Positions 1 to 59,967 of a DNA stretch of 59,967 nucleotides are shown here, piece after piece. The first letter of the stretch is position 1; each line of letters starts with the position of its first letter. A program made the translations under genes and the position numbers. This DNA is from a virus, in the IMG/VR virus record IMGVR_UViG_3300043410_001381, positions 1-59,967 of that record; one strand, 5' to 3'. The notes beneath the pieces were generated by a model. The model was not told the DNA's origin. It saw only the letters and a program-made list of their open reading frames with translations, and ran no database searches.

Positions 1-676
<676 letters not shown>

Positions 677-695
677 TTACGGCGTTCTACATTTT

Positions 696-703
696 TATTT
701 ATG
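696..703 (-). promoter_or_regulatory. Late-type promoter octamer (CATAAATA)
   Basis: CATAAATA on the minus strand, 74 nt before dnaK and overlapping the stop of the mazG-like gene. It matches the T4 late pattern NNTAAATA seen ahead of many structural genes in this window. Confidence 0.4.
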
Positions 704-1016
704 CCGATGGTTCAGAATTTTTAAAAATATTTGACCATTTTTTGAGCTTTTCAATCTTAGCTCGTTTTGCAACTGTTACATTGCCCCATGATGCAACATT
801 CATTTCCATGAGGATTTCAATCATGGCTTGCATGTCGCCCAATTCTTCTTCTAAATGTTCCAAGTTTGTTTGATTGGATGCTGGGTGACTATTGTCCCAG
901 CCAAATCTGCGAATTTTACTAACTGCTTGAATTACTTCAGCAGCCTCTTCTTGAAGAATATCTAGTACTTCCTGTACATTCTGTTCTTTAAATAGTCTAT
1001 TAAGTTCTTCGTCCAT
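699..1016 (-). CDS. MazG-like nucleotide pyrophosphohydrolase
   Basis: A 105-residue all-alpha NTP pyrophosphohydrolase-like protein. The metal-binding pattern is visible as EEAAEVIQA near the start and EEELGD about 40 residues later, which is the ExxE...ExxD signature of MazG/dUTPase-like enzymes. I place the start at ATG 1016, just after the upstream exonuclease stop (TGA at 1020-1018), because AAGGAA lies a suitable distance upstream; the frame stays open 13 codons further back inside the exonuclease gene. Family members hydrolyse NTPs or dNTPs, and phage copies have been proposed to alter nucleotide pools or (p)ppGpp. Substrate is unknown here. Confidence 0.82.
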   Translation of the reverse strand: MDEELNRLFKEQNVQEVLDILQEEAAEVIQAVSKIRRFGWDNSHPASNQTNLEHLEEELGDMQAMIEILMEMNVASWGNVTVAKRAKIEKLKKWSNIFKNSEPSA

Positions 1017-1017
1017 A

Positions 1018-1599
1018 TCAACGTTCCTTAAAAAATGGTGTGATATATGTACCATCTGCTTTGGTACTTGTGCGTAGTGTATTGTACACGTTTTGAATCC
1101 CTACTGCTTGGTTCCATGCATCTTCCAAAGCATGGTGGGCTGTAATTGGTGGGCGTTGTGGATTGATGCCTAGATCAAACGCTGTGCGTACATCGCGGAT
1201 TTCCCAAAACTTCCATGGGATGGCTTTATTGATTTTACGGAATACGTGTTCACAAATAACGACGTCAAATGATGCACCGTTTGACCATACACGTTTAGCA
1301 CCCCAGCAAAATTTGTATAATTGATGGAATGCGTCAGTAATTGGAATTCGACCGTCGGGATCGAAAGCGGCATCTTGTGCTGCTTGTGTTTGGCTAGCCC
1401 ACCATGCGACTGTGTCATCACTTGTAACAAGTCCCAGGTCGTGGCAACTATCAATATCTACTTTGACATAGAAACTATCCATGGCTTTGTCTTCACTCTC
1501 CCTACCAAACGGATCAAATTTGACTGCACCAATCGTAAGAATGGCCGCGTCCGGAGTCGTGGCCAATGTTTCTAAGTCGATCATAATATCTGTATTCAT
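1018..1599 (-). CDS. DEDD-family 3'-5' exonuclease (DexA / DnaQ-like)
   Basis: A 193-residue RNase H-fold exonuclease. The exo I motif is MIDLETLAT at residues 6-14 (D and E are metal ligands), followed by AAILTIGAVKFD typical of phage exonuclease A and RNase T-like proteins. Exo II is around NGASFDVVI, and exo III is HHALEDA (H and D), which makes it DEDDh type. It degrades DNA or RNA 3'-5'; T4 DexA is the closest concept. A near-consensus sigma70-type promoter sits 30 nt upstream, and the gene is followed with 1 nt spacing by the mazG-like gene, so the two form a nucleotide-metabolism pair. Confidence 0.85.
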   Translation of the reverse strand: MNTDIMIDLETLATTPDAAILTIGAVKFDPFGRESEDKAMDSFYVKVDIDSCHDLGLVTSDDTVAWWASQTQAAQDAAFDPDGRIPITDAFHQLYKFCWGAKRVWSNGASFDVVICEHVFRKINKAIPWKFWEIRDVRTAFDLGINPQRPPITAHHALEDAWNQAVGIQNVYNTLRTSTKADGTYITPFFKER

Positions 1600-1628
1600 T
1601 GTATGCTCTTTCGTAAAAATGAGCTTTA

Positions 1629-1657
1629 ATTATAACAGATATTAATTACTTTGTCAA
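1629..1657 (-). promoter_or_regulatory. Sigma70 consensus-type promoter
   Basis: Minus strand: TTGACA (1657-1652), 17-nt spacer, TATAAT (1634-1629). Both boxes match the consensus perfectly. It reads into the exonuclease and mazG-like genes. An ACCAAAATTG motif, also found near 5.9 kb, lies just upstream of the -35 box. Confidence 0.85.
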
Positions 1658-1887
1658 TACAATTTTGGTGGTAATGACTCGTTTCTGAGCTTCTTTTTCC
1701 AACGTGCTTTTGCTGCACCCTTTTTACGTTTGCGTTCTGTCGTTGGCTTCTCGTAAAACTCTTTAGCACGTAGGGTATCTAGTGTGCCAGCCTCTTCCAT
1801 CTTACGCTTAAAGCGTCTGAGAGCCTGGTTAATGTTCTCGTTATCCTTAACGGTAACACCAGTCCCTTTACTCTTGCGATACATCAT
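1654..1887 (-). CDS. rpsU: Ribosomal protein bS21
   Basis: A 77-residue basic protein matching bS21: [19 protein letters not shown], then an arginine/lysine-rich helix ending [17 protein letters not shown]. bS21 is a small-subunit protein that helps mRNA base-pair with the anti-Shine-Dalgarno region. Phage-encoded bS21 is known from large and marine phages and may bias host ribosomes toward phage messages (established idea, not shown here). Start at 1887 or 1884 (two ATGs in a row), preceded by GAGGAAG. It overlaps the end of the upstream gene by 20 nt. A promoter for the next gene overlaps its 3' end. Confidence 0.92.
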
Positions 1888-2287
1888 CGTCGTCTTCCTC
1901 TTCTTCTTGGTCTTTAAGTTGTTCTACAATCCAATCTAGGTTGTAGATTCTGTTTTTGCTAATTAACCCATAAGGTGTTAATTCGTCATTAGTTATATAG
2001 TGTGCGTTTGCCTGAGCAAGCATGAAAGTGATAAATTTCTGAGTAATTGGGTCACAATTATCAACATCAATAATAACCACATCAACTTGCTGTGCTACGC
2101 TCAACATCCAACTAATATCAGTTTCTTCCACATCAAAAATAAAGACATTTAAATCGTCAATACTCTGACTTAGAATTGTTTTGAACTGCTCTTTAACATG
2201 CGTTGAAGGCTTAACTAACAAGTAGCTAATGTTCAAATTGAATAACTTGTCCGGCGGTGTTATTACTGTAATGTTACCTAAGCTCAT
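1868..2287 (-). CDS. Hypothetical protein with acidic tail
   Basis: 139 residues from ATG 2287, chosen because AGAAGGA precedes it. An alternative ATG five codons earlier lacks a ribosome site. The body has alternating hydrophobic strands and helices ([19 protein letters not shown]) suggesting a small alpha/beta fold, and ends in a run of Glu and Asp. I do not recognise a family. The start overlaps the stop of the upstream -1 frame reading (2274) and the end overlaps bS21, so the genes are translationally chained. Confidence 0.6.
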
Positions 2288-2597
2288 AAATCCTTCTTGC
2301 AAAATATTCTAACTGTTCGTGTGGGAAATCATTGTATTTACGATTTCCTGACTTTATAGCTTCTAAAAAGTTATAAAGTTCTGGCTCTGTTTCTTGATTA
2401 ACGTGTATGCCTGTGAATTGATCTTTATTAAACTCGACGTATAAACGATCAATTGGTTTTAGTGGATCTGATGATGGTGTTTTAGATATGCGTTGCCAAA
2501 TAGAAGTTGGAGCACTTTGCTCTTCATTCTGAATATAGCCTACTACTCGTGGCTCTTGACTTGTGTCTTGCCCGTCTCGTCCTTCACCATGTAAGTC
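2274..2597 (-). CDS. -1 frame extension of the 2543-3859 membrane protein (no start codon of its own)
   Basis: An open frame of 107 codons, beginning immediately after an A AAA AAG slippery run in the upstream gene and ending at TAA 2276-2274, 11 nt inside the next gene. It contains no ATG, GTG or TTG, so it can hardly be started independently. It encodes a plausible folded segment (for example [40 protein letters not shown]). A -1 slip would give a 528-residue protein instead of 438. The alternative is a homopolymer error in the assembly, in which case the whole is a single gene. Either way the segment looks coding. Confidence 0.72.
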   Translation of the reverse strand, partial: DLHGEGRDGQDTSQEPRVVGYIQNEEQSAPTSIWQRISKTPSSDPLKPIDRLYVEFNKDQFTGIHVNQETEPELYNFLEAIKSGNRKYNDFPHEQLEYFARRIYELR

Positions 2598-3859
2598 TTT
2601 TTTTTTGAATCTTCCTCTGTAGGAGGAGTTATGTAATCACCTGGGCGTTCAAGACTTGCATCAAGGCCCGGGGCATTTGGGTTAACATATTGATCAATAT
2701 CAATCAACTCAACTTCTTCACCAGTTTGGTTAATATAAGATTCACCTCTGGCTACTCTATCTTGTACTGTATCTTCTGATGCCTTGGCTACTTCTGCCTC
2801 TGCTTCAGCAACCATTCTATTCCAACGATCTAAGTCAGTTTCTTGAGCAGGCTCTTGTGGTGTAATACCAAAGCGTTCTGCAGAACTAATGTCACCAGAT
2901 ATTGGGTAGTCTGGTTCATGGAACTCTTCAATGTATGAGTATGGGATTGGTTCACCATTGTCTAATGCACGAGCAACTTCTTTGCCTCTACGGAAGAATT
3001 CTTCAACTTCTGGGTCAGCACCCTCATCAGGATGTACTTCTGTTTCAGTATGTGGCACGGTATTGTGCAACAATGGTTCTTCTTCCTCTGCTAAAGGATC
3101 ACGCCCTTTGTTATGCCACATGAATGTCATTTGTGCGGCTAACAACATAATAACTGCTAACGGATCAAATACTACAATGATAGTAATAATAACCCAAGTA
3201 ACAGCACGTTCTAAAACTGATTCATCAGTTGCGCCATATACAAATGCCGCAATGTATTTTAGTGGACCTACTTCAGCTTCTACTTTGCGTACTTCTGCAC
3301 GAATTGGTGCGGCTTCGTCATTAAGAGATGAAATGATTTTCTGGTTGGCTTCGATGTCCTTCGCCAGGGCACTACGATCACGTTGTTGAGACTTACGTAT
3401 AGCAACGGCTTTGTCGGCACCTTTTTCATCTGTACTTCTGCCCATGACTTGGTCCACAGCCTCGTCCATTTGTTTGAGCTGCTTACGGTCGGCTTCGATA
3501 TTGTCTCTTGCAGTACGTATTTTTTCGTCATAGATTGCAATCTTGCTTTGCACATCGCCACTTACTAAACTTTGGTCGCTGTGTGCTTTTGATAAAAATC
3601 CAAAGATACCCATAGATGTGATTAACATGAGAACTGCGACCGCAGTAGTCATGTAAACCTTCATTAAACGGGGAGCTCTAGTCCAATTAGCTTTTAACCA
3701 ACTAGCACAAACAAGTTTAGCAACCTCTAACGCTGATCCCATCACGATGATAGGAATTACTGCGGCAGAGAAAATAGCGGCCAAACCTACTACTGAGTAG
3801 TAGATTGCGACCGCTGAAATTGTTAAACCTGTGAGTAGTAATAGATAAGCTAATAACAT
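2543..3859 (-). CDS. Multi-pass membrane protein with coiled coil (0-frame product)
   Basis: 438 residues. Three hydrophobic segments lie in the first 90 residues (LLLAYLLLLTGLTISAVAIYY; the AAIFSAAVIPIIVMGS region; AVAVLMLITSMGIFGFL), then a charged coiled-coil stretch (about 105-200), then another pair of hydrophobic segments around WVIITIIVVFDPLAVIMLLA, and a long acidic, probably disordered tail. From memory this resembles a membrane or structural protein common in marine T4-like phages; its role is unknown. The last 17 residues of this frame follow the slippery site TCA AAA AAA AAG; the -1 frame continues to 2274 instead of stopping at TAG 2543. Confidence 0.75.
   Translation of the reverse strand: MLLAYLLLLTGLTISAVAIYYSVVGLAAIFSAAVIPIIVMGSALEVAKLVCASWLKANWTRAPRLMKVYMTTAVAVLMLITSMGIFGFLSKAHSDQSLVSGDVQSKIAIYDEKIRTARDNIEADRKQLKQMDEAVDQVMGRSTDEKGADKAVAIRKSQQRDRSALAKDIEANQKIISSLNDEAAPIRAEVRKVEAEVGPLKYIAAFVYGATDESVLERAVTWVIITIIVVFDPLAVIMLLAAQMTFMWHNKGRDPLAEEEEPLLHNTVPHTETEVHPDEGADPEVEEFFRRGKEVARALDNGEPIPYSYIEEFHEPDYPISGDISSAERFGITPQEPAQETDLDRWNRMVAEAEAEVAKASEDTVQDRVARGESYINQTGEEVELIDIDQYVNPNAPGLDASLERPGDYITPPTEEDSKKKTYMVKDETGKTQVKSHE
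2597..2618 (-). promoter_or_regulatory. Candidate programmed -1 frameshift site (SD-like element plus A AAA AAG)
   Basis: Minus strand: nine A (2606-2598) followed by G, giving the slippery heptamer A AAA AAG at 2603-2597 in the correct frame (TCA AAA AAA AAG). An internal Shine-Dalgarno-like AGAGGAAG (2618-2611) ends about 8 nt upstream, which is the arrangement that stimulates slipping in E. coli dnaX. A nine-A run could also cause RNA polymerase slippage. No strong downstream hairpin was seen. Confidence 0.65.
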
Positions 3860-3866
3860 GCACTAA

Positions 3867-4475
3867 TTATGCATTAACTAACGTAGCTGTGTCAATTAAA
3901 GTGACTGTCACTGTGCCCAAAGTTTGAGCTGCTGTACCGCTAGCTGCAACTGTGATCGATTGTTGATCATCATTTGGACCTGTTGGGTCAAATACACGAA
4001 CGTTAGCAGTAGTAGCATCACGAACGCCTTGTGCTACGGCATTAGCAATAGCTTTAGCAACTGTATCCATTGCGCTGTTACCGATATCATTGCCAACAAC
4101 TGTAGTACCTTGGTATTGTCCAGTTAATGGAATGAATGCATCACGATCATACTTTACAGTGAATGTTAATGATGTTGCTTGAGCATCAGCATTAGCTTCT
4201 GTAATAGTTAAGTCTAGAATTTGGCAATCGCCCAATCCTGACAAACGATTGATTACGTTACGGAAACGCATATTTCCACGAGCACGAGTTTGTGACTTTG
4301 CTAATGTTGACGGTAAGTTAGCTGTGCTAAATGCGTCACTTGCAGTTGGGGTTACACCGCCACCAGTGTTACCTGATGTAGTTGTTGGGTAGTAAGTACC
4401 ACTGCTCATATCAATTACAACTCTATACAAATTTGGCTGTAATTGGTTACTATCTTGTTGAAATCCTGATGGCAT
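3867..4475 (-). CDS. Putative virion structural protein
   Basis: 202 residues, Thr/Ala/Ser/Gly-rich and beta-prone, opening MPSGFQQDSNQLQPNLYRVV. I recall this type of N-terminus from structural proteins of marine T4-like phages, but no domain can be proved here. Strong AAGGAG ribosome site, and a GATAAATA late-type octamer 23 nt upstream. It is followed 7 nt later by the membrane-protein gene at 3859. The composition resembles the 21949-22416 product, though the sequences do not align obviously. Confidence 0.62.
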   Translation of the reverse strand: MPSGFQQDSNQLQPNLYRVVIDMSSGTYYPTTTSGNTGGGVTPTASDAFSTANLPSTLAKSQTRARGNMRFRNVINRLSGLGDCQILDLTITEANADAQATSLTFTVKYDRDAFIPLTGQYQGTTVVGNDIGNSAMDTVAKAIANAVAQGVRDATTANVRVFDPTGPNDDQQSITVAASGTAAQTLGTVTVTLIDTATLVNA

Positions 4476-4497
4476 TATTATGCTCCTTAATATAAGG

Positions 4498-4505
4498 TAT
4501 TTATC
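4498..4505 (-). promoter_or_regulatory. Late-type promoter octamer (GATAAATA)
   Basis: GATAAATA on the minus strand, 23 nt before the start of the structural gene 3867-4475. Confidence 0.6.
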
Positions 4506-4506
4506 G

Positions 4507-4842
4507 TTACTTAAACACGATAAGGGCTAAAAGGGCAGCTTGAACAAAGAAACCCAGCCCGATCGTAATGATATTAAGCAGATCTTTCTGAATGGTTGCT
4601 TTGATAAAGAAGCAGAACAGCCCAACCCAGCTGAAAAGTACCATATCAACTGGTGGCATCTTTTCAGTTAGCCCTGTCAAAACTGCTAGCATCGTTGGGA
4701 TTGTTGCTAGGTGCAGTAAAACTACTGCGACCCAGCCCATTGTTTCTGCACTGATTCTTGGGGCATGTTCTTTAATGTTTTGAACCCATAGATCCAGATT
4801 AAGAAAATCGTGTACTCCGGACTTGATTTTATTCATATCCAT
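4507..4842 (-). CDS. Small multi-pass membrane protein
   Basis: 111 residues with three predicted membrane helices (WVAVVLLHLATIPTMLAVL; DMVLFSWVGLFCFFI; a C-terminal helix around GLGFFVQAALLALIVF) after a short charged N-terminus. The start at 4842 is supported by AAGGA. It lies just after the SleB-type lysin gene, so a holin-like role is conceivable but unproven. No family recognised. Confidence 0.6.
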   Translation of the reverse strand: MDMNKIKSGVHDFLNLDLWVQNIKEHAPRISAETMGWVAVVLLHLATIPTMLAVLTGLTEKMPPVDMVLFSWVGLFCFFIKATIQKDLLNIITIGLGFFVQAALLALIVFK

Positions 4843-4851
4843 TTTGAATCC

Positions 4852-5382
4852 TTATTGATAGAAGATGTGGCGGCCGATTTTAACTAATGGCTTTTTGCCC
4901 CATCCTGGGTTAATGTAATCTCCATGGAAATACAGGGCGTTCTTTAAATCAGGAAGTCTAAATCCTTCTAGAAGCACTTTCTTTGCTACTTCCATTGACT
5001 CTGTGTAAACTGCGCCATTCATTGGCTTCTTTAATGAAGCTGAATCGCAATACCAGCTGAACTGGCAAAGAACTTTTTCATACACTACGTTCTTTTGATA
5101 TACTACTTGGCAGATGTCACTAGGGAATTGTCCCGATTCTGCACGATTGATTGTAACCTGGGCTACTGCGACCTTGCCTTCAAAAGGTTCATAGCCTGCT
5201 TCGTGGTAAATGTTGCGAGCTAGACAATCTAGTTGTTTTTGTCTTAGTTCTGCTGTAATTGGGCTTGCGTTCTCTCGCATAGCCTTCAAGTGGTCGAATT
5301 TGTAATTGACTGCACGAATGCTTACTGTTACCACTGCAATTGCCGCTAGGGCATATACTGCTGTTTTTATGATGCGTATCAT
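4852..5382 (-). CDS. SleB-type cell wall hydrolase (probable endolysin)
   Basis: 176 residues. An N-terminal hydrophobic helix (AVYALAAIAVVTVSI) acts as signal or anchor, followed by a Hydrolase_2 (SleB/CwlJ) domain: CLARNIYHEAGYEP with the presumed catalytic Glu61, GKVAVAQVTINR, CQFSWYCD, then ALYFHG and WGKK motifs. This family cleaves peptidoglycan. The signal-anchor suggests membrane release rather than a classical holin-only route. GGAGAAAG precedes ATG 5382. It is followed 9 nt later by a small membrane protein; together they are the best lysis candidates in the window. Confidence 0.83.
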   Translation of the reverse strand: MIRIIKTAVYALAAIAVVTVSIRAVNYKFDHLKAMRENASPITAELRQKQLDCLARNIYHEAGYEPFEGKVAVAQVTINRAESGQFPSDICQVVYQKNVVYEKVLCQFSWYCDSASLKKPMNGAVYTESMEVAKKVLLEGFRLPDLKNALYFHGDYINPGWGKKPLVKIGRHIFYQ

Positions 5383-5474
5383 TTTCTTTCTCCTTTACGC
5401 TGGATCAGGAATTGCTAGTTCCGTCATTATATGGCTCGATACATCTCCTCATGCGTTAAAGCCTTACTTCATTA

Positions 5475-5496
5475 TGTACCAAAACCTTTTGGTACA
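5475..5496. repeat. Perfect 10-bp inverted repeat TGTACCAAAA/TTTTGGTACA
   Basis: Two perfect 10-nt arms with a 2-nt loop in the 160-nt spacer between 5382 and 5543. There is no T tract, so a terminator is unlikely. The TACCAAAA core recurs at 5939-5984, suggesting an operator. Confidence 0.6.
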
Positions 5497-5542
5497 ATAA
5501 TTAATTATCCTCAGATCAATGGTAGAAAACATATACTTTAAG

Positions 5543-5932
5543 TTATCTACGCATTTTACTGATATCAATCGCCTCTTCGTCACTAAAAACAGGTACTGCA
5601 TTGCTTTTGTGCATCGTTGCGATTCCCTTAACCTTAGTGCCTGTATACACTTTCGGTTGTTGTTTTACAGCAACACCCCCACCAGAATCCCTACTTTTAA
5701 TGTGGGAAGTGGTATTTCTACCTTCTGGGATAGCAAGGGATGGAATCTTGCCATAAGTACTACTCGATGTTGCTTTCTTTGTTAGATCGCTAACACCGTG
5801 TTTCTTTTTTAATTCTTGCCAGCTTGCCTCTAGTTCTCTTGCTAGACGGGCTGCTTCAGCATTTCGATACTTGGTTTTACCCTTTTTCTTGCCTGTAGTA
5901 CTAAGCCACGGACCTTCAATATGCATTGACAT
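5543..5932 (-). CDS. Hypothetical basic protein
   Basis: 129 residues from ATG 5932 (another in-frame ATG follows two codons later; the frame extends to a TTG at 5944). The first third is basic and helical (KKKGKTKYRNAEAARLAREL), the middle Ser/Thr-rich and probably disordered, and the end is FSDEEAIDISKMRR. No family recognised. No clear ribosome site. It is read from a perfect sigma70 promoter with an overlapping inverted repeat, so it may be an early, regulated gene. Confidence 0.55.
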   Translation of the reverse strand: MSMHIEGPWLSTTGKKKGKTKYRNAEAARLARELEASWQELKKKHGVSDLTKKATSSSTYGKIPSLAIPEGRNTTSHIKSRDSGGGVAVKQQPKVYTGTKVKGIATMHKSNAVPVFSDEEAIDISKMRR

Positions 5933-5938
5933 AAAACA

Positions 5939-5984
5939 TACCAAAATTGTTTAACATGTCGCTATTATAGCGCCAATTTTGGTA
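5939..5984. repeat. Inverted repeat TACCAAAATTG/CAATTTTGGTA around a promoter
   Basis: Perfect 11-nt arms at 5939-5949 and 5974-5984. One arm lies in the promoter spacer and the other downstream of the -10 box. The same core occurs at 5475-5496, and ACCAAAATTG occurs next to the 1.6-kb promoter. A regulator binding site is likely. Confidence 0.55.
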
Positions 5985-5992
5985 CTTGTCAA
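5964..5992 (-). promoter_or_regulatory. Sigma70 consensus promoter
   Basis: Minus strand TTGACA (5992-5987), 17-nt spacer, TATAAT (5969-5964); perfect hexamers. Reads into the hypothetical gene 5543-5932. Confidence 0.88.
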
Positions 5993-5993
5993 C

Positions 5994-6302
5994 TTAGTTA
6001 GGAACTAAAGCAGGTTTATAACAATTACAACTTGGGTCAATTAATGCTTCCCAATGATATCCTGCGGGCTGTGGCCAAAGTGGTGCAGCTGGTGGTGGAT
6101 AAACGGGCTGAGGTTGAACTACAACGATTTCGGTACGGCGTTGTTGCGCTACTTCATACACTATTACCCCACCGATGACAGTTGGTACTACCCAACCGTA
6201 GTCAGGACGGTAAACATAATGTCCACCGCCATGACGCCAGCGGTCAGCATATGATGCTGATGAAACTAAACTTAACAATATGATTGCTAAGAGTTTTTTC
6301 AT
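5994..6302 (-). CDS. Small exported proline-rich protein
   Basis: 102 residues with a clear Sec signal peptide (MKKLLAIILLSLVSSASYA, cleavage before DRW). The mature part has a hydrophobic patch (VPTVIGGVIVYEV) and a Pro-rich section (QPQPVYPPPAAPLWPQP), with two cysteines near the end. It looks like small periplasmic or outer-membrane-associated bacterial proteins; function unknown. The stop overlaps nothing, but the -35 box of the next gene's promoter lies at its 3' end. It is 1 nt downstream of the H1-like gene and probably co-transcribed with it. Confidence 0.65.
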   Translation of the reverse strand: MKKLLAIILLSLVSSASYADRWRHGGGHYVYRPDYGWVVPTVIGGVIVYEVAQQRRTEIVVVQPQPVYPPPAAPLWPQPAGYHWEALIDPSCNCYKPALVPN

Positions 6303-6303
6303 T

Positions 6304-6507
6304 TTACTTCTTTTGTTCTTTTGCTGCTTGACGAGCGGCCTTTGTATCAGTAACGTCTTTACGACCTTCCTTACACAATGCTGCTAGTGCTTGCAAATGC
6401 TTACGTACACGAGCACCTGCTGCGCCTACTTCTTTGTCATAAAACTTTTCGAAGTCACCTTCCATTTCTTCTACGATCTTTGTGAACTCTTTAAAATTGT
6501 TAGCCAT
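6304..6507 (-). CDS. Histone H1-like (Hc1 family) DNA-binding protein
   Basis: 67 residues from ATG 6507, chosen because AGGAGAG lies just upstream; the frame runs further back but those codons overlap the promoter. The layout EGDFEKFYDKEVGAAGARVRKHLQAL, then an Ala/Lys tail, matches my memory of bacterial Hc1-like proteins (EKFYxKGNKAAGxRxRKxxQxLKKLAQ). These small basic proteins bind and compact DNA. In a phage it might coat the genome or the host nucleoid (inference). The match is from recall only. Confidence 0.65.
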   Translation of the reverse strand: MANNFKEFTKIVEEMEGDFEKFYDKEVGAAGARVRKHLQALAALCKEGRKDVTDTKAARQAAKEQKK

Positions 6508-6526
6508 ATAGCTCTCCTTTTGTTTT

Positions 6527-6554
6527 ATTATATAGTGTTTATTCTCCATGTCAA
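6527..6554 (-). promoter_or_regulatory. Sigma70-type promoter
   Basis: Minus strand TTGACA (6554-6549), 16-nt spacer, TATAAT (6532-6527), 20 nt before the histone-like gene. Confidence 0.8.
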
Positions 6555-6565
6555 GAAATTTAGTT

Positions 6566-6573
6566 CATAAATA
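6566..6573 (+). promoter_or_regulatory. Late-type promoter octamer (CATAAATA)
   Basis: Plus strand CATAAATA, 17 nt before the PAAR gene; a GAGGA ribosome site lies between. Confidence 0.6.
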
Positions 6574-6590
6574 TTGACGAGGAAAATGAT

Positions 6591-6914
6591 ATGCCAAAAA
6601 TAGCACGAGTTGGTGACACTGGTCAAGGAGTTTGCCGAGCTGGGCATCCTGGGATTCCTAAGGGCATTCCGAAACCGATGATTACAACGTTTGTAACAGG
6701 AACTAGCACAGTATTCTTGAATAATAAGCCATTGGCTCTTCAAGGAACAGTTGGTAACACAGATTGTGGACACCATACTGTTGCTGTATCATATTCACCT
6801 ACTGTATTTGCTGAGAATAAACCCTTGCATAGAGTAGGTGACACTGGGATAGTAACTGAAGATGGTAGCGGTGAATATGTTACTATTACCGCATCCCCCG
6901 ATACAGATGGTTAA
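6591..6914 (+). CDS. PAAR-domain spike tip protein
   Basis: 107 residues made of PAAR-type repeats: IARVGDTGQGVCRAGHPG, then a middle TGTSTVFLNNKPLALQGT block, GHHTVAVSYSPTVFAENKPLHRVGDTG. PAAR proteins form the metal-bound cone that caps the tail spike of contractile phages and type VI systems (T4 gp5.4 is the model); His and Cys residues hold the metal. GAGGA supports the start. It is one of few plus-strand genes here, with its own late promoter, and overlaps the convergent downstream gene by 4 nt. Confidence 0.9.
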   Translation: MPKIARVGDTGQGVCRAGHPGIPKGIPKPMITTFVTGTSTVFLNNKPLALQGTVGNTDCGHHTVAVSYSPTVFAENKPLHRVGDTGIVTEDGSGEYVTITASPDTDG

Positions 6915-7201
6915 ACTAACTTAATTCCTGAGGTTGACTCTAGGAATTGTTTAGCGAATGCTTCATCAGTTGGTTCTGACACTGTAACAGTGATCTTAGA
7001 AAGTTTTACTTCACGATCTGGATTGACTGTGAACAAGTATGGCATTAAGCCTGGCCCTTGCTGGCCCATACCAATAACCATTGGCTTTGATAACTTATAA
7101 TAAGTGTCTGTCTCTTCTGTTAGTTTTGCAACTAACTCTTCGCCTGATGTGAGTTTTAATGTGATAACTTCGCCTACTGCGACGCCTTTCTGAATTAACA
7201 T
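6911..7201 (-). CDS. Sm-like beta-barrel protein
   Basis: 96 residues. GEVITLKLTSGEELVAKLTEETDTYYKL looks like an LSm/SH3-type small beta barrel (strand, hairpin, 'SG..l.g.l'), followed by a YLFTVNP and KLSKITVTV strand pair. I recall similar small proteins in T4-like marine phages, without known function. RNA binding is possible by fold but not shown. Followed 1 nt downstream of the glutaredoxin gene. Confidence 0.5.
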   Translation of the reverse strand: MLIQKGVAVGEVITLKLTSGEELVAKLTEETDTYYKLSKPMVIGMGQQGPGLMPYLFTVNPDREVKLSKITVTVSEPTDEAFAKQFLESTSGIKLV

Positions 7202-7202
7202 A

Positions 7203-7430
7203 TTATACCTTTTCTAAAAATGTTTTAAGTTCTGTAAATCCACCAATTAATTGATCATCAACAAAAATTTGTGGAACTGTACGGGCATTTGGAATTGCTT
7301 CTAACAACTCTTCCTTGGTGTACCCGTCACCAATTTTCTTCTCTTCAAACTCAATACCCTTTTGCTTTAGCAATGCTTTTGCTTGATCACAATACGGGCA
7401 GTGATACTTTGACCATACTACTGCTTTCAT
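7203..7430 (-). CDS. Glutaredoxin
   Basis: 75 residues, complete thioredoxin-fold glutaredoxin. The active site CPYC is at residues 11-14, cis-Pro motif TVPQIF about residue 51-56, and glutathione-binding GGFTEL near the end. It reduces disulfides using glutathione and, in phages such as T4 (NrdC), regenerates ribonucleotide reductase. The class Ia reductase genes nrdA and nrdB lie 2-7 kb away on the same strand, which fits that role. Confidence 0.93.
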   Translation of the reverse strand: MKAVVWSKYHCPYCDQAKALLKQKGIEFEEKKIGDGYTKEELLEAIPNARTVPQIFVDDQLIGGFTELKTFLEKV

Positions 7431-7759
7431 TTGCTTACCCTATTACGTTGTTGTTCTTTCTCTAGTAGCTCTTTTAGGCGAGCAATTTCTTTGGATTCTT
7501 TAGCGTGTTTACTTTCTTCACGTGTGCGTGGTTCAACTTTGATAACGCACGGACTATCAATTTTAACACTCATCTCATGGCAGCGATTGCTCCAATTAAG
7601 CAACGTGTCACTTAGCCAGTCCAAAAATTGTACTCTAAGGCATCGATTCTTTTCTTCAATATCGTGAAATTTGGTTAGTAATCCCTTCATTTCCAAGCCT
7701 GCTGACGTGTGTTTAACACCATCTTTATGTAGTTCTATAGTTTTCTTTAGTGTTGTCAT
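7427..7759 (-). CDS. Hypothetical helical protein
   Basis: 110 residues, mostly helical and charged, ending in a coiled-coil-like segment (HAKESKEIARLKELLEKEQQ). Contains a few Cys (NRCLRVQF, NRCHEMS, CVIKVEP) but no motif I recognise. The stop overlaps the glutaredoxin start by 4 nt, so the two are translationally coupled. Confidence 0.5.
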   Translation of the reverse strand: MTTLKKTIELHKDGVKHTSAGLEMKGLLTKFHDIEEKNRCLRVQFLDWLSDTLLNWSNRCHEMSVKIDSPCVIKVEPRTREESKHAKESKEIARLKELLEKEQQRNRVSK

Positions 7760-7771
7760 ATATTCCCTCTC

Positions 7772-9238
7772 TTAAAATTTACCCATAATTCTAATATGTT
7801 CACGGTGTGTTAATAAACCTAAACGAGTATCATCACCCTTCCATCTATTAAAAGTATCTTCAATATCTTTTCTAGCATAATCTGGTTGGTTCATCCAACA
7901 ACGTTTAATGCTATCTATATCAAATAGTCCCAATCCATACATAACTGTAATCCAATTGGCATCCCTAAACATGTTGAATGGTCTATCAAAGTAGTGAATT
8001 GATGGCATTGAGTGCTTAAATGTCTCTAACGTTTCTTTATTGAAATCAGTAACTTCAAATTCAAACTCTCTCCAGAATTTTGTATCATCACGCTTTGTGA
8101 AATAGTGTAACTGAATAAAGTCAACAATATTACTGAACATACTATCCATTATGCTGTTGTACTTCTTCTCAACACCGAGGTCACCAGGGCGCCAGTTTGC
8201 TAATAAGTTGTTTAGTAGGAACACCTGCTGTAAACTAGCACCGATACTACTTGCTTCAAGTGGTTCTACAAATACTGCTGACAATCCAATGGCAACGCAA
8301 TTCTTAATCATTACTTTGTCAACACGCCCTGCACTAAACTTGATGTCTTTAGCCACTTCAATTTTATGCCCTAATGCTTGTTCAACCTCAGCAACAGCTT
8401 GGTCAGCACTAATAAAGTGGTCGCAGAATACATATCCATTACCATGTCTCTCTTGTGTTGGGATCTTCCATCTCCAACCCGCATCCATGGCAGTAGATTC
8501 AGTATAACTGTTTATGTGTTCTTCCCTACCAGTCGGAAATGCAATGGCGTGGTTCATTGGTAAGTATTTGCCGTAGTCTACCCACTTTGCACCAAGTTCT
8601 TTTATAATTACTTTACTGAATCCACTTGAGTCGATAAAGAAGTCTGCTGAGTGCGTATTGTTATTTTTGTCAACTAGACTTTCAACATATCCGTTTTCAT
8701 CTAACACTACCTTTTCCACAATCGCATCAGTAAACGTAATACCAATAGCATTAGCTACCTTATGCAAATATTTGTTTAACTTAAATGTATCAAAGTGAAA
8801 CTGATTAGTGCCATTCCAGTTTGGAACAAATTTACTATAAGGGATGTATGCTGATGTCATAGTCTCTTGTTCTAACTCATTGGCAACTACGTAAGTGTAA
8901 TATGAAGGTACTCTGTTAATAAAAACCGAATCCCATGGACTAACTACTGAATGGAAGTAATGTTTACCATCACCATTCCAGTTAGTAAACTTGATACCAG
9001 TCTTAAACGTGGCATCAGTTTCCTTTAATAGTTCTTCAAGTGGAATACCTACATTATCCATAAACTCACGCCAGTGTTCTGTACTACCTTCTCCAACACC
9101 GATGATGCCTAATTCTGATGACTCTAGCACTTGAATGTTAAGGTGTGGGTTAGAGCGTCTTAAAACAATGGCTGATACTAGTCCTGCTGTACCACCACCT
9201 ACTACGATAATTTTATTAATATCGTGTGCTTGCTTCAT
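7772..9238 (-). CDS. Flavin-dependent (tryptophan-type) halogenase
   Basis: 488 residues, close to the family's usual 500-540. FAD-binding GxGxxG appears as VVGGGTAG (residues 12-19), followed by GVGEGSTEHW. The catalytic lysine is K79 in ATFKTGIKF, the same number as PrnA Lys79. The WxWxIP signature of true halogenases appears as GWRWKIP, and the C-terminal FVEPLEASSIG matches the segment with the key Glu. The enzyme would use reduced FAD, O2 and halide to make hypohalous acid and halogenate an electron-rich substrate. The substrate is unknown; the cyanophage enzyme VirX1 is a precedent. It sits 31 nt after nrdB and far from the second halogenase at 34.2 kb. Confidence 0.9.
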   Translation of the reverse strand: MKQAHDINKIIVVGGGTAGLVSAIVLRRSNPHLNIQVLESSELGIIGVGEGSTEHWREFMDNVGIPLEELLKETDATFKTGIKFTNWNGDGKHYFHSVVSPWDSVFINRVPSYYTYVVANELEQETMTSAYIPYSKFVPNWNGTNQFHFDTFKLNKYLHKVANAIGITFTDAIVEKVVLDENGYVESLVDKNNNTHSADFFIDSSGFSKVIIKELGAKWVDYGKYLPMNHAIAFPTGREEHINSYTESTAMDAGWRWKIPTQERHGNGYVFCDHFISADQAVAEVEQALGHKIEVAKDIKFSAGRVDKVMIKNCVAIGLSAVFVEPLEASSIGASLQQVFLLNNLLANWRPGDLGVEKKYNSIMDSMFSNIVDFIQLHYFTKRDDTKFWREFEFEVTDFNKETLETFKHSMPSIHYFDRPFNMFRDANWITVMYGLGLFDIDSIKRCWMNQPDYARKDIEDTFNRWKGDDTRLGLLTHREHIRIMGKF

Positions 9239-9269
9239 TCATTTACCTTTTTAGTTTTAATTTAGCCTA

Positions 9270-10370
9270 TTAGATTGATGGCAATGCATTGTAATCCAAG
9301 TTCTCTGACATTACACCGATAACATAGCTTGTTGATTCTGTTTCTTGTAATGCTGATTGCTTCTTACTTGTATCGCTATGTTTGTTGAACCATGGGATTG
9401 GTGTGCTCTTTGGTGCGTGACCAAGGTACTTAATACCAACATCATGTAATGCACTACGAGCTGTGTAGTCTACAAAGTCCTTTAGGATGTTAGCATTCAA
9501 ACCAATAACTGGTCCTTTGCTAAACAAATACTCTGCCCACTCTTTTTCTTCGCGAATTACATCTTCATACAGTGCGTATACTTCTGCTTCGCATTCTACT
9601 TTGATTGCAGCAAAACGTGGATCTTCTTTTACAACTTGATTAATCAAGTATGCAGTCCAACCTTTATGCAACAACTCATCTTGCAAAATCAAACTAATAA
9701 TGTTTCCATTACCAATAAAGATTTTGTTCTCAACCATTGCTAACGAAGTAGCAAATGATACCATAAAGCGGAAAGCTTCTAACGCATATGAAGCGTGTAG
9801 TGCTAACCAAATTGCTTTAATGTGTTCTTTCTCTGGAATTACTTCACCGAGTTCCTTACGACAGTTGATCTTGTGTAAGGCATCATAGTAATTTCCGACA
9901 CCAGAGGCCATATCAACGATCGCCTTTGTGTCATGGATAGTGTTAAAAACTTCTTTTGGAACGTTGTAGATGTTACGAATGATGTGACTGTAACTTCTGC
10001 TGTGGATGTTAGTTTCAAAGAATGTCCAATTGTAAATTAACGCTTCTAATTCAGGCAATGATACAACAGGTGTAAACACTTGGCTTGGCGCACGACCTTG
10101 TAAGCTATCCAATGCTGTTTGACGTAGTAAGTTACTTGTGAAGATATGTTTAACAGCTTCACTTGCTTCTTTAAAATCAACACCGTCCTTTGTTAATGTT
10201 ACTTCTTCAGGAATCCAAAAGAAGCCACGGGCAGTTTGTTCAAAGTCTACAATCTTTTTATATTTGACTTCTTCAAAACGTTGGATAGTAACTGGACCAG
10301 CTGGGTCCAGAAACATCTTACGATTCAAATAGTCTGTTTTAGTGTTTAAATTATACTGTGCTTGTGACAT
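9270..10370 (-). CDS. nrdB: Ribonucleotide reductase class I, beta subunit
   Basis: 366 residues. Ferritin-like R2 subunit: ALDSLQGR (Asp ligand), ETNIHSRSYSHIIRNIY (Glu/His ligands and the radical Tyr), SYALEAFRF (Glu) and LILQDELLHKGW (Glu/His). It makes the tyrosyl radical used by NrdA to reduce ribonucleotides. The C-terminal residues after NYDALPSI would dock with NrdA. The start ATG overlaps the isocitrate lyase stop (TAATG), so translation is coupled. Unusually, it is separated from nrdA by isocitrate lyase and a small gene. Confidence 0.95.
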   Translation of the reverse strand: MSQAQYNLNTKTDYLNRKMFLDPAGPVTIQRFEEVKYKKIVDFEQTARGFFWIPEEVTLTKDGVDFKEASEAVKHIFTSNLLRQTALDSLQGRAPSQVFTPVVSLPELEALIYNWTFFETNIHSRSYSHIIRNIYNVPKEVFNTIHDTKAIVDMASGVGNYYDALHKINCRKELGEVIPEKEHIKAIWLALHASYALEAFRFMVSFATSLAMVENKIFIGNGNIISLILQDELLHKGWTAYLINQVVKEDPRFAAIKVECEAEVYALYEDVIREEKEWAEYLFSKGPVIGLNANILKDFVDYTARSALHDVGIKYLGHAPKSTPIPWFNKHSDTSKKQSALQETESTSYVIGVMSENLDYNALPSI

Positions 10371-11590
10371 TAAAATTGATCCGCTTCTGTAGAATGTTTA
10401 TTTGCTACTGTACTACTTGCACCGACAGCTTCACTGATTAAATCAAAGTAACCAACGCCCACTTCACGTTGATGCTTAACTGTAGTAAAGCCACGTTCTT
10501 GTGCTGCAAACTCACGCTGTTGCATTTCGCTGTATCCAGCCATGCCACGTGCCTTGTATGCTTCAGCAAGTTCAAATGTTGCTAAGTTTACACTATGGAA
10601 ACCTGCTAGTGTAATAAATTGGAACTTATAACCCAATGCGCCTAGTTCGCGCTGGAATGTTTCACACTCGTCTTCGCTTAGGAACTTGCGCCAGTTAAAA
10701 CTTGGAGAGCAGTTGTAGGCTAACATTTGATCTGGGTACTGTGCGTGGATTGCATCAGCAAACTTTTTAGCCTGTGCTATGTCTGGAGTACTTGTTTCAA
10801 ACCAGAGCAAATCAGCATAAGGAGCATACTCCAAACCGCGACGTATACAAGCGTCCAGTCCATTACGAAACTTATAGAAACCTTCTTCTGTTCTTTCATT
10901 GATTACAAACTCCTTGTCTAGTGGATCGTGATCACTTGTAATTAGTGTTGCTGACTCAGCATCTGTACGTGCCATAATAACTGTGTCAACTCCTGCTACG
11001 TCACTTGCTAGACGTGCAGCTTGTAAATTACGGATTGCTTGGCTAGTGGGAATTAAAACCTTACCACCTAAATGTCCACATTTCTTTTCACTTGATAATT
11101 GATCTTCGAAGTGTACGCCTGCTGCACCCGCTTCGATCATTGCTAACATTAGTTCGTATGCGTTCAATGCACCACCGAACCCTGCTTCTGCATCTGCTAC
11201 AATTGGTAGGAAGTAATCAACGAAGTCATCATCTTCATTTATAGTACCTTCACTGTGTTGAATTTGATCAGCACGACGGAAAGCATTGTTAATTTGCTTA
11301 ACGATTGTTGGTACTGAATTAACTGGGTACAGTGATTGGTCTGGATATGTTTGTCCAGCTGTGTTTGCGGCTGCGGCAACTTGCCAGCCTGATAGATAAA
11401 TTGCTTGTAGTCCTGCCTTGGCGTGTTGTACTGCCATTTGGCCGTTGTATGCACCTAGCGTATTAACGTATGGTTCGTTGTTTAATAGATAACGTAGTCT
11501 TGATGCACCACGTTTTGCTAATGTGTGTTCAATTTGTAAACTACCTTGTAGTTTTCTAACTGTGTCTTGTGTGTAATTACGCTTTTTCAT
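10370..11590 (-). CDS. aceA: Isocitrate lyase
   Basis: 406 residues from ATG 11590 (AAGGAA upstream; the frame is open 26 codons further but those overlap the previous gene). Full-length isocitrate lyase: the catalytic loop KKCGHLGGK, substrate and metal residues in [30 protein letters not shown] and NCSPSFNW, and a C-terminal helical region. It splits isocitrate to glyoxylate and succinate, the first step of the glyoxylate shunt. No malate synthase is in the window. Placement inside the nrdA-nrdB operon is odd and suggests use of host carbon stores, for example acetate or fatty acids, during infection (inference). Confidence 0.95.
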
Positions 11591-11808
11591 TTTGTTTCCT
11601 TTAACCCGTGCTTTGCTTCCCATTCTTTTAGTGCATTTGGATTTACTTTGTCGTAACCAGTATGCCATTGTTTAGATACTTTTGAGTATCTAATCCTCCA
11701 CATACGGTTGCCAATTCTCAATACCCCACCTGCACTGTGTTCGTCTTTAGGGTGGTATATACTTATACCTTGACGAATATGCTCACCCTCTTTCTTCCAA
11801 TGTATCAT
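11587..11808 (-). CDS. Hypothetical small basic protein
   Basis: 73 residues with many aromatic and basic residues ([23 protein letters not shown]). Start overlaps the nrdA stop (ATGA), and the stop overlaps the aceA start by 4 nt, so it is a real member of the nrdA-orf-aceA-nrdB operon. No family recognised. Confidence 0.6.
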
Positions 11809-14156
11809 AACTTACATGCCTCGCAGTCATCATCCAGCTCAACTTCAGTATAATTCATTTTGTTTGAATCATATGCACCATTTGTATATGACTTGGCAAC
11901 GTCAGCTGCTTCAACTTTTGCACCTTGCTTATTAATCAAGCTGTAGTAAAAAGTCTTCAGTCCCCAAATGTGTGCTTGCATCAAGTTCTTGGCAATTAAT
12001 GTAGTTGGTACTTTACGATCTGGGAACCATGCAGGGTTGTAGAAAGTGTTAGTACTTATACTCTGGTCAACGTATGCAGCAATAACTGCTGCCGTTTTTA
12101 GGTAACCATCACAGTCTTTTTGTTCCCACATCAATTGGTACTTGTTCTTAAGTTTGGTATACTCTGGAACAACTTGTACTAATGAACCAGCTTTTGATTC
12201 CTTAACGCTGATCAAACTCATTGGCATTTCGATACCATTTGTTGAGCTAATAACAACTGAGCTAGACTCAACTGGTGCGACAGCCATGTTTGTTGCATTA
12301 CGTACACCGTATTTGATCATTTCAGCACGTAGTGATTCCCAGTCAAGTTCAGGTGCAAAGTCTGTTAACTCGTTTACACCATTAGCACGGAGTTCCCATG
12401 GAAATTTACCTTGCCCGTACCTTGTATGTTCACTATGTGTACAAGAACCGCGCTCTCGTGCTAATTCAACTGATGCTTCTGTTAAGTAGTATGCTTGGTG
12501 TTCCATCCAACTCTTGACTTCAGCTAATGCATCTTTCTCACCATAAAGCATACCACGCTTGGCATGCCAGTAGGCTAAGTTTGTGATACCAATACCTAGT
12601 GGACGAATTTCGTCATTGCTTAACTTACTTTGGATTGAAAGAAAGTCTTGGTAATCCAAAATGTTGTTAAGGCTGCGATGAAGAATCCTACAAGCTCTAC
12701 GCATATCCTCAGGATTACGGAATGCTCCCCAATTGATTGAGCCAAGAGTACAAAGGGCAATGCGACCAGCGTCGTCGTCAAGACGCTTAAAAGGTTTTGT
12801 AGGTAATAGAATTTCACAGCAAAGGTTACTTTGATAAATTGTGTGGTACTCGGGATCGAATGGGCCTTGGTTCATTACGTTATCAACGAACACCAAGTAG
12901 ATGCGTCCTGTATCAGTTCTCTCCTTAAGGATACCACCTTTGAATACGTCTTCAGCATTCATTACTTTCTTGCGTAGGTCTTTACGCTTCTCGTACTTGA
13001 CATATAGCTCTTCGAAAAGGGCAGTGTTCTTATAGAACGCTTCATATAAGTCAGGTACTTCGTTTGGATCAAAGAATGTTATGTTTTCTTTGTTCTTGAA
13101 TCGTCTCCAGAAGAAGGCTGACAACACGACACCGTAGTCCATGTGTCTTACCCTAGTTTCCTCAGTTCCTTGATTGTTCTTAAGAACGATGAGATCATCA
13201 AACTGATGGTGCCAAATAGGATAAAAAACTGTCGCAGACGCATTGCGGATTCCTCCTTGAGAACAACTTCTTAAATCGCCAAACCATTTCTTCAAGAAAG
13301 GGATCATGCCTGTATGCATAATTTCACCACCCCTAATAGGGCTACCCAATGGGCGTAGGCGTCCAATCTCGAGTCCAATACCAGCACGTTTACTGGCATA
13401 CTTGGCCATCATTTCTCCAGAAGCAAAGATACTATCAAGATCGTCATCAGACCTAATGAGTACGCAACTAGAAAATTGTTTAGTGGGTGTTCCGAGGCCA
13501 GCAAGCACAGGTGTAGCGAGAGTGAAAAGACCGTCGCTACTAGCATGGTAGTAATCTTTGATATAGCGCATACGAGCTGATTGAGGCTCTTCTTTATGCA
13601 TAACGGTAGCTGCTGCGACCATATAACGAATTTGTGGAGTTTCATAAGTTTCCTTTGTAGCACGATTGCGTACCAAGTACTTCTCAATTAACTGCTCAAT
13701 GGCCGCGTATGAGTATCCCTCATCTTTTTCATGGTCGATGATTTCATTCATCTTGTCCCATTCTTCTTTTGTATACCATTCCAGTAGCTCTGGGGTATAC
13801 ATACCCAATGCGACATTCTTAACAACAACATCGTAAAGGTGAGGAACTTGATAGTCCCCATATACATCTTTACGCAACATACTTAAACGTTGCTTGCCTG
13901 CTACATATTGGTAGTTAGTATGCCCAACGTCTGGATTGTGTTCAACGTCAATTAAGTCAACAATCGCTCTTAGTGTAATCTCATCAATTTGCTTAGTGGT
14001 AATGCCATCATAAAAATGTGGTTGACTTTTAATCTCAATCATGGACTGACTAACGTCTGCAATCCCCTGACATACTTTTGTTATCTGTGCTTGCCATTTT
14101 TCTACTGCTAATGGTTCACGTTTTCCGCTTCTTTTAATAACTGTTATATTGTTCAT
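11805..14156 (-). CDS. nrdA: Ribonucleotide reductase class I, alpha subunit
   Basis: 783 residues. N-terminal ATP-cone (about 1-100, VIKRSGKREPLAVEKW), then the ten-strand barrel: C231 in KQFSSCVLI (redox Cys), N444/C446/E448 in SNLCCEIL (radical site), and a C-terminal CEACKL that carries the swinging CxxC pair reduced by glutaredoxin. It reduces NDPs to dNDPs with NrdB. The complete ATP-cone suggests dATP feedback control. Start ATG 14156 has GAGAAG upstream; two possible promoters lie in the 194-nt leader. Confidence 0.96.
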   Translation of the reverse strand: MNNITVIKRSGKREPLAVEKWQAQITKVCQGIADVSQSMIEIKSQPHFYDGITTKQIDEITLRAIVDLIDVEHNPDVGHTNYQYVAGKQRLSMLRKDVYGDYQVPHLYDVVVKNVALGMYTPELLEWYTKEEWDKMNEIIDHEKDEGYSYAAIEQLIEKYLVRNRATKETYETPQIRYMVAAATVMHKEEPQSARMRYIKDYYHASSDGLFTLATPVLAGLGTPTKQFSSCVLIRSDDDLDSIFASGEMMAKYASKRAGIGLEIGRLRPLGSPIRGGEIMHTGMIPFLKKWFGDLRSCSQGGIRNASATVFYPIWHHQFDDLIVLKNNQGTEETRVRHMDYGVVLSAFFWRRFKNKENITFFDPNEVPDLYEAFYKNTALFEELYVKYEKRKDLRKKVMNAEDVFKGGILKERTDTGRIYLVFVDNVMNQGPFDPEYHTIYQSNLCCEILLPTKPFKRLDDDAGRIALCTLGSINWGAFRNPEDMRRACRILHRSLNNILDYQDFLSIQSKLSNDEIRPLGIGITNLAYWHAKRGMLYGEKDALAEVKSWMEHQAYYLTEASVELARERGSCTHSEHTRYGQGKFPWELRANGVNELTDFAPELDWESLRAEMIKYGVRNATNMAVAPVESSSVVISSTNGIEMPMSLISVKESKAGSLVQVVPEYTKLKNKYQLMWEQKDCDGYLKTAAVIAAYVDQSISTNTFYNPAWFPDRKVPTTLIAKNLMQAHIWGLKTFYYSLINKQGAKVEAADVAKSYTNGAYDSNKMNYTEVELDDDCEACKL

Positions 14157-14194
14157 TCTTCTCTCGATGTGCTATGGTTACCAATTTTTTTAAA

Positions 14195-14223
14195 ATATTA
14201 GGAAAGTATTTAGTGAGTGACAA
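14195..14223 (-). promoter_or_regulatory. Possible sigma70 promoter for nrdA (TTGTCA-17-TAATAT)
   Basis: Minus strand TTGTCA (14223-14218), 17-nt spacer, TAATAT (14200-14195), about 40 nt before nrdA. An ACTAAATA octamer (14214-14207) lies inside the spacer, so late transcription is also possible. Confidence 0.45.
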
Positions 14224-14291
14224 TCCTACGACGACCTATATCGATCGCTGTTCTTCATTGGTTCCTGCGGGGAATTTAAAAGTAAATCACC

Positions 14292-14343
14292 GTTAGCACA
14301 ATAGCATTAGAAATTATATGCTAACTTAATGCTATTGTCTAAC
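14292..14343. repeat. Long imperfect inverted repeat between tail fibre and nrdA
   Basis: Outer GTTAG/CTAAC and inner perfect CAATAGCATTA/TAATGCTATTG arms (14299-14309 and 14327-14337) with a 17-nt loop. It lies directly after the tail fibre stop. There is no T tract, so it is not a typical terminator; a 3'-end RNA structure or operator is possible. The rest of the 14157-14350 gap holds only the two candidate promoters. Confidence 0.6.
14313..14341 (-). promoter_or_regulatory. Possible sigma70 promoter (TAGACA-17-TATAAT)
   Basis: Minus strand TAGACA (14341-14336), 17-nt spacer, TATAAT (14318-14313), embedded in the 14292-14343 inverted repeat. It would give a leader of about 150 nt for nrdA. 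Confidence 0.5.
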
Positions 14344-14350
14344 GATTTGA

Positions 14351-16309
14351 TTACATTATTGCTTTATATGAGTATATAAAGTAACCGTCTACTGCGGTGT
14401 TATTTGTATATGTTAAAACGATTGCGTATGGTTCGCCACCGCTTACTGATGGGTCTCCACCAACAGCATCAACTAGTCTTGCAGAGAATTCTAGAGCAAC
14501 TGCAATCTCGCCAATATTAACATCGGCACCTGCATAGTTGTATTCATCACTCAATTGTGTGTAACCAGTGTCTGAGTTTGATGTTACAAGGATTGTTCCT
14601 GCTCTTGTAAACAACTTGCCACTTGCAGTATTCTGAAATACATAGTCAATGTGGTAAACAATCGAACCACTTGGTACACCATATGCATCTGTACGTGTTG
14701 GTAAACGTAAGAAGTCGGATGTTGATTGACCACAGTAAATGCTTCTTGTGCCATTTGATTTGAATACACCGTGGCCAGTTACAGTTGGTGCATAGATAAT
14801 GTATGGGTCATCATTAATGTGAGCATCTTCTAAATCGTCATTTCTATCAGATTTAAGATTTGTCACACTGTTGTTATGCTTACCAAAGTATACTTGTGGG
14901 AAACGGTCAATGTCGCTACCTGAGTGTGTATTTGACGCACCGTCTACACCAACGTTCATGAATGAACAGTCAAGTACTGAATTGTGTTCACCGTGGTCAC
15001 AGAAGATACCTTGCTTTTTAATGTTGTAGAACTTTGATCCAACAATTTGCATTTGTCTTGGGCCGTATGTTTGACCGTCACTAATACCATCAGCTAAAAT
15101 ACCCATTCCAAAACCAATACGTGAATCAGTCAAATAGCAGTTTTCAAAAATGTTATTAACACTATCTTGCTTTGCGTATACACAGTATGAGAATCCACTG
15201 AAGTGGATATTTCTAAAGATATTGTTCTCTGTTGTGACTAATGTACTGTGCGAGTTCAATGAGAACCCTCTACTTCCATCACTCAATGTTGTATATGATC
15301 CATTTAATGAACCAATGAGGTTAAGGTCTTCAAACAAACTATTCTTAACAGCGTCTAATTGTAAACATGTATTGACACCAGATGCATCTTGGATAGTCAA
15401 TCCTGAAATTTGAATGTTACGAGGCTGTGTAACACCTTGTGTACTGTCAATAGTACTTGGTGATCCAGCAATACTAGAGTCGTTAACGAATTGAATTGCT
15501 GGCTTCTTAGGTGTAACTTGGAAGGATGCACTTGATGCAGTGCTTAACACTTCGCTTACAACTGCGCTAACGCCAGGGTTTACTGATACTAGCGTTACGT
15601 TTTTATTTGCACCAGTTCCAGTTCCCACAATGTATGCTCCAACCATATCAGCTGTTAAACCAGTTGACATGAGTAGCGTATTTCCAGTACCAGGATCTTG
15701 TGTTACTGAACCAGTAATTGTAGTTACAATTGGGTCAAAGTAAATGATAGTTTTATCAGCACCAGCGCCAATTAAACTTGCATAACTTGGTACATACAAT
15801 GTGCTTCTTAGTCTATAAGAACCCTCTGGGATTTCTAGCACAACTCTAGCTTGAATACTATCTGGTCCAGATAGTGATGCTTTACTTGATGCATTTAGGA
15901 ACAGCTGATTGATAGCAAACTGTAACGCATTTGTATCGTCTGCACCTGATTGATTGTCTGGGTTGTAGTTTCCGAGAGTACCAAAGTCAGTAGTGTTTAC
16001 TCTATCATCCAAACGCTGTTGTAATGTACGTGCTACTGGGGCATTGTCCTGAACAGTAATGCCTTCATTACTCTTATAAACGTATTGAACAGAGCCAAAT
16101 AAGTTACTTTCAGACGCCAAGTCTTTTGACGTGATAATCTTAGTATTACCAACAGCTGGCGCACCTTCAAATACAGAACCGTTACCAATAAACAACTCTT
16201 GAGTATCTACGGCCCATGCCATTTCACCACTTGCAAGCTGTGGTAAGCCTGAGCCGCTATTACGCTTTCCACGGCGAATTTGAATTCTAGAAATCTGGAC
16301 TACTGCCAT
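14351..16309 (-). CDS. Tail fibre / tailspike with right-handed beta-helix
   Basis: 652 residues. N-terminus MAVVQISRIQIRRGKRNSGS with LPQLASGEMAWAVDTQELFIGNG is the usual phage fibre attachment module. A pectate-lyase-like beta-helix follows from about residue 125 (GADDTNALQFAINQLF, LEIPEGSYRLRSTLYVPSY, SLIGAGADKTII), with many short parallel strands (NIFRNIHFSGF, NIFENCYLTDSRI), then a C-terminal beta domain. Such proteins bind, and sometimes cleave, surface glycans. No catalytic residues could be identified. GAGGAT ribosome site; GATAAATA late octamer 21 nt upstream. Confidence 0.85.
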   Translation of the reverse strand: MAVVQISRIQIRRGKRNSGSGLPQLASGEMAWAVDTQELFIGNGSVFEGAPAVGNTKIITSKDLASESNLFGSVQYVYKSNEGITVQDNAPVARTLQQRLDDRVNTTDFGTLGNYNPDNQSGADDTNALQFAINQLFLNASSKASLSGPDSIQARVVLEIPEGSYRLRSTLYVPSYASLIGAGADKTIIYFDPIVTTITGSVTQDPGTGNTLLMSTGLTADMVGAYIVGTGTGANKNVTLVSVNPGVSAVVSEVLSTASSASFQVTPKKPAIQFVNDSSIAGSPSTIDSTQGVTQPRNIQISGLTIQDASGVNTCLQLDAVKNSLFEDLNLIGSLNGSYTTLSDGSRGFSLNSHSTLVTTENNIFRNIHFSGFSYCVYAKQDSVNNIFENCYLTDSRIGFGMGILADGISDGQTYGPRQMQIVGSKFYNIKKQGIFCDHGEHNSVLDCSFMNVGVDGASNTHSGSDIDRFPQVYFGKHNNSVTNLKSDRNDDLEDAHINDDPYIIYAPTVTGHGVFKSNGTRSIYCGQSTSDFLRLPTRTDAYGVPSGSIVYHIDYVFQNTASGKLFTRAGTILVTSNSDTGYTQLSDEYNYAGADVNIGEIAVALEFSARLVDAVGGDPSVSGGEPYAIVLTYTNNTAVDGYFIYSYKAIM

Positions 16310-16329
16310 AATAATATCCTCTTTGTGGA

Positions 16330-16337
16330 TATTTATC
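16330..16337 (-). promoter_or_regulatory. Late-type promoter octamer (GATAAATA)
   Basis: GATAAATA on the minus strand, 21 nt before the tail fibre gene; it overlaps the stop of the upstream nuclease gene. Confidence 0.6.
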
Positions 16338-17052
16338 AGTTTTCGCGGTAGTACTGTTCCACTCTATCCCACCATTTACGTTCCCAAAACTCGAACTTAT
16401 CGGGAGTAAGGATAAACTCTTGATATTGTGGTTTGCCCCACTTTCCAGGGGCGATTTCTGGTGGTTTAACACACATTAATACAACACCCTTGCGAATATT
16501 TGTTTTGTGTACTTCATTATGTGCGAGTGCGTATGCAGTTAATTGAAGGTAGTAGTCCTCAATGTACTCTTCTTTCTTGGGCTTATTGCTTTGTTTGTAG
16601 TCAAGAATGGCTTCTTCGTTAAGATGCAATCCTAGACCGTCAGTAGTACCTGCATAGATACCTGGAAAATACAATCCTACTTCAACACCCCAGATTTCGT
16701 TTACGTTGCTGAGACCTTCAGCAATAACAGTTTGTGCCATAAGATGGCTTTGGGCACTAAATGGATTGGATCCTGGTGTAGCAATTGCACCAGTTTTGAC
16801 ATAGTCTTCCAAGTACTTGTGCATTCGTGTACCACGTCCTGCTGCCTCAGTAGTAATCTGCTGTGCTTTTTCTGCACCAACTCGTTTCTTCCACTCCATA
16901 AGAGCTTGGATTTTTTCAAGTGGTTTAGTTTTATCTAGGATTGTGGTTACGGATGGAACTTTGCTTCCATCAGGTGTTGCGTATAAACGCTTACCTTCTA
17001 CGCTTTCACGATTGATTGGGGTATAGTTGTATTTTTCAATTAAAAGGGACAT
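16336..17052 (-). CDS. PD-(D/E)XK (RecB/Cas4-like) exonuclease
   Basis: 238 residues. Motifs in order: VTTIL near residue 35, GRGTRMHKYLEDY (about 72-84; His), WGVEVGLYF (Glu), YAGTTDGLGLH (Asp), AILDYKQSNK (DxK, with E to D in the D-EXK set) and QLTAYALAH. This is the RecB-like nuclease core, probably a DNA exonuclease for recombination or host DNA use. There is no ribosome site; the start codon lies inside an inverted repeat and 6 nt from the -10 box, suggesting a leaderless message. Confidence 0.82.
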   Translation of the reverse strand: MSLLIEKYNYTPINRESVEGKRLYATPDGSKVPSVTTILDKTKPLEKIQALMEWKKRVGAEKAQQITTEAAGRGTRMHKYLEDYVKTGAIATPGSNPFSAQSHLMAQTVIAEGLSNVNEIWGVEVGLYFPGIYAGTTDGLGLHLNEEAILDYKQSNKPKKEEYIEDYYLQLTAYALAHNEVHKTNIRKGVVLMCVKPPEIAPGKWGKPQYQEFILTPDKFEFWERKWWDRVEQYYREN

Positions 17053-17075
17053 ACTATAATTATACAGTATGTCCC
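17046..17075. repeat. Perfect inverted repeat GGGACATACT/AGTATGTCCC over promoter and start codon
   Basis: 10-nt perfect arms (17046-17055, 17066-17075). The loop holds the -10 box and one arm holds the ATG of the PD-(D/E)XK gene. Likely an operator where a repressor would block transcription. Confidence 0.65.
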
Positions 17076-17086
17076 TAGTATATCAA
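17059..17086 (-). promoter_or_regulatory. Sigma70-type promoter, probably for a leaderless mRNA
   Basis: Minus strand TTGATA (17086-17081), 16-nt spacer, TATAAT (17064-17059). Only 6 nt separate the -10 box from ATG 17052, so transcription should start at or near the start codon. Confidence 0.65.
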
Positions 17087-17095
17087 GTTATCTGA

Positions 17096-17437
17096 TTACT
17101 TGCCAAAGTTTGCGGCTGCACGTTTAGCGGCTGCGGCCATCATAGGCTTTCCTTCTTTAGGACCTTGAGGCATTGCTGCTTGTTCTTCACCTGCGTTTGA
17201 CTTAATTTGGATTCCGTTCTGATCAAAGTTATCGATTAAACCTTGGATAGTTGGGTCACTATCAAATAGTTTTGCAAAGCGGTTGTAATCGATTGATGGA
17301 GCACCGTAAGAACGCATTGCGCGATTTAGTGCGTCCCAGGTTAATGCTGGGCTTGTGTTTTGTTCAGGATCGTTATTTGCTTGGGTTTGTAAATCCGTTA
17401 GTACTGCTACTAACGGATCTATACTTTCCCTAATTAC
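17096..17437 (-). CDS. -1 frame extension of the 17434-18441 protein
   Basis: 113 codons continuing in the -1 frame directly from the slippery A AAA AAG at the end of the upstream gene. The first internal ATG is only 40 codons in (17317), and those 40 codons read as good protein (IDPLVAVLTDLQTQ, ALTWDALNRA). The rest is YNRFAKLFDSDPTIQGLIDN, then GIQIK and an Ala/Lys-rich tail. A slip would join this to the 335-residue upstream protein, giving about 448 residues; independent initiation at 17317 (73 residues) is the alternative. Function unknown; probably a virion or assembly protein. Confidence 0.75.
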   Translation of the reverse strand, partial: VIRESIDPLVAVLTDLQTQANNDPEQNTSPALTWDALNRAMRSYGAPSIDYNRFAKLFDSDPTIQGLIDNFDQNGIQIKSNAGEEQAAMPQGPKEGKPMMAAAAKRAAANFGK

Positions 17438-17443
17438 TTTTTT
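17393..17443 (-). promoter_or_regulatory. Candidate programmed -1 frameshift cassette (A AAA AAG, stop, stem-loop)
   Basis: Nine A then G (17446-17437) with A AAA AAG in frame (TCA AAA AAA AAG) and the 0-frame stop TAA directly after. After an 18-nt spacer comes a perfect 11-bp stem with a 4-nt loop (ATCCGTTAGTA at 17418-17408, partner at 17403-17393). The same TCAAAAAAAAAG string is at the 2.6-kb site. Confidence 0.75.
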
Positions 17444-18441
17444 TTTGAGTTAAGTAACATGCCTAATCTACGGCTGTACTCGATGCTTTCACGCTTTTCA
17501 CGGCCAACATCTGCTACGCCTGGAGTAGGTGCGCCCATTGGTTCTTCACCTGGCATTGGTTCTGCACCTGCTTCTGGTGGTACGCCGCCTACTTCTGGTG
17601 CGCCTGGTGCTGCACCACCTGGTGTTGCGCCCATCATCTCGCCTTGATCGCCTGTAATGATTGCTAAACCATTGTTTAGGCCTTGACGGCTATTCTCTAA
17701 TGCTGAATAAATTGCTTCTAGTGCTGGCTTAACTGCGTCTTGATATTGTTGTGCAACATCATTACCTTGTGATGCTCTTATAGAGTCCAATAATTCTAAT
17801 AGTTGTTCTGCTTTCATAGCAGCAACGTCTTCTAACCAGCCTGTGATACGGCCAACCATGTCTTTCGTTGAAATAATGATCTCGGCCTTATCTGCTTCAC
17901 CTTCTGATAGATACACGATATTACGTGCAACTGATTCTTTTAGATCGTATCTTAATGTTAATTCTGCAACCAATTCTTGTTGGTCACTTTCGCCTAAATT
18001 GATGCGGTTAATTGCTGATTCAATCCAGCCTTCTGGAACCTTATGATCCATTGCCTTTTTACGGATAGTGGCAAAGTAGATACTCTTGCCTTCATTTTTA
18101 CCATATTTCTTTTGCATGTTCTTTTTCATCCCTGACTTGTCGTACTTGCCTTTGAGCTTCTTCTCTTCAGCTTTCTCTTCACCAGACATTTCACGTTCCA
18201 AGATTGCTTGGTTAACAACGTCAAGTAAAGCACGAGTCTTTTGGTACTTAGCGTTTGTGTGAAGAGCGTCGAAACTTTCATTGACCTCGAATTGGCTCAT
18301 TTCAGTACGTAGTTTGTTACGCACATCTTCTAGTTGAACGTCTGTAAACTGTTCTAAATTTAGTTTGTAGCCAAACTGTTTAGCCATACTTTCGTTAAGT
18401 ACGCTACTTGTAATCGGCTGTGATAAATCTCTAATTTGCAT
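17434..18441 (-). CDS. Putative virion/prohead protein, 0-frame product
   Basis: 335 residues. A helical, charged first two thirds (EQFTDVQLEDVRNKLRTEMS, a Lys-rich stretch KKLKGKYDKSGMKKNMQKKYG, EGWIESAINRINLGES) and a Gly/Pro/Ala/Glu-rich low-complexity linker (about 268-312). It ends RRLGMLLNSKKK just before the slippery stop. I recall similar proteins in T4-like marine phages among structural genes; precise role unknown. AGGAAG ribosome site; late octamer GATAAATA 26 nt upstream. Neighbours on both sides look like virion proteins. Confidence 0.65.
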   Translation of the reverse strand: MQIRDLSQPITSSVLNESMAKQFGYKLNLEQFTDVQLEDVRNKLRTEMSQFEVNESFDALHTNAKYQKTRALLDVVNQAILEREMSGEEKAEEKKLKGKYDKSGMKKNMQKKYGKNEGKSIYFATIRKKAMDHKVPEGWIESAINRINLGESDQQELVAELTLRYDLKESVARNIVYLSEGEADKAEIIISTKDMVGRITGWLEDVAAMKAEQLLELLDSIRASQGNDVAQQYQDAVKPALEAIYSALENSRQGLNNGLAIITGDQGEMMGATPGGAAPGAPEVGGVPPEAGAEPMPGEEPMGAPTPGVADVGREKRESIEYSRRLGMLLNSKKK

Positions 18442-18466
18442 GATGGCTTCCTAAGCTATTTGTATG

Positions 18467-18474
18467 TATTTATC
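18467..18474 (-). promoter_or_regulatory. Late-type promoter octamer (GATAAATA)
   Basis: GATAAATA on the minus strand, 26 nt before 17434-18441 and overlapping the end of the upstream gene. Confidence 0.6.
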
Positions 18475-18916
18475 AAAAGGTCCATTTAAACATCCTGGAA
18501 ATTTCTTCCTTAAAGCGTGACGACTGTGTTTCGCTTTCTTCTAGTCTGTTTAATAGTATAAGATACCTGTCGAAATTCTGTACTTTCTTAATATTATTAC
18601 GGAAAACCATTGAATCGCTGTGGTTTGACCAGTAATTATTATCCAAACGCTTGATTTCTAGAAACTTTTCAATTTGTGCGCCAGCATACGCTTTTGCAGC
18701 CATTAGGGCACATGTTTTTAAAAAGAACTCATCGATCTTATCTTTAGATCGAATGTGGTATAATCCCCAATTCCCGTTCTTTTTAACTTTTATATAATAG
18801 TCCTTGTAGACTAGGCTACCATCTGGGCGGACTGTTACTGGCAAAGTTTTATTAAGCTCTTCTTCAAACTGAGAAGCTAATGCTTTAACTACTTTTGCCT
18901 TGGATTGTTTCTTCAT
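18473..18916 (-). CDS. Conserved-type phage hypothetical protein
   Basis: 147 residues, basic and helical, with a short beta section (LVYKDYYIKVKKNGNWGLYH) and a long C-terminal helix pair (LDNNYWSNHSDSMVFRNN). No motif recognised. The start overlaps the stop of the upstream gene by 4 nt (ATGA type), so it is part of the same structural operon. Confidence 0.58.
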   Translation of the reverse strand: MKKQSKAKVVKALASQFEEELNKTLPVTVRPDGSLVYKDYYIKVKKNGNWGLYHIRSKDKIDEFFLKTCALMAAKAYAGAQIEKFLEIKRLDNNYWSNHSDSMVFRNNIKKVQNFDRYLILLNRLEESETQSSRFKEEISRMFKWTF

Positions 18917-19542
18917 TTTAATCCTGATAAACGTTTAATGCTTTCTAATAAGGTGTCAGTAGGGTCAACACTTTCTCGGTATTCCTGGTGATGGGCAATG
19001 ATTTGCCTTTCGATTTCTTCAGTATCGACAACTTTAGTGATGTCTTCACCAGTGTCAAGGTCTACTACACGTCTAATGTACACCTCGTCATCACCGCCTT
19101 CTTCAGGATGATCGTAATCATCATATCTAATACGTGCTGGGATATATGGGTCTTCGTGATAATCATAATCTACGCCAACATCAATTAATTCTGGTTGGTA
19201 ATTAGGATCTTCTTCATCATCTGTACCATTTGGATCATAATAAGGATTTGGGATTTCTTCAAGAGTGGTATCAAATCTACCATGGCGCTCTTTATGCTTT
19301 GCATATTCAGCTGATTGTTTCTTAAAATGCTCTGAGCTAGCTGCTGCATGAGCTTTGCCTTGCTCGCTACTGCGCCAATCCATATACTGCTGGCTAAGTG
19401 CTGGCTGTGTACCAGGTGGATTCCAAACATTTTCTGGCTCACCATATTCTTTAGGATCTGGTCCATTCTGAAATTGAAAACGTTTCGGCTTATGGTTGTG
19501 CTGTGCTTCAGATTCAGCAAGGTATTCTTTAAATGATTTCAT
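18913..19542 (-). CDS. Acidic protein with T4-like capsid-targeting N-terminus
   Basis: 209 residues. The opening MKSFKEYLAES resembles the T4 internal-protein capsid-targeting sequence (about MKTYQEFIAE), with a possible prohead-protease cleavage after LAE. The middle is rich in His, Asn and Pro, then Asp/Glu and Tyr (probably disordered), and the protein ends ESIKRLSGLK, a tail pattern shared with other proteins in this block. No catalytic motif seen. It may be packed inside the capsid (inference). Confidence 0.58.
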   Translation of the reverse strand: MKSFKEYLAESEAQHNHKPKRFQFQNGPDPKEYGEPENVWNPPGTQPALSQQYMDWRSSEQGKAHAAASSEHFKKQSAEYAKHKERHGRFDTTLEEIPNPYYDPNGTDDEEDPNYQPELIDVGVDYDYHEDPYIPARIRYDDYDHPEEGGDDEVYIRRVVDLDTGEDITKVVDTEEIERQIIAHHQEYRESVDPTDTLLESIKRLSGLK

Positions 19543-20381
19543 TATTTTAATCCTGCAATAGTTAACATTTTACTAAGCTCATCATTCTCGCCTAATTTCT
19601 TAGAACGCCCAGCAAATCCTTCACGGCCACCACGTTGAGCTTTTTCAAACTCTTTATCTTTAACTTGACTGATAAACATGTCGGTTGCATCGCCACCAAT
19701 GTCGTGGTTATGACCAGATCCCATTAAGTCAGGATCAGTCTCAGTATGAATGCCGTTATCATCTGGTGCCACTGGCATTAATTCATATTCAAGGTCTTCA
19801 CTTGTTTCAGTATCTTGTGTTACGGTTGCGCCTGGCTTCATTTGATTTGGGTCAGCTGGCTTCATAGTAAATGTGCCTGGCTCTTGACCAGGTGTTAGAG
19901 CATCAGCAGTTGTTTTGATTTCCTGACCACCTTGATCAATAGTTACGTCATTGCCGGCAACTGCTTTGATCTTCATTGGCTCGCCTTCTTCTGATACAAC
20001 ATGACCTGATTGGCTATGTGCCCTCATGTCAGCAAATGCGTTGCCTTTGATTTCAGCAACTTGCTCACCATCAACTAATGCAATCCAGTGATAGCTACCA
20101 TCTTTTGGGAAGGCATGTCTTGGATCTTTAAATTGTGCATTAGGATACTTGGCCAATATTGCCTGTTTCCAATGGCCCACTTTATGTCCAGGTTTATGTA
20201 CAGGCTTGTGTTCACTTTCAGACATATCATATTGCTTGCCTTTGTGCTTTTCCTGACCTTGCTTTTGTTCTTTCTTTTTATCACGGTGTGCGCCTGCGCC
20301 ACCAGTGGTCATGTTCTTAGCTACAAAGTTGCGTGGCTTAGATGGCTCTATTTTCTTATTTGTGACTTCATTGATCTTCAT
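19542..20381 (-). CDS. Putative internal virion protein
   Basis: 279 residues from ATG 20381, chosen for its GGAGAA ribosome site; the frame is open 24 codons further. N-terminus MKINEVTNKK. A His/Lys-rich section (HKPVHKPGHKVGHWKQ) precedes a small globular part (YHWIALVDGEQVAEIKGNAF). There follow a beta-rich segment (MKIKAVAGNDVTIDQGGQEI) and an acidic section, ending ENDELSKMLTIAGLK. No family recognised. Stop and start codons overlap both neighbours, consistent with a virion operon. Confidence 0.58.
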   Translation of the reverse strand: MKINEVTNKKIEPSKPRNFVAKNMTTGGAGAHRDKKKEQKQGQEKHKGKQYDMSESEHKPVHKPGHKVGHWKQAILAKYPNAQFKDPRHAFPKDGSYHWIALVDGEQVAEIKGNAFADMRAHSQSGHVVSEEGEPMKIKAVAGNDVTIDQGGQEIKTTADALTPGQEPGTFTMKPADPNQMKPGATVTQDTETSEDLEYELMPVAPDDNGIHTETDPDLMGSGHNHDIGGDATDMFISQVKDKEFEKAQRGGREGFAGRSKKLGENDELSKMLTIAGLK

Positions 20382-21069
20382 TTTGTTCTCCGAGGCTAAG
20401 TTCAGCACTCTGTAGTTTATTAATATATTTACGCAACTTGTCGATTTGCCCACGAGCTCTTAGAAGTTTAAATGCTAAGTTCTCTACACTTTCCTCACCA
20501 TTGGATTCCAATCCTGCCTTGCGTAAGCGATAGATTTCTTCCATTGTTTCCTGCGCCTTCTCTAAACTAGATGAACGCAAGGCTTGGTTAATTTGACCAG
20601 CGTAGTTACGTGCTTTACTTTTGATCTCTTCAGGTCTAACCTTTGGTGGATTGTGTTGTGGTTCACTGATCCACTTGTTACGTAAGACGCTATAAATGCC
20701 TGCTGAGAAATGAGTATCTTTTGCTTGCTGTACATAAAGCTCAACATCGATACCATGTATCTTGATGTCGTGTACAAAGTTATAATTGTTCTTTTTAGCT
20801 GTGAATAGTTCAGCTTGTGTTGGGTGGTAATCAGCTACGATATGCAAATCAATATCTGAATACTGTGAGTAGTTGTAACCAGCATTACTACCACTGATAG
20901 TAATATCTTTAACTTCTAAGTCTGGTGTTTTTAGGAATTCGACAAAGTGTTCAGCTATTTGAATTAGCTTTCTGCGAACTTCTGGAATTAGCTTATTATC
21001 TTCCCAAATCTCTGGATTCAGAGTGGCGTTATAAGATAGTGGCTGTACGGATAATTCTTGGAAGTTCAT
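20368..21069 (-). CDS. Nucleotidyltransferase-fold protein (Pol beta type)
   Basis: 233 residues. The motif ISGSNAGYNYSQYSDIDLHIV (about residues 59-79) is the GS...DxD signature of Pol-beta-like nucleotidyltransferases, with a third acidic residue expected in GIDVELYVQ. The C-terminal half is helical (LRSSSLEKAQETMEEIYRL). Such enzymes transfer nucleotides to proteins, RNA or small molecules; target unknown. N-terminus MNFQELSVQP is weakly like the capsid-targeting pattern. The gene lies among putative internal virion proteins. Confidence 0.75.
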   Translation of the reverse strand: MNFQELSVQPLSYNATLNPEIWEDNKLIPEVRRKLIQIAEHFVEFLKTPDLEVKDITISGSNAGYNYSQYSDIDLHIVADYHPTQAELFTAKKNNYNFVHDIKIHGIDVELYVQQAKDTHFSAGIYSVLRNKWISEPQHNPPKVRPEEIKSKARNYAGQINQALRSSSLEKAQETMEEIYRLRKAGLESNGEESVENLAFKLLRARGQIDKLRKYINKLQSAELSLGEQNEDQ

Positions 21070-21084
21070 TCATTATTTAACTAA

Positions 21085-21402
21085 TTAGATTCCAAGGAAT
21101 TTTAAAACCTGGGGGATTGTTGTGGCGTGGATCCAACCTGCGCCTGCTGCAAATGCTAGGGCGATCATGCCCCATTTTGTCCATTTGTTTTTGACTGTTT
21201 CTAAGTCTTTGATCTTATTGGCAAGCTCACTGTGTTGTATAGTAGAAGCGGTACGCATTTCGGTTAATGTGTTTGTTAAACTGACAGATAGGTCTTTAAC
21301 GTCATTCTTGATATCATCAAGTTTAACATCTACGTTGTCCATCTTTACTTCTAAAACGCTCACACGTTCAGGAAGCGTAGCTAATGCGTTATCTCTAGCC
21401 AT
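21085..21402 (-). CDS. Coiled-coil protein with C-terminal membrane helix
   Basis: 105 residues. A heptad-type coiled coil (residues 12-72: VSVLEVKMDNVDVKLDDIKN and on) leads to a single hydrophobic segment (WGMIALAFAAGAGWI) near the end. The shape fits phage membrane-associated lysis or tail accessory proteins, but no family is assigned. TAAGGAG ribosome site; late octamer AATAAATA about 75 nt upstream. Confidence 0.6.
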   Translation of the reverse strand: MARDNALATLPERVSVLEVKMDNVDVKLDDIKNDVKDLSVSLTNTLTEMRTASTIQHSELANKIKDLETVKNKWTKWGMIALAFAAGAGWIHATTIPQVLKFLGI

Positions 21403-21476
21403 TGTGGCTTCTCCTTAGAATCAGTATTACTCTATACTGTGCTTGAGCCTAAATCGATGTGCCTTTGTTCTAAGTA

Positions 21477-21484
21477 TATTTATT
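21477..21484 (-). promoter_or_regulatory. Late-type promoter octamer (AATAAATA)
   Basis: AATAAATA on the minus strand, 75 nt before 21085-21402 and overlapping the stop of the upstream gene. Confidence 0.55.
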
Positions 21485-21884
21485 GTTTTACGTGAAAAAC
21501 AATGTTGGCACCAGGGTTAGCAGTATTAAAAACTGCGTAGTTTTGCTCCATTGCTTCGTCAAGACCGTTGATATAGGGGACTAGATGGAAGTCCTCTTTT
21601 AGTGCTGCAACTGGGTCACCGCCGAGTTCATACACAAAATCACGATCTGTGTAAAAATCAAAGCGCCATACACGAATAATATCGTCTGTATTAAACCCAA
21701 CCAATCTTCCTTTTACTTCTGTGACTACTGGGTCATGTTTAAAGGAAATATTTGAACGCATACCCAACGTCTGTAATACTGTATTGAAGTTTTGTTCTTT
21801 CCATCGTAGGTTTTCTTTACCTACTTCAGGTCTATGTTGCTTTGTGTGGCTTATATCAACCAGCGTGTATAACTTGTATTCCAT
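21480..21884 (-). CDS. Conserved T4-like phage hypothetical protein
   Basis: 134 residues from ATG 21884. I recall homologues in marine T4-like phages that begin (M)xYKLYTLVDITHT, which supports this start; the frame opens six codons earlier at 21902, but that ATG sits directly on a terminator T tract. Sequence includes ENLRWKEQNFNTVLQTLGMR and WRFDFYTDRDFVYELGGDP. Alpha/beta, function unknown. A GTTAAATA late-like octamer lies 4 nt before the ATG, suggesting a leaderless message. Confidence 0.62.
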   Translation of the reverse strand: MEYKLYTLVDISHTKQHRPEVGKENLRWKEQNFNTVLQTLGMRSNISFKHDPVVTEVKGRLVGFNTDDIIRVWRFDFYTDRDFVYELGGDPVAALKEDFHLVPYINGLDEAMEQNYAVFNTANPGANIVFHVKQ

Positions 21885-21902
21885 GCTGTATTTAACAGTC
21901 AT

Positions 21903-21928
21903 GAAAAAGGGCGGAATAAATCCGCCCT
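21903..21928 (-). terminator. Rho-independent terminator
   Basis: Minus strand stem AGGGCGGA/TCCGCCCT with a 5-nt loop (21928-21908), followed by TTTTT. It ends transcription of the structural gene 21949-22416. Confidence 0.85.
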
Positions 21929-21948
21929 AGTCTTCCCATCCCTGAGAA

Positions 21949-22416
21949 TTATAGTGTTGTACCGATAGCGATAGTTGGAGTTGTAACTGCAACTGTTGCG
22001 CTAGAATTTAAGCTAGCTGCAATAACTGCTTCAACCAAACCATAACCTGTACCGATAGCACCGTCAGTGTCACCGTTACCGCTGTCTGAGCTGTTAGCTG
22101 TATCTAAAGCAACAACTGCTAAGAAACCACCAGCTACTGGTGCATAAACTGCATACACTTCAGCATAAGTTTGTAGTGCGCGAACTGCTTTAGCGAACAA
22201 GCTACCAGCTGCTGTGTAATCAGCACCTGAAGAACCGTCTGCGTAACGCATGTCGTTTGTACCACCAGAAACTGCTACCTTGATGATAGACAATTGACGT
22301 GTACCAAAGTTTGTGTACTTCTCACCAATACCATAAGATTGTTGTGATGGCATTGCATTGTAGTTAGCTGCTACGTTAACGCCTGAACCAGCGTCTGCTC
22401 CGATTAATGAAGGCAT
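21949..22416 (-). CDS. Putative virion structural protein, Ala/Ser/Gly-rich
   Basis: 155 residues, low-complexity and Ala/Gly/Thr-rich, opening MPSLIGADAGSGVNVAANYN. Contains strands such as RQLSIIKVAVSGG and EVYAVYAPVAGGFLAVVALD. AGGAGAA ribosome site, a late-type octamer upstream and its own terminator point to a strongly expressed late gene, perhaps a capsid decoration or tail protein. No family recognised. Confidence 0.6.
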   Translation of the reverse strand: MPSLIGADAGSGVNVAANYNAMPSQQSYGIGEKYTNFGTRQLSIIKVAVSGGTNDMRYADGSSGADYTAAGSLFAKAVRALQTYAEVYAVYAPVAGGFLAVVALDTANSSDSGNGDTDGAIGTGYGLVEAVIAASLNSSATVAVTTPTIAIGTTL

Positions 22417-22467
22417 AATATTCTCCTAATTTTGTTTAAACCTACACTCTGTAGGCCTTTGTATATG

Positions 22468-22475
22468 TATTTAGT
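22468..22475 (-). promoter_or_regulatory. Late-type promoter octamer (ACTAAATA)
   Basis: ACTAAATA on the minus strand, about 50 nt before 21949-22416 and just after the 22485-22511 terminator, so the gene is a single transcription unit. Confidence 0.5.
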
Positions 22476-22484
22476 ATCTAGATG

Positions 22485-22511
22485 AAAAAACCCAGTCAAA
22501 TGGCTGGGTTT
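22485..22511 (-). terminator. Rho-independent terminator
   Basis: Minus strand stem AACCCAGCC/GACTGGGTT-type (AACCCAG arms, short ATTT loop) followed by a T run. It lies 21 nt downstream of 22532-22783. Confidence 0.8.
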
Positions 22512-22531
22512 CGTTATTTCGGAAAGGCTGT

Positions 22532-22783
22532 TTATTGCTTGTTTTCTTGTATTTTCTTAATGCCACGTTTAAATTTGGTGCCATCGCCAGCTTTAATACT
22601 GTTAAGAAAGCGTCTTTCTAGCTCAGTTGCAGTTTCGATGTCATAGTTTTCCTTGATCATCTCTAAAAGGTTGATGGCACTCTGAATGATATTAGAGGCT
22701 CTCGCCTCAATAATCATGTCAGTGTCACGACTCAACCCAATGTCGCTTAACTCTTGTAGAATACTTCGTGTGCTTTTTCGCAT
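22532..22783 (-). CDS. Conserved-type small phage protein
   Basis: 83 residues, helical: KSTRSILQELSDIGLSRDTD, NIIQSAINLLEMIKENYDIE, TATELERRFLNSIKAGDGTK, and a basic end. I recall close relatives in cyanophages with the same layout but no known function. It has both a sigma70-type promoter and a late octamer upstream and a terminator downstream, so it is a stand-alone unit. Confidence 0.6.
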   Translation of the reverse strand: MRKSTRSILQELSDIGLSRDTDMIIEARASNIIQSAINLLEMIKENYDIETATELERRFLNSIKAGDGTKFKRGIKKIQENKQ

Positions 22784-22800
22784 ATAAACTCTCTATACAT

Positions 22801-22808
22801 TATTTATT
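22801..22808 (-). promoter_or_regulatory. Late-type promoter octamer (AATAAATA)
   Basis: AATAAATA on the minus strand, 18 nt before 22532-22783, between that gene and its sigma70-type promoter. Confidence 0.5.
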
Positions 22809-22811
22809 TGA

Positions 22812-22840
22812 ATTATACGTCTATTACAATTAAAAGTCAA
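22812..22840 (-). promoter_or_regulatory. Sigma70-type promoter (divergent pair, left)
   Basis: Minus strand TTGACT (22840-22835), 17-nt spacer, TATAAT (22817-22812). Faces away from the 22846-22874 promoter; the two -35 boxes form an AAAAGTCAA/TTGACTTTT dyad. Confidence 0.78.
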
Positions 22841-22845
22841 ACTAC

Positions 22846-22874
22846 TTGACTTTTGCTGCACCCGCACATAAAAT
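22846..22874 (+). promoter_or_regulatory. Sigma70-type promoter (divergent pair, right)
   Basis: Plus strand TTGACT (22846-22851), 17-nt spacer, TAAAAT (22869-22874). Reads into the small plus-strand genes from 22934. Confidence 0.7.
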
Positions 22875-22933
22875 TGCTAAATATATCAGTAGAAACCATG
22901 AGTTACTACACACACATTTACAGAGGATATCAA

Positions 22934-23095
22934 ATGTTAAAACTATTCACAAGATGGTTTAATCAGCCATCGCATCAAACTGATTTAGATGAGTTTATCT
23001 CATCTAAGAATCCTACAACAGTAGCTGAAGTAGACTACTGGACTAGAGAATTCGATAAAAAACAACAAGACTTTGTTTGGGCAAGAGGTTTATGA
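22934..23095 (+). CDS. Small hypothetical protein
   Basis: 53 residues from ATG 22934 (GAGGA upstream); an ATG 27 codons earlier lies on top of the promoter and is rejected. Contains DEFISSKNPTTVAEVDYWTR and ends DFVWARGL. Vaguely like small bacterial proteins of unknown function. First gene of a plus-strand set of small genes; stop overlaps the next start (ATGA). Confidence 0.6.
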   Translation: MLKLFTRWFNQPSHQTDLDEFISSKNPTTVAEVDYWTREFDKKQQDFVWARGL

Positions 23096-23187
23096 AATTC
23101 ATCCAAGCAATCAAGAAATTCTTCGAAGCATACGCAGAGGCAAGGTATGAGTACCTTAAAAAGCACAGAAACAACGCCTGGTATTAA
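23092..23187 (+). CDS. 31-residue basic peptide
   Basis: Starts at ATG 23092, overlapping the previous stop (TTATGA), and reads MKFIQAIKKFFEAYAEARYE then YLKKHRNNAWY. One amphipathic, basic helix. The coupling and plausible composition support it; no family. It overlaps the next gene by 41 nt in another frame. Confidence 0.5.
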   Translation: MKFIQAIKKFFEAYAEARYEYLKKHRNNAWY

Positions 23188-23260
23188 GACGCCGCTCGGG
23201 GAAAGGATCGCACTATGGCTTATTGTTGCTATAGTGATTTACTTATTCTGGAATCAATAA
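23147..23260 (+). CDS. 37-residue single-pass membrane peptide
   Basis: ATG 23147, preceded by GAGGCAAGG. Reads MSTLKSTETTPGIKTPLGER, then a membrane helix ALWLIVAIVIYLFW. The stop is one base before the acetyltransferase start region (TAAAATG). Its first 41 nt overlap the preceding peptide gene in a different frame. No family recognised. Confidence 0.5.
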   Translation: MSTLKSTETTPGIKTPLGERIALWLIVAIVIYLFWNQ

Positions 23261-23261
23261 A

Positions 23262-23831
23262 ATGTATACTATCTATAAACTACCCGTAACTGAGTTGGAT
23301 AGATATAGGGCTCATTTATTAATGTTAGATACTGAAAGCCGCTATATGCGTTTTGGCTTTCATATTAGCAACGATGTTATTAACCAGCTTATTGAGAAAT
23401 GGAAGTTAAATTCACATAAGCATAAGATCTTTGCTATTGAAGACGATAACTTGGAAATCGTCGGAGTTGCACACGTCAGCTTAGAAGACGACGTGCCAGA
23501 ACTTGCTTTCAGCGTGTTTAAAGACCACCAGGGCAAGGGCATGGGTGATGCTCTAATGAAACGTGCTGTTGAGTACTGTCAGAACAAGGGCATCAAAGCA
23601 GGCTGCATGGTCTGTTTGGGCACTAACGATAAAATCAAACGTCTAGCACGTAAGAACAACGTACTAGTTAAAACTGAAGACGGTGACAGTGTTGGGGAAA
23701 TTACTATCCCTAAACCTACCCCTGTTAGCTACTGGCACGAGTACTTTGAAGACAGCGTGGGTAAATTGGACCACTTGGGCAAAGCACAAAGAAAATTTGC
23801 TCAAATGTTCAGATTTCCATTGACTTTTTAA
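23262..23831 (+). CDS. GNAT-family N-acetyltransferase
   Basis: 189 residues. GNAT core: HKIFAIEDDNLEIVGVAHVS (strands 2-4), the acetyl-CoA loop DHQGKGMGDALMKRAVEYC (about 88-106), then NDKIKRLARKN. It transfers an acetyl group from acetyl-CoA to an amine; target unknown. C-terminal extension of 50 residues (SYWHEYFEDSVGKLDHLGKA) is unusual. It sits in a plus-strand block with sigma70-type promoters, so it may act early against host functions (inference). Confidence 0.85.
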   Translation: MYTIYKLPVTELDRYRAHLLMLDTESRYMRFGFHISNDVINQLIEKWKLNSHKHKIFAIEDDNLEIVGVAHVSLEDDVPELAFSVFKDHQGKGMGDALMKRAVEYCQNKGIKAGCMVCLGTNDKIKRLARKNNVLVKTEDGDSVGEITIPKPTPVSYWHEYFEDSVGKLDHLGKAQRKFAQMFRFPLTF

Positions 23832-23848
23832 GAAGTAGGATATATAAT
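23820..23848 (+). promoter_or_regulatory. Sigma70-type promoter
   Basis: Plus strand TTGACT (23820-23825), 17-nt spacer, TATAAT (23843-23848), overlapping the end of the acetyltransferase gene and reading into 23906-24377. Confidence 0.82.
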
Positions 23849-23850
23849 AG

Positions 23851-23872
23851 ACAATGTACACACATACATTGT
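23851..23872 (+). repeat. Inverted repeat ACAATGTA/TACATTGT at the transcript start
   Basis: 8-nt perfect arms with a 6-nt loop just after the -10 box. It may be a 5' mRNA-stabilising hairpin or an operator. Confidence 0.55.
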
Positions 23873-23905
23873 GACACACAAAAACATACACACAGGAGAA
23901 ATAAT

Positions 23906-24109
23906 ATGTTTAATCAAGTAATCGACGCCATTCAAGATGGCAAAAAGCAAATCGTTAACACTTTTGTTAAGGATGAATCATTTAAGTCAGAACTAACCAA
24001 GTTGGTTGATGCTCAAACTAAGTTCGCTAAGGGCTCAGTGCAAAGCACATTGGATATCGCTCAAGCATTCGTGAAGAACGCTTCAAACGCATTTTACAAG
24101 AAGGCTTAA
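23906..24109 (+). CDS. Phasin-like small helical protein
   Basis: 67 residues, amphipathic helices: MFNQVIDAIQDGKKQIVNTF, LTKLVDAQTKFAKGSVQSTL, DIAQAFVKNA. This resembles phasin-type proteins (coating of storage granules) and, from memory, small proteins of pelagiphages and cyanophages. CAGGAGA ribosome site; strong promoter 57 nt upstream. A literal phasin role is not established. Confidence 0.55.
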   Translation: MFNQVIDAIQDGKKQIVNTFVKDESFKSELTKLVDAQTKFAKGSVQSTLDIAQAFVKNASNAFYKKA

Positions 24110-24113
24110 TATC

Positions 24114-24377
24114 ATGTCAGATACTCCAAAACTACCTGAAGTTAAGTTTAACAAAAACGGTTACGAAATTCGTACAGACATTTTAGCAATGGCTAAAGAC
24201 GTTGTTATGCAAGATTACCAAGTTAAGTTCGCAGGTTGGCAAATGTCAGCCCAGAAGGATCTTTCAACTGGTCAAATTGTTACACAAGTCGGAATGCCAG
24301 AATTCCCAGGTATGGACAAAATCTTGGAAGCTGCTGAAAAGTTTTACGGTTTTGTTAATACCGGAAACAAGAAGTAA
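24114..24377 (+). CDS. Conserved T4-like phage small protein
   Basis: 87 residues: LPEVKFNKNGYEIRTDILAM, VVMQDYQVKFAGWQMSAQ, VTQVGMPEFPGMDKILEAAE. I recall near-identical layouts in marine T4-like phages, always small and of unknown function. It is 4 nt after the phasin-like gene and is followed by a terminator, so the two form one unit. Confidence 0.65.
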   Translation: MSDTPKLPEVKFNKNGYEIRTDILAMAKDVVMQDYQVKFAGWQMSAQKDLSTGQIVTQVGMPEFPGMDKILEAAEKFYGFVNTGNKK

Positions 24378-24427
24378 TTATTAAAGAGTTTATATTACTC
24401 CCATAGGGAATATTATATGTTAGATGG

Positions 24428-24450
24428 AAAAGGGCCTTCGGGCCCTTTTT
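24428..24450 (+). terminator. Rho-independent terminator, partly bidirectional
   Basis: AAAAGGGCC, TTCG tetraloop, GGCCCTTTTT. Ends the plus-strand unit; on the minus strand it could also act for 24452-24859, with a weaker T run. Confidence 0.9.
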
Positions 24451-24451
24451 C

Positions 24452-24859
24452 TTATTCTATACTTTCTTGAGCAAATAACTGCGGATGTTTCTTACCCCAT
24501 TTCCGCATAATGACTGCGGCTGTGGCATTTGCTTCATTTTCAATTGGACTACCGTCTGCACCTGGATCTTCCATTTTGTCCAAATCACCATTCAAGTCTT
24601 GCTTGTAATGCACAAGCTCGTGTGCCAGTGTACGGCATACATCCATTATGTGACGATTTTTAACAGTGATATTGATGTCCTTGTTGCCGTATCCACCAAA
24701 ACTACTGTGCTTAATTGCACGTTCATTATCAAATGTAAAGTTTAATTTTGGTAAACTTTTCAGTTCTAAATGTTCAGCCGCAAATCTAACAAACTCGTGA
24801 AGAATGTCAAAAGTTTGTTTTTTGTTTAAGCCTTCAGTTAATAGTTCTTTTACTTTCAT
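24452..24859 (-). CDS. HExxH zinc metallopeptidase-like protein with capsid-targeting N-terminus
   Basis: 135 residues. Opening MKVKELLTEGLNKKQ fits the T4 capsid-targeting pattern with a possible prohead-protease cut after LTE. The zinc motif is LAHELVHYKQD (HELVH, about residues 84-88), followed 25 residues later by ENEANATA, a likely third ligand (Glu). This resembles small SprT/gluzincin-like phage peptidases. A TATAAATA late promoter lies only 4 nt before the ATG and no ribosome site is seen, suggesting a leaderless late message. It may be packaged and injected (inference). Confidence 0.72.
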   Translation of the reverse strand: MKVKELLTEGLNKKQTFDILHEFVRFAAEHLELKSLPKLNFTFDNERAIKHSSFGGYGNKDINITVKNRHIMDVCRTLAHELVHYKQDLNGDLDKMEDPGADGSPIENEANATAAVIMRKWGKKHPQLFAQESIE

Positions 24860-24863
24860 ATTC

Positions 24864-24871
24864 TATTTATA
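24864..24871 (-). promoter_or_regulatory. T4-type late promoter, exact TATAAATA
   Basis: Exact T4 late consensus on the minus strand, ending 4 nt before ATG 24859. Confidence 0.65.
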
Positions 24872-26585
24872 GCTTAATGTATACACCACTAACTGTTGAA
24901 TTAATCGATATAATTTCCATAAACACCGTTGATCCAGCGTTAACAGAAACGGAAGTGCTACCCGTTGATACTTGAATAGCTGTAACTCCGCCTAATGTAA
25001 GAGAATCAGTTCCGGTTCCTGCTGATTTAGTTGCCATAACCTTAACAACTCTACCAGCAATATAGTTTGAATAGGTAACAGTCATGCCGTTGCCCCATGT
25101 ACAATAAACAATGCTATCCGCAGTAAAATCAATATTCAATGTGCCACCGTCTGCAACAGTTCCAGCATCGCGTACTTCACGATATAGTTTACCGTATAAA
25201 TTACCTGCTTGAACTGAGCCAGTGACATTCAAACTGCCCAGTGTACCTACACTAGTTAAACTACTTGTGACTACTGTTGAGTTTAATGTTGTGCCAGTTA
25301 GTGTGCCTGCGGCTGCTGTGACTGTGCCACTAGCACCTAGCGCAATACTAGTTCCGTTGACTGTGACACTGCTATTGGCTAGTTTGTTATTGGCAATACT
25401 ACCAGCTAACATTGTGTTAGTCACTGTGCCAGTATCAGTAGTATAAACACCGTTTGTGACTGTGCCAGCATTGCCACTAACATTACCAGTGACGTTACCA
25501 GTTAAGTTGCCTGTAAATGTTGCGGCTGTAATGCCTGTTGAGCGAATAGTTGCGGCCACTACACCTGTGTTAGATCCAATGGGTGCTAGTCTAAATTGAG
25601 CATAGGTTCCTGTAGCAGTTGAGCTAGAGAATGTTTCTGCGGCAAAGAACTGTAGTCCAGCAACTTGTCCCGGACTGTATCTAGCACTACTTGCTACCCA
25701 ACCTAGAGCAGAGTAGTTGCCAATTAAGTCATCTGCTAATACTGGTAGTGGGCTTGCGGGTGTGCCACGAGCAGTTCTCATAGCAATAGTTCCATAGCCC
25801 GCAGCAGCACCAAGAGCGGTTTGTGGACCAGTTGCGGCTGTTAAGAATCCGTCAATGGTCACACGAACAAGAGTATCTGGGTTACCAGTAATGTGTAACA
25901 TGCCACCAGGGCCCGTCACTGGCATATAAGTGCCGTCAGCACTACCAACAATGTTTAATGCGCCTTCTGATCCTGTTGGAACATTAGGTGTACGGATTGT
26001 AATATACCCATCAGTACTGACCTTAAACACGGGATCAATTTCTAATTCTGTTGTCACGTCACCGTCTAGTTTATGGACATGGAACTCGCCCAGAATGTTA
26101 ACTGTGCCTGTGCCGTTTGATGCTATAACAATATCTTCGTTTGGATTGATGCTACCCAATAGGGCATAGTCAGCATTGTTAGTATAGGAATCCACTAAGG
26201 CATAAAAATCACCAAACGAAAAACTTAATCCTTCTGAATTGATAATGAGCTGCCCTTCTCCGTTTGTAGTAACACCCGGGCCTAATTTAATACCACCTAT
26301 TTTATTTGCTGTGGCAGTATCAATAGTAGGAAGAAATTCACCATTGTTATAGCACCATAATTCGTAAGTTGTGGGATTAAACCACATCTGACCTGTTGCA
26401 ACCACTGTTGGTTCTGTGGTACTAACTAATGTAGTGGGAGTGATAGGGAATCCACCTGGTGTTGACCCGTCACTAACTCTTAATACTTTTTCAGCTGGAT
26501 CGTAAAACAGTCTACCTGCATGTCCAACATAGTTAGAAATAGTAGGACCGTTATTGCGGCTTAACCATAAATCATAGATGGCCAT
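24867..26585 (-). CDS. Tail fibre protein, repeat-rich
   Basis: 572 residues. N-terminal fibre module (MAIYDLWLSRNNGPTISNYV, GRLFYDPAEKVLRVSDGSTP, TGQMWFNPTTYELWCYNNGE), then a long Gly/Thr/Asn/Val-rich shaft with short repeats (TGNLTGNVTGNVSGNAGTVT; TGTTLNSTVVTSSLTSVGTL), and a C-terminal beta domain (DSIVYCTWGNGMTVTY). A receptor-binding or shaft protein. GGATAAAG lies before the ATG. It follows three small genes that may be co-transcribed from the 27.1-kb late octamer. Confidence 0.85.
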   Translation of the reverse strand: MAIYDLWLSRNNGPTISNYVGHAGRLFYDPAEKVLRVSDGSTPGGFPITPTTLVSTTEPTVVATGQMWFNPTTYELWCYNNGEFLPTIDTATANKIGGIKLGPGVTTNGEGQLIINSEGLSFSFGDFYALVDSYTNNADYALLGSINPNEDIVIASNGTGTVNILGEFHVHKLDGDVTTELEIDPVFKVSTDGYITIRTPNVPTGSEGALNIVGSADGTYMPVTGPGGMLHITGNPDTLVRVTIDGFLTAATGPQTALGAAAGYGTIAMRTARGTPASPLPVLADDLIGNYSALGWVASSARYSPGQVAGLQFFAAETFSSSTATGTYAQFRLAPIGSNTGVVAATIRSTGITAATFTGNLTGNVTGNVSGNAGTVTNGVYTTDTGTVTNTMLAGSIANNKLANSSVTVNGTSIALGASGTVTAAAGTLTGTTLNSTVVTSSLTSVGTLGSLNVTGSVQAGNLYGKLYREVRDAGTVADGGTLNIDFTADSIVYCTWGNGMTVTYSNYIAGRVVKVMATKSAGTGTDSLTLGGVTAIQVSTGSTSVSVNAGSTVFMEIISINSTVSGVYIKL

Positions 26586-26589
26586 TTCT

Positions 26590-26922
26590 TTATCCTACAA
26601 TATCGTTGTCTTCGCCTGCAACGTGTTGAACTACTGCTTTAATACCAGTTAGTTTCTTAATATCGTCTAACTCATCACTGCCTTTACTGTCATAAGCATT
26701 ATCCATGCCTGCTGACTTCTTGAGAATTTCAAGTTTTTGCTGTAATGGTGGGATCATAACGCCAGTTAGTTCAACATCTTGATCACCAGAGTCTGCTCCA
26801 GCTTCAACATCATGTTGGAAATCATCTGCCGATTTTTCCATATTTCCAGCACCTTGTTGCTCTTCATCACCTTGTTGATCCAACATGTCTGCAACGTTGC
26901 GTAAAATATCTGCCATTTTCAT
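26590..26922 (-). CDS. Acidic, probably disordered virion-associated protein
   Basis: 110 residues. N-terminal amphipathic helix MKMADILRNVADMLDQQGDE, an acidic Gln/Asp/Gly-rich middle, then PPLQQKLEILKKSAGMDNAY and DELDDIKKLTGIKAV. The last motif recurs in other virion-type proteins of this window (for example DLDTIKKHAGVDV in 58789-59751). Function unknown. Confidence 0.55.
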   Translation of the reverse strand: MKMADILRNVADMLDQQGDEEQQGAGNMEKSADDFQHDVEAGADSGDQDVELTGVMIPPLQQKLEILKKSAGMDNAYDSKGSDELDDIKKLTGIKAVVQHVAGEDNDIVG

Positions 26923-26934
26923 ATATTAATCCTC

Positions 26935-27111
26935 TTAAGCCTTGGTCCATGGATGCCCTTTTACTGGGCTTACTGTGCCTGGGCTCGTGTAAATGTTGTA
27001 TGGACGATATCCATTGGTGCCCGCAGCTTGACGCTTGGTCTGAGCTATTGCCAGCTTTAAGTCTCTTCGTTCAGATTTTGGGGAATGTGTAGAAACGCCG
27101 TTCGCAGCCAT
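26935..27111 (-). CDS. 58-residue conserved-type small phage protein
   Basis: Starts at ATG 27111 with AAGGA upstream. Reads MAANGVSTHSPKSERRDLKL, AIAQTKRQAAGTNGYRPYNI, then YTSPGTVSPVKGHPWTKA. Lys/Arg-rich helix followed by a proline-rich end. I recall similar small proteins next to fibre genes in marine phages. A GCTAAATA late-like octamer is 18 nt upstream (27130-27137). Confidence 0.7.
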   Translation of the reverse strand: MAANGVSTHSPKSERRDLKLAIAQTKRQAAGTNGYRPYNIYTSPGTVSPVKGHPWTKA

Positions 27112-27129
27112 AGATATATCCTTTAGATA

Positions 27130-27137
27130 TATTTAGC
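27130..27137 (-). promoter_or_regulatory. Late-like promoter octamer (GCTAAATA)
   Basis: GCTAAATA on the minus strand, 18 nt before 26935-27111; a weaker match to the late pattern. Confidence 0.4.
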
Positions 27138-27366
27138 TTTTGCCCCAGCGTATGCTATCCCAAATTCGTTCGTGAAAATAATAGAGGATTGTGTTGATCG
27201 TTACTTGAATTAACGCTATTGACGTAGCGACACCGAGACTACCCAGTATCAAGTAAGAAATGAGGAAAGTGCTGGCGCTTCCTGTAAAACGCCAGCTGAT
27301 TGTTTTTGCTAAACTACGTTGTGGACTATCACTCAAGGCCCATTTCTTTGCGAATTTTTGTAGCAC
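27133..27366 (-). CDS. DUF2061 membrane protein
   Basis: 77 residues if read from GTG 27366, 67 if from TTG 27336; neither has a strong ribosome site. RSLAKTISWRFTGSASTFLI, then two membrane helices and YYFHERIWDSIRWG, is the DUF2061 signature. DUF2061 proteins are often found beside APS kinase genes, as here (it overlaps the upstream kinase gene). Function unknown; inner membrane. Confidence 0.82.
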   Translation of the reverse strand: MLQKFAKKWALSDSPQRSLAKTISWRFTGSASTFLISYLILGSLGVATSIALIQVTINTILYYFHERIWDSIRWGKS

Positions 27367-28126
27367 TAATACTCGTTATTGTTTCGTCAAAGCTCTCTTG
27401 TTCAATCCTGTAGCCTACATCACGTCCGTATGTAATGTTGGTAATGTTTGGAACTAGCTGTATCATAAACTGCCCTTGATACACTGGTTCCAAGTCACGT
27501 TTAATATTGTGTACCACTTGGTGGAAATCAAATGGGTTGCTATCTTGCCATCCCTGACAGTCACGTACCATAATACAAACTTGTCCAGTTTTAGCGATGG
27601 CACGTTCAAACAATGCTCGGTGGCCTTTGTGCCAAGGTTGCCAACGTCCTAACATCTGTACCGTTTCTTTCTTGTTATCCCACTTGGGACGTCTACGGTT
27701 ATCCGCGATGTGGTCTGCAATAAATGGAGCCCACTTTTCAGCCCATTGCTCAGTTATGCGGAAATCGTAAATCTCTGGCTCTACAAACATCTTATTAGTA
27801 TCCTCGTATCGACCTTCATCGATACTATCTACCCAAATAGTCCAATCTGCTCTAAAGTTGTTACGCATCTCAACGAGTGGTGCAACGAAATCTACAATAC
27901 AATAATCAGTGTTGCTTGTATCTGCTAACTCACGCATACGATGGCTTTGTCTAATACGACCTTCACGACTAAAGTCCCAGTCATCGTAATGTCTACGAAC
28001 TTCATCAGCATTTAACCAACCAACAGTCTTACCGTGTTCTTCTAATTGCTTCTTTAATTGTTCTGCCAAATAGGTTTTACCAGCACCTGGTAAACCCATG
28101 ATTAAGATACGTTGTGCTTGCTTCAT
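27329..28126 (-). CDS. APS-kinase-like / nucleotidyltransferase fusion
   Basis: 265 residues, two domains. N-terminal kinase: P-loop MGLPGAGKTYLAEQL (about 10-24), WLNADEVRRH, DFSREGRIRQSHRMRELA, the pattern of adenylylsulfate kinase. C-terminal nucleotidyltransferase of the HxGH superfamily: MLGRWQPWHKGHRALFERA and the late ISATKIRKEM signature. An APS kinase would make PAPS, the donor used by sulfotransferases; the second domain could be a sulfurylase- or cytidylyltransferase-like enzyme. Three sulfotransferases lie within 7 kb. The exact substrate of each domain is inferred only. The start overlaps the ErpA-like gene. Confidence 0.78.
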   Translation of the reverse strand: MKQAQRILIMGLPGAGKTYLAEQLKKQLEEHGKTVGWLNADEVRRHYDDWDFSREGRIRQSHRMRELADTSNTDYCIVDFVAPLVEMRNNFRADWTIWVDSIDEGRYEDTNKMFVEPEIYDFRITEQWAEKWAPFIADHIADNRRRPKWDNKKETVQMLGRWQPWHKGHRALFERAIAKTGQVCIMVRDCQGWQDSNPFDFHQVVHNIKRDLEPVYQGQFMIQLVPNITNITYGRDVGYRIEQESFDETITSISATKIRKEMGLE

Positions 28127-28428
28127 ACGCTGAAGCTACTTCCACAACCGCAAGTGGTTTGTGCATTTGGATTCTTAATTACAAATTGGCTGCCCATTAG
28201 GTCTTCTACGTAGTCAACAACGGCTTCGTCTAGGTACATTAGGCTCATGCTGTCAACTAATACTTGACCAATCTCCATATCATCTTCGTTCTTTGTTTGC
28301 TCAAAGTCGAAAATGTATTGGAATCCACTACATCCACCACCCTGTACACTGATACGTAAATAGGGTTCATTGTTTTCTTCAAGACCCATTTTAATTTCTT
28401 TTACTGCATTTTCTGTGATAGTAATCAT
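28123..28428 (-). CDS. A-type Fe-S carrier (ErpA/IscA-like)
   Basis: 101 residues. ITENAVKEIKMGLEEN, then the three conserved cysteines in GGGCSGFQY and TCGCGSSFSV. A-type carriers deliver Fe-S clusters to apoproteins, including radical SAM enzymes. Start overlaps iscU's stop (4 nt). The insert FEQTKNEDD and MSLMYLDEAVVDYVE fit ErpA more than IscA. Confidence 0.9.
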   Translation of the reverse strand: MITITENAVKEIKMGLEENNEPYLRISVQGGGCSGFQYIFDFEQTKNEDDMEIGQVLVDSMSLMYLDEAVVDYVEDLMGSQFVIKNPNAQTTCGCGSSFSV

Positions 28429-28802
28429 TTGTGTTTTTCCTTGTAATCTGCCACGGCGGCTTTTATAGCATCTTCAGCAAGGATGCTACAATGGATTTTG
28501 ACTGGTGGCAATGCGAGTTCTTCAGCAATTTCTGAATTTTTAAGAGCTGCGGCTTGGTCCAACGTCTTGCCTTTAACCCATTCGGTAACAAGAGAGGACG
28601 ATGCGATTGCACTACCGCAACCGTACGTTTTAAATTTTGCATCTGTAATGATTCCGTCCTCAACTTTAATTTGTAGCTTCATTACATCACCACAAGCAGG
28701 CGCACCTACCATCCCAGTACCTACATCAGTATCGTTCTTATCAAACGAACCAACGTTCCTTGGATTCTCGTAATGATCGATAACTTTCTCTGAATATGCC
28801 AT
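28425..28802 (-). CDS. iscU: Fe-S cluster scaffold IscU
   Basis: 125 residues, complete. Cluster ligands C37 (APACGDV, with D39), C61 (TYGCGSAIASSS) and C104 (IHCSILAEDA), and the HscA-binding LPPVK at 98-101. It assembles [2Fe-2S]/[4Fe-4S] clusters from sulfur supplied by IscS. No IscS, HscA or HscB is seen here, though a DnaK (Hsp70) lies at the left edge of the window. Part of the order iscA-iscU-erpA-kinase-DUF2061. Confidence 0.95.
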   Translation of the reverse strand: MAYSEKVIDHYENPRNVGSFDKNDTDVGTGMVGAPACGDVMKLQIKVEDGIITDAKFKTYGCGSAIASSSLVTEWVKGKTLDQAAALKNSEIAEELALPPVKIHCSILAEDAIKAAVADYKEKHK

Positions 28803-28804
28803 AG

Positions 28805-29125
28805 TTATACCCTAAAACTTTCGCCACATCCGCAGCGATCACGTTCGTTTGGATTATTAAATTCAAACCCCTCGTTTAAACCATTTCTAACATAGTCCAT
28901 AGTTAATCCAGACAAATATGCTAAACTCTTTGGGTCAACGAAAATCGTGACGCCACTACTTGTGTATTCTACATCATCTGGGGTGGGATTGTCAACGTAT
29001 TCGAGTACATACGCTAGTCCGGAGCAACCTGTGGTTTTTACACCTACACGAATACCTAGCCCGTGACCTCTTCGCTGTAAAGTGGCGATCACTTTACTCG
29101 CAGCTTTTTCTGAAAGTGTTATCAT
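28805..29125 (-). CDS. iscA: A-type Fe-S carrier IscA-like
   Basis: 106 residues from ATG 29125, where AGGA is placed; the frame extends 10 codons upstream without a good start. [32 protein letters not shown], and [10 protein letters not shown] carry the three cysteines. With IscU and the ErpA-like protein it makes a nearly complete cluster-assembly set without a desulfurase. AATAAATA late octamer 37 nt upstream. Confidence 0.92.
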
Positions 29126-29161
29126 ATTGGGGATCCTACGGTTAATTAGTGCCAACGAGAA

Positions 29162-29169
29162 TATTTATT
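29162..29169 (-). promoter_or_regulatory. Late-type promoter octamer (AATAAATA)
   Basis: AATAAATA on the minus strand, 37 nt before the Fe-S operon. On the plus strand ATTAAATA (29167-29174) lies 6 nt before the sulfotransferase start. Confidence 0.55.
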
Positions 29170-29180
29170 AAATACTGATC

Positions 29181-29849
29181 ATGACGATACACTTTGCTGA
29201 TATCCCTGCTACTTTTAGAAATATACCCAGAACTGGGTCTACTAGCTTTAAGGAATGGGCTCGAAAGAACACTGCTACTCGTGAAATTTTGGTTGACCCT
29301 GATCACCCTAATATGCTTGCACATCGTAGCATGGATCAAATTGCGGAAATTTGGCCCGATTATGGGACAACTTTTGCATTTGTGCGAAACCCGTATGATC
29401 GTTTAGTGAGTATTTTCCACTTTACTGGGCAGGATGCAAAGCGTCGATTAAACAAGCGAAACTCTAATGCAGATTTTGCTGATATTGCTAGTATACCAAT
29501 TGAGTCAGATTTAAAGATATACTTTCAGTATACTCGCGGATTTGAGCATTGGATTAAAAACACTAGATTTGACGACAATGCCTTTGCTGCGTTGAAAATG
29601 TTAAACAACAAACACATTGAGACCCAAACTCGATGGTTGTCTGGAGTAATGCCTGATATCGTGGTTAGACTAGAACACATGGATACAGAATTTGTAAAGA
29701 TACAAGATTTGCTAAAGTGTTACGCACCACCTATACATACTAACACTAGCATACACGGTGATTATAGAGATTATTATAATGCTGAGACTCGTGCGATTGC
29801 TACACAGTGGTTAGAGGAAGATTTGGATAATTTTAAATATGTGTTCTAA
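29181..29849 (+). CDS. Sulfotransferase (Sulfotransfer_2 type)
   Basis: 222 residues. PAPS 5'-phosphate loop PRTGSTSFKEW (about 16-26), 3'-phosphate site FVRNPYDRLVSIFHF (about 70-84), and a C-terminal LEEDLDNFKYVF. It transfers sulfate from PAPS to a sugar or other hydroxyl. Nearly the same opening (MTIHFxDxPATFR) occurs in 33100-33753, so they are paralogues. Divergent from iscA with 55 nt between starts. Rightward, followed by a polysaccharide deacetylase that overlaps by 11 nt. Acceptor unknown. Confidence 0.83.
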   Translation: MTIHFADIPATFRNIPRTGSTSFKEWARKNTATREILVDPDHPNMLAHRSMDQIAEIWPDYGTTFAFVRNPYDRLVSIFHFTGQDAKRRLNKRNSNADFADIASIPIESDLKIYFQYTRGFEHWIKNTRFDDNAFAALKMLNNKHIETQTRWLSGVMPDIVVRLEHMDTEFVKIQDLLKCYAPPIHTNTSIHGDYRDYYNAETRAIATQWLEEDLDNFKYVF

Positions 29850-30348
29850 ACCAGTACTGATGATCCACAATATTACTGAGGACATCTTTGATTTACCATT
29901 AGCTGATTACGTTTTAACTTTTGATGATGGTACACTTGACCATTTTGAGTATTATGAACGCTTTAAGGCAATCAACACCCAAAAGAAGTATTTTATAATT
30001 GCTGATTGTATAGGCAAACCAGGGTACATGGATATCCAACATCTGGAAGCGATGAATCTTGACCCACTAGTAACAATTGGTGGACACAGTTACGATCATA
30101 CTGATATGCGTCATATGAAATTAATACACACTGTGGCACATATTAAGCAGGATACTGAAAAGATGCTAGAATGGTTTAAGACCCACATGGGCTTTGAGCC
30201 ATCTGAGTTTTGCTTCCCATACAATTATAATCCACACGGAATGTATGGAAAGTTACTAGAGCACTATGGGATTATTCACCTTTACGGTCATGAGAGAATA
30301 CCAGTTGAAATGCTTCTGCAAAGTGACTACCAACCTGCTTTCCTCTAA
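29839..30348 (+). CDS. Polysaccharide deacetylase-like (NodB homology)
   Basis: 169 residues. TFDDGTLDHFEYY (about 28-40; Asp pair), GGHSYDHTDMRH (His metal ligands, HSxxH pattern) and FCFPYNYNPHG are the core NodB motifs. It removes acyl groups from amino sugars; phage copies are expected to act on host or phage glycans. A short version of the family. The 3' end overlaps the convergent PIG-L gene by 77 nt, with no terminator. Confidence 0.82.
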   Translation: MCSKPVLMIHNITEDIFDLPLADYVLTFDDGTLDHFEYYERFKAINTQKKYFIIADCIGKPGYMDIQHLEAMNLDPLVTIGGHSYDHTDMRHMKLIHTVAHIKQDTEKMLEWFKTHMGFEPSEFCFPYNYNPHGMYGKLLEHYGIIHLYGHERIPVEMLLQSDYQPAFL

Positions 30349-30949
30349 ATTCTGCCATCACTTCCATGCTCTTCACGCTACGTGCATCAGGGAATTCATA
30401 AGTTTCAGTTTCGTATAGTTCAAGAGCTTTGCGTTTCATGTGCATGTATTTGGATACGTCTTTGAATACATTGGGTGTGAACACTGGGCTAACCATACCA
30501 AACGCCCATTCAGTGCTTGCTGGAATTTCACACATTAGTAACTGCTTAACAGTGCATTCAGGTTTTGGTCTACAAGCAACTACACATGCTTCAGCTACTG
30601 CGCGATGATCTTTATGCAAATCTGATATGTTGTGCGTATAAACAATATCAGGTTTAAACTCATTAACTACATCCATAACATCTTTGTTTGCTGATATTGG
30701 ATCTAGGAATACATCACTATGCTTGCCAATGATTGGTGTAGCGCCAAAAATGGCACATGCTTGTCTAAATGCATCTTGGCGTGGTACTGCAACATTGTCT
30801 GTTCCTGGTCTGTTGCCCTTGCATAGGACGAACACACTAACATTATCTCCCTGATCCACATGCTTGGCAATAGTACCTGCAGGACCAAAGGACTCGTCAT
30901 CCAAATGTGCGAACACGAATAAAACATTAGAACTCATAGTGGAACTCAT
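30272..30949 (-). CDS. PIG-L / LmbE-family deacetylase
   Basis: 225 residues from ATG 30949 (or ATG 30937). Zinc motif AHLDDESFGPAGTI (about 14-27; AHPDDE type) and HKDHRAVAEA (HxDH). Family members deacetylate N-acetyl sugars (PIG-L, MshB, BtrD). The last gene of the minus-strand island and convergent with another deacetylase. Probably acts on an N-acetylglucosamine-type intermediate (inference). Confidence 0.88.
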   Translation of the reverse strand: MSSTMSSNVLFVFAHLDDESFGPAGTIAKHVDQGDNVSVFVLCKGNRPGTDNVAVPRQDAFRQACAIFGATPIIGKHSDVFLDPISANKDVMDVVNEFKPDIVYTHNISDLHKDHRAVAEACVVACRPKPECTVKQLLMCEIPASTEWAFGMVSPVFTPNVFKDVSKYMHMKRKALELYETETYEFPDARSVKSMEVMAEFRGKQVGSHFAEAFQLVFSHDRKGE

Positions 30950-31637
30950 TTAAAAAATCTGTAGTGTCAGCAACTAACTGACGAGTTTGATCAGTGTAAT
31001 ACGACTGATAGCTATCACGAACTGACGTGATATTGAAAGGTGGACTATCAATGATTCTGCTTCGCATTTGATCATCCAAGTCGCCACACTCAGCAGTCAT
31101 ACTGAGCACCTCTTGTGTTAAATCCTCGTACTTACCAATTCGTGTAGCGTGTCTAGTATAAGTGCTAGCTATTTGCTCGTAATAGCTGTTGTCGTTAGTC
31201 ATCCACTCAGTGAGTATAATACCCTCTGGGTCTTGCAACATACGCTCTGATACGTTGTTTAATTTAGACTCGCTGGATAACTGCTCCATAAATTTTATTT
31301 TATAGATTGCGAACACTCGTTTTTTGTACTCTTCAGTTGGTTTGCACAACATAGTAACAAAGTTGTCAAATGACTGGTCAGCCAATGCTTGTAAGACTGG
31401 TGGTCTAAATGAGTTTGAGAAACTAAACTCTTCAGATCCGTATTTTAGGAAGTTATACATGCTCACATACCAAGACCATGGGTTGCGAACTAATGTATAT
31501 GTATGGGGGCGTACTATATTACCTTGTGGAACACCGTGTGACTCATAACTAACAGTAATTGGTTCCATCACACGACGAAACCACATGCCTGCGGTTTTTG
31601 GTATATGTAAGTACACGGCGTTCTTAGTTACTATCAT
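30927..31637 (-). CDS. Sulfotransferase-like protein
   Basis: 236 residues. PAPS site HIPKTAGMWFRRVM (about 11-24; K-T-G type loop) and TLVRNPWSWYVSMYNF (about 48-63). Different subfamily from the two MTIHF paralogues; closer to the Sulfotransfer_2 group with IPKTAG. Start overlaps the epimerase stop (ATGA). Acceptor unknown. Confidence 0.78.
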   Translation of the reverse strand: MIVTKNAVYLHIPKTAGMWFRRVMEPITVSYESHGVPQGNIVRPHTYTLVRNPWSWYVSMYNFLKYGSEEFSFSNSFRPPVLQALADQSFDNFVTMLCKPTEEYKKRVFAIYKIKFMEQLSSESKLNNVSERMLQDPEGIILTEWMTNDNSYYEQIASTYTRHATRIGKYEDLTQEVLSMTAECGDLDDQMRSRIIDSPPFNITSVRDSYQSYYTDQTRQLVADTTDFLNEFHYEF

Positions 31638-32554
31638 AGCATGTCTTTAATGATGTCGTCCAGCGTGTATTTAGGTTCGTAGTCAATTGCTTGACGAATT
31701 TTTGCCAAGTCTGGGACTCTGCGATTTATATCACCGTGTTGGTCACTAAACGCATTTTGGTATGGTACAACTTCAATAGTGCTAGAACTGCCAGATAGCT
31801 CAATCACACGCTCAGCCAATTCCATAATAGTGGTGGGCTCATCATTACCAATGTTGAAAGTCTCACCTGGAATTTTGCTTACTTTAATCAGTGCTTTGAT
31901 GGCATCGTTTACGTGGCAGAAGCTACGCACTTGACCACCATCACCGTATACTTTGAGTGGTGCGCCAGTCTTTGCTGCTTGTACGAACCGTGGCAGTACC
32001 ATACCATAGTCGCCCAGTTGACCTGGACCAACCACGTTGAAGAAACGAACAATAGTGGTGGGATGAGTATTAGCACGTAGCATGAACTCAGTCAGTAGTT
32101 TTGCTGTAGCATATCCCCATCGAAGTTTATCTGTTGCAATGTTAGATTGATCGCTTTCAGCAAATGGGCCTTCGCCGTAAATTTCACTTGTGCTGGCAAA
32201 TGTTACTGGGCGTCTTGCCTTTTGTAGCAATGGTACTAACTTGTGTGCTAGGGATATATTATTATACATCGTATCGCCTGGATTCTTATCGATGTATTCT
32301 ACACCCACACTACCAGCAAGGTGATAAACTTGATGGTGTTTCTGTACTATGCGTACGAACTCGTTCTCGTCAACTGTGGTTAAATCTGCTTCAATGAATT
32401 CAAACAGGTTTTTATATTCAGCAAAATCATCCAAGTTGATGTTGGACGTTTTTAAGTTATCAATAATTGTGACTCTGGCTTGCCTTGTTTTGAGCAGCTC
32501 ATGTGCTAGATGTTGGCCGATGAAGCCCGCGCCGCCCAGAATTAAATTGTTCAT
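31634..32554 (-). CDS. NAD-dependent sugar epimerase/dehydratase (SDR)
   Basis: 306 residues, full-length extended SDR. GGAGFIGQHLAHEL (6-20), then ASTSEIYGEG and YATAK (catalytic Tyr/Lys around 148-152), RFFNVVGPGQ, and a C-terminal DINRRVPDLAK substrate domain. Family members epimerise or dehydrate nucleotide sugars (UDP-glucose 4-epimerase, UDP-xylose synthase). The substrate cannot be told. It overlaps the smaller SDR upstream by 56 nt. Confidence 0.86.
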   Translation of the reverse strand: MNNLILGGAGFIGQHLAHELLKTRQARVTIIDNLKTSNINLDDFAEYKNLFEFIEADLTTVDENEFVRIVQKHHQVYHLAGSVGVEYIDKNPGDTMYNNISLAHKLVPLLQKARRPVTFASTSEIYGEGPFAESDQSNIATDKLRWGYATAKLLTEFMLRANTHPTTIVRFFNVVGPGQLGDYGMVLPRFVQAAKTGAPLKVYGDGGQVRSFCHVNDAIKALIKVSKIPGETFNIGNDEPTTIMELAERVIELSGSSSTIEVVPYQNAFSDQHGDINRRVPDLAKIRQAIDYEPKYTLDDIIKDML

Positions 32555-33122
32555 AAATTTCGCCTAATGTAATCTCTTCTATATCAACTGGTCGTAGTGT
32601 AGCTAAAGCGTCTACTACTTCAGTTATGTGTGCAACGTAGTGTAGCTTGTTGGGTTCTTCTGGATAGTATGCAACTTTATCAATACAGCGTTTGATGAAC
32701 GTGTCATCATGCACCCCGGGCCCATATACACTAGGTAGTCTGTAGTTTAGATATGGACGATTCGAATGTGCGAGATAAGTCTCCATACATCGTTTTGCAA
32801 CATTATAGCACCCCTGTATACTGTTGTCAATGGTTAATGCACCCATGCTACTAGCATTTACAAACATCGCATCTGGGTCAATCATCATTGCGCTGCGAGT
32901 AACATCCATAATGATGTCCATAATGCGGCATGGGTCAGTTTTGATTTCTTGAGTAGTGCTAGGGCAAGCCAAATGATAGATAATATCGCATTTTACTGGT
33001 TGCATGTTGCGTCCAATCTCGTACACAGTATGCCCATCCTGGCGTAGACGGTCAACCAAATGCCGCCCAATGAATCCTGTGGCGCCGGTGACTGCTATCT
33101 TAGAAGGTGTATTTGAACTCAT
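32499..33122 (-). CDS. Short SDR / NAD-dependent epimerase-like
   Basis: 207 residues. GATGFIGRHLVDRL (13-26), NASSMGALTI, and YNVAK (Tyr/Lys) with RLPSVYGPGVHDD. The substrate domain is much reduced compared with the 300-residue norm. Similar in size to 37876-38463; both may be reductases or epimerases for a non-canonical sugar. Overlaps both neighbours. Confidence 0.75.
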   Translation of the reverse strand: MSSNTPSKIAVTGATGFIGRHLVDRLRQDGHTVYEIGRNMQPVKCDIIYHLACPSTTQEIKTDPCRIMDIIMDVTRSAMMIDPDAMFVNASSMGALTIDNSIQGCYNVAKRCMETYLAHSNRPYLNYRLPSVYGPGVHDDTFIKRCIDKVAYYPEEPNKLHYVAHITEVVDALATLRPVDIEEITLGEIYEQFNSGRRGLHRPTSST

Positions 33123-33753
33123 CTAGATCTTCTTCAATCAATTTCTCAGCGATGCTACGAGTTTCGTCAGTATAATAGTCTCGATAGTCAGTGTGAATGG
33201 TTGAATTGCGGCAAGTAAATCGTTTATCACAGCCCACTAGCTCTTGTATCTTTACAAACTCGGTTGACAGTTCTTCTAGCTTGACCACTAGGTCAGGACG
33301 CACGTGGTTAAAACAAAACATTTGCGTTTGTTCTGGGTTATTAAACAGCGCCATGTTAGTCCTGTCTTTGGGACTCTTTATAATAACTGGTCTGTTGCGT
33401 ATCCAATTATCAAACCCTTTCTGATACAGGAAGAACAATTTTAAATCGTCTTCCTTTGTGCCATACGGTGATGGCAATTTATTCTCTAGCCTATGTTTGG
33501 CTTTTTGTCCAATAAAATGAAATACACTAACCAACCGACTGTACGGATTTCTAACAAATCCAAAAGTGGTACCAGGTGTCTGCCATTTACTGTGTATCTC
33601 AGATATACTTAGATTGCGTAAACCATTACTTACATCGTCTAGCACTACTTCAGCAGTGGGTATATTCTTGTAACACCAAAATTTAAAACTAGTGGAACCA
33701 GATCTAGGGCACATCCTAAATGTTGCTGGAACATCTTTAAAGTGTATAGTCAT
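33100..33753 (-). CDS. Sulfotransferase (paralogue of 29181-29849)
   Basis: 217 residues from ATG 33753 (GGAG 6 nt upstream); the frame starts with GTG three codons earlier. CPRSGSTSFKFW and FVRNPYSRLVSVFHF carry the PAPS sites, and the end EEDLDEFKYTF mirrors the paralogue. Roughly half of the residues match the 29.2-kb copy by eye. Likely the same reaction on a different acceptor. Opposite orientation to its paralogue. Confidence 0.82.
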   Translation of the reverse strand: MTIHFKDVPATFRMCPRSGSTSFKFWCYKNIPTAEVVLDDVSNGLRNLSISEIHSKWQTPGTTFGFVRNPYSRLVSVFHFIGQKAKHRLENKLPSPYGTKEDDLKLFFLYQKGFDNWIRNRPVIIKSPKDRTNMALFNNPEQTQMFCFNHVRPDLVVKLEELSTEFVKIQELVGCDKRFTCRNSTIHTDYRDYYTDETRSIAEKLIEEDLDEFKYTF

Positions 33754-34226
33754 TTGCTCCACACCTCATTATCCCAACCTAGGCGCACAAAGCGAACACC
33801 AGTGCTTTGTAGTCCCTCCTTAACAGTTCTTAAGAATGTTTTCCTATCAGGTGGGTCGTACAGTGGTATTTCTAAGCCCTGCATTAAGATATGATCATCA
33901 TGAACAAGATGCCCACGACCGCAAATACTATAACATCCATTGTGACCCGCATTAACGAATACAATACTACCATGATGCTCAGACCAACCTTTGATATTAA
34001 GTTTAATTTGCTCATATGCTTTGTATATGACGAAACCCGCCACCCCGTAGATTACTACACCTTTACCCTGGCTTGCGAGTCCTGCTGCAATGTTAACCAT
34101 GTTAGTTTCTTGAACGCCACAGTTAATTACATTACCACCAGTGGGAAAACCCCACATGTCTGCATGTAACAAATACACGTCTGGATGGTTTAATTTAGTC
34201 AAGAACTTGTGTAGCGTGGCTCTCAT
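33750..34226 (-). CDS. Transketolase-like pyrimidine-binding subunit (C-terminal half)
   Basis: 158 residues from ATG 34226, which overlaps the upstream halogenase stop (ATGA). GVQETNMVNIAAGLASQGKG is the pyrimidine domain motif of transketolases, keeping the Glu that activates the thiamine ring; GVAGFVIYKAYEQIK and HVMxxx-like glycine-rich segments follow. No C-terminal transketolase domain. It should pair with 35533-36234, which holds the diphosphate-binding half. Together a two-subunit TPP enzyme for C2-unit transfer. Confidence 0.82.
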   Translation of the reverse strand: MRATLHKFLTKLNHPDVYLLHADMWGFPTGGNVINCGVQETNMVNIAAGLASQGKGVVIYGVAGFVIYKAYEQIKLNIKGWSEHHGSIVFVNAGHNGCYSICGRGHLVHDDHILMQGLEIPLYDPPDRKTFLRTVKEGLQSTGVRFVRLGWDNEVWSK

Positions 34227-35536
34227 GCTTCTTGTCCGTTGGTTGCATGAATGTGACGTAGCCATTCGCTGTACTTAACATTGCCCTTGCAGATTTTTAA
34301 CATCTCCATAGCACTTAATCTGTATTCCTTTTCTTCTTGTCCCATACCAGCTAAGATTAGATTCCAGCTGCGTGGTGGGAAAATACTATTGCGGTTGTGT
34401 TTTTCAATATCCAACGTTTTATAGTGATCCCAATATTCGTTGCTGTGCTTGGCATACTTGTAGAACGATAACACGAAGTCACACACTGCGTCAAATTCTC
34501 GGTTATACTCATCGTTATACTGCTGCTCAGATATCTGATCATCTAACAACTTGTCTAGTAGCTCTATACCATATGAGCTCAAATATAAACCAGTTGCTTC
34601 AATTGGTTCAATAAAATAAGAGCTTAGACCAATAGAGTAGATTGTTTTGTTGTCTTGGTGACGAACGTGTTTAATGTTACGTCCAGTAACCATCTTAATA
34701 TTCTGTATCTTACTCTGGTCAATTTTGTAGCCTAATGCTTCTTCAACGAAGTCAATGTACTCTTGTTTAACATCGTACTTGTCATCATAGACGTAACCAA
34801 ATGTTATGACATCCTTTAGTGGGTTAGACCAAATCCAGCCATACTTTGCTGCTGTAATTTTTGTGTAGACGAGTTGCTGTTTGTCTTTGTCGCTATACTC
34901 TGCACGATATACATACGCACGATTGTTTGGGATAAGATGTTCAATACTGTGGAAGTTCTCGGGCTGGCCCTTGTTGATCAATGTCTTGGCAAACCCAGTG
35001 GCATCAATGATGTGATCGTCCGCAATCTCACTTGCATCAGTGATAGTTCTACGCTGAATGCTCAAGTTTGGGAAAGTTACAAAAATAGTATCTAGGTATT
35101 TGCACAATTCACGAACATCAAAATTTGTGGCAAACTTTGGATAATCGTCATTTTCTACACCGTGATTTTCTGGATAACTTTCAAGAATGTCTAACGGTAG
35201 TTGCTCATGCTTTAGAAACCATTCCATAGACATACACGCTACGTCATTGCCACCAAACGGGTGGAAAAATGAATCACAAGTTGGGGACCAATTCTCAAAT
35301 TTGGCACCAAGTTTTAAGTTGGCATTACAATGCAGAATCATATCCTCTACGGATATTCCTAGTCTTCCTAGGAAACGCTGTACTTGTGGAACAGTTGCTT
35401 CGCCAACACCAATTGGTTTATTAACTTCTGGGTAAATCCATGTGACATGCATATCAGGGTATGTACGGCAGAAATATAGCACACTGAAATACCCCGATGT
35501 GCCACCACCTACCACTGTTATATTCTTTGGTCTCAT
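34223..35536 (-). CDS. Flavin-dependent halogenase-like (second copy)
   Basis: 437 residues. FAD loop VVGGGTSGYFSVLYF (8-22), GVGEATVPQVQRFL, candidate catalytic Lys75 in ANLKLGAKFENW, and FIEPIEATGLYL. The WxWxIP signature is changed to WIWSNPL, so activity could differ from tryptophan halogenases. Starts and stops overlap two halves of a transketolase (ATGA on both sides). About 27 kb from the other halogenase; the two are only distantly similar. Substrate unknown. Confidence 0.83.
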   Translation of the reverse strand: MRPKNITVVGGGTSGYFSVLYFCRTYPDMHVTWIYPEVNKPIGVGEATVPQVQRFLGRLGISVEDMILHCNANLKLGAKFENWSPTCDSFFHPFGGNDVACMSMEWFLKHEQLPLDILESYPENHGVENDDYPKFATNFDVRELCKYLDTIFVTFPNLSIQRRTITDASEIADDHIIDATGFAKTLINKGQPENFHSIEHLIPNNRAYVYRAEYSDKDKQQLVYTKITAAKYGWIWSNPLKDVITFGYVYDDKYDVKQEYIDFVEEALGYKIDQSKIQNIKMVTGRNIKHVRHQDNKTIYSIGLSSYFIEPIEATGLYLSSYGIELLDKLLDDQISEQQYNDEYNREFDAVCDFVLSFYKYAKHSNEYWDHYKTLDIEKHNRNSIFPPRSWNLILAGMGQEEKEYRLSAMEMLKICKGNVKYSEWLRHIHATNGQEA

Positions 35537-36234
35537 TTTAGCTCTGCTTTCAATGATTGAAGCTCTTCCTCTGATTCAATTTTCTTGTAATGCCATTTCT
35601 TAATGTCATTTTCCATTGATTTTACACCATTGCCCTTGGAAGTGTGCAAAATGTACACTGTGGGCTTAGTACCAATCTCAAAGTCATCTATCGCATATTT
35701 AACGTCCCAGCCATAATTATGGAAGAAACTTATCACTGGATCGACACCCAAAATATCACCAGTTTTGCCAGTAACTTGTGCATTGTTGTAATCAACAGTG
35801 ACCATAATATTAGCAAGTTGATGATGTCCAATAAACTGTATGGCTTCTAAAGTTGCACCCATTTGCAACGTGGCATCAGTTAAATTAACCCATACTTTGC
35901 GGTCAGTAGTCATAGCCACGCCTGTTGCTACGCCCAAGCTGTCACCGATCGTTTCTTCTGAAAAATCAACAAATGGAATCTCATCGTGTTTAACTGCGAT
36001 TGACAGATTGTCAATATCGTCAAGGTATCCCAATGCTTGCCATATAATGTAGTAAGTTTGGGCACCAAATGGTTTGCCTATAATAATTTTATCGTCTGGT
36101 GTAACCTTTTTGTTCACAAACAGATCATGTACGTAGTCAAACATGGATAACGCTGATGGAATATGCCCCAGCTTCTTTTGATACGAATATTCTAATAATT
36201 TAGACTTTAGATCTTTGATATTCATCTCTAACAT
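35533..36234 (-). CDS. Transketolase-like TPP-binding subunit (N-terminal half)
   Basis: 233 residues. GHIPSALSMFDYVHDLF is the transketolase N-terminal signature; GDSLGVATGVAM, ATLQMGATLEAIQFIGHHQL, NIMVTVDYNNAQVTG and LHTSKGNGV follow the TPP-binding fold. The usual GDG...E motif at the metal/diphosphate site reads TDATLQMG, a notable change. Split from its partner (33750-34226) by the halogenase gene. Likely transfers a two-carbon unit to or from a sugar or related substrate. Confidence 0.83.
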   Translation of the reverse strand: MLEMNIKDLKSKLLEYSYQKKLGHIPSALSMFDYVHDLFVNKKVTPDDKIIIGKPFGAQTYYIIWQALGYLDDIDNLSIAVKHDEIPFVDFSEETIGDSLGVATGVAMTTDRKVWVNLTDATLQMGATLEAIQFIGHHQLANIMVTVDYNNAQVTGKTGDILGVDPVISFFHNYGWDVKYAIDDFEIGTKPTVYILHTSKGNGVKSMENDIKKWHYKKIESEEELQSLKAELK

Positions 36235-37033
36235 TTTCCCAGTACCCTACTTGGTTAATTACGGGTACATTTAAAATACGTTCAAAAAACGTTTTGTATT
36301 GCGTGTACACTTTTGGATGAGTAGTCTCTAAGTGATACAATGTGCCAGCATATCCTAAGCTATCATAGTGATAGGCTAGCGAATCCTTAGTTAGTGGTTT
36401 GACGCAGTGATAGCCGCCCATAGTTTGTTCTATGAGTGTTAAATCAGATGCATGTAACCTCTCAGATACTATAATATCTGCCGTGTGCTTATGTAGTATG
36501 TTCTTGTCAGTGTAGTCCATATCAAAGATATGCAGATTGTGTTTGTTAACGATATCAAACCAATTGTATAACAGTGGCACTGACAAGTCGTGCATGTATT
36601 CCTTAAGGAAGTCTGTTACCCACGGTGGCATAGTATCTATAACAGCTATTGGTCCACTGGCATCAAAGCTAAACTCAAATGGTGCTAATGCTAGGACATC
36701 TATATCAACATACACTAGGTAATCGTAACGAGCTAGTAGTAAGTTACCAAAATAGTATTTGGTAAATGAGCGCAAGAACATATAAGAATCGTCATTGCCT
36801 ACATCGTTAAAGATGCAGTCTTGTACTACGTTGACATTGAACTTCTCAAAGTATCCACGTGCCAAAGGGCTTACACTGTTATTAGTGAATGAGCCACAAT
36901 AGATATCAATATCAGGCATGTGCTGCCTAATACTGTGTGCGAGTGCGATCGACATCTTCTCAAATGTAGAACTCTCGTCAGGGGATATACCGTCCCGTTT
37001 GTTCTCAACTGAGAATACTATTGCCGACTTCAA
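36200..37033 (-). CDS. GT-A-type glycosyltransferase
   Basis: 277 residues. SAIVFSVENKRDG opens the nucleotide-sugar fold and DYLVYVDIDVLAL (about 104-116) supplies the DxD metal motif; LIEQTMGGYHCVKP fits a GT8-like acceptor region. The apparent start is TTG 37033, since no ATG occurs before the first strand; it overlaps the upstream stop. Transfers a sugar to an unknown acceptor. Confidence 0.72.
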   Translation of the reverse strand: MKSAIVFSVENKRDGISPDESSTFEKMSIALAHSIRQHMPDIDIYCGSFTNNSVSPLARGYFEKFNVNVVQDCIFNDVGNDDSYMFLRSFTKYYFGNLLLARYDYLVYVDIDVLALAPFEFSFDASGPIAVIDTMPPWVTDFLKEYMHDLSVPLLYNWFDIVNKHNLHIFDMDYTDKNILHKHTADIIVSERLHASDLTLIEQTMGGYHCVKPLTKDSLAYHYDSLGYAGTLYHLETTHPKVYTQYKTFFERILNVPVINQVGYWENVRDEYQRSKV

Positions 37034-37883
37034 TTTGTTGAATCTCTTTTAAGTGCTTGGGCAACTGATGCTCAAACTCCACGTCTTCTAAATCTCTACC
37101 ACTTATTTTAAAGTGGCGCACTCCTAAGTCGTAGAACTGTTGCAGAATAGTATGCCCAACATCGTCCTGCATACAGTTACCCTCGTGTGTAATAACTGCT
37201 TTTGTCTTAGGTTTAATTTCAACTTGGTATGCCTTCTCTGGAATCTCTTCCCATGGCGCACGTACTGTTTGGTTGATATAAGACATCTGTGACCAATGCT
37301 CTTGGTAGAACTGGCAAGTGACATTACAGTTATCGTTAATTAATATCTCGTACTTCGCTGGGTTTAATTTACCAGCCTTGAGCAACTCAGTAACTTGTGT
37401 CAAATGTGAGTACTTGGGTACAATGTAATCGTACTTAGCTTCTAGCTCTTTATAGTAGCCTTCAAAGTTTAATTGATCAGTAGTTGGGTGACCAGTGATG
37501 CTGTATGTTAGTTTTAAATCAGGATAGTTCTTTCTAATATATCGACGAAGCGTTTCGCTTTGTAATACTACACCATGCAACTTGTGTGGGTTATTATCAC
37601 CCGACACCATTTTTAACAAGTTGTTACCAACTTCGTCACCAACATCGATAACCACGTTATTTGTGAAACCCAAACAAAACCCGTATTTTAGTTTGTTGAA
37701 TGTTGTTATGATATTCTCTGTGAGTTCAATAGTGCGATTGATGCGTCCACCGTTCCAAGCACAGTTATTAGGCATATCATAATACGTTGGTTGCAAGCCG
37801 TTAATCAAACCTCTGTTCTTAACATTCCAGATTAGAATGAGTTCATATTTCTGTACGGCGCCACCAATTTTAACATTAATCAT
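37005..37883 (-). CDS. U32-like TIM-barrel protein, copy 1
   Basis: 292 residues. Shared with 40151-40963: WNGGRINR near residue 44, LTYSITG, EILINDNCNVTCQFYQEHW (Cys pair, CxxxC) and a late HFKISGRDLED. The E-x-ND-x-C...C motif and the KxxGR end resemble peptidase U32 proteins (which include Fe-S enzymes such as UbiU/V and TrhP). No CxxxCxxC radical SAM motif. Function in this cluster unknown; could assist a radical SAM partner (inference). Confidence 0.5.
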   Translation of the reverse strand: MINVKIGGAVQKYELILIWNVKNRGLINGLQPTYYDMPNNCAWNGGRINRTIELTENIITTFNKLKYGFCLGFTNNVVIDVGDEVGNNLLKMVSGDNNPHKLHGVVLQSETLRRYIRKNYPDLKLTYSITGHPTTDQLNFEGYYKELEAKYDYIVPKYSHLTQVTELLKAGKLNPAKYEILINDNCNVTCQFYQEHWSQMSYINQTVRAPWEEIPEKAYQVEIKPKTKAVITHEGNCMQDDVGHTILQQFYDLGVRHFKISGRDLEDVEFEHQLPKHLKEIQQIEVGNSILS

Positions 37884-38463
37884 TTTTAGTCATCCTAATT
37901 AATTCGGACAATTTTAGTGTAACCAGTGGATATTCAAGTATGCCAGTAGTTTGATTCTTGATAGCATCAATAGTGTGCTTCTTGAAAGTGTCAACGTCTA
38001 AGTACTCATCCGTTAGTGGAATGTTAGTATAGTCGCCACGTAATATCCTAGGTTGTATACGATCATCTCGCATTTGATTAACATCAAAATGACTGCTTGA
38101 TATAACAGTCCCTATACGCAAGATTAGATATTTATCGCAGTGATTGACGATGTAATTCTCAAGATACAGCTTTGCTAAATTGTATGCTGTTGAACCAGTG
38201 TGATCCATCTTAATGTCATCAACACCAGTGCTGCTGGCAAAGATTATGTACTTGTCGCACCTATCAATTTCCTTGATAGTCTGTCGCACGTATTGGTGTA
38301 TTACTTGTGCATCGTGTACATCAAGTTCATGATGCGTAAAAGTGGGACTACCCATTAACAACAAAGCATCACAATTAGTGACGCTTTCTTGCCAATTTAG
38401 TTCTGTGGATTCACGTAACTTATGTGCTAGGAACCCACCCCATCCTGTTAACCCTATATTCAT
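37876..38463 (-). CDS. Short SDR / NAD-dependent epimerase-like
   Basis: 195 residues. Rossmann motif GLTGWGGFLAHKL (4-16), FASSTG, and YNLAKLYLENYI with the SDR Tyr/Lys; LILRIGTVI follows. The substrate domain is strongly shortened, as in 32499-33122. Overlaps both neighbours, so it is part of the same operon. Confidence 0.75.
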   Translation of the reverse strand: MNIGLTGWGGFLAHKLRESTELNWQESVTNCDALLLMGSPTFTHHELDVHDAQVIHQYVRQTIKEIDRCDKYIIFASSTGVDDIKMDHTGSTAYNLAKLYLENYIVNHCDKYLILRIGTVISSSHFDVNQMRDDRIQPRILRGDYTNIPLTDEYLDVDTFKKHTIDAIKNQTTGILEYPLVTLKLSELIRMTKND

Positions 38464-39059
38464 TTTAGCATGAACTTCTTGATATTCGCCAGTCCCTTGA
38501 GTTCATAGTTACCAGCGATACTGATACGATTTCTGTCAGTTGTGTTAGGATAGATACCATGTTGCACCCAACTTGGGAAACATACTAAATCACCAGTGCG
38601 GCCATCAAACTCAAAATAGCGATGATGTGGATCGTATCTACGTGATGTGTTTAATGGCTGAGTTTGTAGCAATAGCTCATTGGGGTCTGCAAAGAACAAG
38701 TTTCCTTCTTCTGCGCTATTCTTGTCAACATAAAACACAACTGTGACTGTTGCAGGACTATCGCTTTCCAAGTTATGTGGATACTCTGCTGCTCGTCCAT
38801 ACATATTTGCCCACATTTGACTCATTTCAATTGGGTATGTTGGATCGTAATCAAGAGCCAGCCAGTATTCAGCAACTGTGCGATTCATGTACTCCAACAA
38901 TGGTGCGAATATCTTCTCTTTGTGCAGTGTTCTAACAATGACGCCATCACGTTTTTGCTGTTCAAAATAGTCAGCAAGTCTTGTCATTACCTCGTCTCTG
39001 TTCCAGTCTACATCAATAGTTGTAGTGGAAATTTTAAGTGGAAAAATATCACGTATCAT
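38460..39059 (-). CDS. 2OG-Fe(II) oxygenase-like protein
   Basis: 199 residues from ATG 39059 (AGGAAA upstream). Motifs: MWANMYGRAAEYPHN, VTVVFYVDKNSAEEGNLFFADP, and GDLVCFPSWVQHGIYPN, then RISIAGNYEL. This is the layout of the putative 2OG-Fe(II) oxygenase family common in marine phages, with the distal His in QHGI and the Arg of RISIAGN binding 2-oxoglutarate. The proximal His is less clear (YPH). It could hydroxylate an unknown substrate. Overlaps the radical SAM gene stop. Confidence 0.7.
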   Translation of the reverse strand: MIRDIFPLKISTTTIDVDWNRDEVMTRLADYFEQQKRDGVIVRTLHKEKIFAPLLEYMNRTVAEYWLALDYDPTYPIEMSQMWANMYGRAAEYPHNLESDSPATVTVVFYVDKNSAEEGNLFFADPNELLLQTQPLNTSRRYDPHHRYFEFDGRTGDLVCFPSWVQHGIYPNTTDRNRISIAGNYELKGLANIKKFMLK

Positions 39060-40129
39060 TTTGGTTTCCTGTTCAAGTAAAAATCGCCGCCACAGTAATC
39101 CCATTTACAAATAGTGCCGGTTCTGTAAAGTACACCCAGTTTAATCAGTGCCTGTTTGTCAGTCACTAGATTAGTATATGGAACTTCTGGAGTACATGCC
39201 CTGATAAAGTTGGTCATGTGTATGCCACAATGGAATACATTGCCATCACCGTTGATTGTTATTGACTCTGTACCAGCAGCGCAATGCCATCCCCGTGCAT
39301 CAATGCCTTGCTTAAACAAGTCGTTAGTAGTGTAGATAGTACCGTCAATATCGTAACGCTGTTCTGTCTTGTTAAACTTCTTGTAGAACTCCATGTGCTT
39401 ATTAGCAATATCTTCAGGATACTCGTAGTGACAAAATCCGTAGATCATTTCACTATTAACGATTTTATCATACTCTAGATATTTTAAGATTCTTTCATAG
39501 AAATCATCTGAATCGATTTTGATTTCTCTACCAGCATAATACTTGTGATCACGCTCTACGTTTTCCAACATGATGTCGAAGTTATGTAGCTCTACTCCCT
39601 CGTCCATCAGGATTTGCCAGTTTCTATCAAAGTCTTTTAATTTGTTACGTACTAGCAATTCCAAGTAGTGGAAGCTCACGTTAAATGCATCACAGTGTTC
39701 AAGAATAGCTCGCAGCTTTTCTTCCTGGATGGTTAAGTTAGTCTGCATTTCGTTGTATGCACGAATGCCCAACTCTTCACCACGATCGTGGATGTATTTT
39801 AAAATGTCTACTACTCTAGGGTGGCGAGTTGCTTCACCACCGTGGTAGTAGAATAAAATTGATTTGAAGTTTTGCTTTTGACAGAATTCGAATAACTTGT
39901 CAATGCTAGTAATAATATCTTCGTAAGTATAGTGTTTGCCACTGTGCCAGTGACAGTAGTTGCATTTTAAATCGCAGGCTTCTGTAATTCGAAAGGTAAC
40001 TACGTATTCAGCATCTAATCCACTGTTGTCATTCAATACTAATGGAATGTAGTGCCGTTGTGGCTTAATTTGCCCAACTTGCATGTCTTCCTTTTTACGG
40101 ACGACTCTAATCCTTTCCCAATCTGCCAT
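39056..40129 (-). CDS. Radical SAM protein with C-terminal Cys-rich region (A)
   Basis: 357 residues. [4Fe-4S]/SAM motif C52-x3-C56-x2-C59 (EACDLKCNYCHW), GGEATRHP (SAM contact), and a SPASM-like C-terminus (WHCAAGTESITINGDGNVFH, CKWDYCGGDFYL). Such proteins act on peptides, proteins or sugars by radical chemistry. It lies between a 2OG oxygenase and a U32-like gene. Substrate unknown. Confidence 0.85.
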   Translation of the reverse strand: MADWERIRVVRKKEDMQVGQIKPQRHYIPLVLNDNSGLDAEYVVTFRITEACDLKCNYCHWHSGKHYTYEDIITSIDKLFEFCQKQNFKSILFYYHGGEATRHPRVVDILKYIHDRGEELGIRAYNEMQTNLTIQEEKLRAILEHCDAFNVSFHYLELLVRNKLKDFDRNWQILMDEGVELHNFDIMLENVERDHKYYAGREIKIDSDDFYERILKYLEYDKIVNSEMIYGFCHYEYPEDIANKHMEFYKKFNKTEQRYDIDGTIYTTNDLFKQGIDARGWHCAAGTESITINGDGNVFHCGIHMTNFIRACTPEVPYTNLVTDKQALIKLGVLYRTGTICKWDYCGGDFYLNRKPK

Positions 40130-40150
40130 TATCCTAATCCTAAATAGTTC

Positions 40151-40963
40151 TTATTTTAACATAGCTTCTCGGCTACGGTCAATGAATCTGGTTAACTCAC
40201 GATAGTACTCATCGTCTGCCATTTCACGCCCAGTTATTTTAAAACTAGACACACCCATATCAAGCAATCGTTTCATAGCATCTGGTTTAATGTCCATACA
40301 TTCGTATTTGCTATCCCTGCTAGGATCAAATTTTGGCAACCAACACTCTTCTACTTCTTTGCTATATGGTCTACCAGCAGTATTCTCATCGGCGATTGCC
40401 TTGAAATGTTGGTCCCAGTATTTGCAGCCCCAGATGCAAGTATCGTTTAACATTACTTCCCACTTTGAATGATCTAGCTCATTAGCACGTGGATCAAATA
40501 TGTGTTCAAATCTAGGAACAATCCAATCATACTTGCTCTCTAAATCCTTGTAGAAAGCAATATCGTTGTCTTGCATAGGTATGTTTGTTAAGCCCAACCC
40601 AGTAATACTGTAAATTAAATCATACTTGGGGAAGTTGTCACGCACGTATTGACGCAACTGGTCATTAACAATAATAAGTGCATTTCCTTCCCTGTGAAAC
40701 TTTTCTAGCAAGTCATTGCCAAGTGGATCAGTGAGGTCAATCTTATGATTGCTAAAAGTAAGTGCAATGCTTACACCCTTGTTATAATAGTATTCAATCA
40801 ACCCACTATTATAAAACACATCGCGGTTGATACGCCCGCCGTTCCAACGGCATTTGTTGATGCCATCGTATACAACAATTTGTGTATTATCAACTTTATT
40901 CAAACTTAAAAATTTGATAATTGGTAGCGATTTACTAAATGCGCCTGCTATTAAGTATCTCAT
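40151..40963 (-). CDS. U32-like TIM-barrel protein, copy 2
   Basis: 270 residues, paralogue of 37005-37883: CRWNGGRINRDVF, LIYSITGLG, VMLNDTCIWGCKYWDQHF (Cys pair) and SFKITGREMADDE. The Asn-Gly-Gly-Arg-Ile-Asn-Arg motif and the final K-x-x-GR match in both. Likely the same fold with a different role or partner. Located between two radical SAM genes. Confidence 0.5.
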   Translation of the reverse strand: MRYLIAGAFSKSLPIIKFLSLNKVDNTQIVVYDGINKCRWNGGRINRDVFYNSGLIEYYYNKGVSIALTFSNHKIDLTDPLGNDLLEKFHREGNALIIVNDQLRQYVRDNFPKYDLIYSITGLGLTNIPMQDNDIAFYKDLESKYDWIVPRFEHIFDPRANELDHSKWEVMLNDTCIWGCKYWDQHFKAIADENTAGRPYSKEVEECWLPKFDPSRDSKYECMDIKPDAMKRLLDMGVSSFKITGREMADDEYYRELTRFIDRSREAMLK

Positions 40964-41391
40964 TTCTTCTTCTTTAAAATATGATCTTCCATCGTTGATA
41001 ATACTAACCCACGTTTAATTGGGTTTAAATTTAATGTACCATAACGACTAAAATGCGTGTCTTTAATGCGGTCAAAGATATAATTTACTAATATCTTTTC
41101 CCTGTCCTTGTCTACACCAACGTATTTTATAATGTTATATGCTATTGCTAAATCACTGGTGTGTTGCTCAGTTTTATTCATAACATATTTTTCAAAGTCT
41201 TTATAGATGCGTTCTCTCTGACTTGCATGAAAATATGTTCTGTAATTTAATGCCATTTGTTTGAATACGTTGATGCCCATTTGCTTAACAATGTCGCGTC
41301 TATTTGCAACCAGATAATCAAACGATTCTTTGGCTGTTAAGTTACTTGTTTCAATGTAGTCTTCTAATAACTGGTTCACATTAAAAAGCAT
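40960..41391 (-). CDS. Hypothetical helical protein
   Basis: 143 residues from ATG 41391 (the frame opens at a TTG five codons earlier). All-alpha, basic, ending LSTMEDHILKKKK. No motif. Overlaps the radical SAM gene at both ends of the junction and the U32-like gene, so it belongs to the operon. Confidence 0.5.
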   Translation of the reverse strand: MLFNVNQLLEDYIETSNLTAKESFDYLVANRRDIVKQMGINVFKQMALNYRTYFHASQRERIYKDFEKYVMNKTEQHTSDLAIAYNIIKYVGVDKDREKILVNYIFDRIKDTHFSRYGTLNLNPIKRGLVLSTMEDHILKKKK

Positions 41392-42128
41392 TTGTTTTTT
41401 GGACAAATACCGTCAGTTTTAATTCTATAGCAACAATTATACAACTCTAAATTAGGACCGTAAAGGAAGTACTTGTCTTTGTATAGACATGGTTTACCTT
41501 TTGTGCTAAATGCAATGTTAGCCCATAGCTCTGACCTAGACTGTCCCAATCTCTTCTCATCTTCAAACTGTACAACTTTGTTAATGTTGGGGTCGTTTTT
41601 AAGTTGATTAAACTTGTGTAATATGTTGTCACTAACACCATCACCAAAGTCTGTAATAGGCGTCATGTATACATGCTTGCTACCAGTCATCTCTTTTACT
41701 TTGAAGTAATAGTAAAGCGCATTTTCTTGGCTATACATGATGTCGTATCTGCGTACATTGTTGTGTGGCGACTGAAAGACTTCGTTCATTTCGTCAATTG
41801 ACATCTCACTTGGGTGTATGCTTGCTTGCATTGTAAATGGCTGCTTAATACCCCTAATGACTTTTGCGCTGTAAGAGCTCAAGTTGGTCTGAATAACAAA
41901 TGGAACATTAAGCTCATTAAAACACTGTATGATATATTCAATATCTGGATGCACAAATGGCTCACCACCAAATACAAACACTTCTACGCCTGGGTACGTT
42001 TCCCCCAGCATCTTTACAAAGTTGCGTATAGTTTCTCTATCCAAGTTAGGATGGATACTTTTGTCCAAGTTAGTGCAATAGTTGCAACTATAATTGCACT
42101 TCATAGTTACTTCCCACTCAACTTGCAT
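41376..42128 (-). CDS. Radical SAM protein (B), compact
   Basis: 250 residues from ATG 42128 (GTG one codon earlier). Motif MKCNYSCNYC (C11, C15, C18), FGGEPFVHPD, and a short C-terminus with CCYRIKTDGICPKNKC that may hold an auxiliary cluster. Small compared with SPASM enzymes. Substrate unknown. Confidence 0.84.
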   Translation of the reverse strand: MQVEWEVTMKCNYSCNYCTNLDKSIHPNLDRETIRNFVKMLGETYPGVEVFVFGGEPFVHPDIEYIIQCFNELNVPFVIQTNLSSYSAKVIRGIKQPFTMQASIHPSEMSIDEMNEVFQSPHNNVRRYDIMYSQENALYYYFKVKEMTGSKHVYMTPITDFGDGVSDNILHKFNQLKNDPNINKVVQFEDEKRLGQSRSELWANIAFSTKGKPCLYKDKYFLYGPNLELYNCCYRIKTDGICPKNKCFLM

Positions 42129-43017
42129 CACGCACCTTTAATTGTTTTAGTAGTCCATCACAGTTGCATGAATTGTGTGGGCATGTCATTGGTACAGTGC
42201 TTGTAATGTCTTTAAAGAAGTCTGGATTCTCTAGTAAACTAGCTCTGCTGTTATCCAAGCAAAATTTAATAACTCTACCGTCAACATCAACTTCATAGTT
42301 GTTGTTATAGCAACTCCAGCCCTGGAAGTTAGTCAGCTTCTCTGAGAAGATTTCGTAATCATTCTTTAAATCTGTATCGTACACTAGTTCCTTTTCTCTA
42401 TCCTTTAAGAAAGCAAAGTATTCCCAGAAGTCTTTGCGATAGTGGAATAGTGTATGTACGTTCTTGCCGTAGATGAAATGCGGGTGTACTTTTACACCCA
42501 TTGCATCACACTTCTCAATCATGTCTTTAATTAATGGCCAATACTGCTTGCCGTGGTGTAGCATTACGTTGACCTTTACTTGCCAACCTTTATCATGTAC
42601 GTGTTTTAGGTTACGTAAGAACTTATTGACATCAGTACAATCAGCTGGATGGTAACTGAACAAGAATGCAAGACCTTTGTATTCAGGATGACTAGTTAAA
42701 TCGCGCTCTGCGTTAGTAACCACATATACTTTATTAAAGTTATCCATTGTTACCAAGTTGTCTAGCACATAGAAATAATGCGGGCTTAGTGTTGGCTCTC
42801 CACCCAATAGCCCTAGATTAAACGACAAGCTGGATCTACGCAATGATTCAATGACACCGTCTACCACATCACGCTTGCTTAACTTACCCCACTTCTCACC
42901 GTATTCGTTGCGAGCGTAACAGTATGAGCAGTTGAGTTGGCAAACCGTGAGCAAGTCCCAGTGTATATTAATATGATCTGGATCTTGATGTATATGGTGC
43001 TGTCTGCTGTAGTTCAT
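42118..43017 (-). CDS. Radical SAM protein (C)
   Basis: 299 residues. VCQLNCSYCYAR (C26, C30, C33), GLLGGEPTLSPHY, and a C-terminal group of cysteines (WSCYNNNYEVDVDGRVIKFC, CPHNSCNCDG). The partial repeat of the pattern in 43014-44582's C-terminal half shows that they are related. Start overlaps the fusion gene's stop (ATGA). Confidence 0.84.
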   Translation of the reverse strand: MNYSRQHHIHQDPDHINIHWDLLTVCQLNCSYCYARNEYGEKWGKLSKRDVVDGVIESLRRSSLSFNLGLLGGEPTLSPHYFYVLDNLVTMDNFNKVYVVTNAERDLTSHPEYKGLAFLFSYHPADCTDVNKFLRNLKHVHDKGWQVKVNVMLHHGKQYWPLIKDMIEKCDAMGVKVHPHFIYGKNVHTLFHYRKDFWEYFAFLKDREKELVYDTDLKNDYEIFSEKLTNFQGWSCYNNNYEVDVDGRVIKFCLDNSRASLLENPDFFKDITSTVPMTCPHNSCNCDGLLKQLKVRDAS

Positions 43018-44582
43018 TTTGTTTTGTAGAAGTTAATCAACCGTTTACTTGGGCACTGCTCTTGAGGGCATCGCTCAGTGACTACTAAATTCTGATGATT
43101 CAGCTGCAATGGCACTCGTCTACTAGTACACGTATTTTCTATATTACCATTCATTTGAATTTGGTAAGATTTTGGTGTACAGTTATAGCCCTTTAGCTTA
43201 TTTAATCCTGCAGATTCTATCTCGTAGTCTTTCAGATTCTCTATTGTTCCGTCAGTGTACACAACTGGAATATCTTTGAAGAAGTCGCGACCAGAACGAT
43301 TTTTACCAGTAGCTGACAGCAGTTCACCAAACTCTTTAAAAAAGTTATCGCCGTAGTTTGGTTTATAGTGCTTTGTGCGTGAAAGCAAACATGGTTTGTA
43401 TTTGACACCATGCTCACGTAATACGCTGATTAGCAATTTAGTCTGTTCCCAGAACTCAGCTCTATCTGATATAGTTACGTGTACTGAAAAATTCAAAGTA
43501 TCTTTTAGCGCAATGCATTTCTCAGTAAACTTGTCTGTAGCATATTCAGGGTGGTATGATGCAAATAGTGTAATCTTATTAGAACCAATTTGCACTAGCG
43601 GCTCATAAAAACTCACTGGTCTAGAATTATTTGTGAATATAGATATATCCTGCGAATTATTCATTGCACACAACTCTGATACAATCTCTACAATGTTAGG
43701 ATGCAGCGTTGGCTCACCCCCAGTAATACACATATTAAACTGATACGGCACTTGCTTTAATTTAGCCAGTGTAAACTTATATTGTGTAGTATGATTGTCT
43801 GTCTTAAAGTCAGTTGATAAGTCGTCAATTACTGGGCAATATGTACACTTGTAATTGCACCAGTTAGTTAATGGCCAATCGAAGAATATAGTATCATCAG
43901 ATTGGTCTCCCATGCTTTGTACTACTTTGTACTTTCGCATAAAATCCATTGACTTGGTCACTTCCACGGATGGATCAGTGTCGCTAAATGACACATTATC
44001 ACCACCATCTTTAGTTTGGTAGAAGAAAACTTTCTTGTGTGTCTGAATGCTATTACATCTACGCAACGAAAACATCATTAAGTTGATGTCGTTGTGTACG
44101 TTGTTGTCCATGGGAAAGTCAAACCCAGCGATAATATCACGTCTAAAGATAAACTGTGAAAGCTGGAGGTGCTCTAGATTCACTTGTTTGTAGAATTCGT
44201 CACGATCGTAATACAGCTGATCAATGTATTGCTTCAAGTACTCCATTGGATTCACGTCATACTTGGGATAGTAGTTACCTACAATCATGTCAGCTTGACG
44301 ATCCATTTCTAGGAAACCATTAGCCAAGTAATCGTCATCTTCTAAGAAGTAAACGTAGTAGCCAGATGCCCTGTTTAGTAGTGACTGATAAACTTGACTC
44401 ATGTTGTCAAATTTGTCGTAGTAATACGTTACTTGTGGGTGTGGAATCTCAGTAATATCGTTACTGTCATTGTTGACAATAATCTCCACGTCAGCAGGCA
44501 AATCCTTTAACACAGAATTTAAGCATCGTGTAAAAAGGTGTGGTCTGTTATGCGTTGGTATTAGTATGCTTAGTCCTGGCAT
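43014..44582 (-). CDS. GT2 glycosyltransferase - radical SAM fusion
   Basis: 522 residues, two domains. Residues 1-220: GT2 fold, SILIPTHNRPHLFTRCLNSV at the start, YVYFLEDDDYLANGFLEMD with the EDDD metal motif at 81-84. Residues 230-522: radical SAM, NWCNYKCTYCPV (C242, C246, C249), MCITGGEPTLHPN, and C-terminal cysteines GYNCTPKSYQIQMNGNIENTC and CPQEQCPS. A fusion of a sugar-transfer and a radical enzyme is rare. It suggests that one protein adds a sugar and modifies the same acceptor, or that one chain both activates and transfers it (inference). Confidence 0.85.
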   Translation of the reverse strand: MPGLSILIPTHNRPHLFTRCLNSVLKDLPADVEIIVNNDSNDITEIPHPQVTYYYDKFDNMSQVYQSLLNRASGYYVYFLEDDDYLANGFLEMDRQADMIVGNYYPKYDVNPMEYLKQYIDQLYYDRDEFYKQVNLEHLQLSQFIFRRDIIAGFDFPMDNNVHNDINLMMFSLRRCNSIQTHKKVFFYQTKDGGDNVSFSDTDPSVEVTKSMDFMRKYKVVQSMGDQSDDTIFFDWPLTNWCNYKCTYCPVIDDLSTDFKTDNHTTQYKFTLAKLKQVPYQFNMCITGGEPTLHPNIVEIVSELCAMNNSQDISIFTNNSRPVSFYEPLVQIGSNKITLFASYHPEYATDKFTEKCIALKDTLNFSVHVTISDRAEFWEQTKLLISVLREHGVKYKPCLLSRTKHYKPNYGDNFFKEFGELLSATGKNRSGRDFFKDIPVVYTDGTIENLKDYEIESAGLNKLKGYNCTPKSYQIQMNGNIENTCTSRRVPLQLNHQNLVVTERCPQEQCPSKRLINFYKTK

Positions 44583-45640
44583 CGATAAAAGTTCACTTGT
44601 TTAATTTTATCACCAGGTTCTGGAAATACAGGTGTTGAACCAGCAACTTCCTTTTCAACACCGTCACAGATGTAAAAGTGTTTGCATGTTAGACACGTTA
44701 ATTGCTTTTGGTAGAATCTATTACGATATGAATCACATGCATTGTATGCATTTTGTACTTTCTCTTCGTACGTGTATTGTTTGTCTACGTCTAAAACGTA
44801 GGTGTACATTTCTTTGTTCCAGTCACGCACGTCATAAATGTTCTGGAACGCACCAGATACATATTTCTCGTACCCTTTCATATAGCAGTAAGGTGTGTAG
44901 CGTACATTGATTTTAATCGCAGGATTCATCTTGTCTACACATGCCTTGATGGCATCTGTCATGTCTTTGTAACTGGCATTCTCAAACTCAATTACGTTGA
45001 AATCTCCCCAGTAGTTTAAACTGATGAAGTTTGCCTCTTCAGGCATAATTGAGTTGATTAACTCTGCGTGTATTGGTAACTCATGGTAGTTTCTGTAATA
45101 CACTGTTGTATTAGTGCGTACAATCATGCCTAGCTCTTGAGCATTGGCAATGCCCTTTAAGATGCGATCAAACGAGCCCTTGCGTCCCGTGATAGCATCG
45201 TGTACTTCTGCTGTGGCACCATGCAAGCTGAATAGTATCTCACGGAGGCCATGCTCGTATGATTCACGAGCAAAGTCCATATTGGCAAACTTGCCACCGT
45301 GGCTTAGGCAACTAATGCTAGTGAACTTGTCACGACAGTAGTCTAGTATTTTAAACCAGTCTGGGCTTACGCTACTTTCACCACCACTTAGATCAACTTC
45401 AGTAATTCCGTATTTTACCAAATAGTCAATACGTTCCTTGACAGTTTCCCATGGTGTTTTAACATCCAACTGATCCTTGTAATAACAGAACTCGCAATCG
45501 TAGTTACAAAACGTACCAGTGTCTAATCTAGCTCTGTTGCTTTTGGGTGTAACTAAATCAAGCTCAAGCCCAGCCACACTCATCTCATTGATTGACGTTT
45601 GTGCTTTGTTTCTAAATTGTACTGGGACTGCTTTAGTCAC
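44570..45640 (-). CDS. Radical SAM protein (D) with C-terminal Cys motif
   Basis: 356 residues, probably starting at GTG 45640 (GGAA upstream). TGTFCNYDCEFCYYK (C45, C49, C52), EVDLSGGESSVSPDWF, LFSLHGATAEVHDAITG and CLTCKHFYICDGVEKE at the end. The SLHGATxxxHD section and end resemble MoaA/HemN-like and anSME-like proteins. Overlaps both neighbours. Confidence 0.85.
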   Translation of the reverse strand: MTKAVPVQFRNKAQTSINEMSVAGLELDLVTPKSNRARLDTGTFCNYDCEFCYYKDQLDVKTPWETVKERIDYLVKYGITEVDLSGGESSVSPDWFKILDYCRDKFTSISCLSHGGKFANMDFARESYEHGLREILFSLHGATAEVHDAITGRKGSFDRILKGIANAQELGMIVRTNTTVYYRNYHELPIHAELINSIMPEEANFISLNYWGDFNVIEFENASYKDMTDAIKACVDKMNPAIKINVRYTPYCYMKGYEKYVSGAFQNIYDVRDWNKEMYTYVLDVDKQYTYEEKVQNAYNACDSYRNRFYQKQLTCLTCKHFYICDGVEKEVAGSTPVFPEPGDKIKQVNFYRCQD

Positions 45641-46565
45641 TGATATATTTCCTTACATAACTTACAAAGAAGTCATCCTTAGTTAGAAGCAAATCGTTTA
45701 CATCTTTCTCTATTGCTACCTGTCTGCATCGTACACCAGGATCAACATAGTCGATTTCATATATTACTTCTTTACCAAAAACAGCACACTCAACAATAAA
45801 ACGTGGACTGCAATCTGCTTTTAATGGCGTAGCTGTATATATGTAGGTGTCAAAGCAATCAAAAATATTATTGACTGGTGCCTTAACTATTGATACTTTA
45901 TCTGATGCAAGAGCTTCATATACATCAGTAAAATTTGTTACTATAGTATAACGTTCAAACGAGTGTTTGTCAATTAATAGTTGTATGTCTTCAACTGGCA
46001 AAGCTCTGCAATTTGTAGTTAGATAAAACATTGCAGTGTTAGTTTTGATACCTTTTGGTTGGATGTATTTTGTCCACAGTATCTTTTTAACGTAATCGAT
46101 AACTTCAATGTCTAACTCTTCAAAACGCTCAGGATACAAGTTGAAGTCCTGCATCAAGTGGGCACGTTTGATTGTCTTATGCCCGTGAAAGCGTTCAAAC
46201 TCTGTTTCGCTGCATCGTAGTAAGAATATGTTGTCAGTGTATATGATGCAACTTTTAAAGCGCCAGCTGCCGTCTACAACACAGATATTCTTTGCCATTA
46301 GGATACGTGGACTATCAACAGCATACGTATTGTCCATCATGTGATCCAACTCTGCATTAGTAAAACTGTATTTGTCAGTGACAGCTTTCTTTAACAACTC
46401 TTTTGATGTACCATCACTTAAGAATATAGCTGACTTGATTCCACTGGTTGAGCAAATGTAAAAATAGTCAATCATTTCGTACAAATGCCCGCTAATTCCA
46501 TGCGGGCATTCAAAAGACGAAGTGAAGACGAGATCGTAAGATTTTAAGTCAACAATTTTTGACAT
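45633..46565 (-). CDS. Hypothetical protein, possibly GT-B glycosyltransferase
   Basis: 310 residues, alpha/beta. Late SPRFIVECAVFGKEVIYEID is like the sugar-nucleotide site of GT-B transferases (E and FGKPVIY pattern), and YTDNIFLL/NTAMFYLTTN give strands. No DxD. Confidence in a glycosyltransferase is low, but the location between radical SAM genes and sugar genes fits. Confidence 0.45.
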   Translation of the reverse strand: MSKIVDLKSYDLVFTSSFECPHGISGHLYEMIDYFYICSTSGIKSAIFLSDGTSKELLKKAVTDKYSFTNAELDHMMDNTYAVDSPRILMAKNICVVDGSWRFKSCIIYTDNIFLLRCSETEFERFHGHKTIKRAHLMQDFNLYPERFEELDIEVIDYVKKILWTKYIQPKGIKTNTAMFYLTTNCRALPVEDIQLLIDKHSFERYTIVTNFTDVYEALASDKVSIVKAPVNNIFDCFDTYIYTATPLKADCSPRFIVECAVFGKEVIYEIDYVDPGVRCRQVAIEKDVNDLLLTKDDFFVSYVRKYISD

Positions 46566-46568
46566 CTA

Positions 46569-47546
46569 TCATGCCTTTGGGGCCATGACTTCTGCTCTAG
46601 TCATTTTGCTATAACCTAATGCTCCAAAGATGTCTTTAGGTAGCTTGTCGCTTTGACCAGCTATACCTGCATCATCACAGAATTCGTGCCACAATGCTAG
46701 TCTATCGTCGCCAATAAGACCCAAGTTAAGATGGTCTACTTCAAACTCAGTAATCCAGTCGTTATATGGAGTGTGTTCTCTTGGTAGAGTGATATCAGTG
46801 CTATCAATAGTGATAGTTTCACCAGCAAGGATATCTTCAAATTTGATAGTTGTTACTTCATCAAATCGTTTTAGGTTTACACAGTTAACAGTACTCTGCA
46901 CAAGTTTCTTTTCATCAATTTGTGCGTTTAATGGTGCTTTTACTGCGTATACTTCAGGAGTGCGCTCATGTAACAATGCTACAACTGTAGGATTGCGGAT
47001 GATGTTAAACACCTGTACATTCTCTGCACCAATGTCTTTTTTAATTTCATCGATAAAGGTTTTACCAAAACTACCTGTAATAACGTGGATTGGGAACTTG
47101 CTATTTCTGTAATTGTTCAACACGTCATCGTATGTGTGTGGATGTAGCAATTGCTTTGGCTTTTCTTCCCACTCATAACCAGGCTCTGATCTGATACCAA
47201 AGTCGTTCTCAATGTCGGTGAAGAAATTTTGAAAGTGGTTATCCCTGACGCCTGTCAATAATATATCAGTATAATATTTCTCAGCTTCGTCTAGGATCTG
47301 ATGTCCGTGGTCATTCTTAATGCCTTCTTTGTCTTCATGAATTAGAAGAGTATTAACGCCAGGTTCAGTATCTGAGCCAGAACGATAAACAACTTCACCA
47401 GCTGGGTCATACACTTGATATGGATGAACTTTAAAGTCCATAGAATACCCGTCTGATAGATCAAATCTAGGAATTAGTTTTGAAAGAATATGCCTTGCAA
47501 AAAACTTCTTGTGAATTGTCTCAGCACCACTTAAAATTACTAACAT
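46569..47546 (-). CDS. Hypothetical protein
   Basis: 325 residues from ATG 47546 (AGGAGA upstream; a TTG precedes it). N-terminus MLVILSGAETIHKKFFARHI resembles the first strand and loop of a nucleotide-binding fold but lacks a full P-loop. Other parts: YYTDILLTGVRDNHFQNFF, IHVITGSFGKTFID, LWHEFCDDAGI. No family. Directly follows 47550-47948; both lie beside the Cys-repeat fibre-like protein. Confidence 0.5.
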   Translation of the reverse strand: MLVILSGAETIHKKFFARHILSKLIPRFDLSDGYSMDFKVHPYQVYDPAGEVVYRSGSDTEPGVNTLLIHEDKEGIKNDHGHQILDEAEKYYTDILLTGVRDNHFQNFFTDIENDFGIRSEPGYEWEEKPKQLLHPHTYDDVLNNYRNSKFPIHVITGSFGKTFIDEIKKDIGAENVQVFNIIRNPTVVALLHERTPEVYAVKAPLNAQIDEKKLVQSTVNCVNLKRFDEVTTIKFEDILAGETITIDSTDITLPREHTPYNDWITEFEVDHLNLGLIGDDRLALWHEFCDDAGIAGQSDKLPKDIFGALGYSKMTRAEVMAPKA

Positions 47547-47549
47547 CAA

Positions 47550-47948
47550 TTATCTCCTAAGATACGATTCCACGATTGAATTAACCGCAGCTTCATCATT
47601 TAGGTTACTTAACATACGTAACTTGTTAATGATATCACTGTACTCAGTTTTCTGAGATTCAATTACTTTGATACTGTCTCTTAATTCAATATATTTTTCT
47701 AAGTCATTGATTAAACTTTCATCACCTGACTCGATTATCTTGATGTAACCTTCTTCTTTGGTATCATCAGTGATAATAATTCCCTTGTTGAGAAATTTGT
47801 TATTGATCATGATATAAGAAACAAAATCAACTAATTTAAAAATTAGTAAATCGTCACCCATAACTCCACGTGCTTTAGTCTTAACTGCCATGGCAGCTTT
47901 GCCTGCATATGAACTTGCGTCAATACCTTCAATCTCTTTATAATCCAT
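47550..47948 (-). CDS. Hypothetical protein
   Basis: 132 residues: GIDASSYAGKAAMAVKTKAR, DDLLIFKLVDFVSYIMINNK, then acidic helices. No family. Two nucleotides after the Cys-repeat protein, so co-transcribed with it; may be an assembly partner. Confidence 0.5.
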   Translation of the reverse strand: MDYKEIEGIDASSYAGKAAMAVKTKARGVMGDDLLIFKLVDFVSYIMINNKFLNKGIIITDDTKEEGYIKIIESGDESLINDLEKYIELRDSIKVIESQKTEYSDIINKLRMLSNLNDEAAVNSIVESYLRR

Positions 47949-47949
47949 T

Positions 47950-48648
47950 TTATGCCTCTGTCATGTTAACTGGTAATTGTGAATAGTCTACATAGTAGAA
48001 ACCATTCTTATCGAGTCCAAGTGCGGACTCATACTTGGTGCCAATTAACTCTTGAGCTAGTACACCAATGTATGTTTTTGCCTTATTCCAGATATATGAA
48101 TATGAATACACATTCAATCCATCTCTGGTTTCGACTAGTGTAATGTTTGCCTTCAATCTTTCATCGCTGTAGTTACAGTTACAAGTACATGAGTAGTTAC
48201 AGTTACAAGTACAGTAGTTACAATTACATGTGCAATAGTTACAGTTACAAGTACATACTTGACCAGCAGAAACGATTGACGAAATTAGGTTATTGATTGC
48301 GCTCGCAGTAATCAATGCACCTGCACCAACATCAGGTGGAACAGCAGGGGCTCCTACTTGTGGGTATGTGATAACATCAACAGTACCATTATTATTGTAA
48401 GCCTGTGTTGTTCCTGGACCTGCAACTGATAACAATGATGTAAATGTGTTATAGTCAAGGTGGTTAATTGGTGATGATAATGAGTATGGGTAGCTTGATG
48501 AACCGCGTCTAACTCGTTCAGAATTAATGTTATTCAATAATTCGTTGAACTTGTTAGCATTGATCATTCCGCCACTGCTTACTGCACCAATACTGTATGT
48601 TACAGCATTTGATGAGTTTGACCCATATACCCCTGTTCCTAATGCCAT
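47950..48648 (-). CDS. Fibre-like protein with four CTCNCNY repeats and S74-like chaperone end
   Basis: 232 residues. N-terminal beta-rich, fibre-like part (1-130; ALGTGVYGSNSSNAVTYSIG), then four copies of CTCNCNY (residues 132-160, 12 of the window's densest cysteines), then SDERLKANITLVETRDGLNV (161 on), the SDxRLKxNI signature of intramolecular chaperone (S74-type) domains that trimerise fibres and then cleave off. AAGGAG ribosome site. The radical SAM genes flanking it suggest that the Cys/Asn repeats might be modified, or bind a metal or cluster (inference). Confidence 0.8.
   Translation of the reverse strand: MALGTGVYGSNSSNAVTYSIGAVSSGGMINANKFNELLNNINSERVRRGSSSYPYSLSSPINHLDYNTFTSLLSVAGPGTTQAYNNNGTVDVITYPQVGAPAVPPDVGAGALITASAINNLISSIVSAGQVCTCNCNYCTCNCNYCTCNCNYSCTCNCNYSDERLKANITLVETRDGLNVYSYSYIWNKAKTYIGVLAQELIGTKYESALGLDKNGFYYVDYSQLPVNMTEA
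48169..48255 (-). repeat. Tandem Cys-rich repeat CTCNCNY x4
   Basis: A tandem 21-nt unit (one copy lengthened by a Ser codon) encoding CTCNCNY four times. Codon choices differ slightly between copies (tgc/tgt, aac/aat), so it is a selected protein repeat rather than a fresh DNA duplication. Confidence 0.9.
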
Positions 48649-48657
48649 GTTCGCTCC

Positions 48658-49026
48658 TTATATTGACTTAGATAAAAAGTCTAAATCACTCTTTGCTTTA
48701 TTTTGTGCAACAAACTTTTCATAGTCATCTAGATCAGATGTGATGAAATCCAGAGTATTTTGGTCTGGTGCTTTGTCGCTTTCAGTGTTATCGCCCTGCA
48801 TAGCTGCCATGACTAAGTCTTTGATTGAAACATTCAAAACTTTGGAAACTATCTCTAAGTGTTCTGAAATGTCAATGTCTTTTCTTGCACCGTTTTTAGA
48901 TACAGTGTCAATTAAGTTCAATGATAATCCGAACCCCTCTACTAAAATAGCTGCCATACCTGGATCTTCTGATTCGATCTCTTTGATGGTTTGTGCTATT
49001 AAGTTTAGTTTATCGATTACACTCAT
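48658..49026 (-). CDS. Hypothetical helical protein
   Basis: 122 residues: NLIAQTIKEIESEDPGMAAI, FGLSLNLIDTVSKNG, DLDDYEKFVAQNKAKSDLDF. All-alpha, acidic. No family. Sits between the Cys-repeat gene and a radical SAM gene with short gaps, so it could be a chaperone or binding partner for the repeat protein. Confidence 0.5.
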   Translation of the reverse strand: MSVIDKLNLIAQTIKEIESEDPGMAAILVEGFGLSLNLIDTVSKNGARKDIDISEHLEIVSKVLNVSIKDLVMAAMQGDNTESDKAPDQNTLDFITSDLDDYEKFVAQNKAKSDLDFLSKSI

Positions 49027-49028
49027 TT

Positions 49029-49904
49029 TTATTCCTTTTCTTTAAAATCGTGAAATTTGGGGGCATTTTCATAGTTACCATACGTAGTGACATTGCCTTC
49101 GTCAGTAAAGTACGTTTTTAATTCTTTGCGTTCCCCGCATCCGTTGCACATATCGCAAAATAATTCGCATATAGGTGCTGATATAGCTTTATTTATCCAG
49201 TCTTTTCTGAACAGATTTTTTGCTGATTCCAGCTTTTCCATGTCACTGGTTTCAAGGGTGTCCCAAGCTACTGAAGTGATTACCCTTGTTGGCTTAAACG
49301 CCTTAATAATCATTGTAATGTCTTCGTAGTAATTGTCAATGTTCAGCTTCTGTATAGTATATCGTATTCTATACTTTAGACCATTTTTTAACAAGTTCTT
49401 AAACACTTGAAACATCAGTGGAGTTGAGTCTTTACCATTGTGTGTTACACGCTCAGTATTACCAACTCCATCAAAACTTATATCAATACTCAGGAAACCT
49501 CTCTGATAGAAGAAGTTGTTCTTAGTTTGATCAATAAAGTCTTGCTTTAAGTACCTGATACCATTTGTTGTTAAGTTGAAGTGGATATTCTTCTTTTTAC
49601 TGTATGCGTACTCCATACAATAGACTACGTTATCCCACTCCATTGTTGCTTCACCACCAAACAATACGATTAGTGTCTGCGAATCAGGAGATTCTCGTTC
49701 AATAATGGTATCAATACTCTTGCGAATATCTTCCTGCGTCATTATCTGCGGTGGGCGTCCAGGTAAGTCCTCATAGCAGTACGTACATGCTAGGTTACAT
49801 TTATTTGTAAAGTAAATTACGTTGACTCCTGAGCCAGCAGCAACTGGCTTGTCAGTTTTATCACCGACAAAGAAATCCATAAATGTGCCTGAAATTGATG
49901 TCAT
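49029..49904 (-). CDS. Radical SAM protein (E) with short Cys-rich end
   Basis: 291 residues. TNKCNLACTYCYED (C36, C40, C43), LIVLFGGEATMEW, LTTNGIRYLKQ, SIDISFDG, and CELFCDMCNGCGERKE, a shortened SPASM-like cluster site. Nearest radical SAM gene to the Cys-repeat protein. Start overlaps the upstream small gene (ATGA). Confidence 0.86.
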   Translation of the reverse strand: MTSISGTFMDFFVGDKTDKPVAAGSGVNVIYFTNKCNLACTYCYEDLPGRPPQIMTQEDIRKSIDTIIERESPDSQTLIVLFGGEATMEWDNVVYCMEYAYSKKKNIHFNLTTNGIRYLKQDFIDQTKNNFFYQRGFLSIDISFDGVGNTERVTHNGKDSTPLMFQVFKNLLKNGLKYRIRYTIQKLNIDNYYEDITMIIKAFKPTRVITSVAWDTLETSDMEKLESAKNLFRKDWINKAISAPICELFCDMCNGCGERKELKTYFTDEGNVTTYGNYENAPKFHDFKEKE

Positions 49905-50218
49905 TGGATAATCATCTCATGCGAGTTTTTGTATCTATTCTCACGTGGGCGTGATTTTGCTTCCCTAATAACGTGTGACATATTTTCCAAGAAACGTGGG
50001 TAATCATACTTGTACTTAAACAAGTGACCGCGCTCGTCTAATTTAAAATTAACATACTCGTTATCAACTTTAGCTTTGCCCTTACGTGCTTCTTCAATTT
50101 GCTGTTGAAGCTCGTCCGTAGTTAACACACGATCGCTAATATGCTCTGCTGGAGCATACTCTACTTTAATTGGGTGAGCAATAATGCTCTTAAATGATTT
50201 CTTTTTTAGTTCCGACAT
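49901..50218 (-). CDS. Small hypothetical protein
   Basis: 105 residues, basic: KKKSFKSIIAHPIKVEYAPA, DELQQQIEEARKGKAKVDNE, HLFKYKYDYPRFLENMSHVI. No family. Lies between two radical SAM genes and overlaps both; it could be a substrate-binding partner, similar in idea to peptide-binding proteins of RiPP pathways, but lacks the winged-helix RRE pattern I would expect. Confidence 0.5.
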   Translation of the reverse strand: MSELKKKSFKSIIAHPIKVEYAPAEHISDRVLTTDELQQQIEEARKGKAKVDNEYVNFKLDERGHLFKYKYDYPRFLENMSHVIREAKSRPRENRYKNSHEMIIQ

Positions 50219-51330
50219 TCTACACCCTCGCTTTCAACACCTACATTCTCAATGTAGTGCAAAATTAGATCCTGGAATACAGGAACATCACGGCATTCTT
50301 CTACCACACGCATTGCTTGCTCGTTTGTAATGTGGAAGAGTTCACAAATACTGTCCAGTGGCTTGTTGTCATTCATAACTTGGCTGTACGTACAACCTGC
50401 ATTACAAACTTGCTTTAAGTCACATGGTTGGCACTTGTCATAGTTCTCTGGCTTGAACATTTCTTGGTAGTACTTGAAGTCATACTCACTGTCCATCTTC
50501 ATGATCTTCTTACTTGCAAATCGAGCACATGGGTAAAACTCACCACTGCTCATTAATACACCACCGTTAGTACCAGCAAAGCATCCAAATGGTCGCTTGC
50601 CTTTAACAAGCCCATAGAGAATGTCTAAGATAGCTAGACGCAAGAAACCAACACTACATGGTATGCCTGCTTTAAGTTTGGCAATGTAGGTATCTGTCAA
50701 GCGAATAAGCTCTTTGCGATACTCAATGATATCATCACGTGTCCACACGTCATCACGCACAAGGCTAAAGTCAGGATGCTCAATGCCCCAGCTCAACAGG
50801 AACTCAAAGTTCTCTGTCATGTCTTTTACGTTACCAGGCCAAATCATTACTTTGCAACCGTTAGTTAAACCTGTAATGATATCCTTCTTGTAGTTGTACA
50901 TATCAAGGATACCATCAAATAACTCACCAGTCTCTGGGTTTGTATTCTCTAGTAATGGTAGTAATGGACGAGTCTCGTTACTGCTCATACCGTCAAACGA
51001 CCAAGACACGCCAACCCCGTTCTCTCTTAGATACTTGGCTTTCTCTTCATCAATCATTGTAAGGTTGGTAATAACACCAATACCCTTACACTTGGGATCT
51101 GCGCGAAGGATAGGAACAGCGTGTCTAATCAAGTCAAAGTTAAGCAGTGGCTCCCCACCAAAGAAGCTCACGTGGTACTCAGCATCACCACTTCGGTCCA
51201 TTAAGTTGTACAACTCTGGCAATGCATTATCAAATACTTCAGGGGTCATCCATGTTGGACGATTTGCCACGTAACAGTACGGGCACCCTAAGTTACATTT
51301 TTCTGTTACGCTTACTTCTAGAGTGAACAT
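50206..51330 (-). CDS. Radical SAM/SPASM protein (F), anSME-like
   Basis: 374 residues. TEKCNLGCPYCYVA (C12, C16, C19), VSFFGGEPLLNFD, VSWSFDGMSSNETR, then a SPASM C-terminus: CFAGTNGGVLMSSGEFYPCA and CQPCDLKQVCNAGCTYS, with a final C. SPASM proteins modify peptides or proteins (sulfatase maturation, sactipeptides, PqqE). Overlaps the next radical SAM gene by 13 nt. Confidence 0.9.
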   Translation of the reverse strand: MFTLEVSVTEKCNLGCPYCYVANRPTWMTPEVFDNALPELYNLMDRSGDAEYHVSFFGGEPLLNFDLIRHAVPILRADPKCKGIGVITNLTMIDEEKAKYLRENGVGVSWSFDGMSSNETRPLLPLLENTNPETGELFDGILDMYNYKKDIITGLTNGCKVMIWPGNVKDMTENFEFLLSWGIEHPDFSLVRDDVWTRDDIIEYRKELIRLTDTYIAKLKAGIPCSVGFLRLAILDILYGLVKGKRPFGCFAGTNGGVLMSSGEFYPCARFASKKIMKMDSEYDFKYYQEMFKPENYDKCQPCDLKQVCNAGCTYSQVMNDNKPLDSICELFHITNEQAMRVVEECRDVPVFQDLILHYIENVGVESEGVECRN

Positions 51331-52424
51331 TGTTCCGCCTCAAATTTAATAACTGGCTTCTTGTATGACTTTAATGCAACACGCAATGCATGGTGAACAA
51401 CCTCATTGGTTTTAAACACTTTACACACTTGCCAGTTGGATGTGTGGTCACTCCACTTTTCCAAATACGTTTCTTTCTCTGATTTCTCATAAGTGGCAGC
51501 ATTACACTTCATGCAGAATTGGCTGTCACAGTTTAAGCAATCAAGTGGTTGATTCTTTAATGCGCCCTTGTACATTTCAGTACGCTCTTGTACGAGCTTG
51601 TCTAAATCAGCTTCTTTAAAGATGTTGCCCATAACGTGGGCATGGCTTTCTTTATACATACAGCCGTGACATGGACTAATATCACCGTTTAAGTCAACGC
51701 TGATGTAGTTGATGCCTGCTGCACACAATGCACGACTTTGTTGGAACCATCCAAACTTCTCTGGTGGTAAACCATTCTTGTAGATGTACTTGGCAATCTT
51801 AGTTAAGCCTTCTTTTAACACTTCTAGTCTAGGCATAAACTCTTCTTCAGTTAACTGACTATACATATCTGGTGTTGGGAAATAGTTATCGTCCATTTCA
51901 ATAACATCTAAGAACGCTTCGTAAATTTTATCAAAGTGTTCAGCTGTTAATACAGACTTCATTCTGACATTAAGTCCAGCTTTCTTGGCAGCGATGTAGT
52001 TGCTCTTGACTAGACTAGAGCTAGGATTTCCTGCTTTGTCGATACGTGTGATGTCGTTTACTGGCTTACCATCATAGCTTACTTGGATGCTCAAACGACC
52101 TGGCATTGCTTCATGGAATGCAACTAAGTCGTGCATGTACTTCTTTAAGTACACACCGTTTGTATAGAAGAAGAAACTGTAGTTAGGATTGTCTTTAAAC
52201 TTATCCATAACACCACGGCAGAATTCGTAGTTAACGAATGGCTCACCGCCCCAAAAGTAGATATCACGTTTTGGATCGTCGAACTTAGTCATGAACTCGT
52301 CAATGTTATCAAGCGTAACTTCTGTGTTTTCTTCGTATGCTGTTGATAAGCCACATTCAAAGCCTTCTGAGCAATATGTACATGCTAAATTACATGTACT
52401 CGTTACGTTTAAATCAATTACCAT
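51318..52424 (-). CDS. Radical SAM/SPASM protein (G)
   Basis: 368 residues. TSTCNLACTYCSEG (C11, C15, C18), IYFWGGEPFVNYEF, SIQVSYDGK, and SPASM cysteines CAAGINYISVDLNGDISPCH, CLNCDSQFCMKCNAAT. Closest relative here is F (50206-51330). AAGGA ribosome site. Follows the UDP-sugar dehydrogenase gene by 8 nt. Peptide or protein substrate likely. Confidence 0.9.
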   Translation of the reverse strand: MVIDLNVTSTCNLACTYCSEGFECGLSTAYEENTEVTLDNIDEFMTKFDDPKRDIYFWGGEPFVNYEFCRGVMDKFKDNPNYSFFFYTNGVYLKKYMHDLVAFHEAMPGRLSIQVSYDGKPVNDITRIDKAGNPSSSLVKSNYIAAKKAGLNVRMKSVLTAEHFDKIYEAFLDVIEMDDNYFPTPDMYSQLTEEEFMPRLEVLKEGLTKIAKYIYKNGLPPEKFGWFQQSRALCAAGINYISVDLNGDISPCHGCMYKESHAHVMGNIFKEADLDKLVQERTEMYKGALKNQPLDCLNCDSQFCMKCNAATYEKSEKETYLEKWSDHTSNWQVCKVFKTNEVVHHALRVALKSYKKPVIKFEAEQCSL

Positions 52425-52432
52425 ATGAATCC

Positions 52433-53176
52433 TTATTTGGTTGCTCTATACTTATCATTTAGCTGAAGTACAGTTTTTAGCAATTCTACGTCATACTCGT
52501 TTACGAGTGCTTCTGTGTCTTTTGGCAAGCAAGGTCCACCGAACCCACGATGTCCATCTGGTCCAGGAACAGCAAAATGGTGAGTTCCCATCCATGGCTG
52601 CATTTTGAATATCTCAGTCATTTCGGTGTAGTTTGCACCAACATCGTTAGCCAAGTCGTACATTGCATTCATGAACGTTACTTTGGTTGCATAGAAGCTA
52701 TTCATAGCATACTTTGATAGACTAGCTGTTTTGATATCAGTAAACTTCACACAGTCCATTTTAACATGAGATTGTGTTCTATAAATGTCTGCAAGACGCT
52801 CTGCTTTATCCCGGTCCCCACCAATTAGCACAAATGGTGGATTTACAAAGTCATCCAATGATGTTGCTCTGCTTAAAAATTCTGGGTTATACAATACATC
52901 GTATTTTTCTATATACTGTGGCAGCACTGTGCTCTTTACTACTGTGATTCCATCGTAGTTCATGTCTTTAATGGTATCAAGTACGTTGGTTAGCACTACA
53001 TAGTTGTTGCCATCAGTTGGTGTTGGCACACAAACGAAAATGGCATCTGGTTTGGCACGGCAAACATCTTCAACAGTCAAAGTGTTGTGCTGTGGATCAG
53101 AAATGATTGATTCGGTTTTTGCAAAACCGTATCTAACCGCCTTTCCCACCATCCCGTAGCCAATAATACCAATCAT
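52433..53176 (-). CDS. UDP-glucose/GDP-mannose dehydrogenase-like, short
   Basis: 247 residues, about 150 shorter than the family. Rossmann IGYGMVGKAVRYG (4-16), VPTPTDG, STVLPQ, then the active-site FGGPCLPKD (catalytic Cys about 223). The UDP-binding C-terminal domain is missing, so the protein may be a dehydrogenase of a different sugar, or rely on a partner. First gene of the long minus-strand island, with a strong promoter. Confidence 0.82.
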   Translation of the reverse strand: MIGIIGYGMVGKAVRYGFAKTESIISDPQHNTLTVEDVCRAKPDAIFVCVPTPTDGNNYVVLTNVLDTIKDMNYDGITVVKSTVLPQYIEKYDVLYNPEFLSRATSLDDFVNPPFVLIGGDRDKAERLADIYRTQSHVKMDCVKFTDIKTASLSKYAMNSFYATKVTFMNAMYDLANDVGANYTEMTEIFKMQPWMGTHHFAVPGPDGHRGFGGPCLPKDTEALVNEYDVELLKTVLQLNDKYRATK

Positions 53177-53197
53177 AGAAACATCCTGAAATAAGTA

Positions 53198-53225
53198 ATT
53201 ATAACAAACACGACGGGAAAGTCAA
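53198..53225 (-). promoter_or_regulatory. Sigma70-type promoter for the biosynthetic island
   Basis: Minus strand TTGACT (53225-53220), 16-nt spacer, TATAAT (53203-53198), 22 nt before the dehydrogenase gene. It could drive much of the minus-strand run down to 30.3 kb. Confidence 0.75.
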
Positions 53226-53229
53226 ATAT

Positions 53230-54426
53230 ATGATAGACAAACAACCATTTACTAAGTTAATTCAAAATTTAAAGGATTCCGGAAAGTATAGGGTTTTTAA
53301 TGACATTTTGAGAGAAAACGGAAAGTTTCCAAATGCTATTTGGTACGGGCCATACAATATTAAAAATATTGTAAATTGGTGTAGTAACGACTATTTGGGA
53401 ATGGGTCAGCACAAAGTTGTGCTAGACGCGATGCATACAGCATTAGACATGACTGGTGCAGGATCTGGTGGTACTCGTAACATTGCGGGTACTAGCCATT
53501 ATCACGTAGCACTAGAACATGAGCTTGCTACATTGCATAAGAAAGAAAAAGCATTGCTATTCAGCTCTGCGTATGTTGCAAATGAATGGAGTTTGATCGC
53601 TTTAGCTAAGATCATTCCAGATATTCACTTTGTTAGTGATAGTAAGAACCACAATAGTATGATTGTAGGTATGAGTCACAGCAAGGCTAGCAAAACTGTC
53701 TTTAGACACAATGACTTAGAGAATCTAGAAGAGATTTTGAAATCGGTTACAATGGCTAAAGAAACTCCTTGCATTGTTTTTGAATCAGTGTATAGTATGG
53801 ATGGTGATGTAAGTTTGCTTGAAGAGATTTGTGATTTGGCAGACAAATATGGTGCAATTACCTACTTAGATGAAGTACATGCGGTAGGACTATACGGTGA
53901 CACAGGCGGTGGTAAGTCAGAGAAATATGGCTTACAAGACAGGATCGATATAATCAACGGAACCCTGGGCAAGGCGTATGGTGTCCAAGGCGGCTACATT
54001 GCTGCCGATGCAGAGGTAATTGATGCTATTCGTAGCGTTGCTGCGGGCTTTATCTTTACAACAAGTATGAGTCCAGTGACGTGTGCTGGTGCATTGGCTG
54101 CTGTAAAATATTTGAAAGACCACAATGATTTGCGTGAAGCACATCAAGAACGTGCTCGCAAATTAAAATACAGAATGCACAAGGCTGGTATACCTGTTAT
54201 GGAAAGCACAACTCACATCGTTCCTGTTTTAGTAGGTGATGCCAAACGTGCCAAGGCAATGAGTGATGCACTCTTAAATGACCATGGCATTTATGTACAG
54301 GCCATCAACTACCCAACAGTTTCAGTTGGTACTGAACGTTTACGTTTTGCACCAACACCATTACATGATGACGGGATGATTGAAGATCTAATCTCGGCAC
54401 TTAAAATAGTTTTTGCAAAGTATTAA
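53230..54426 (+). CDS. hemA: 5-aminolevulinate synthase (ALAS)
   Basis: 398 residues, full-length. [40 protein letters not shown] (ALAS signature), [13 protein letters not shown] (PLP Asp/His) and [12 protein letters not shown] with the PLP lysine. It condenses glycine and succinyl-CoA to 5-aminolevulinate; the C4 pathway is typical of alphaproteobacteria. Divergent from the dehydrogenase gene by 53 nt. In phage it may make haem or a C5N building block for a natural product (inference). 1 nt before the next gene. Confidence 0.92.
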
Positions 54427-54427
54427 T

Positions 54428-55051
54428 ATGACAACAATTTACGCACACCAGTTTGATAGCCCAGGATACATTACTGCTATGTTACCTGATGACATTCTTG
54501 CCAAATTAAGGGAAGAAACTGAAAAGATTAAAGAAGCAAATTATACAGGATACAAGAATGTTGACGAGCAATTAGCTGGCCATTTAAAGTATCAATTTGA
54601 TTTGCCACAATGCAGAGATACTCTAAAGAACTTTGTATTAGGTATGGTTGGTGAATACGAAAGATCGTTTAGATACTTACGTGACTTGAAACAAGACAAG
54701 CAATTGGATCTTGTGCAACTATGGATTAACTTCCAAAAGAAGCATGACTTTAATCCAGTACACAATCACAATGGCGTGATGTCATTTGTTATATGGCTTA
54801 AAATCCCTTATGACATTGAAACAGAAATGACTGTGTACAAAGGTGCTGGTAGTGAAACGAACTGCACTAGTATGTTTGAATTTGTGTACACTGACTCGAT
54901 TGGCAATATCTGTAACAAGCCAGTGCCAGTTAATAAGAATTGGGAAGGGGTTATTTGTATGTTCCCAGCTAGAATGAAACACTGTGTTCAGCCATTCTTT
55001 ACGTCAGACGACTTTAGAATTTCAATTGCTGGGAATATAGATTTTATTTAG
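54428..55051 (+). CDS. 2OG-Fe(II) oxygenase-like protein
   Basis: 207 residues from ATG 54428; the frame also opens at a TTG inside the previous gene. FNPVHNHNGVMSFVIWLKIP gives a possible HxH/N site, ICMFPARMKHCVQPF the distal His, and RISIAGNIDFI the 2OG-binding Arg. Same family pattern as 38460-39059. Co-transcribed with ALAS (1 nt spacing). Substrate unknown. The stop overlaps the convergent metallopeptidase gene by 8 nt. Confidence 0.7.
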   Translation: MTTIYAHQFDSPGYITAMLPDDILAKLREETEKIKEANYTGYKNVDEQLAGHLKYQFDLPQCRDTLKNFVLGMVGEYERSFRYLRDLKQDKQLDLVQLWINFQKKHDFNPVHNHNGVMSFVIWLKIPYDIETEMTVYKGAGSETNCTSMFEFVYTDSIGNICNKPVPVNKNWEGVICMFPARMKHCVQPFFTSDDFRISIAGNIDFI

Positions 55052-56108
55052 GATTCTTAGCTAAATGTTGTTGTACCTTGCTAGGCGCTTGTTTAGCTTG
55101 GTACATTTGAACGTCCTTGTAGACATCCTTGATGAACTTCTTCCACAAGTTGTTTCTATCAGTGTTTACTTGGACTTCGTCATCAAATATAGTGTTGTAA
55201 TAATGACCTAGGGTCGTCCAAACTGGCACACCATTATATACATACTCCTGTCCCCCTGCTATTGCATTAATATATGCTTTTGCAGACTCAGTGTCGCTAC
55301 CAAAGATATTGTTAATCTCTGCCGCGGCATTAGCTGACCAACTATTCATTTCATCAGCATTCAACCAGTAGCCTTCTTCTCCTTGAGCATATAAATCGCT
55401 CTTATAATCAGGATAATTCTCAGGGTCATTTAGTTTGTCTACATCACCAGTGTGGTATTTGTTAACATCTGCATTGTAGCCAAAGTTAGCTATTACACTT
55501 GTGCTTTGGATAAAGTGTTTAACCTCGTGAATAATACCACCAATGATGTTGTTAGTCAACAAGTCTAATCCAGCTGTTACAATCTTGGTGTCTTCCATTA
55601 GGAATACATAATTGGCAACACTTGAGCCTCTAACGTCCATGTTAATTAAGCCGTTATGCGTATCTTCTTCATAGCTAAATTGTGCTTCACCAGTTAATGC
55701 TGAATAGCTGCGTAAGAACATAGCAGTTGTTTCAGAACTAGGTTTAAAATCTTTGTCAGGGTATGTGGCACTCAATTGCTCAACCGCATGAGCGTTTAAC
55801 CCATCAATGTCCAATGATCCCATTGGCTCATCAAACCTTACATTGAAACTCATGAGTAAGTGTCTTACTTTGATTTTATTACCCTCATCATCTGTGATAG
55901 TGATTGGGTTTGCTTTAAGTAATGGTGCAAGAACCTTTGCATCAATGTCATGCTGTATGTCGTAGAAGAACTGATTTACTTTGCTTTCTGGATCGTATAG
56001 ATCTTCGTCACTGTTAATACTATAAAATGTATTCTTAATGATACGTTTTAGTACTGGCAAATAATCCGAATAGTCCAGACGTTCAGTTATAAATTCTTTT
56101 GCTCTCAT
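55044..56108 (-). CDS. HExxH metallopeptidase-like protein with capsid-targeting N-terminus
   Basis: 354 residues. MRAKEFITERLDYSDYLPVL: the first 11 residues match the T4-type capsid-targeting sequence with a likely prohead-protease cut after ITE. Zinc motif GGIIHEVKHFIQSTS (HEVKH, about 190-194); a downstream Glu (ADEMNSW) may be the third ligand. Rich in Asn/Asp, mostly alpha-beta, no signal peptide. Would be packaged in the capsid and delivered to the host as a protease (inference). Same N-terminal type as 24452-24859 and 18913-19542. Confidence 0.7.
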   Translation of the reverse strand: MRAKEFITERLDYSDYLPVLKRIIKNTFYSINSDEDLYDPESKVNQFFYDIQHDIDAKVLAPLLKANPITITDDEGNKIKVRHLLMSFNVRFDEPMGSLDIDGLNAHAVEQLSATYPDKDFKPSSETTAMFLRSYSALTGEAQFSYEEDTHNGLINMDVRGSSVANYVFLMEDTKIVTAGLDLLTNNIIGGIIHEVKHFIQSTSVIANFGYNADVNKYHTGDVDKLNDPENYPDYKSDLYAQGEEGYWLNADEMNSWSANAAAEINNIFGSDTESAKAYINAIAGGQEYVYNGVPVWTTLGHYYNTIFDDEVQVNTDRNNLWKKFIKDVYKDVQMYQAKQAPSKVQQHLAKNPK

Positions 56109-56253
56109 TCTTGTTCTCTGTTAGTTGTTTTAAAAAAGAATACTTGGCATCATTTTCTAAACTATGCCCACCTTCCATTAAAGCAATCTCCATTTCTGTG
56201 AATTGCTTTTTAGGTTTGCCCCAGAAGCTAACGTATACATCATCAATTGTCAT
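56083..56253 (-). CDS. Hypothetical small protein
   Basis: 56 residues from ATG 56253 (GGAA upstream; other starts lie further up). TIDDVYVSFWGKPKKQFTEM, EIALMEGGHSLENDAKYSFL. Helical, no family. Its end overlaps the metallopeptidase start and its start overlaps the 40-residue peptide gene. Confidence 0.5.
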   Translation of the reverse strand: MTIDDVYVSFWGKPKKQFTEMEIALMEGGHSLENDAKYSFLKQLTENKNESKRIYN

Positions 56254-56365
56254 AAGGTATTCCAGCCATCCCGCAACCAAGGCGGGCTACACCCTCAATG
56301 AGGGCTGTAAGGATTAAGAGGGCGATCCCACTCTCCTTCTTGTTCGGGGTAGACTGGGTATTCAT
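56243..56365 (-). CDS. 40-residue peptide with hydrophobic helix
   Basis: Starts at ATG 56365, overlapping the nuclease stop (TAATG), and reads MNTQSTPNKKESGIALLILT then ALIEGVARLGCGMAGIPYDN. One hydrophobic helix, one Cys. Coupling at both ends supports it; no ribosome site is obvious. No family. Confidence 0.45.
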   Translation of the reverse strand: MNTQSTPNKKESGIALLILTALIEGVARLGCGMAGIPYDN

Positions 56366-57189
56366 TATTCGCCGGACCCGCCGCATTTAGCACGTTTTGC
56401 ATTTGTAAGAGCTCCATAGTTTACTGGCCATTCTTGTCCAGGTGGTAATTCTACAGCATTAGCTGGGAACTTGTAAACAACTCCGGCTGTTTGTTGTATT
56501 TGTGCAACAGGCATACGGAACTTGGTTAAATCATTGCCTAAATTAACATAGGGCTTTGTGTGTGGAAATGCCCAACCAGCAATTTGGCCAGTTGCATTGT
56601 TGATAACAATTTTGTAGTAACCATGTGGAACAATAATGTCTTTGCTCTTGCCAATGAACTCGTCACCAGCGCCATAGAAGGCCCCCACGTAAATGGTAAA
56701 AGCCTGATTCTGCTGCACCGCCCACCCACGGACCGAAGTTTCTAGTAGTTTCCAGATTCCACGATTTAATGACCCGTGTTGCGGATACATATTTGTCATC
56801 AAAAAACTTTCATACTCCACTTGTTGAGACCAACTTTGGTCACCGTCTGGGCTTGCATGGCCCTTGTCGTAACCAGTACTTGCATAGTCAGCTGGAGTAG
56901 CACCCGTGCCACCTAAAGACTGATCAGCAACGAACGCATTAGTGCGTGGGAAGCATCCTAAAGCATTTTGTGGAAGCAATGTGTATGCAACATATACTGG
57001 AATTTTAACCGGCGCATCGTATGCTACTAAGTAACCCTCGCGGCAGATTGGTTGAGCAGTGCGTGTTGTTTGAGCAAAGCCATATGGGCTGTGAACTTTA
57101 CATGCATCTACTGGAGCAGGGGGTCTTTGGTCCCATGCATAAGAAAGGCTCGCTGTAAACATTAGCAGAGCCGCTAGAAACTTCTTCAT
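56365..57189 (-). CDS. Exported DNA/RNA non-specific endonuclease
   Basis: 274 residues from ATG 57189 (GAGG upstream). Sec signal KKFLAALLMFTASLSYA, then a NucA/NucM-like domain: GYDKGHASPDGDQSW (DxGH, with catalytic His), and NMYPQHGSLNRGIWKLLE (Asn Mg ligand). The usual DRGH is DKGH here. Cleaves DNA and RNA in the periplasm or medium; may recover nucleotides or clear debris. A signal peptide on a phage nuclease is unusual. AATAAATA late octamer 24 nt upstream. Confidence 0.88.
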   Translation of the reverse strand: MKKFLAALLMFTASLSYAWDQRPPAPVDACKVHSPYGFAQTTRTAQPICREGYLVAYDAPVKIPVYVAYTLLPQNALGCFPRTNAFVADQSLGGTGATPADYASTGYDKGHASPDGDQSWSQQVEYESFLMTNMYPQHGSLNRGIWKLLETSVRGWAVQQNQAFTIYVGAFYGAGDEFIGKSKDIIVPHGYYKIVINNATGQIAGWAFPHTKPYVNLGNDLTKFRMPVAQIQQTAGVVYKFPANAVELPPGQEWPVNYGALTNAKRAKCGGSGE

Positions 57190-57212
57190 ATAATACCTCG
57201 ATATCAATCGAG

Positions 57213-57220
57213 TATTTATT
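57213..57220 (-). promoter_or_regulatory. Late-type promoter octamer (AATAAATA)
   Basis: AATAAATA on the minus strand, 24 nt before the nuclease start. Confidence 0.6.
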
Positions 57221-57656
57221 ATATGTAGTTATTAAACCATCCCACTTTCTTGCCGTCAGCAATGCGCTTATCGTGCTCTTCTACGCTAGAAGGATAACGC
57301 CACGCCCACACGGCTACGCAGGCCATGAAAATTCCTGTATAAATTACACCTCGTAGAGGCACGGATCCTAAGCTCATTAGGATCAAGCTCAAGCTCATCA
57401 TGCCTAGCATGAAGAACTTCATTTTTAATGGGAATACACGCTTCTCATTCCAGTTAGTTAAGAATGGACCAAAAATCTTATGATTATAGATCCACTTGTG
57501 CATACGTTCACTACCTTTGCTAAAGCAATATGCTGCGAAGACGACAAATGGGCTATAGGGGATGCCAGGTGTGACAACCCCTATATAAGCCATTCCTAAA
57601 CTAAGAAGGCCCGCTGTCGTCCATAGGACCTTCTTTAACCGATGAATTGTAACCAT
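57219..57656 (-). CDS. DUF454 (YbaN-like) inner-membrane protein
   Basis: 145 residues. LKKVLWTTAGLLSLGMAYIG, VTPGIPYSPFVVFAAYCFSK, then WIYNHKIFGPFLTNW and two more membrane helices: the DUF454 signature. Four membrane segments. Function unknown in bacteria. Phage copies are rare in my experience. Overlaps the HNH gene's end (22 nt). Confidence 0.88.
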   Translation of the reverse strand: MVTIHRLKKVLWTTAGLLSLGMAYIGVVTPGIPYSPFVVFAAYCFSKGSERMHKWIYNHKIFGPFLTNWNEKRVFPLKMKFFMLGMMSLSLILMSLGSVPLRGVIYTGIFMACVAVWAWRYPSSVEEHDKRIADGKKVGWFNNYI

Positions 57657-58153
57657 TCTGAAAACCTTACGTTATGGAAGCCTTGCTTCTTTCTCTTGTT
57701 CACAAGTTCGTAGAAGTCTGGCTTGTAAGGTGTAAGTTTTGGCTTCCAACCCTTAGTTTGGTCAGCCTTGTCAGCGTTACATGGACCGCAAGCAGTCGTA
57801 CAGTTTTCCCAGGTAGTCTTACCACCTTTAGAAACTGGCAGCACGTGATCTAGGGTTGACTCTTTACGTTCAATCCCTTCACCGCAATACTGGCATGTAC
57901 CATTATCACGTAGATATACGTTGCTGCGGCTAAAACGCACGGCTGACTTAGTCTTCATGTACTCACGTAACATAATGACTGACGGCACGGGTGTTTCCCA
58001 CGAAGCTGAATGCACGATCCAATTATCGTGCCATAGCAATACATCGGCCTTATCAAGGACCATGTATTTGATGCTTTCTTCCCATGTTATTGTGCTCAAC
58101 GGCATGACCGAAACTGGCAAACCATCTGCATTTAAAACAAGTGTATCTGACAC
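57635..58153 (-). CDS. HNH endonuclease
   Basis: 172 residues, probably from GTG 58153 (GAGG upstream). N-terminal alpha/beta part, then CQYCGEGIERKESTLDHVLP, VSKGGKTTWENCTTACGPCN: the CxxC...DH...CxxC zinc HNH fold with the catalytic His in DHVLP. Resembles the phage HNH_5/restriction-like endonucleases that also occur free-standing. Could be a homing enzyme or packaging nuclease. Confidence 0.88.
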   Translation of the reverse strand: MSDTLVLNADGLPVSVMPLSTITWEESIKYMVLDKADVLLWHDNWIVHSASWETPVPSVIMLREYMKTKSAVRFSRSNVYLRDNGTCQYCGEGIERKESTLDHVLPVSKGGKTTWENCTTACGPCNADKADQTKGWKPKLTPYKPDFYELVNKRKKQGFHNVRFSEWLQFIG

Positions 58154-58200
58154 TTTAAACCTCTTTCTTAGTTGTGTTTACAGACCCAACCGAAATTGTG

Positions 58201-58220
58201 ACACTATCTGGACATAGTGT
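58201..58220. repeat. Inverted repeat ACACTAT/ATAGTGT at a promoter
   Basis: 7-nt perfect arms with a 6-nt loop, overlapping the -10 region of the HNH promoter; probably an operator. Confidence 0.5.
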
Positions 58221-58244
58221 ACAGTATGTATTTACCTATGTCAA
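58216..58244 (-). promoter_or_regulatory. Sigma70-type promoter (TTGACA-17-TACACT)
   Basis: Minus strand TTGACA (58244-58239), 17-nt spacer, TACACT (58221-58216), in front of the HNH gene; it overlaps the end of yqgE. Confidence 0.6.
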
Positions 58245-58784
58245 GATGGTTTGTGCAAATTCTAGGCCAGAACGATCAAGGGCGTTGCACCACTGATCTT
58301 TATTATCGGAACCGAATACTAGTTCTGGGTCGCTTTTGGCAGTACACCAGCTAGTGTTTTCCTGCCAGGGCGGAATGCCCTTTATTTCCCCGATTAGCTG
58401 TTTTGGAGCCCAACCGGCCATTCCTAGGAATATTCGCCACTGGAATGGACAATCGCCCATTGATAATCTGGGGAGTATATCGTCAGCACTGCTGATACTG
58501 AAGTGTGGATTAATCTGTAATGTATTTTTACAAGACCACTCAGGTGTATGCAAAAGTGTTAAACTTTTACTATTAAGTGGTCCACCTTGGTAAACAAATC
58601 CAGGTATATCCAATTCGTACCCAAGCTGCTCACCGAATGATTTTAATGATAATTCGCTACGTTTATTCAGTACAACCCCAACACTGCCACTTGAGTGATG
58701 TTCAGTTATCATAATAACTGTTTTGTACCAAAAATTACCTTTTACTGACGGTGGTGCGATTAATAAATTGCCAACTAAATCCAT
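58236..58784 (-). CDS. YqgE/AlgH family protein (UPF0301)
   Basis: 182 residues. LVGNLLIAPPSVKGNFWYKT, VGVVLNKRSE, FVYQGGPLNSKSLTLLHTPE, WRIFLGMAGWAPKQLIGEI: the UPF0301 core, complete. Biochemical role unclear even in bacteria. A late octamer (AATAAATA) ends 5 nt before the ATG and no ribosome site is seen, so a leaderless message is likely. Found in some marine phages from memory. Confidence 0.9.
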   Translation of the reverse strand: MDLVGNLLIAPPSVKGNFWYKTVIMITEHHSSGSVGVVLNKRSELSLKSFGEQLGYELDIPGFVYQGGPLNSKSLTLLHTPEWSCKNTLQINPHFSISSADDILPRLSMGDCPFQWRIFLGMAGWAPKQLIGEIKGIPPWQENTSWCTAKSDPELVFGSDNKDQWCNALDRSGLEFAQTILT

Positions 58785-58788
58785 GCAA

Positions 58789-59751
58789 TTATTTATTATG
58801 GTGTTGTTTGTGTCTACCAGGAACTGGCTCGTGTTGCTTTTGTCCCAAGTCTTGTGGTAGGGTATTTGAATCGTCTGGTGCAGGCAACGCTAAAGGTTCT
58901 TGCTGTTGCGCTTGGCCCATATGCTTAACTGTTGGCTCTGGTGTATGAACCTTGTTGATAAGGTCACGCATCGTCTTCATTACAGAACCACGAGCGATTG
59001 AATTTCCAACATCAACACCCGCATGTTTCTTAATTGTGTCCAGATCATTAGTACCTTGAACGTTAGCCGCAGTGTGTGCTGTTTGGCCGCCGTAAATTCC
59101 ATCTAGATACTGTTTAATACCACCTGCATTGACGATGTTATCGACCATGCGATCAGTATCTGCAACGTCAGCTTCTTCTACAGTAGTATCTGTGTCTGTA
59201 TTGCTGTAGTGATAAAATTCATCTGGCAAATTGTTAGCGTTTACTTCTCTGTCGAACTGAAATGCAAACTCGCCTTTGCCTGAGTCTTCTGGAACGCCAA
59301 TATAATTTTGTAGATCAAATGGCTTATTTGTCTTTGGATCATTGATGACTAAATGTCTGTCACCGCCAGCATCGTTCATATCATAAACAATGACATAACT
59401 ATTGCCGTTTGGTGTCTTGCGAACGTGAAACTCGTCACCGTTTGGGAGAGATCCATAGCCATGTTGGCCATCATATGAACTAAGGTCTATACCTGGTTTC
59501 CAATCATCACCAAATTCGTATTCGGTGTCATCAACGTTATCAGTATTCAACGTTTCCATGTGTGGCAATAATACTGAAACCATTGCTGCGATCTCTGGAC
59601 TTAGGCCTGCTAATCCTGCTGCTCCTGGAATTGCCGCCGCTGCTGGTGCGGTTAAAATATGCTTTGCAATACCACCTGGCGTTGCTGCGGCTGCTGCGCC
59701 GCCCAACATTCCTTTTAGGAATCCACGTCTTGAAATCTCACTGAGTCTCAT
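58789..59751 (-). CDS. Protein with Tat-type N-terminus
   Basis: 320 residues. MRLSEISRRGFLKGMLGGAA holds the twin-arginine pattern SRRGFLK followed by a long Ala/Gly-rich hydrophobic stretch and possible cleavage region. The rest is Asp/Asn/Gly-rich beta (YGSLPNGDEFHVRKTPNGNS) and contains DLDTIKKHAGVDV, a motif shared with 26590-26922, and an acidic/proline-rich end. The N-terminus also resembles the capsid-targeting pattern; both readings are possible. Start overlaps the upstream stop (TAATG). Function unknown. Confidence 0.6.
   Translation of the reverse strand: MRLSEISRRGFLKGMLGGAAAAATPGGIAKHILTAPAAAAIPGAAGLAGLSPEIAAMVSVLLPHMETLNTDNVDDTEYEFGDDWKPGIDLSSYDGQHGYGSLPNGDEFHVRKTPNGNSYVIVYDMNDAGGDRHLVINDPKTNKPFDLQNYIGVPEDSGKGEFAFQFDREVNANNLPDEFYHYSNTDTDTTVEEADVADTDRMVDNIVNAGGIKQYLDGIYGGQTAHTAANVQGTNDLDTIKKHAGVDVGNSIARGSVMKTMRDLINKVHTPEPTVKHMGQAQQQEPLALPAPDDSNTLPQDLGQKQHEPVPGRHKQHHNK
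58790..58797 (-). promoter_or_regulatory. Late-type promoter octamer (AATAAATA)
   Basis: AATAAATA on the minus strand, 5 nt before the yqgE ATG; overlaps the end of the Tat-signal gene. Confidence 0.55.
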
Positions 59752-59967
59752 TATGCAAACCTCTGTACTGCGCTCTTAACGTCAGCCACTGTGATTGCAC
59801 CGTTTCTATCGCGATCCAATCCCTTGTTTTGTGCGTATACTTTACCACTAAAACCACCGTCACCAGCTTGACCTAGGACTGTACTATCTGGTTTGCCCAT
59901 GTGTGCTGGCATGAATACTGCCATGTATAGGTCACCAACATCCATGCCAGGTTTAACACCTACCATT
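59751..59967 (-). CDS. C-terminal end of a probable tail lysozyme/transglycosylase (partial)
   Basis: At least 72 residues, cut by the window edge. VGDLYMAVFMPAHMGKPDST, then KVYAQNKGLDRDRNGAITVA with an EF-hand-like calcium loop (DRDRNGAITVADV). This end resembles large-phage tail-associated peptidoglycan hydrolases, from memory. The catalytic part lies outside the window, so the role is tentative. Confidence 0.5.
   Translation of the reverse strand, partial: MVGVKPGMDVGDLYMAVFMPAHMGKPDSTVLGQAGDGGFSGKVYAQNKGLDRDRNGAITVADVKSAVQRFA

Follow-up and report, generated by a model that had tools for sequence, protein, structure and literature searches.

What purpose does a row of cysteines serve in a fibre-like viral protein that is encoded beside several radical SAM enzymes? 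The question is raised by a viral record of 59,967 bp, analysed here in full and hereafter called the window, which encodes eight radical SAM proteins. Three of them (rSAM-A, rSAM-B and rSAM-C) lie on the minus strand together with two small genes in the order, reading downstream, rSAM-A, rSAM-B, s105, rSAM-C and s122, followed by the fibre-like gene and by d132. Open reading frames, Pfam matches and cysteine motifs confirm the preliminary description of three radical SAM genes (two of them SPASM) and two small genes upstream of the fibre-like gene on the same strand. Five more radical SAM genes are found downstream in the window among glycosyltransferase and sugar genes. A radical SAM/sugar gene cluster at 39056-45640 includes a family 2 glycosyltransferase fused to a radical SAM domain (43014-44582), and elsewhere this one phage genome fragment encodes two tryptophan-halogenase-type flavoproteins (7772-9238 and 34223-35536; Pfam E 1e-105 and 2e-60).

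The fibre-like protein and its cysteine array

The fibre-like protein (232 aa; 47950-48648, minus strand) consists of a variable N-terminal part with a conserved E..RR motif, a cysteine array and an S74 chaperone domain. The array (residues 132-160; 48169-48255, minus strand) holds all 12 cysteines of the protein in four CTCNCNY units that start at residues 132, 139, 146 and 154, the last being preceded by a single Ser. It is immediately followed by SDERLK (residues 161-166), the SDxRLK-type start of a Peptidase_S74 intramolecular chaperone (PF13884; residues 161-232; 47953-48168, minus strand), which Pfam recognizes over residues 161-202 with 25.7 bits against a cut-off of 22. The initial description of four tandem units with 12 cysteines directly before an S74 domain was therefore exact. 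The AF2 model of the protein is confident for the S74 domain, which is well modelled, and for the N-terminal helices; the array has a pLDDT of about 30 and no confident structure, and a Foldseek search of the model against the PDB gave no meaningful match (best E 1.2). Since nucleotide differences among the four units are silent only, the protein sequence is what is conserved. The downstream gene d132 (132 aa; 47550-47948, minus strand) is conserved in near and distant lineages (88 loci) and corresponds to phrog_25260, a family with no assigned function.

A scan of IMG/VR, confirmed by tblastn, provided 40 loci. The array is more than a chance feature, because its 12 cysteine columns are invariant in 20 aligned homologues with overall identities to the window protein of 36-54%, and because 47 distinct proteins carry arrays of at least three units, with unit numbers ranging from 3 to 28. 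In the unit statistics of these 47 proteins, for which the search pattern dictated the cysteine positions, Thr predominates at position 2, position 4 is Asn, Asp or Gln, position 6 is Asn (88%), position 7 is Tyr, Phe or His in about 97% of units, and a one-residue linker is optional. The most distant enzymes (25-30% identity) adjoin arrays of different pattern, either with a period of 6 (CICNSDCSCNNVCSCHNDCGCNY), again followed by S74, or built of CHSN/CHSD tetrads; the array DCICNSDCSCNNVCSCHNDCGCNY, also of a different pattern, is likewise followed by SDERLK and S74. Cysteine is the only residue class common to all array types. Some array proteins (L025:9896-10966, L024:10615-10992 and L094:3119-3775) open with spaced C..H or C.GH motifs (e.g., MACNGHVSSTGCHGHTLTGCVGH) that resemble an additional cysteine/histidine site.

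A tblastn search with the window fibre against phage records returned S74 matches only, probably because the array was masked as low complexity. The pattern CNYCxCxCNY occurred in 15 stretches of bacterial genomes, with real arrays only in L112, a phage-like contig in a MAG, and in L117, a Clostridium prophage; the other stretches were rejected as isolated matches without an array gene.

The radical SAM enzymes and their retention with the array

The three enzymes, all on the minus strand, are rSAM-A (368 aa; 51318-52424), rSAM-B (374 aa; 50206-51330) and rSAM-C (291 aa; 49029-49904). Each matches Pfam Radical_SAM over the cut-off and carries a CxxxCxxC motif that is invariant in alignments, which places them in the superfamily. 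When SPASM proteins are defined by the seven-cysteine C-terminal motif CX9-15GX4C-CX2CX5CX3C-C, rSAM-B qualifies with the full motif at exact spacing (C250, G263, C268, C300, C303, C309, C313 and C329 are conserved), and rSAM-A qualifies with a Pfam SPASM match over the cut-off and a slightly altered spacing, CX2CX4CX2C. The C-terminal cluster motif of rSAM-C has four cysteines only. The best NCBIfam model for all three is the ranthipeptide maturase PapB (NF047865), followed by nif11, SCIFF, QhpD or CcpM-type peptide maturases. Scores against PapB of 77 bits (rSAM-A), 127 bits (rSAM-B) and 85 bits (rSAM-C) compare with a curated cut-off of 340, and NCBIfam scores so far under the cut-offs place the enzymes outside those families. 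Each profile has PDB 5wgg (7e-27 for rSAM-A and 3e-35 for rSAM-B), the SCIFF maturase CteB, which forms thioethers, as its best solved relative; the matches also include structures of anaerobic sulfatase maturases. Judged by these profile comparisons, the closest named relatives of the three enzymes are thioether-forming maturases (PapB, SCIFF/CteB and QhpD), and we class the proposed system with radical SAM peptide or protein maturation, outside the ranthipeptide families tested.

We identified neither a leader peptide nor a recognition domain for the cassette. rSAM-A and rSAM-B begin at the radical SAM motif and consequently have no fused N-terminal RRE. The small conserved partner s105 (105 aa; 49901-50218, minus strand), found at 61 loci, usually lies between rSAM-B and rSAM-C and carries the motif KVDxxYV...HLFxY. 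It has no family match, and as a candidate recognition element it gained no support from its AF2 model, which is of low confidence, contains helices only and is not recognizably an RRE. The second small conserved partner, s122 (122 aa; 48658-49026, minus strand), was found at 50 loci, 47 of which show the order rSAM-C, s122, array gene.

Radical SAM proteins (Pfam Radical_SAM) are encoded in each of the 32 records that contain array loci, and homologues of rSAM-A, rSAM-B and rSAM-C adjoin the array gene in nearly all loci. Because many of these records are near-duplicates, we also searched in the opposite direction, starting from the enzymes. An rSAM-B profile found 76 loci, which together with the earlier loci formed 35 clusters at 70% identity; 14 of these are biased, since they include loci that the array search had supplied, while 21 were found via rSAM-B only. 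Within the 21, a cysteine array stands beside the enzymes in 17 (the automatic count plus L174, L181 and L187, which were read by eye) and elsewhere in the genome in one (the Campylobacter phages), and the remaining three (L151, L179 and L182) are cut by contig ends. Gene orders differ between lineages (A-B-s-C-s122-array, B-s-C-A-array, A-C-B-array and array-A-B-C), which indicates that the set was kept together through rearrangement. Some lineages yielded no rSAM-C homologue, and in distant phages rSAM-A and rSAM-B track the array without the sugar-side enzymes. Note that the clusters have a common ancestry and do not represent independent origins, so that the argument is one of retention and not of repeated invention.

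The Campylobacter phages of the genus Firehammervirus encode an array protein of 534 aa with 6 units. Of 50,697 records, 15 contain this protein, all of them Campylobacter records; rSAM-A turns up in exactly these 15, and rSAM-B has the same distribution among phages. In CPt10 the array lies at about 160 kb, rSAM-A at 164 kb, rSAM-B at 18 kb and a clear rSAM-C homologue at 84.7 kb (203 bits, next best 79). Across five copies from Campylobacter phages, differences in the array are either silent or amount to exactly two units (6 or 4), while the rest of the protein varies. Public annotations in NC_019507 (CP21_105), OP654737 (WX1_0021) and MK408758 (CP20) name the array protein a putative N-acetylneuraminate pyruvate lyase and the rSAM-B/A homologues an arylsulfatase regulator and a transcriptional regulatory protein; these names appear to be wrong. 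A simpler arrangement is found in Clostridium rectalis and a second clostridial genome, where the gene after a tail-module gene encodes a SPASM radical SAM protein (45% identical between the two genomes) and the next one a small Cys-rich protein, which in Clostridium rectalis contains CxCNCNY units. These prophage tail modules are a single-enzyme version of the pairing of array and enzyme.

There are exceptions. On five fragments from two lineages (G033-G037, 13-60 kb), none of them a complete genome, an array is present and a radical SAM gene is absent. The array gene sits at the contig end in two of them, and loci with similar array proteins (L145, L149 and L152) have rSAM-A and rSAM-B right after the array; G033 (L059) represents a separate lineage, with the array gene among tail-fibre-like genes that include an S74 protein. 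The preliminary description had named homologues with this repeat in phages devoid of radical SAM genes as the observation that would count against it, and these incomplete fragments provide no clear case. On the enzyme side, L161 has rSAM-B and rSAM-A with no array found in the following 5 kb, and L134 retains the whole cassette with a 284-bp deletion through the array relative to L136, possibly an assembly collapse. Overall, the converse search, the rearranged gene orders and the co-retention at separate Campylobacter loci support the functional link between array and SPASM genes that had been suggested from the window, and the survey for CTCNCNY-type repeats beside radical SAM genes that had been called for revealed such pairs in many distantly related viruses.

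Truncated and split S74 domains

S74 domains are known to free themselves through a cut just ahead of the Ser in their first motif. The expected cut in the window fibre falls right after the last Tyr of the array. In L023, L038 and L120 the fibre ORF ends precisely with CNCNY, and in L187 with CGCNY, these four ends coinciding with the expected cut site, and the ORF of L015 stops one residue later. About 20 other fibre ORFs extend just to SDxRLKxxIxYL. In seven of them the remaining S74 sequence is carried by the next ORF, of 84-103 aa (L031:10489-10788, L032:10394-10705, L011:10561-10842, L035:10563-10838, L040:10504-10800, L155:9700-9954 and L174:12838-13110). These downstream ORFs match the Pfam model over the cut-off, from positions 16-20 to 53-57 of 58, and carry a coiled-coil-like end. 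L006 and L010 have three or four array genes followed by one S74-remainder ORF with a weak Pfam match (16 bits in L010). Readthrough was considered for the truncated domains and rejected, since the remainder lies in different frames across loci and has its own start. The arrangement suggests that the split S74 chaperone may act in trans.

A proposed maturation route for the fibre tip

We propose that these genes probably constitute a phage cassette for the maturation of a virion fibre tip, in which the array is cross-linked by the radical SAM enzymes, most likely through thioethers. A small fibre protein would be made with a C-terminal CxC[N/D]CNY array followed by the S74 chaperone. The SPASM enzymes rSAM-A and rSAM-B, of which the array is very probably the substrate, would modify it in the reducing cytoplasm before or during fibre assembly, with rSAM-C taking part where present and s105 and s122 as putative helpers. 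Cysteine sulfurs would be joined to carbons of nearby Asn/Asp (positions 4 and 6) or Thr, resulting in a row of small thioether rings. The S74 domain would trimerize the fibre and then cut itself off before the Ser of SDxRLK, and the mature fibre would end in the hardened array, presumably at the tail tip. Clusters for the enzymes could be supplied by Fe-S assembly genes that Pfam identifies in the window, two A-type carriers and a NifU_N/IscU-like scaffold (28123-29155, minus strand, not adjacent to the cassette). Together with an A-type carrier that is inserted within the cassette of L004, they are consistent with a demand for many clusters.

As to the chemistry, analogy modestly favours a thioether product. 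PapB joins cysteine sulfur to carbons of Asp or Glu in CX3D repeats and accepts spacings of 0-6 (PMC9413430). Given this precedent, the nearness of every cysteine to Asn or Asp and the tolerated Asp/Asn alternation at position 4, Cys-to-Asn/Asp thioethers are our first guess, held with moderate confidence. The most extended form of the proposal, that distantly related phages possess a multiply thioether-cross-linked fibre tip with its own multi-enzyme SPASM cassette and an S74 domain that is often split and acting in trans, seems to us slightly better than an even bet.

The enzymes might also modify the array without forming thioethers, by C-C cyclophanes at the conserved aromatic, by epimerization or by Cys oxidation. 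The near-constancy of Tyr, Phe or His at position 7 would suit such a course, several SPASM chemistries exist, and anaerobic sulfatase maturase structures were matched. However, the best named relatives of all three enzymes form thioethers, and cysteine is the one residue class that all array types have in common, which makes this course unlikely. We give still less credence to a metal or Fe-S tip for which the radical SAM genes would be indirect helpers or chance neighbours. The preliminary description had offered a metal or cluster site beside a modified segment, and CxCxC spacing with Asn, Asp or His nearby, the N-terminal C..H motifs of some array proteins and the Fe-S assembly genes, one of them inside a cassette, would all fit it. 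Yet chance neighbourhood fails to explain retention through rearrangement and at unlinked Campylobacter phage loci, and a metal or cluster site is the less likely of the two. A disulfide-rich or plain redox-active tip, with the radical SAM genes belonging to the adjacent surface-sugar cassette as the five further radical SAM genes among the sugar genes might suggest, is highly improbable, since the enzymes that track the array are rSAM-A and rSAM-B, alone in distant phages, and not the sugar-side ones, and since fibres fold in the reducing cytoplasm.

If enzymatic thioether cross-linking of the array is correct, radical SAM peptide maturation has been put to use in the structural engineering of viruses, and a chemistry so far mainly encountered in modified peptides and a few bacterial enzymes cross-links part of a virus particle. 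This would represent a new kind of covalent hardening for virus particles, would explain what the puzzlingly numerous radical SAM genes of some phages are for, and would provide enzymes for cross-linking long, repetitive runs of cysteines within whole proteins. Enzymes of this kind and S74 fibres are already known; their combination, the array and the multi-enzyme cassette are without description in the openly accessible journal literature that we searched, which yielded neither CTCNCNY nor an earlier description of virions modified by radical SAM enzymes.

Four known systems invite comparison. CP220 and CPt10 (Firehammervirus) resemble the window in having the array (CPT_0180/CPt10_1891) and homologues of rSAM-A, rSAM-B and rSAM-C. 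Timms et al. 2010 (PMC2853527) noted both a 21-bp repeat inside this gene and an unusual abundance of radical SAM genes, but regarded the former as a DNA feature and the latter as probably metabolic, and drew no link between them. PapB (freyrasin) and CteB, the best profile matches of the three enzymes, share with the cassette a SPASM radical SAM enzyme and, on our reading, Cys-rich substrates. However, their substrate is a leader-core peptide, whereas the putative substrate of the cassette is a phage structural protein with an S74 domain, and the cassette differs further in its up to three enzymes, in the lack of an N-terminal RRE on rSAM-A and rSAM-B, and in scores far under the family cut-offs. 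QhpD, the quinohemoprotein amine dehydrogenase maturase, is likewise a radical SAM/SPASM enzyme and installs Cys-Asp/Glu thioethers in a functional protein subunit. It is among the best NCBIfam matches of the cassette enzymes and resembles the proposed system in targeting a protein subunit, but its target belongs to a bacterial enzyme and is neither part of a virion nor equipped with a CNCNY array. Finally, the array fibre resembles S74 (endosialidase-type) fibres and tailspikes, in which a C-terminal SDxRLK chaperone domain follows the fibre shaft; in contrast to them, a short cysteine array replaces the shaft, and in many lineages the S74 domain is split between two genes.
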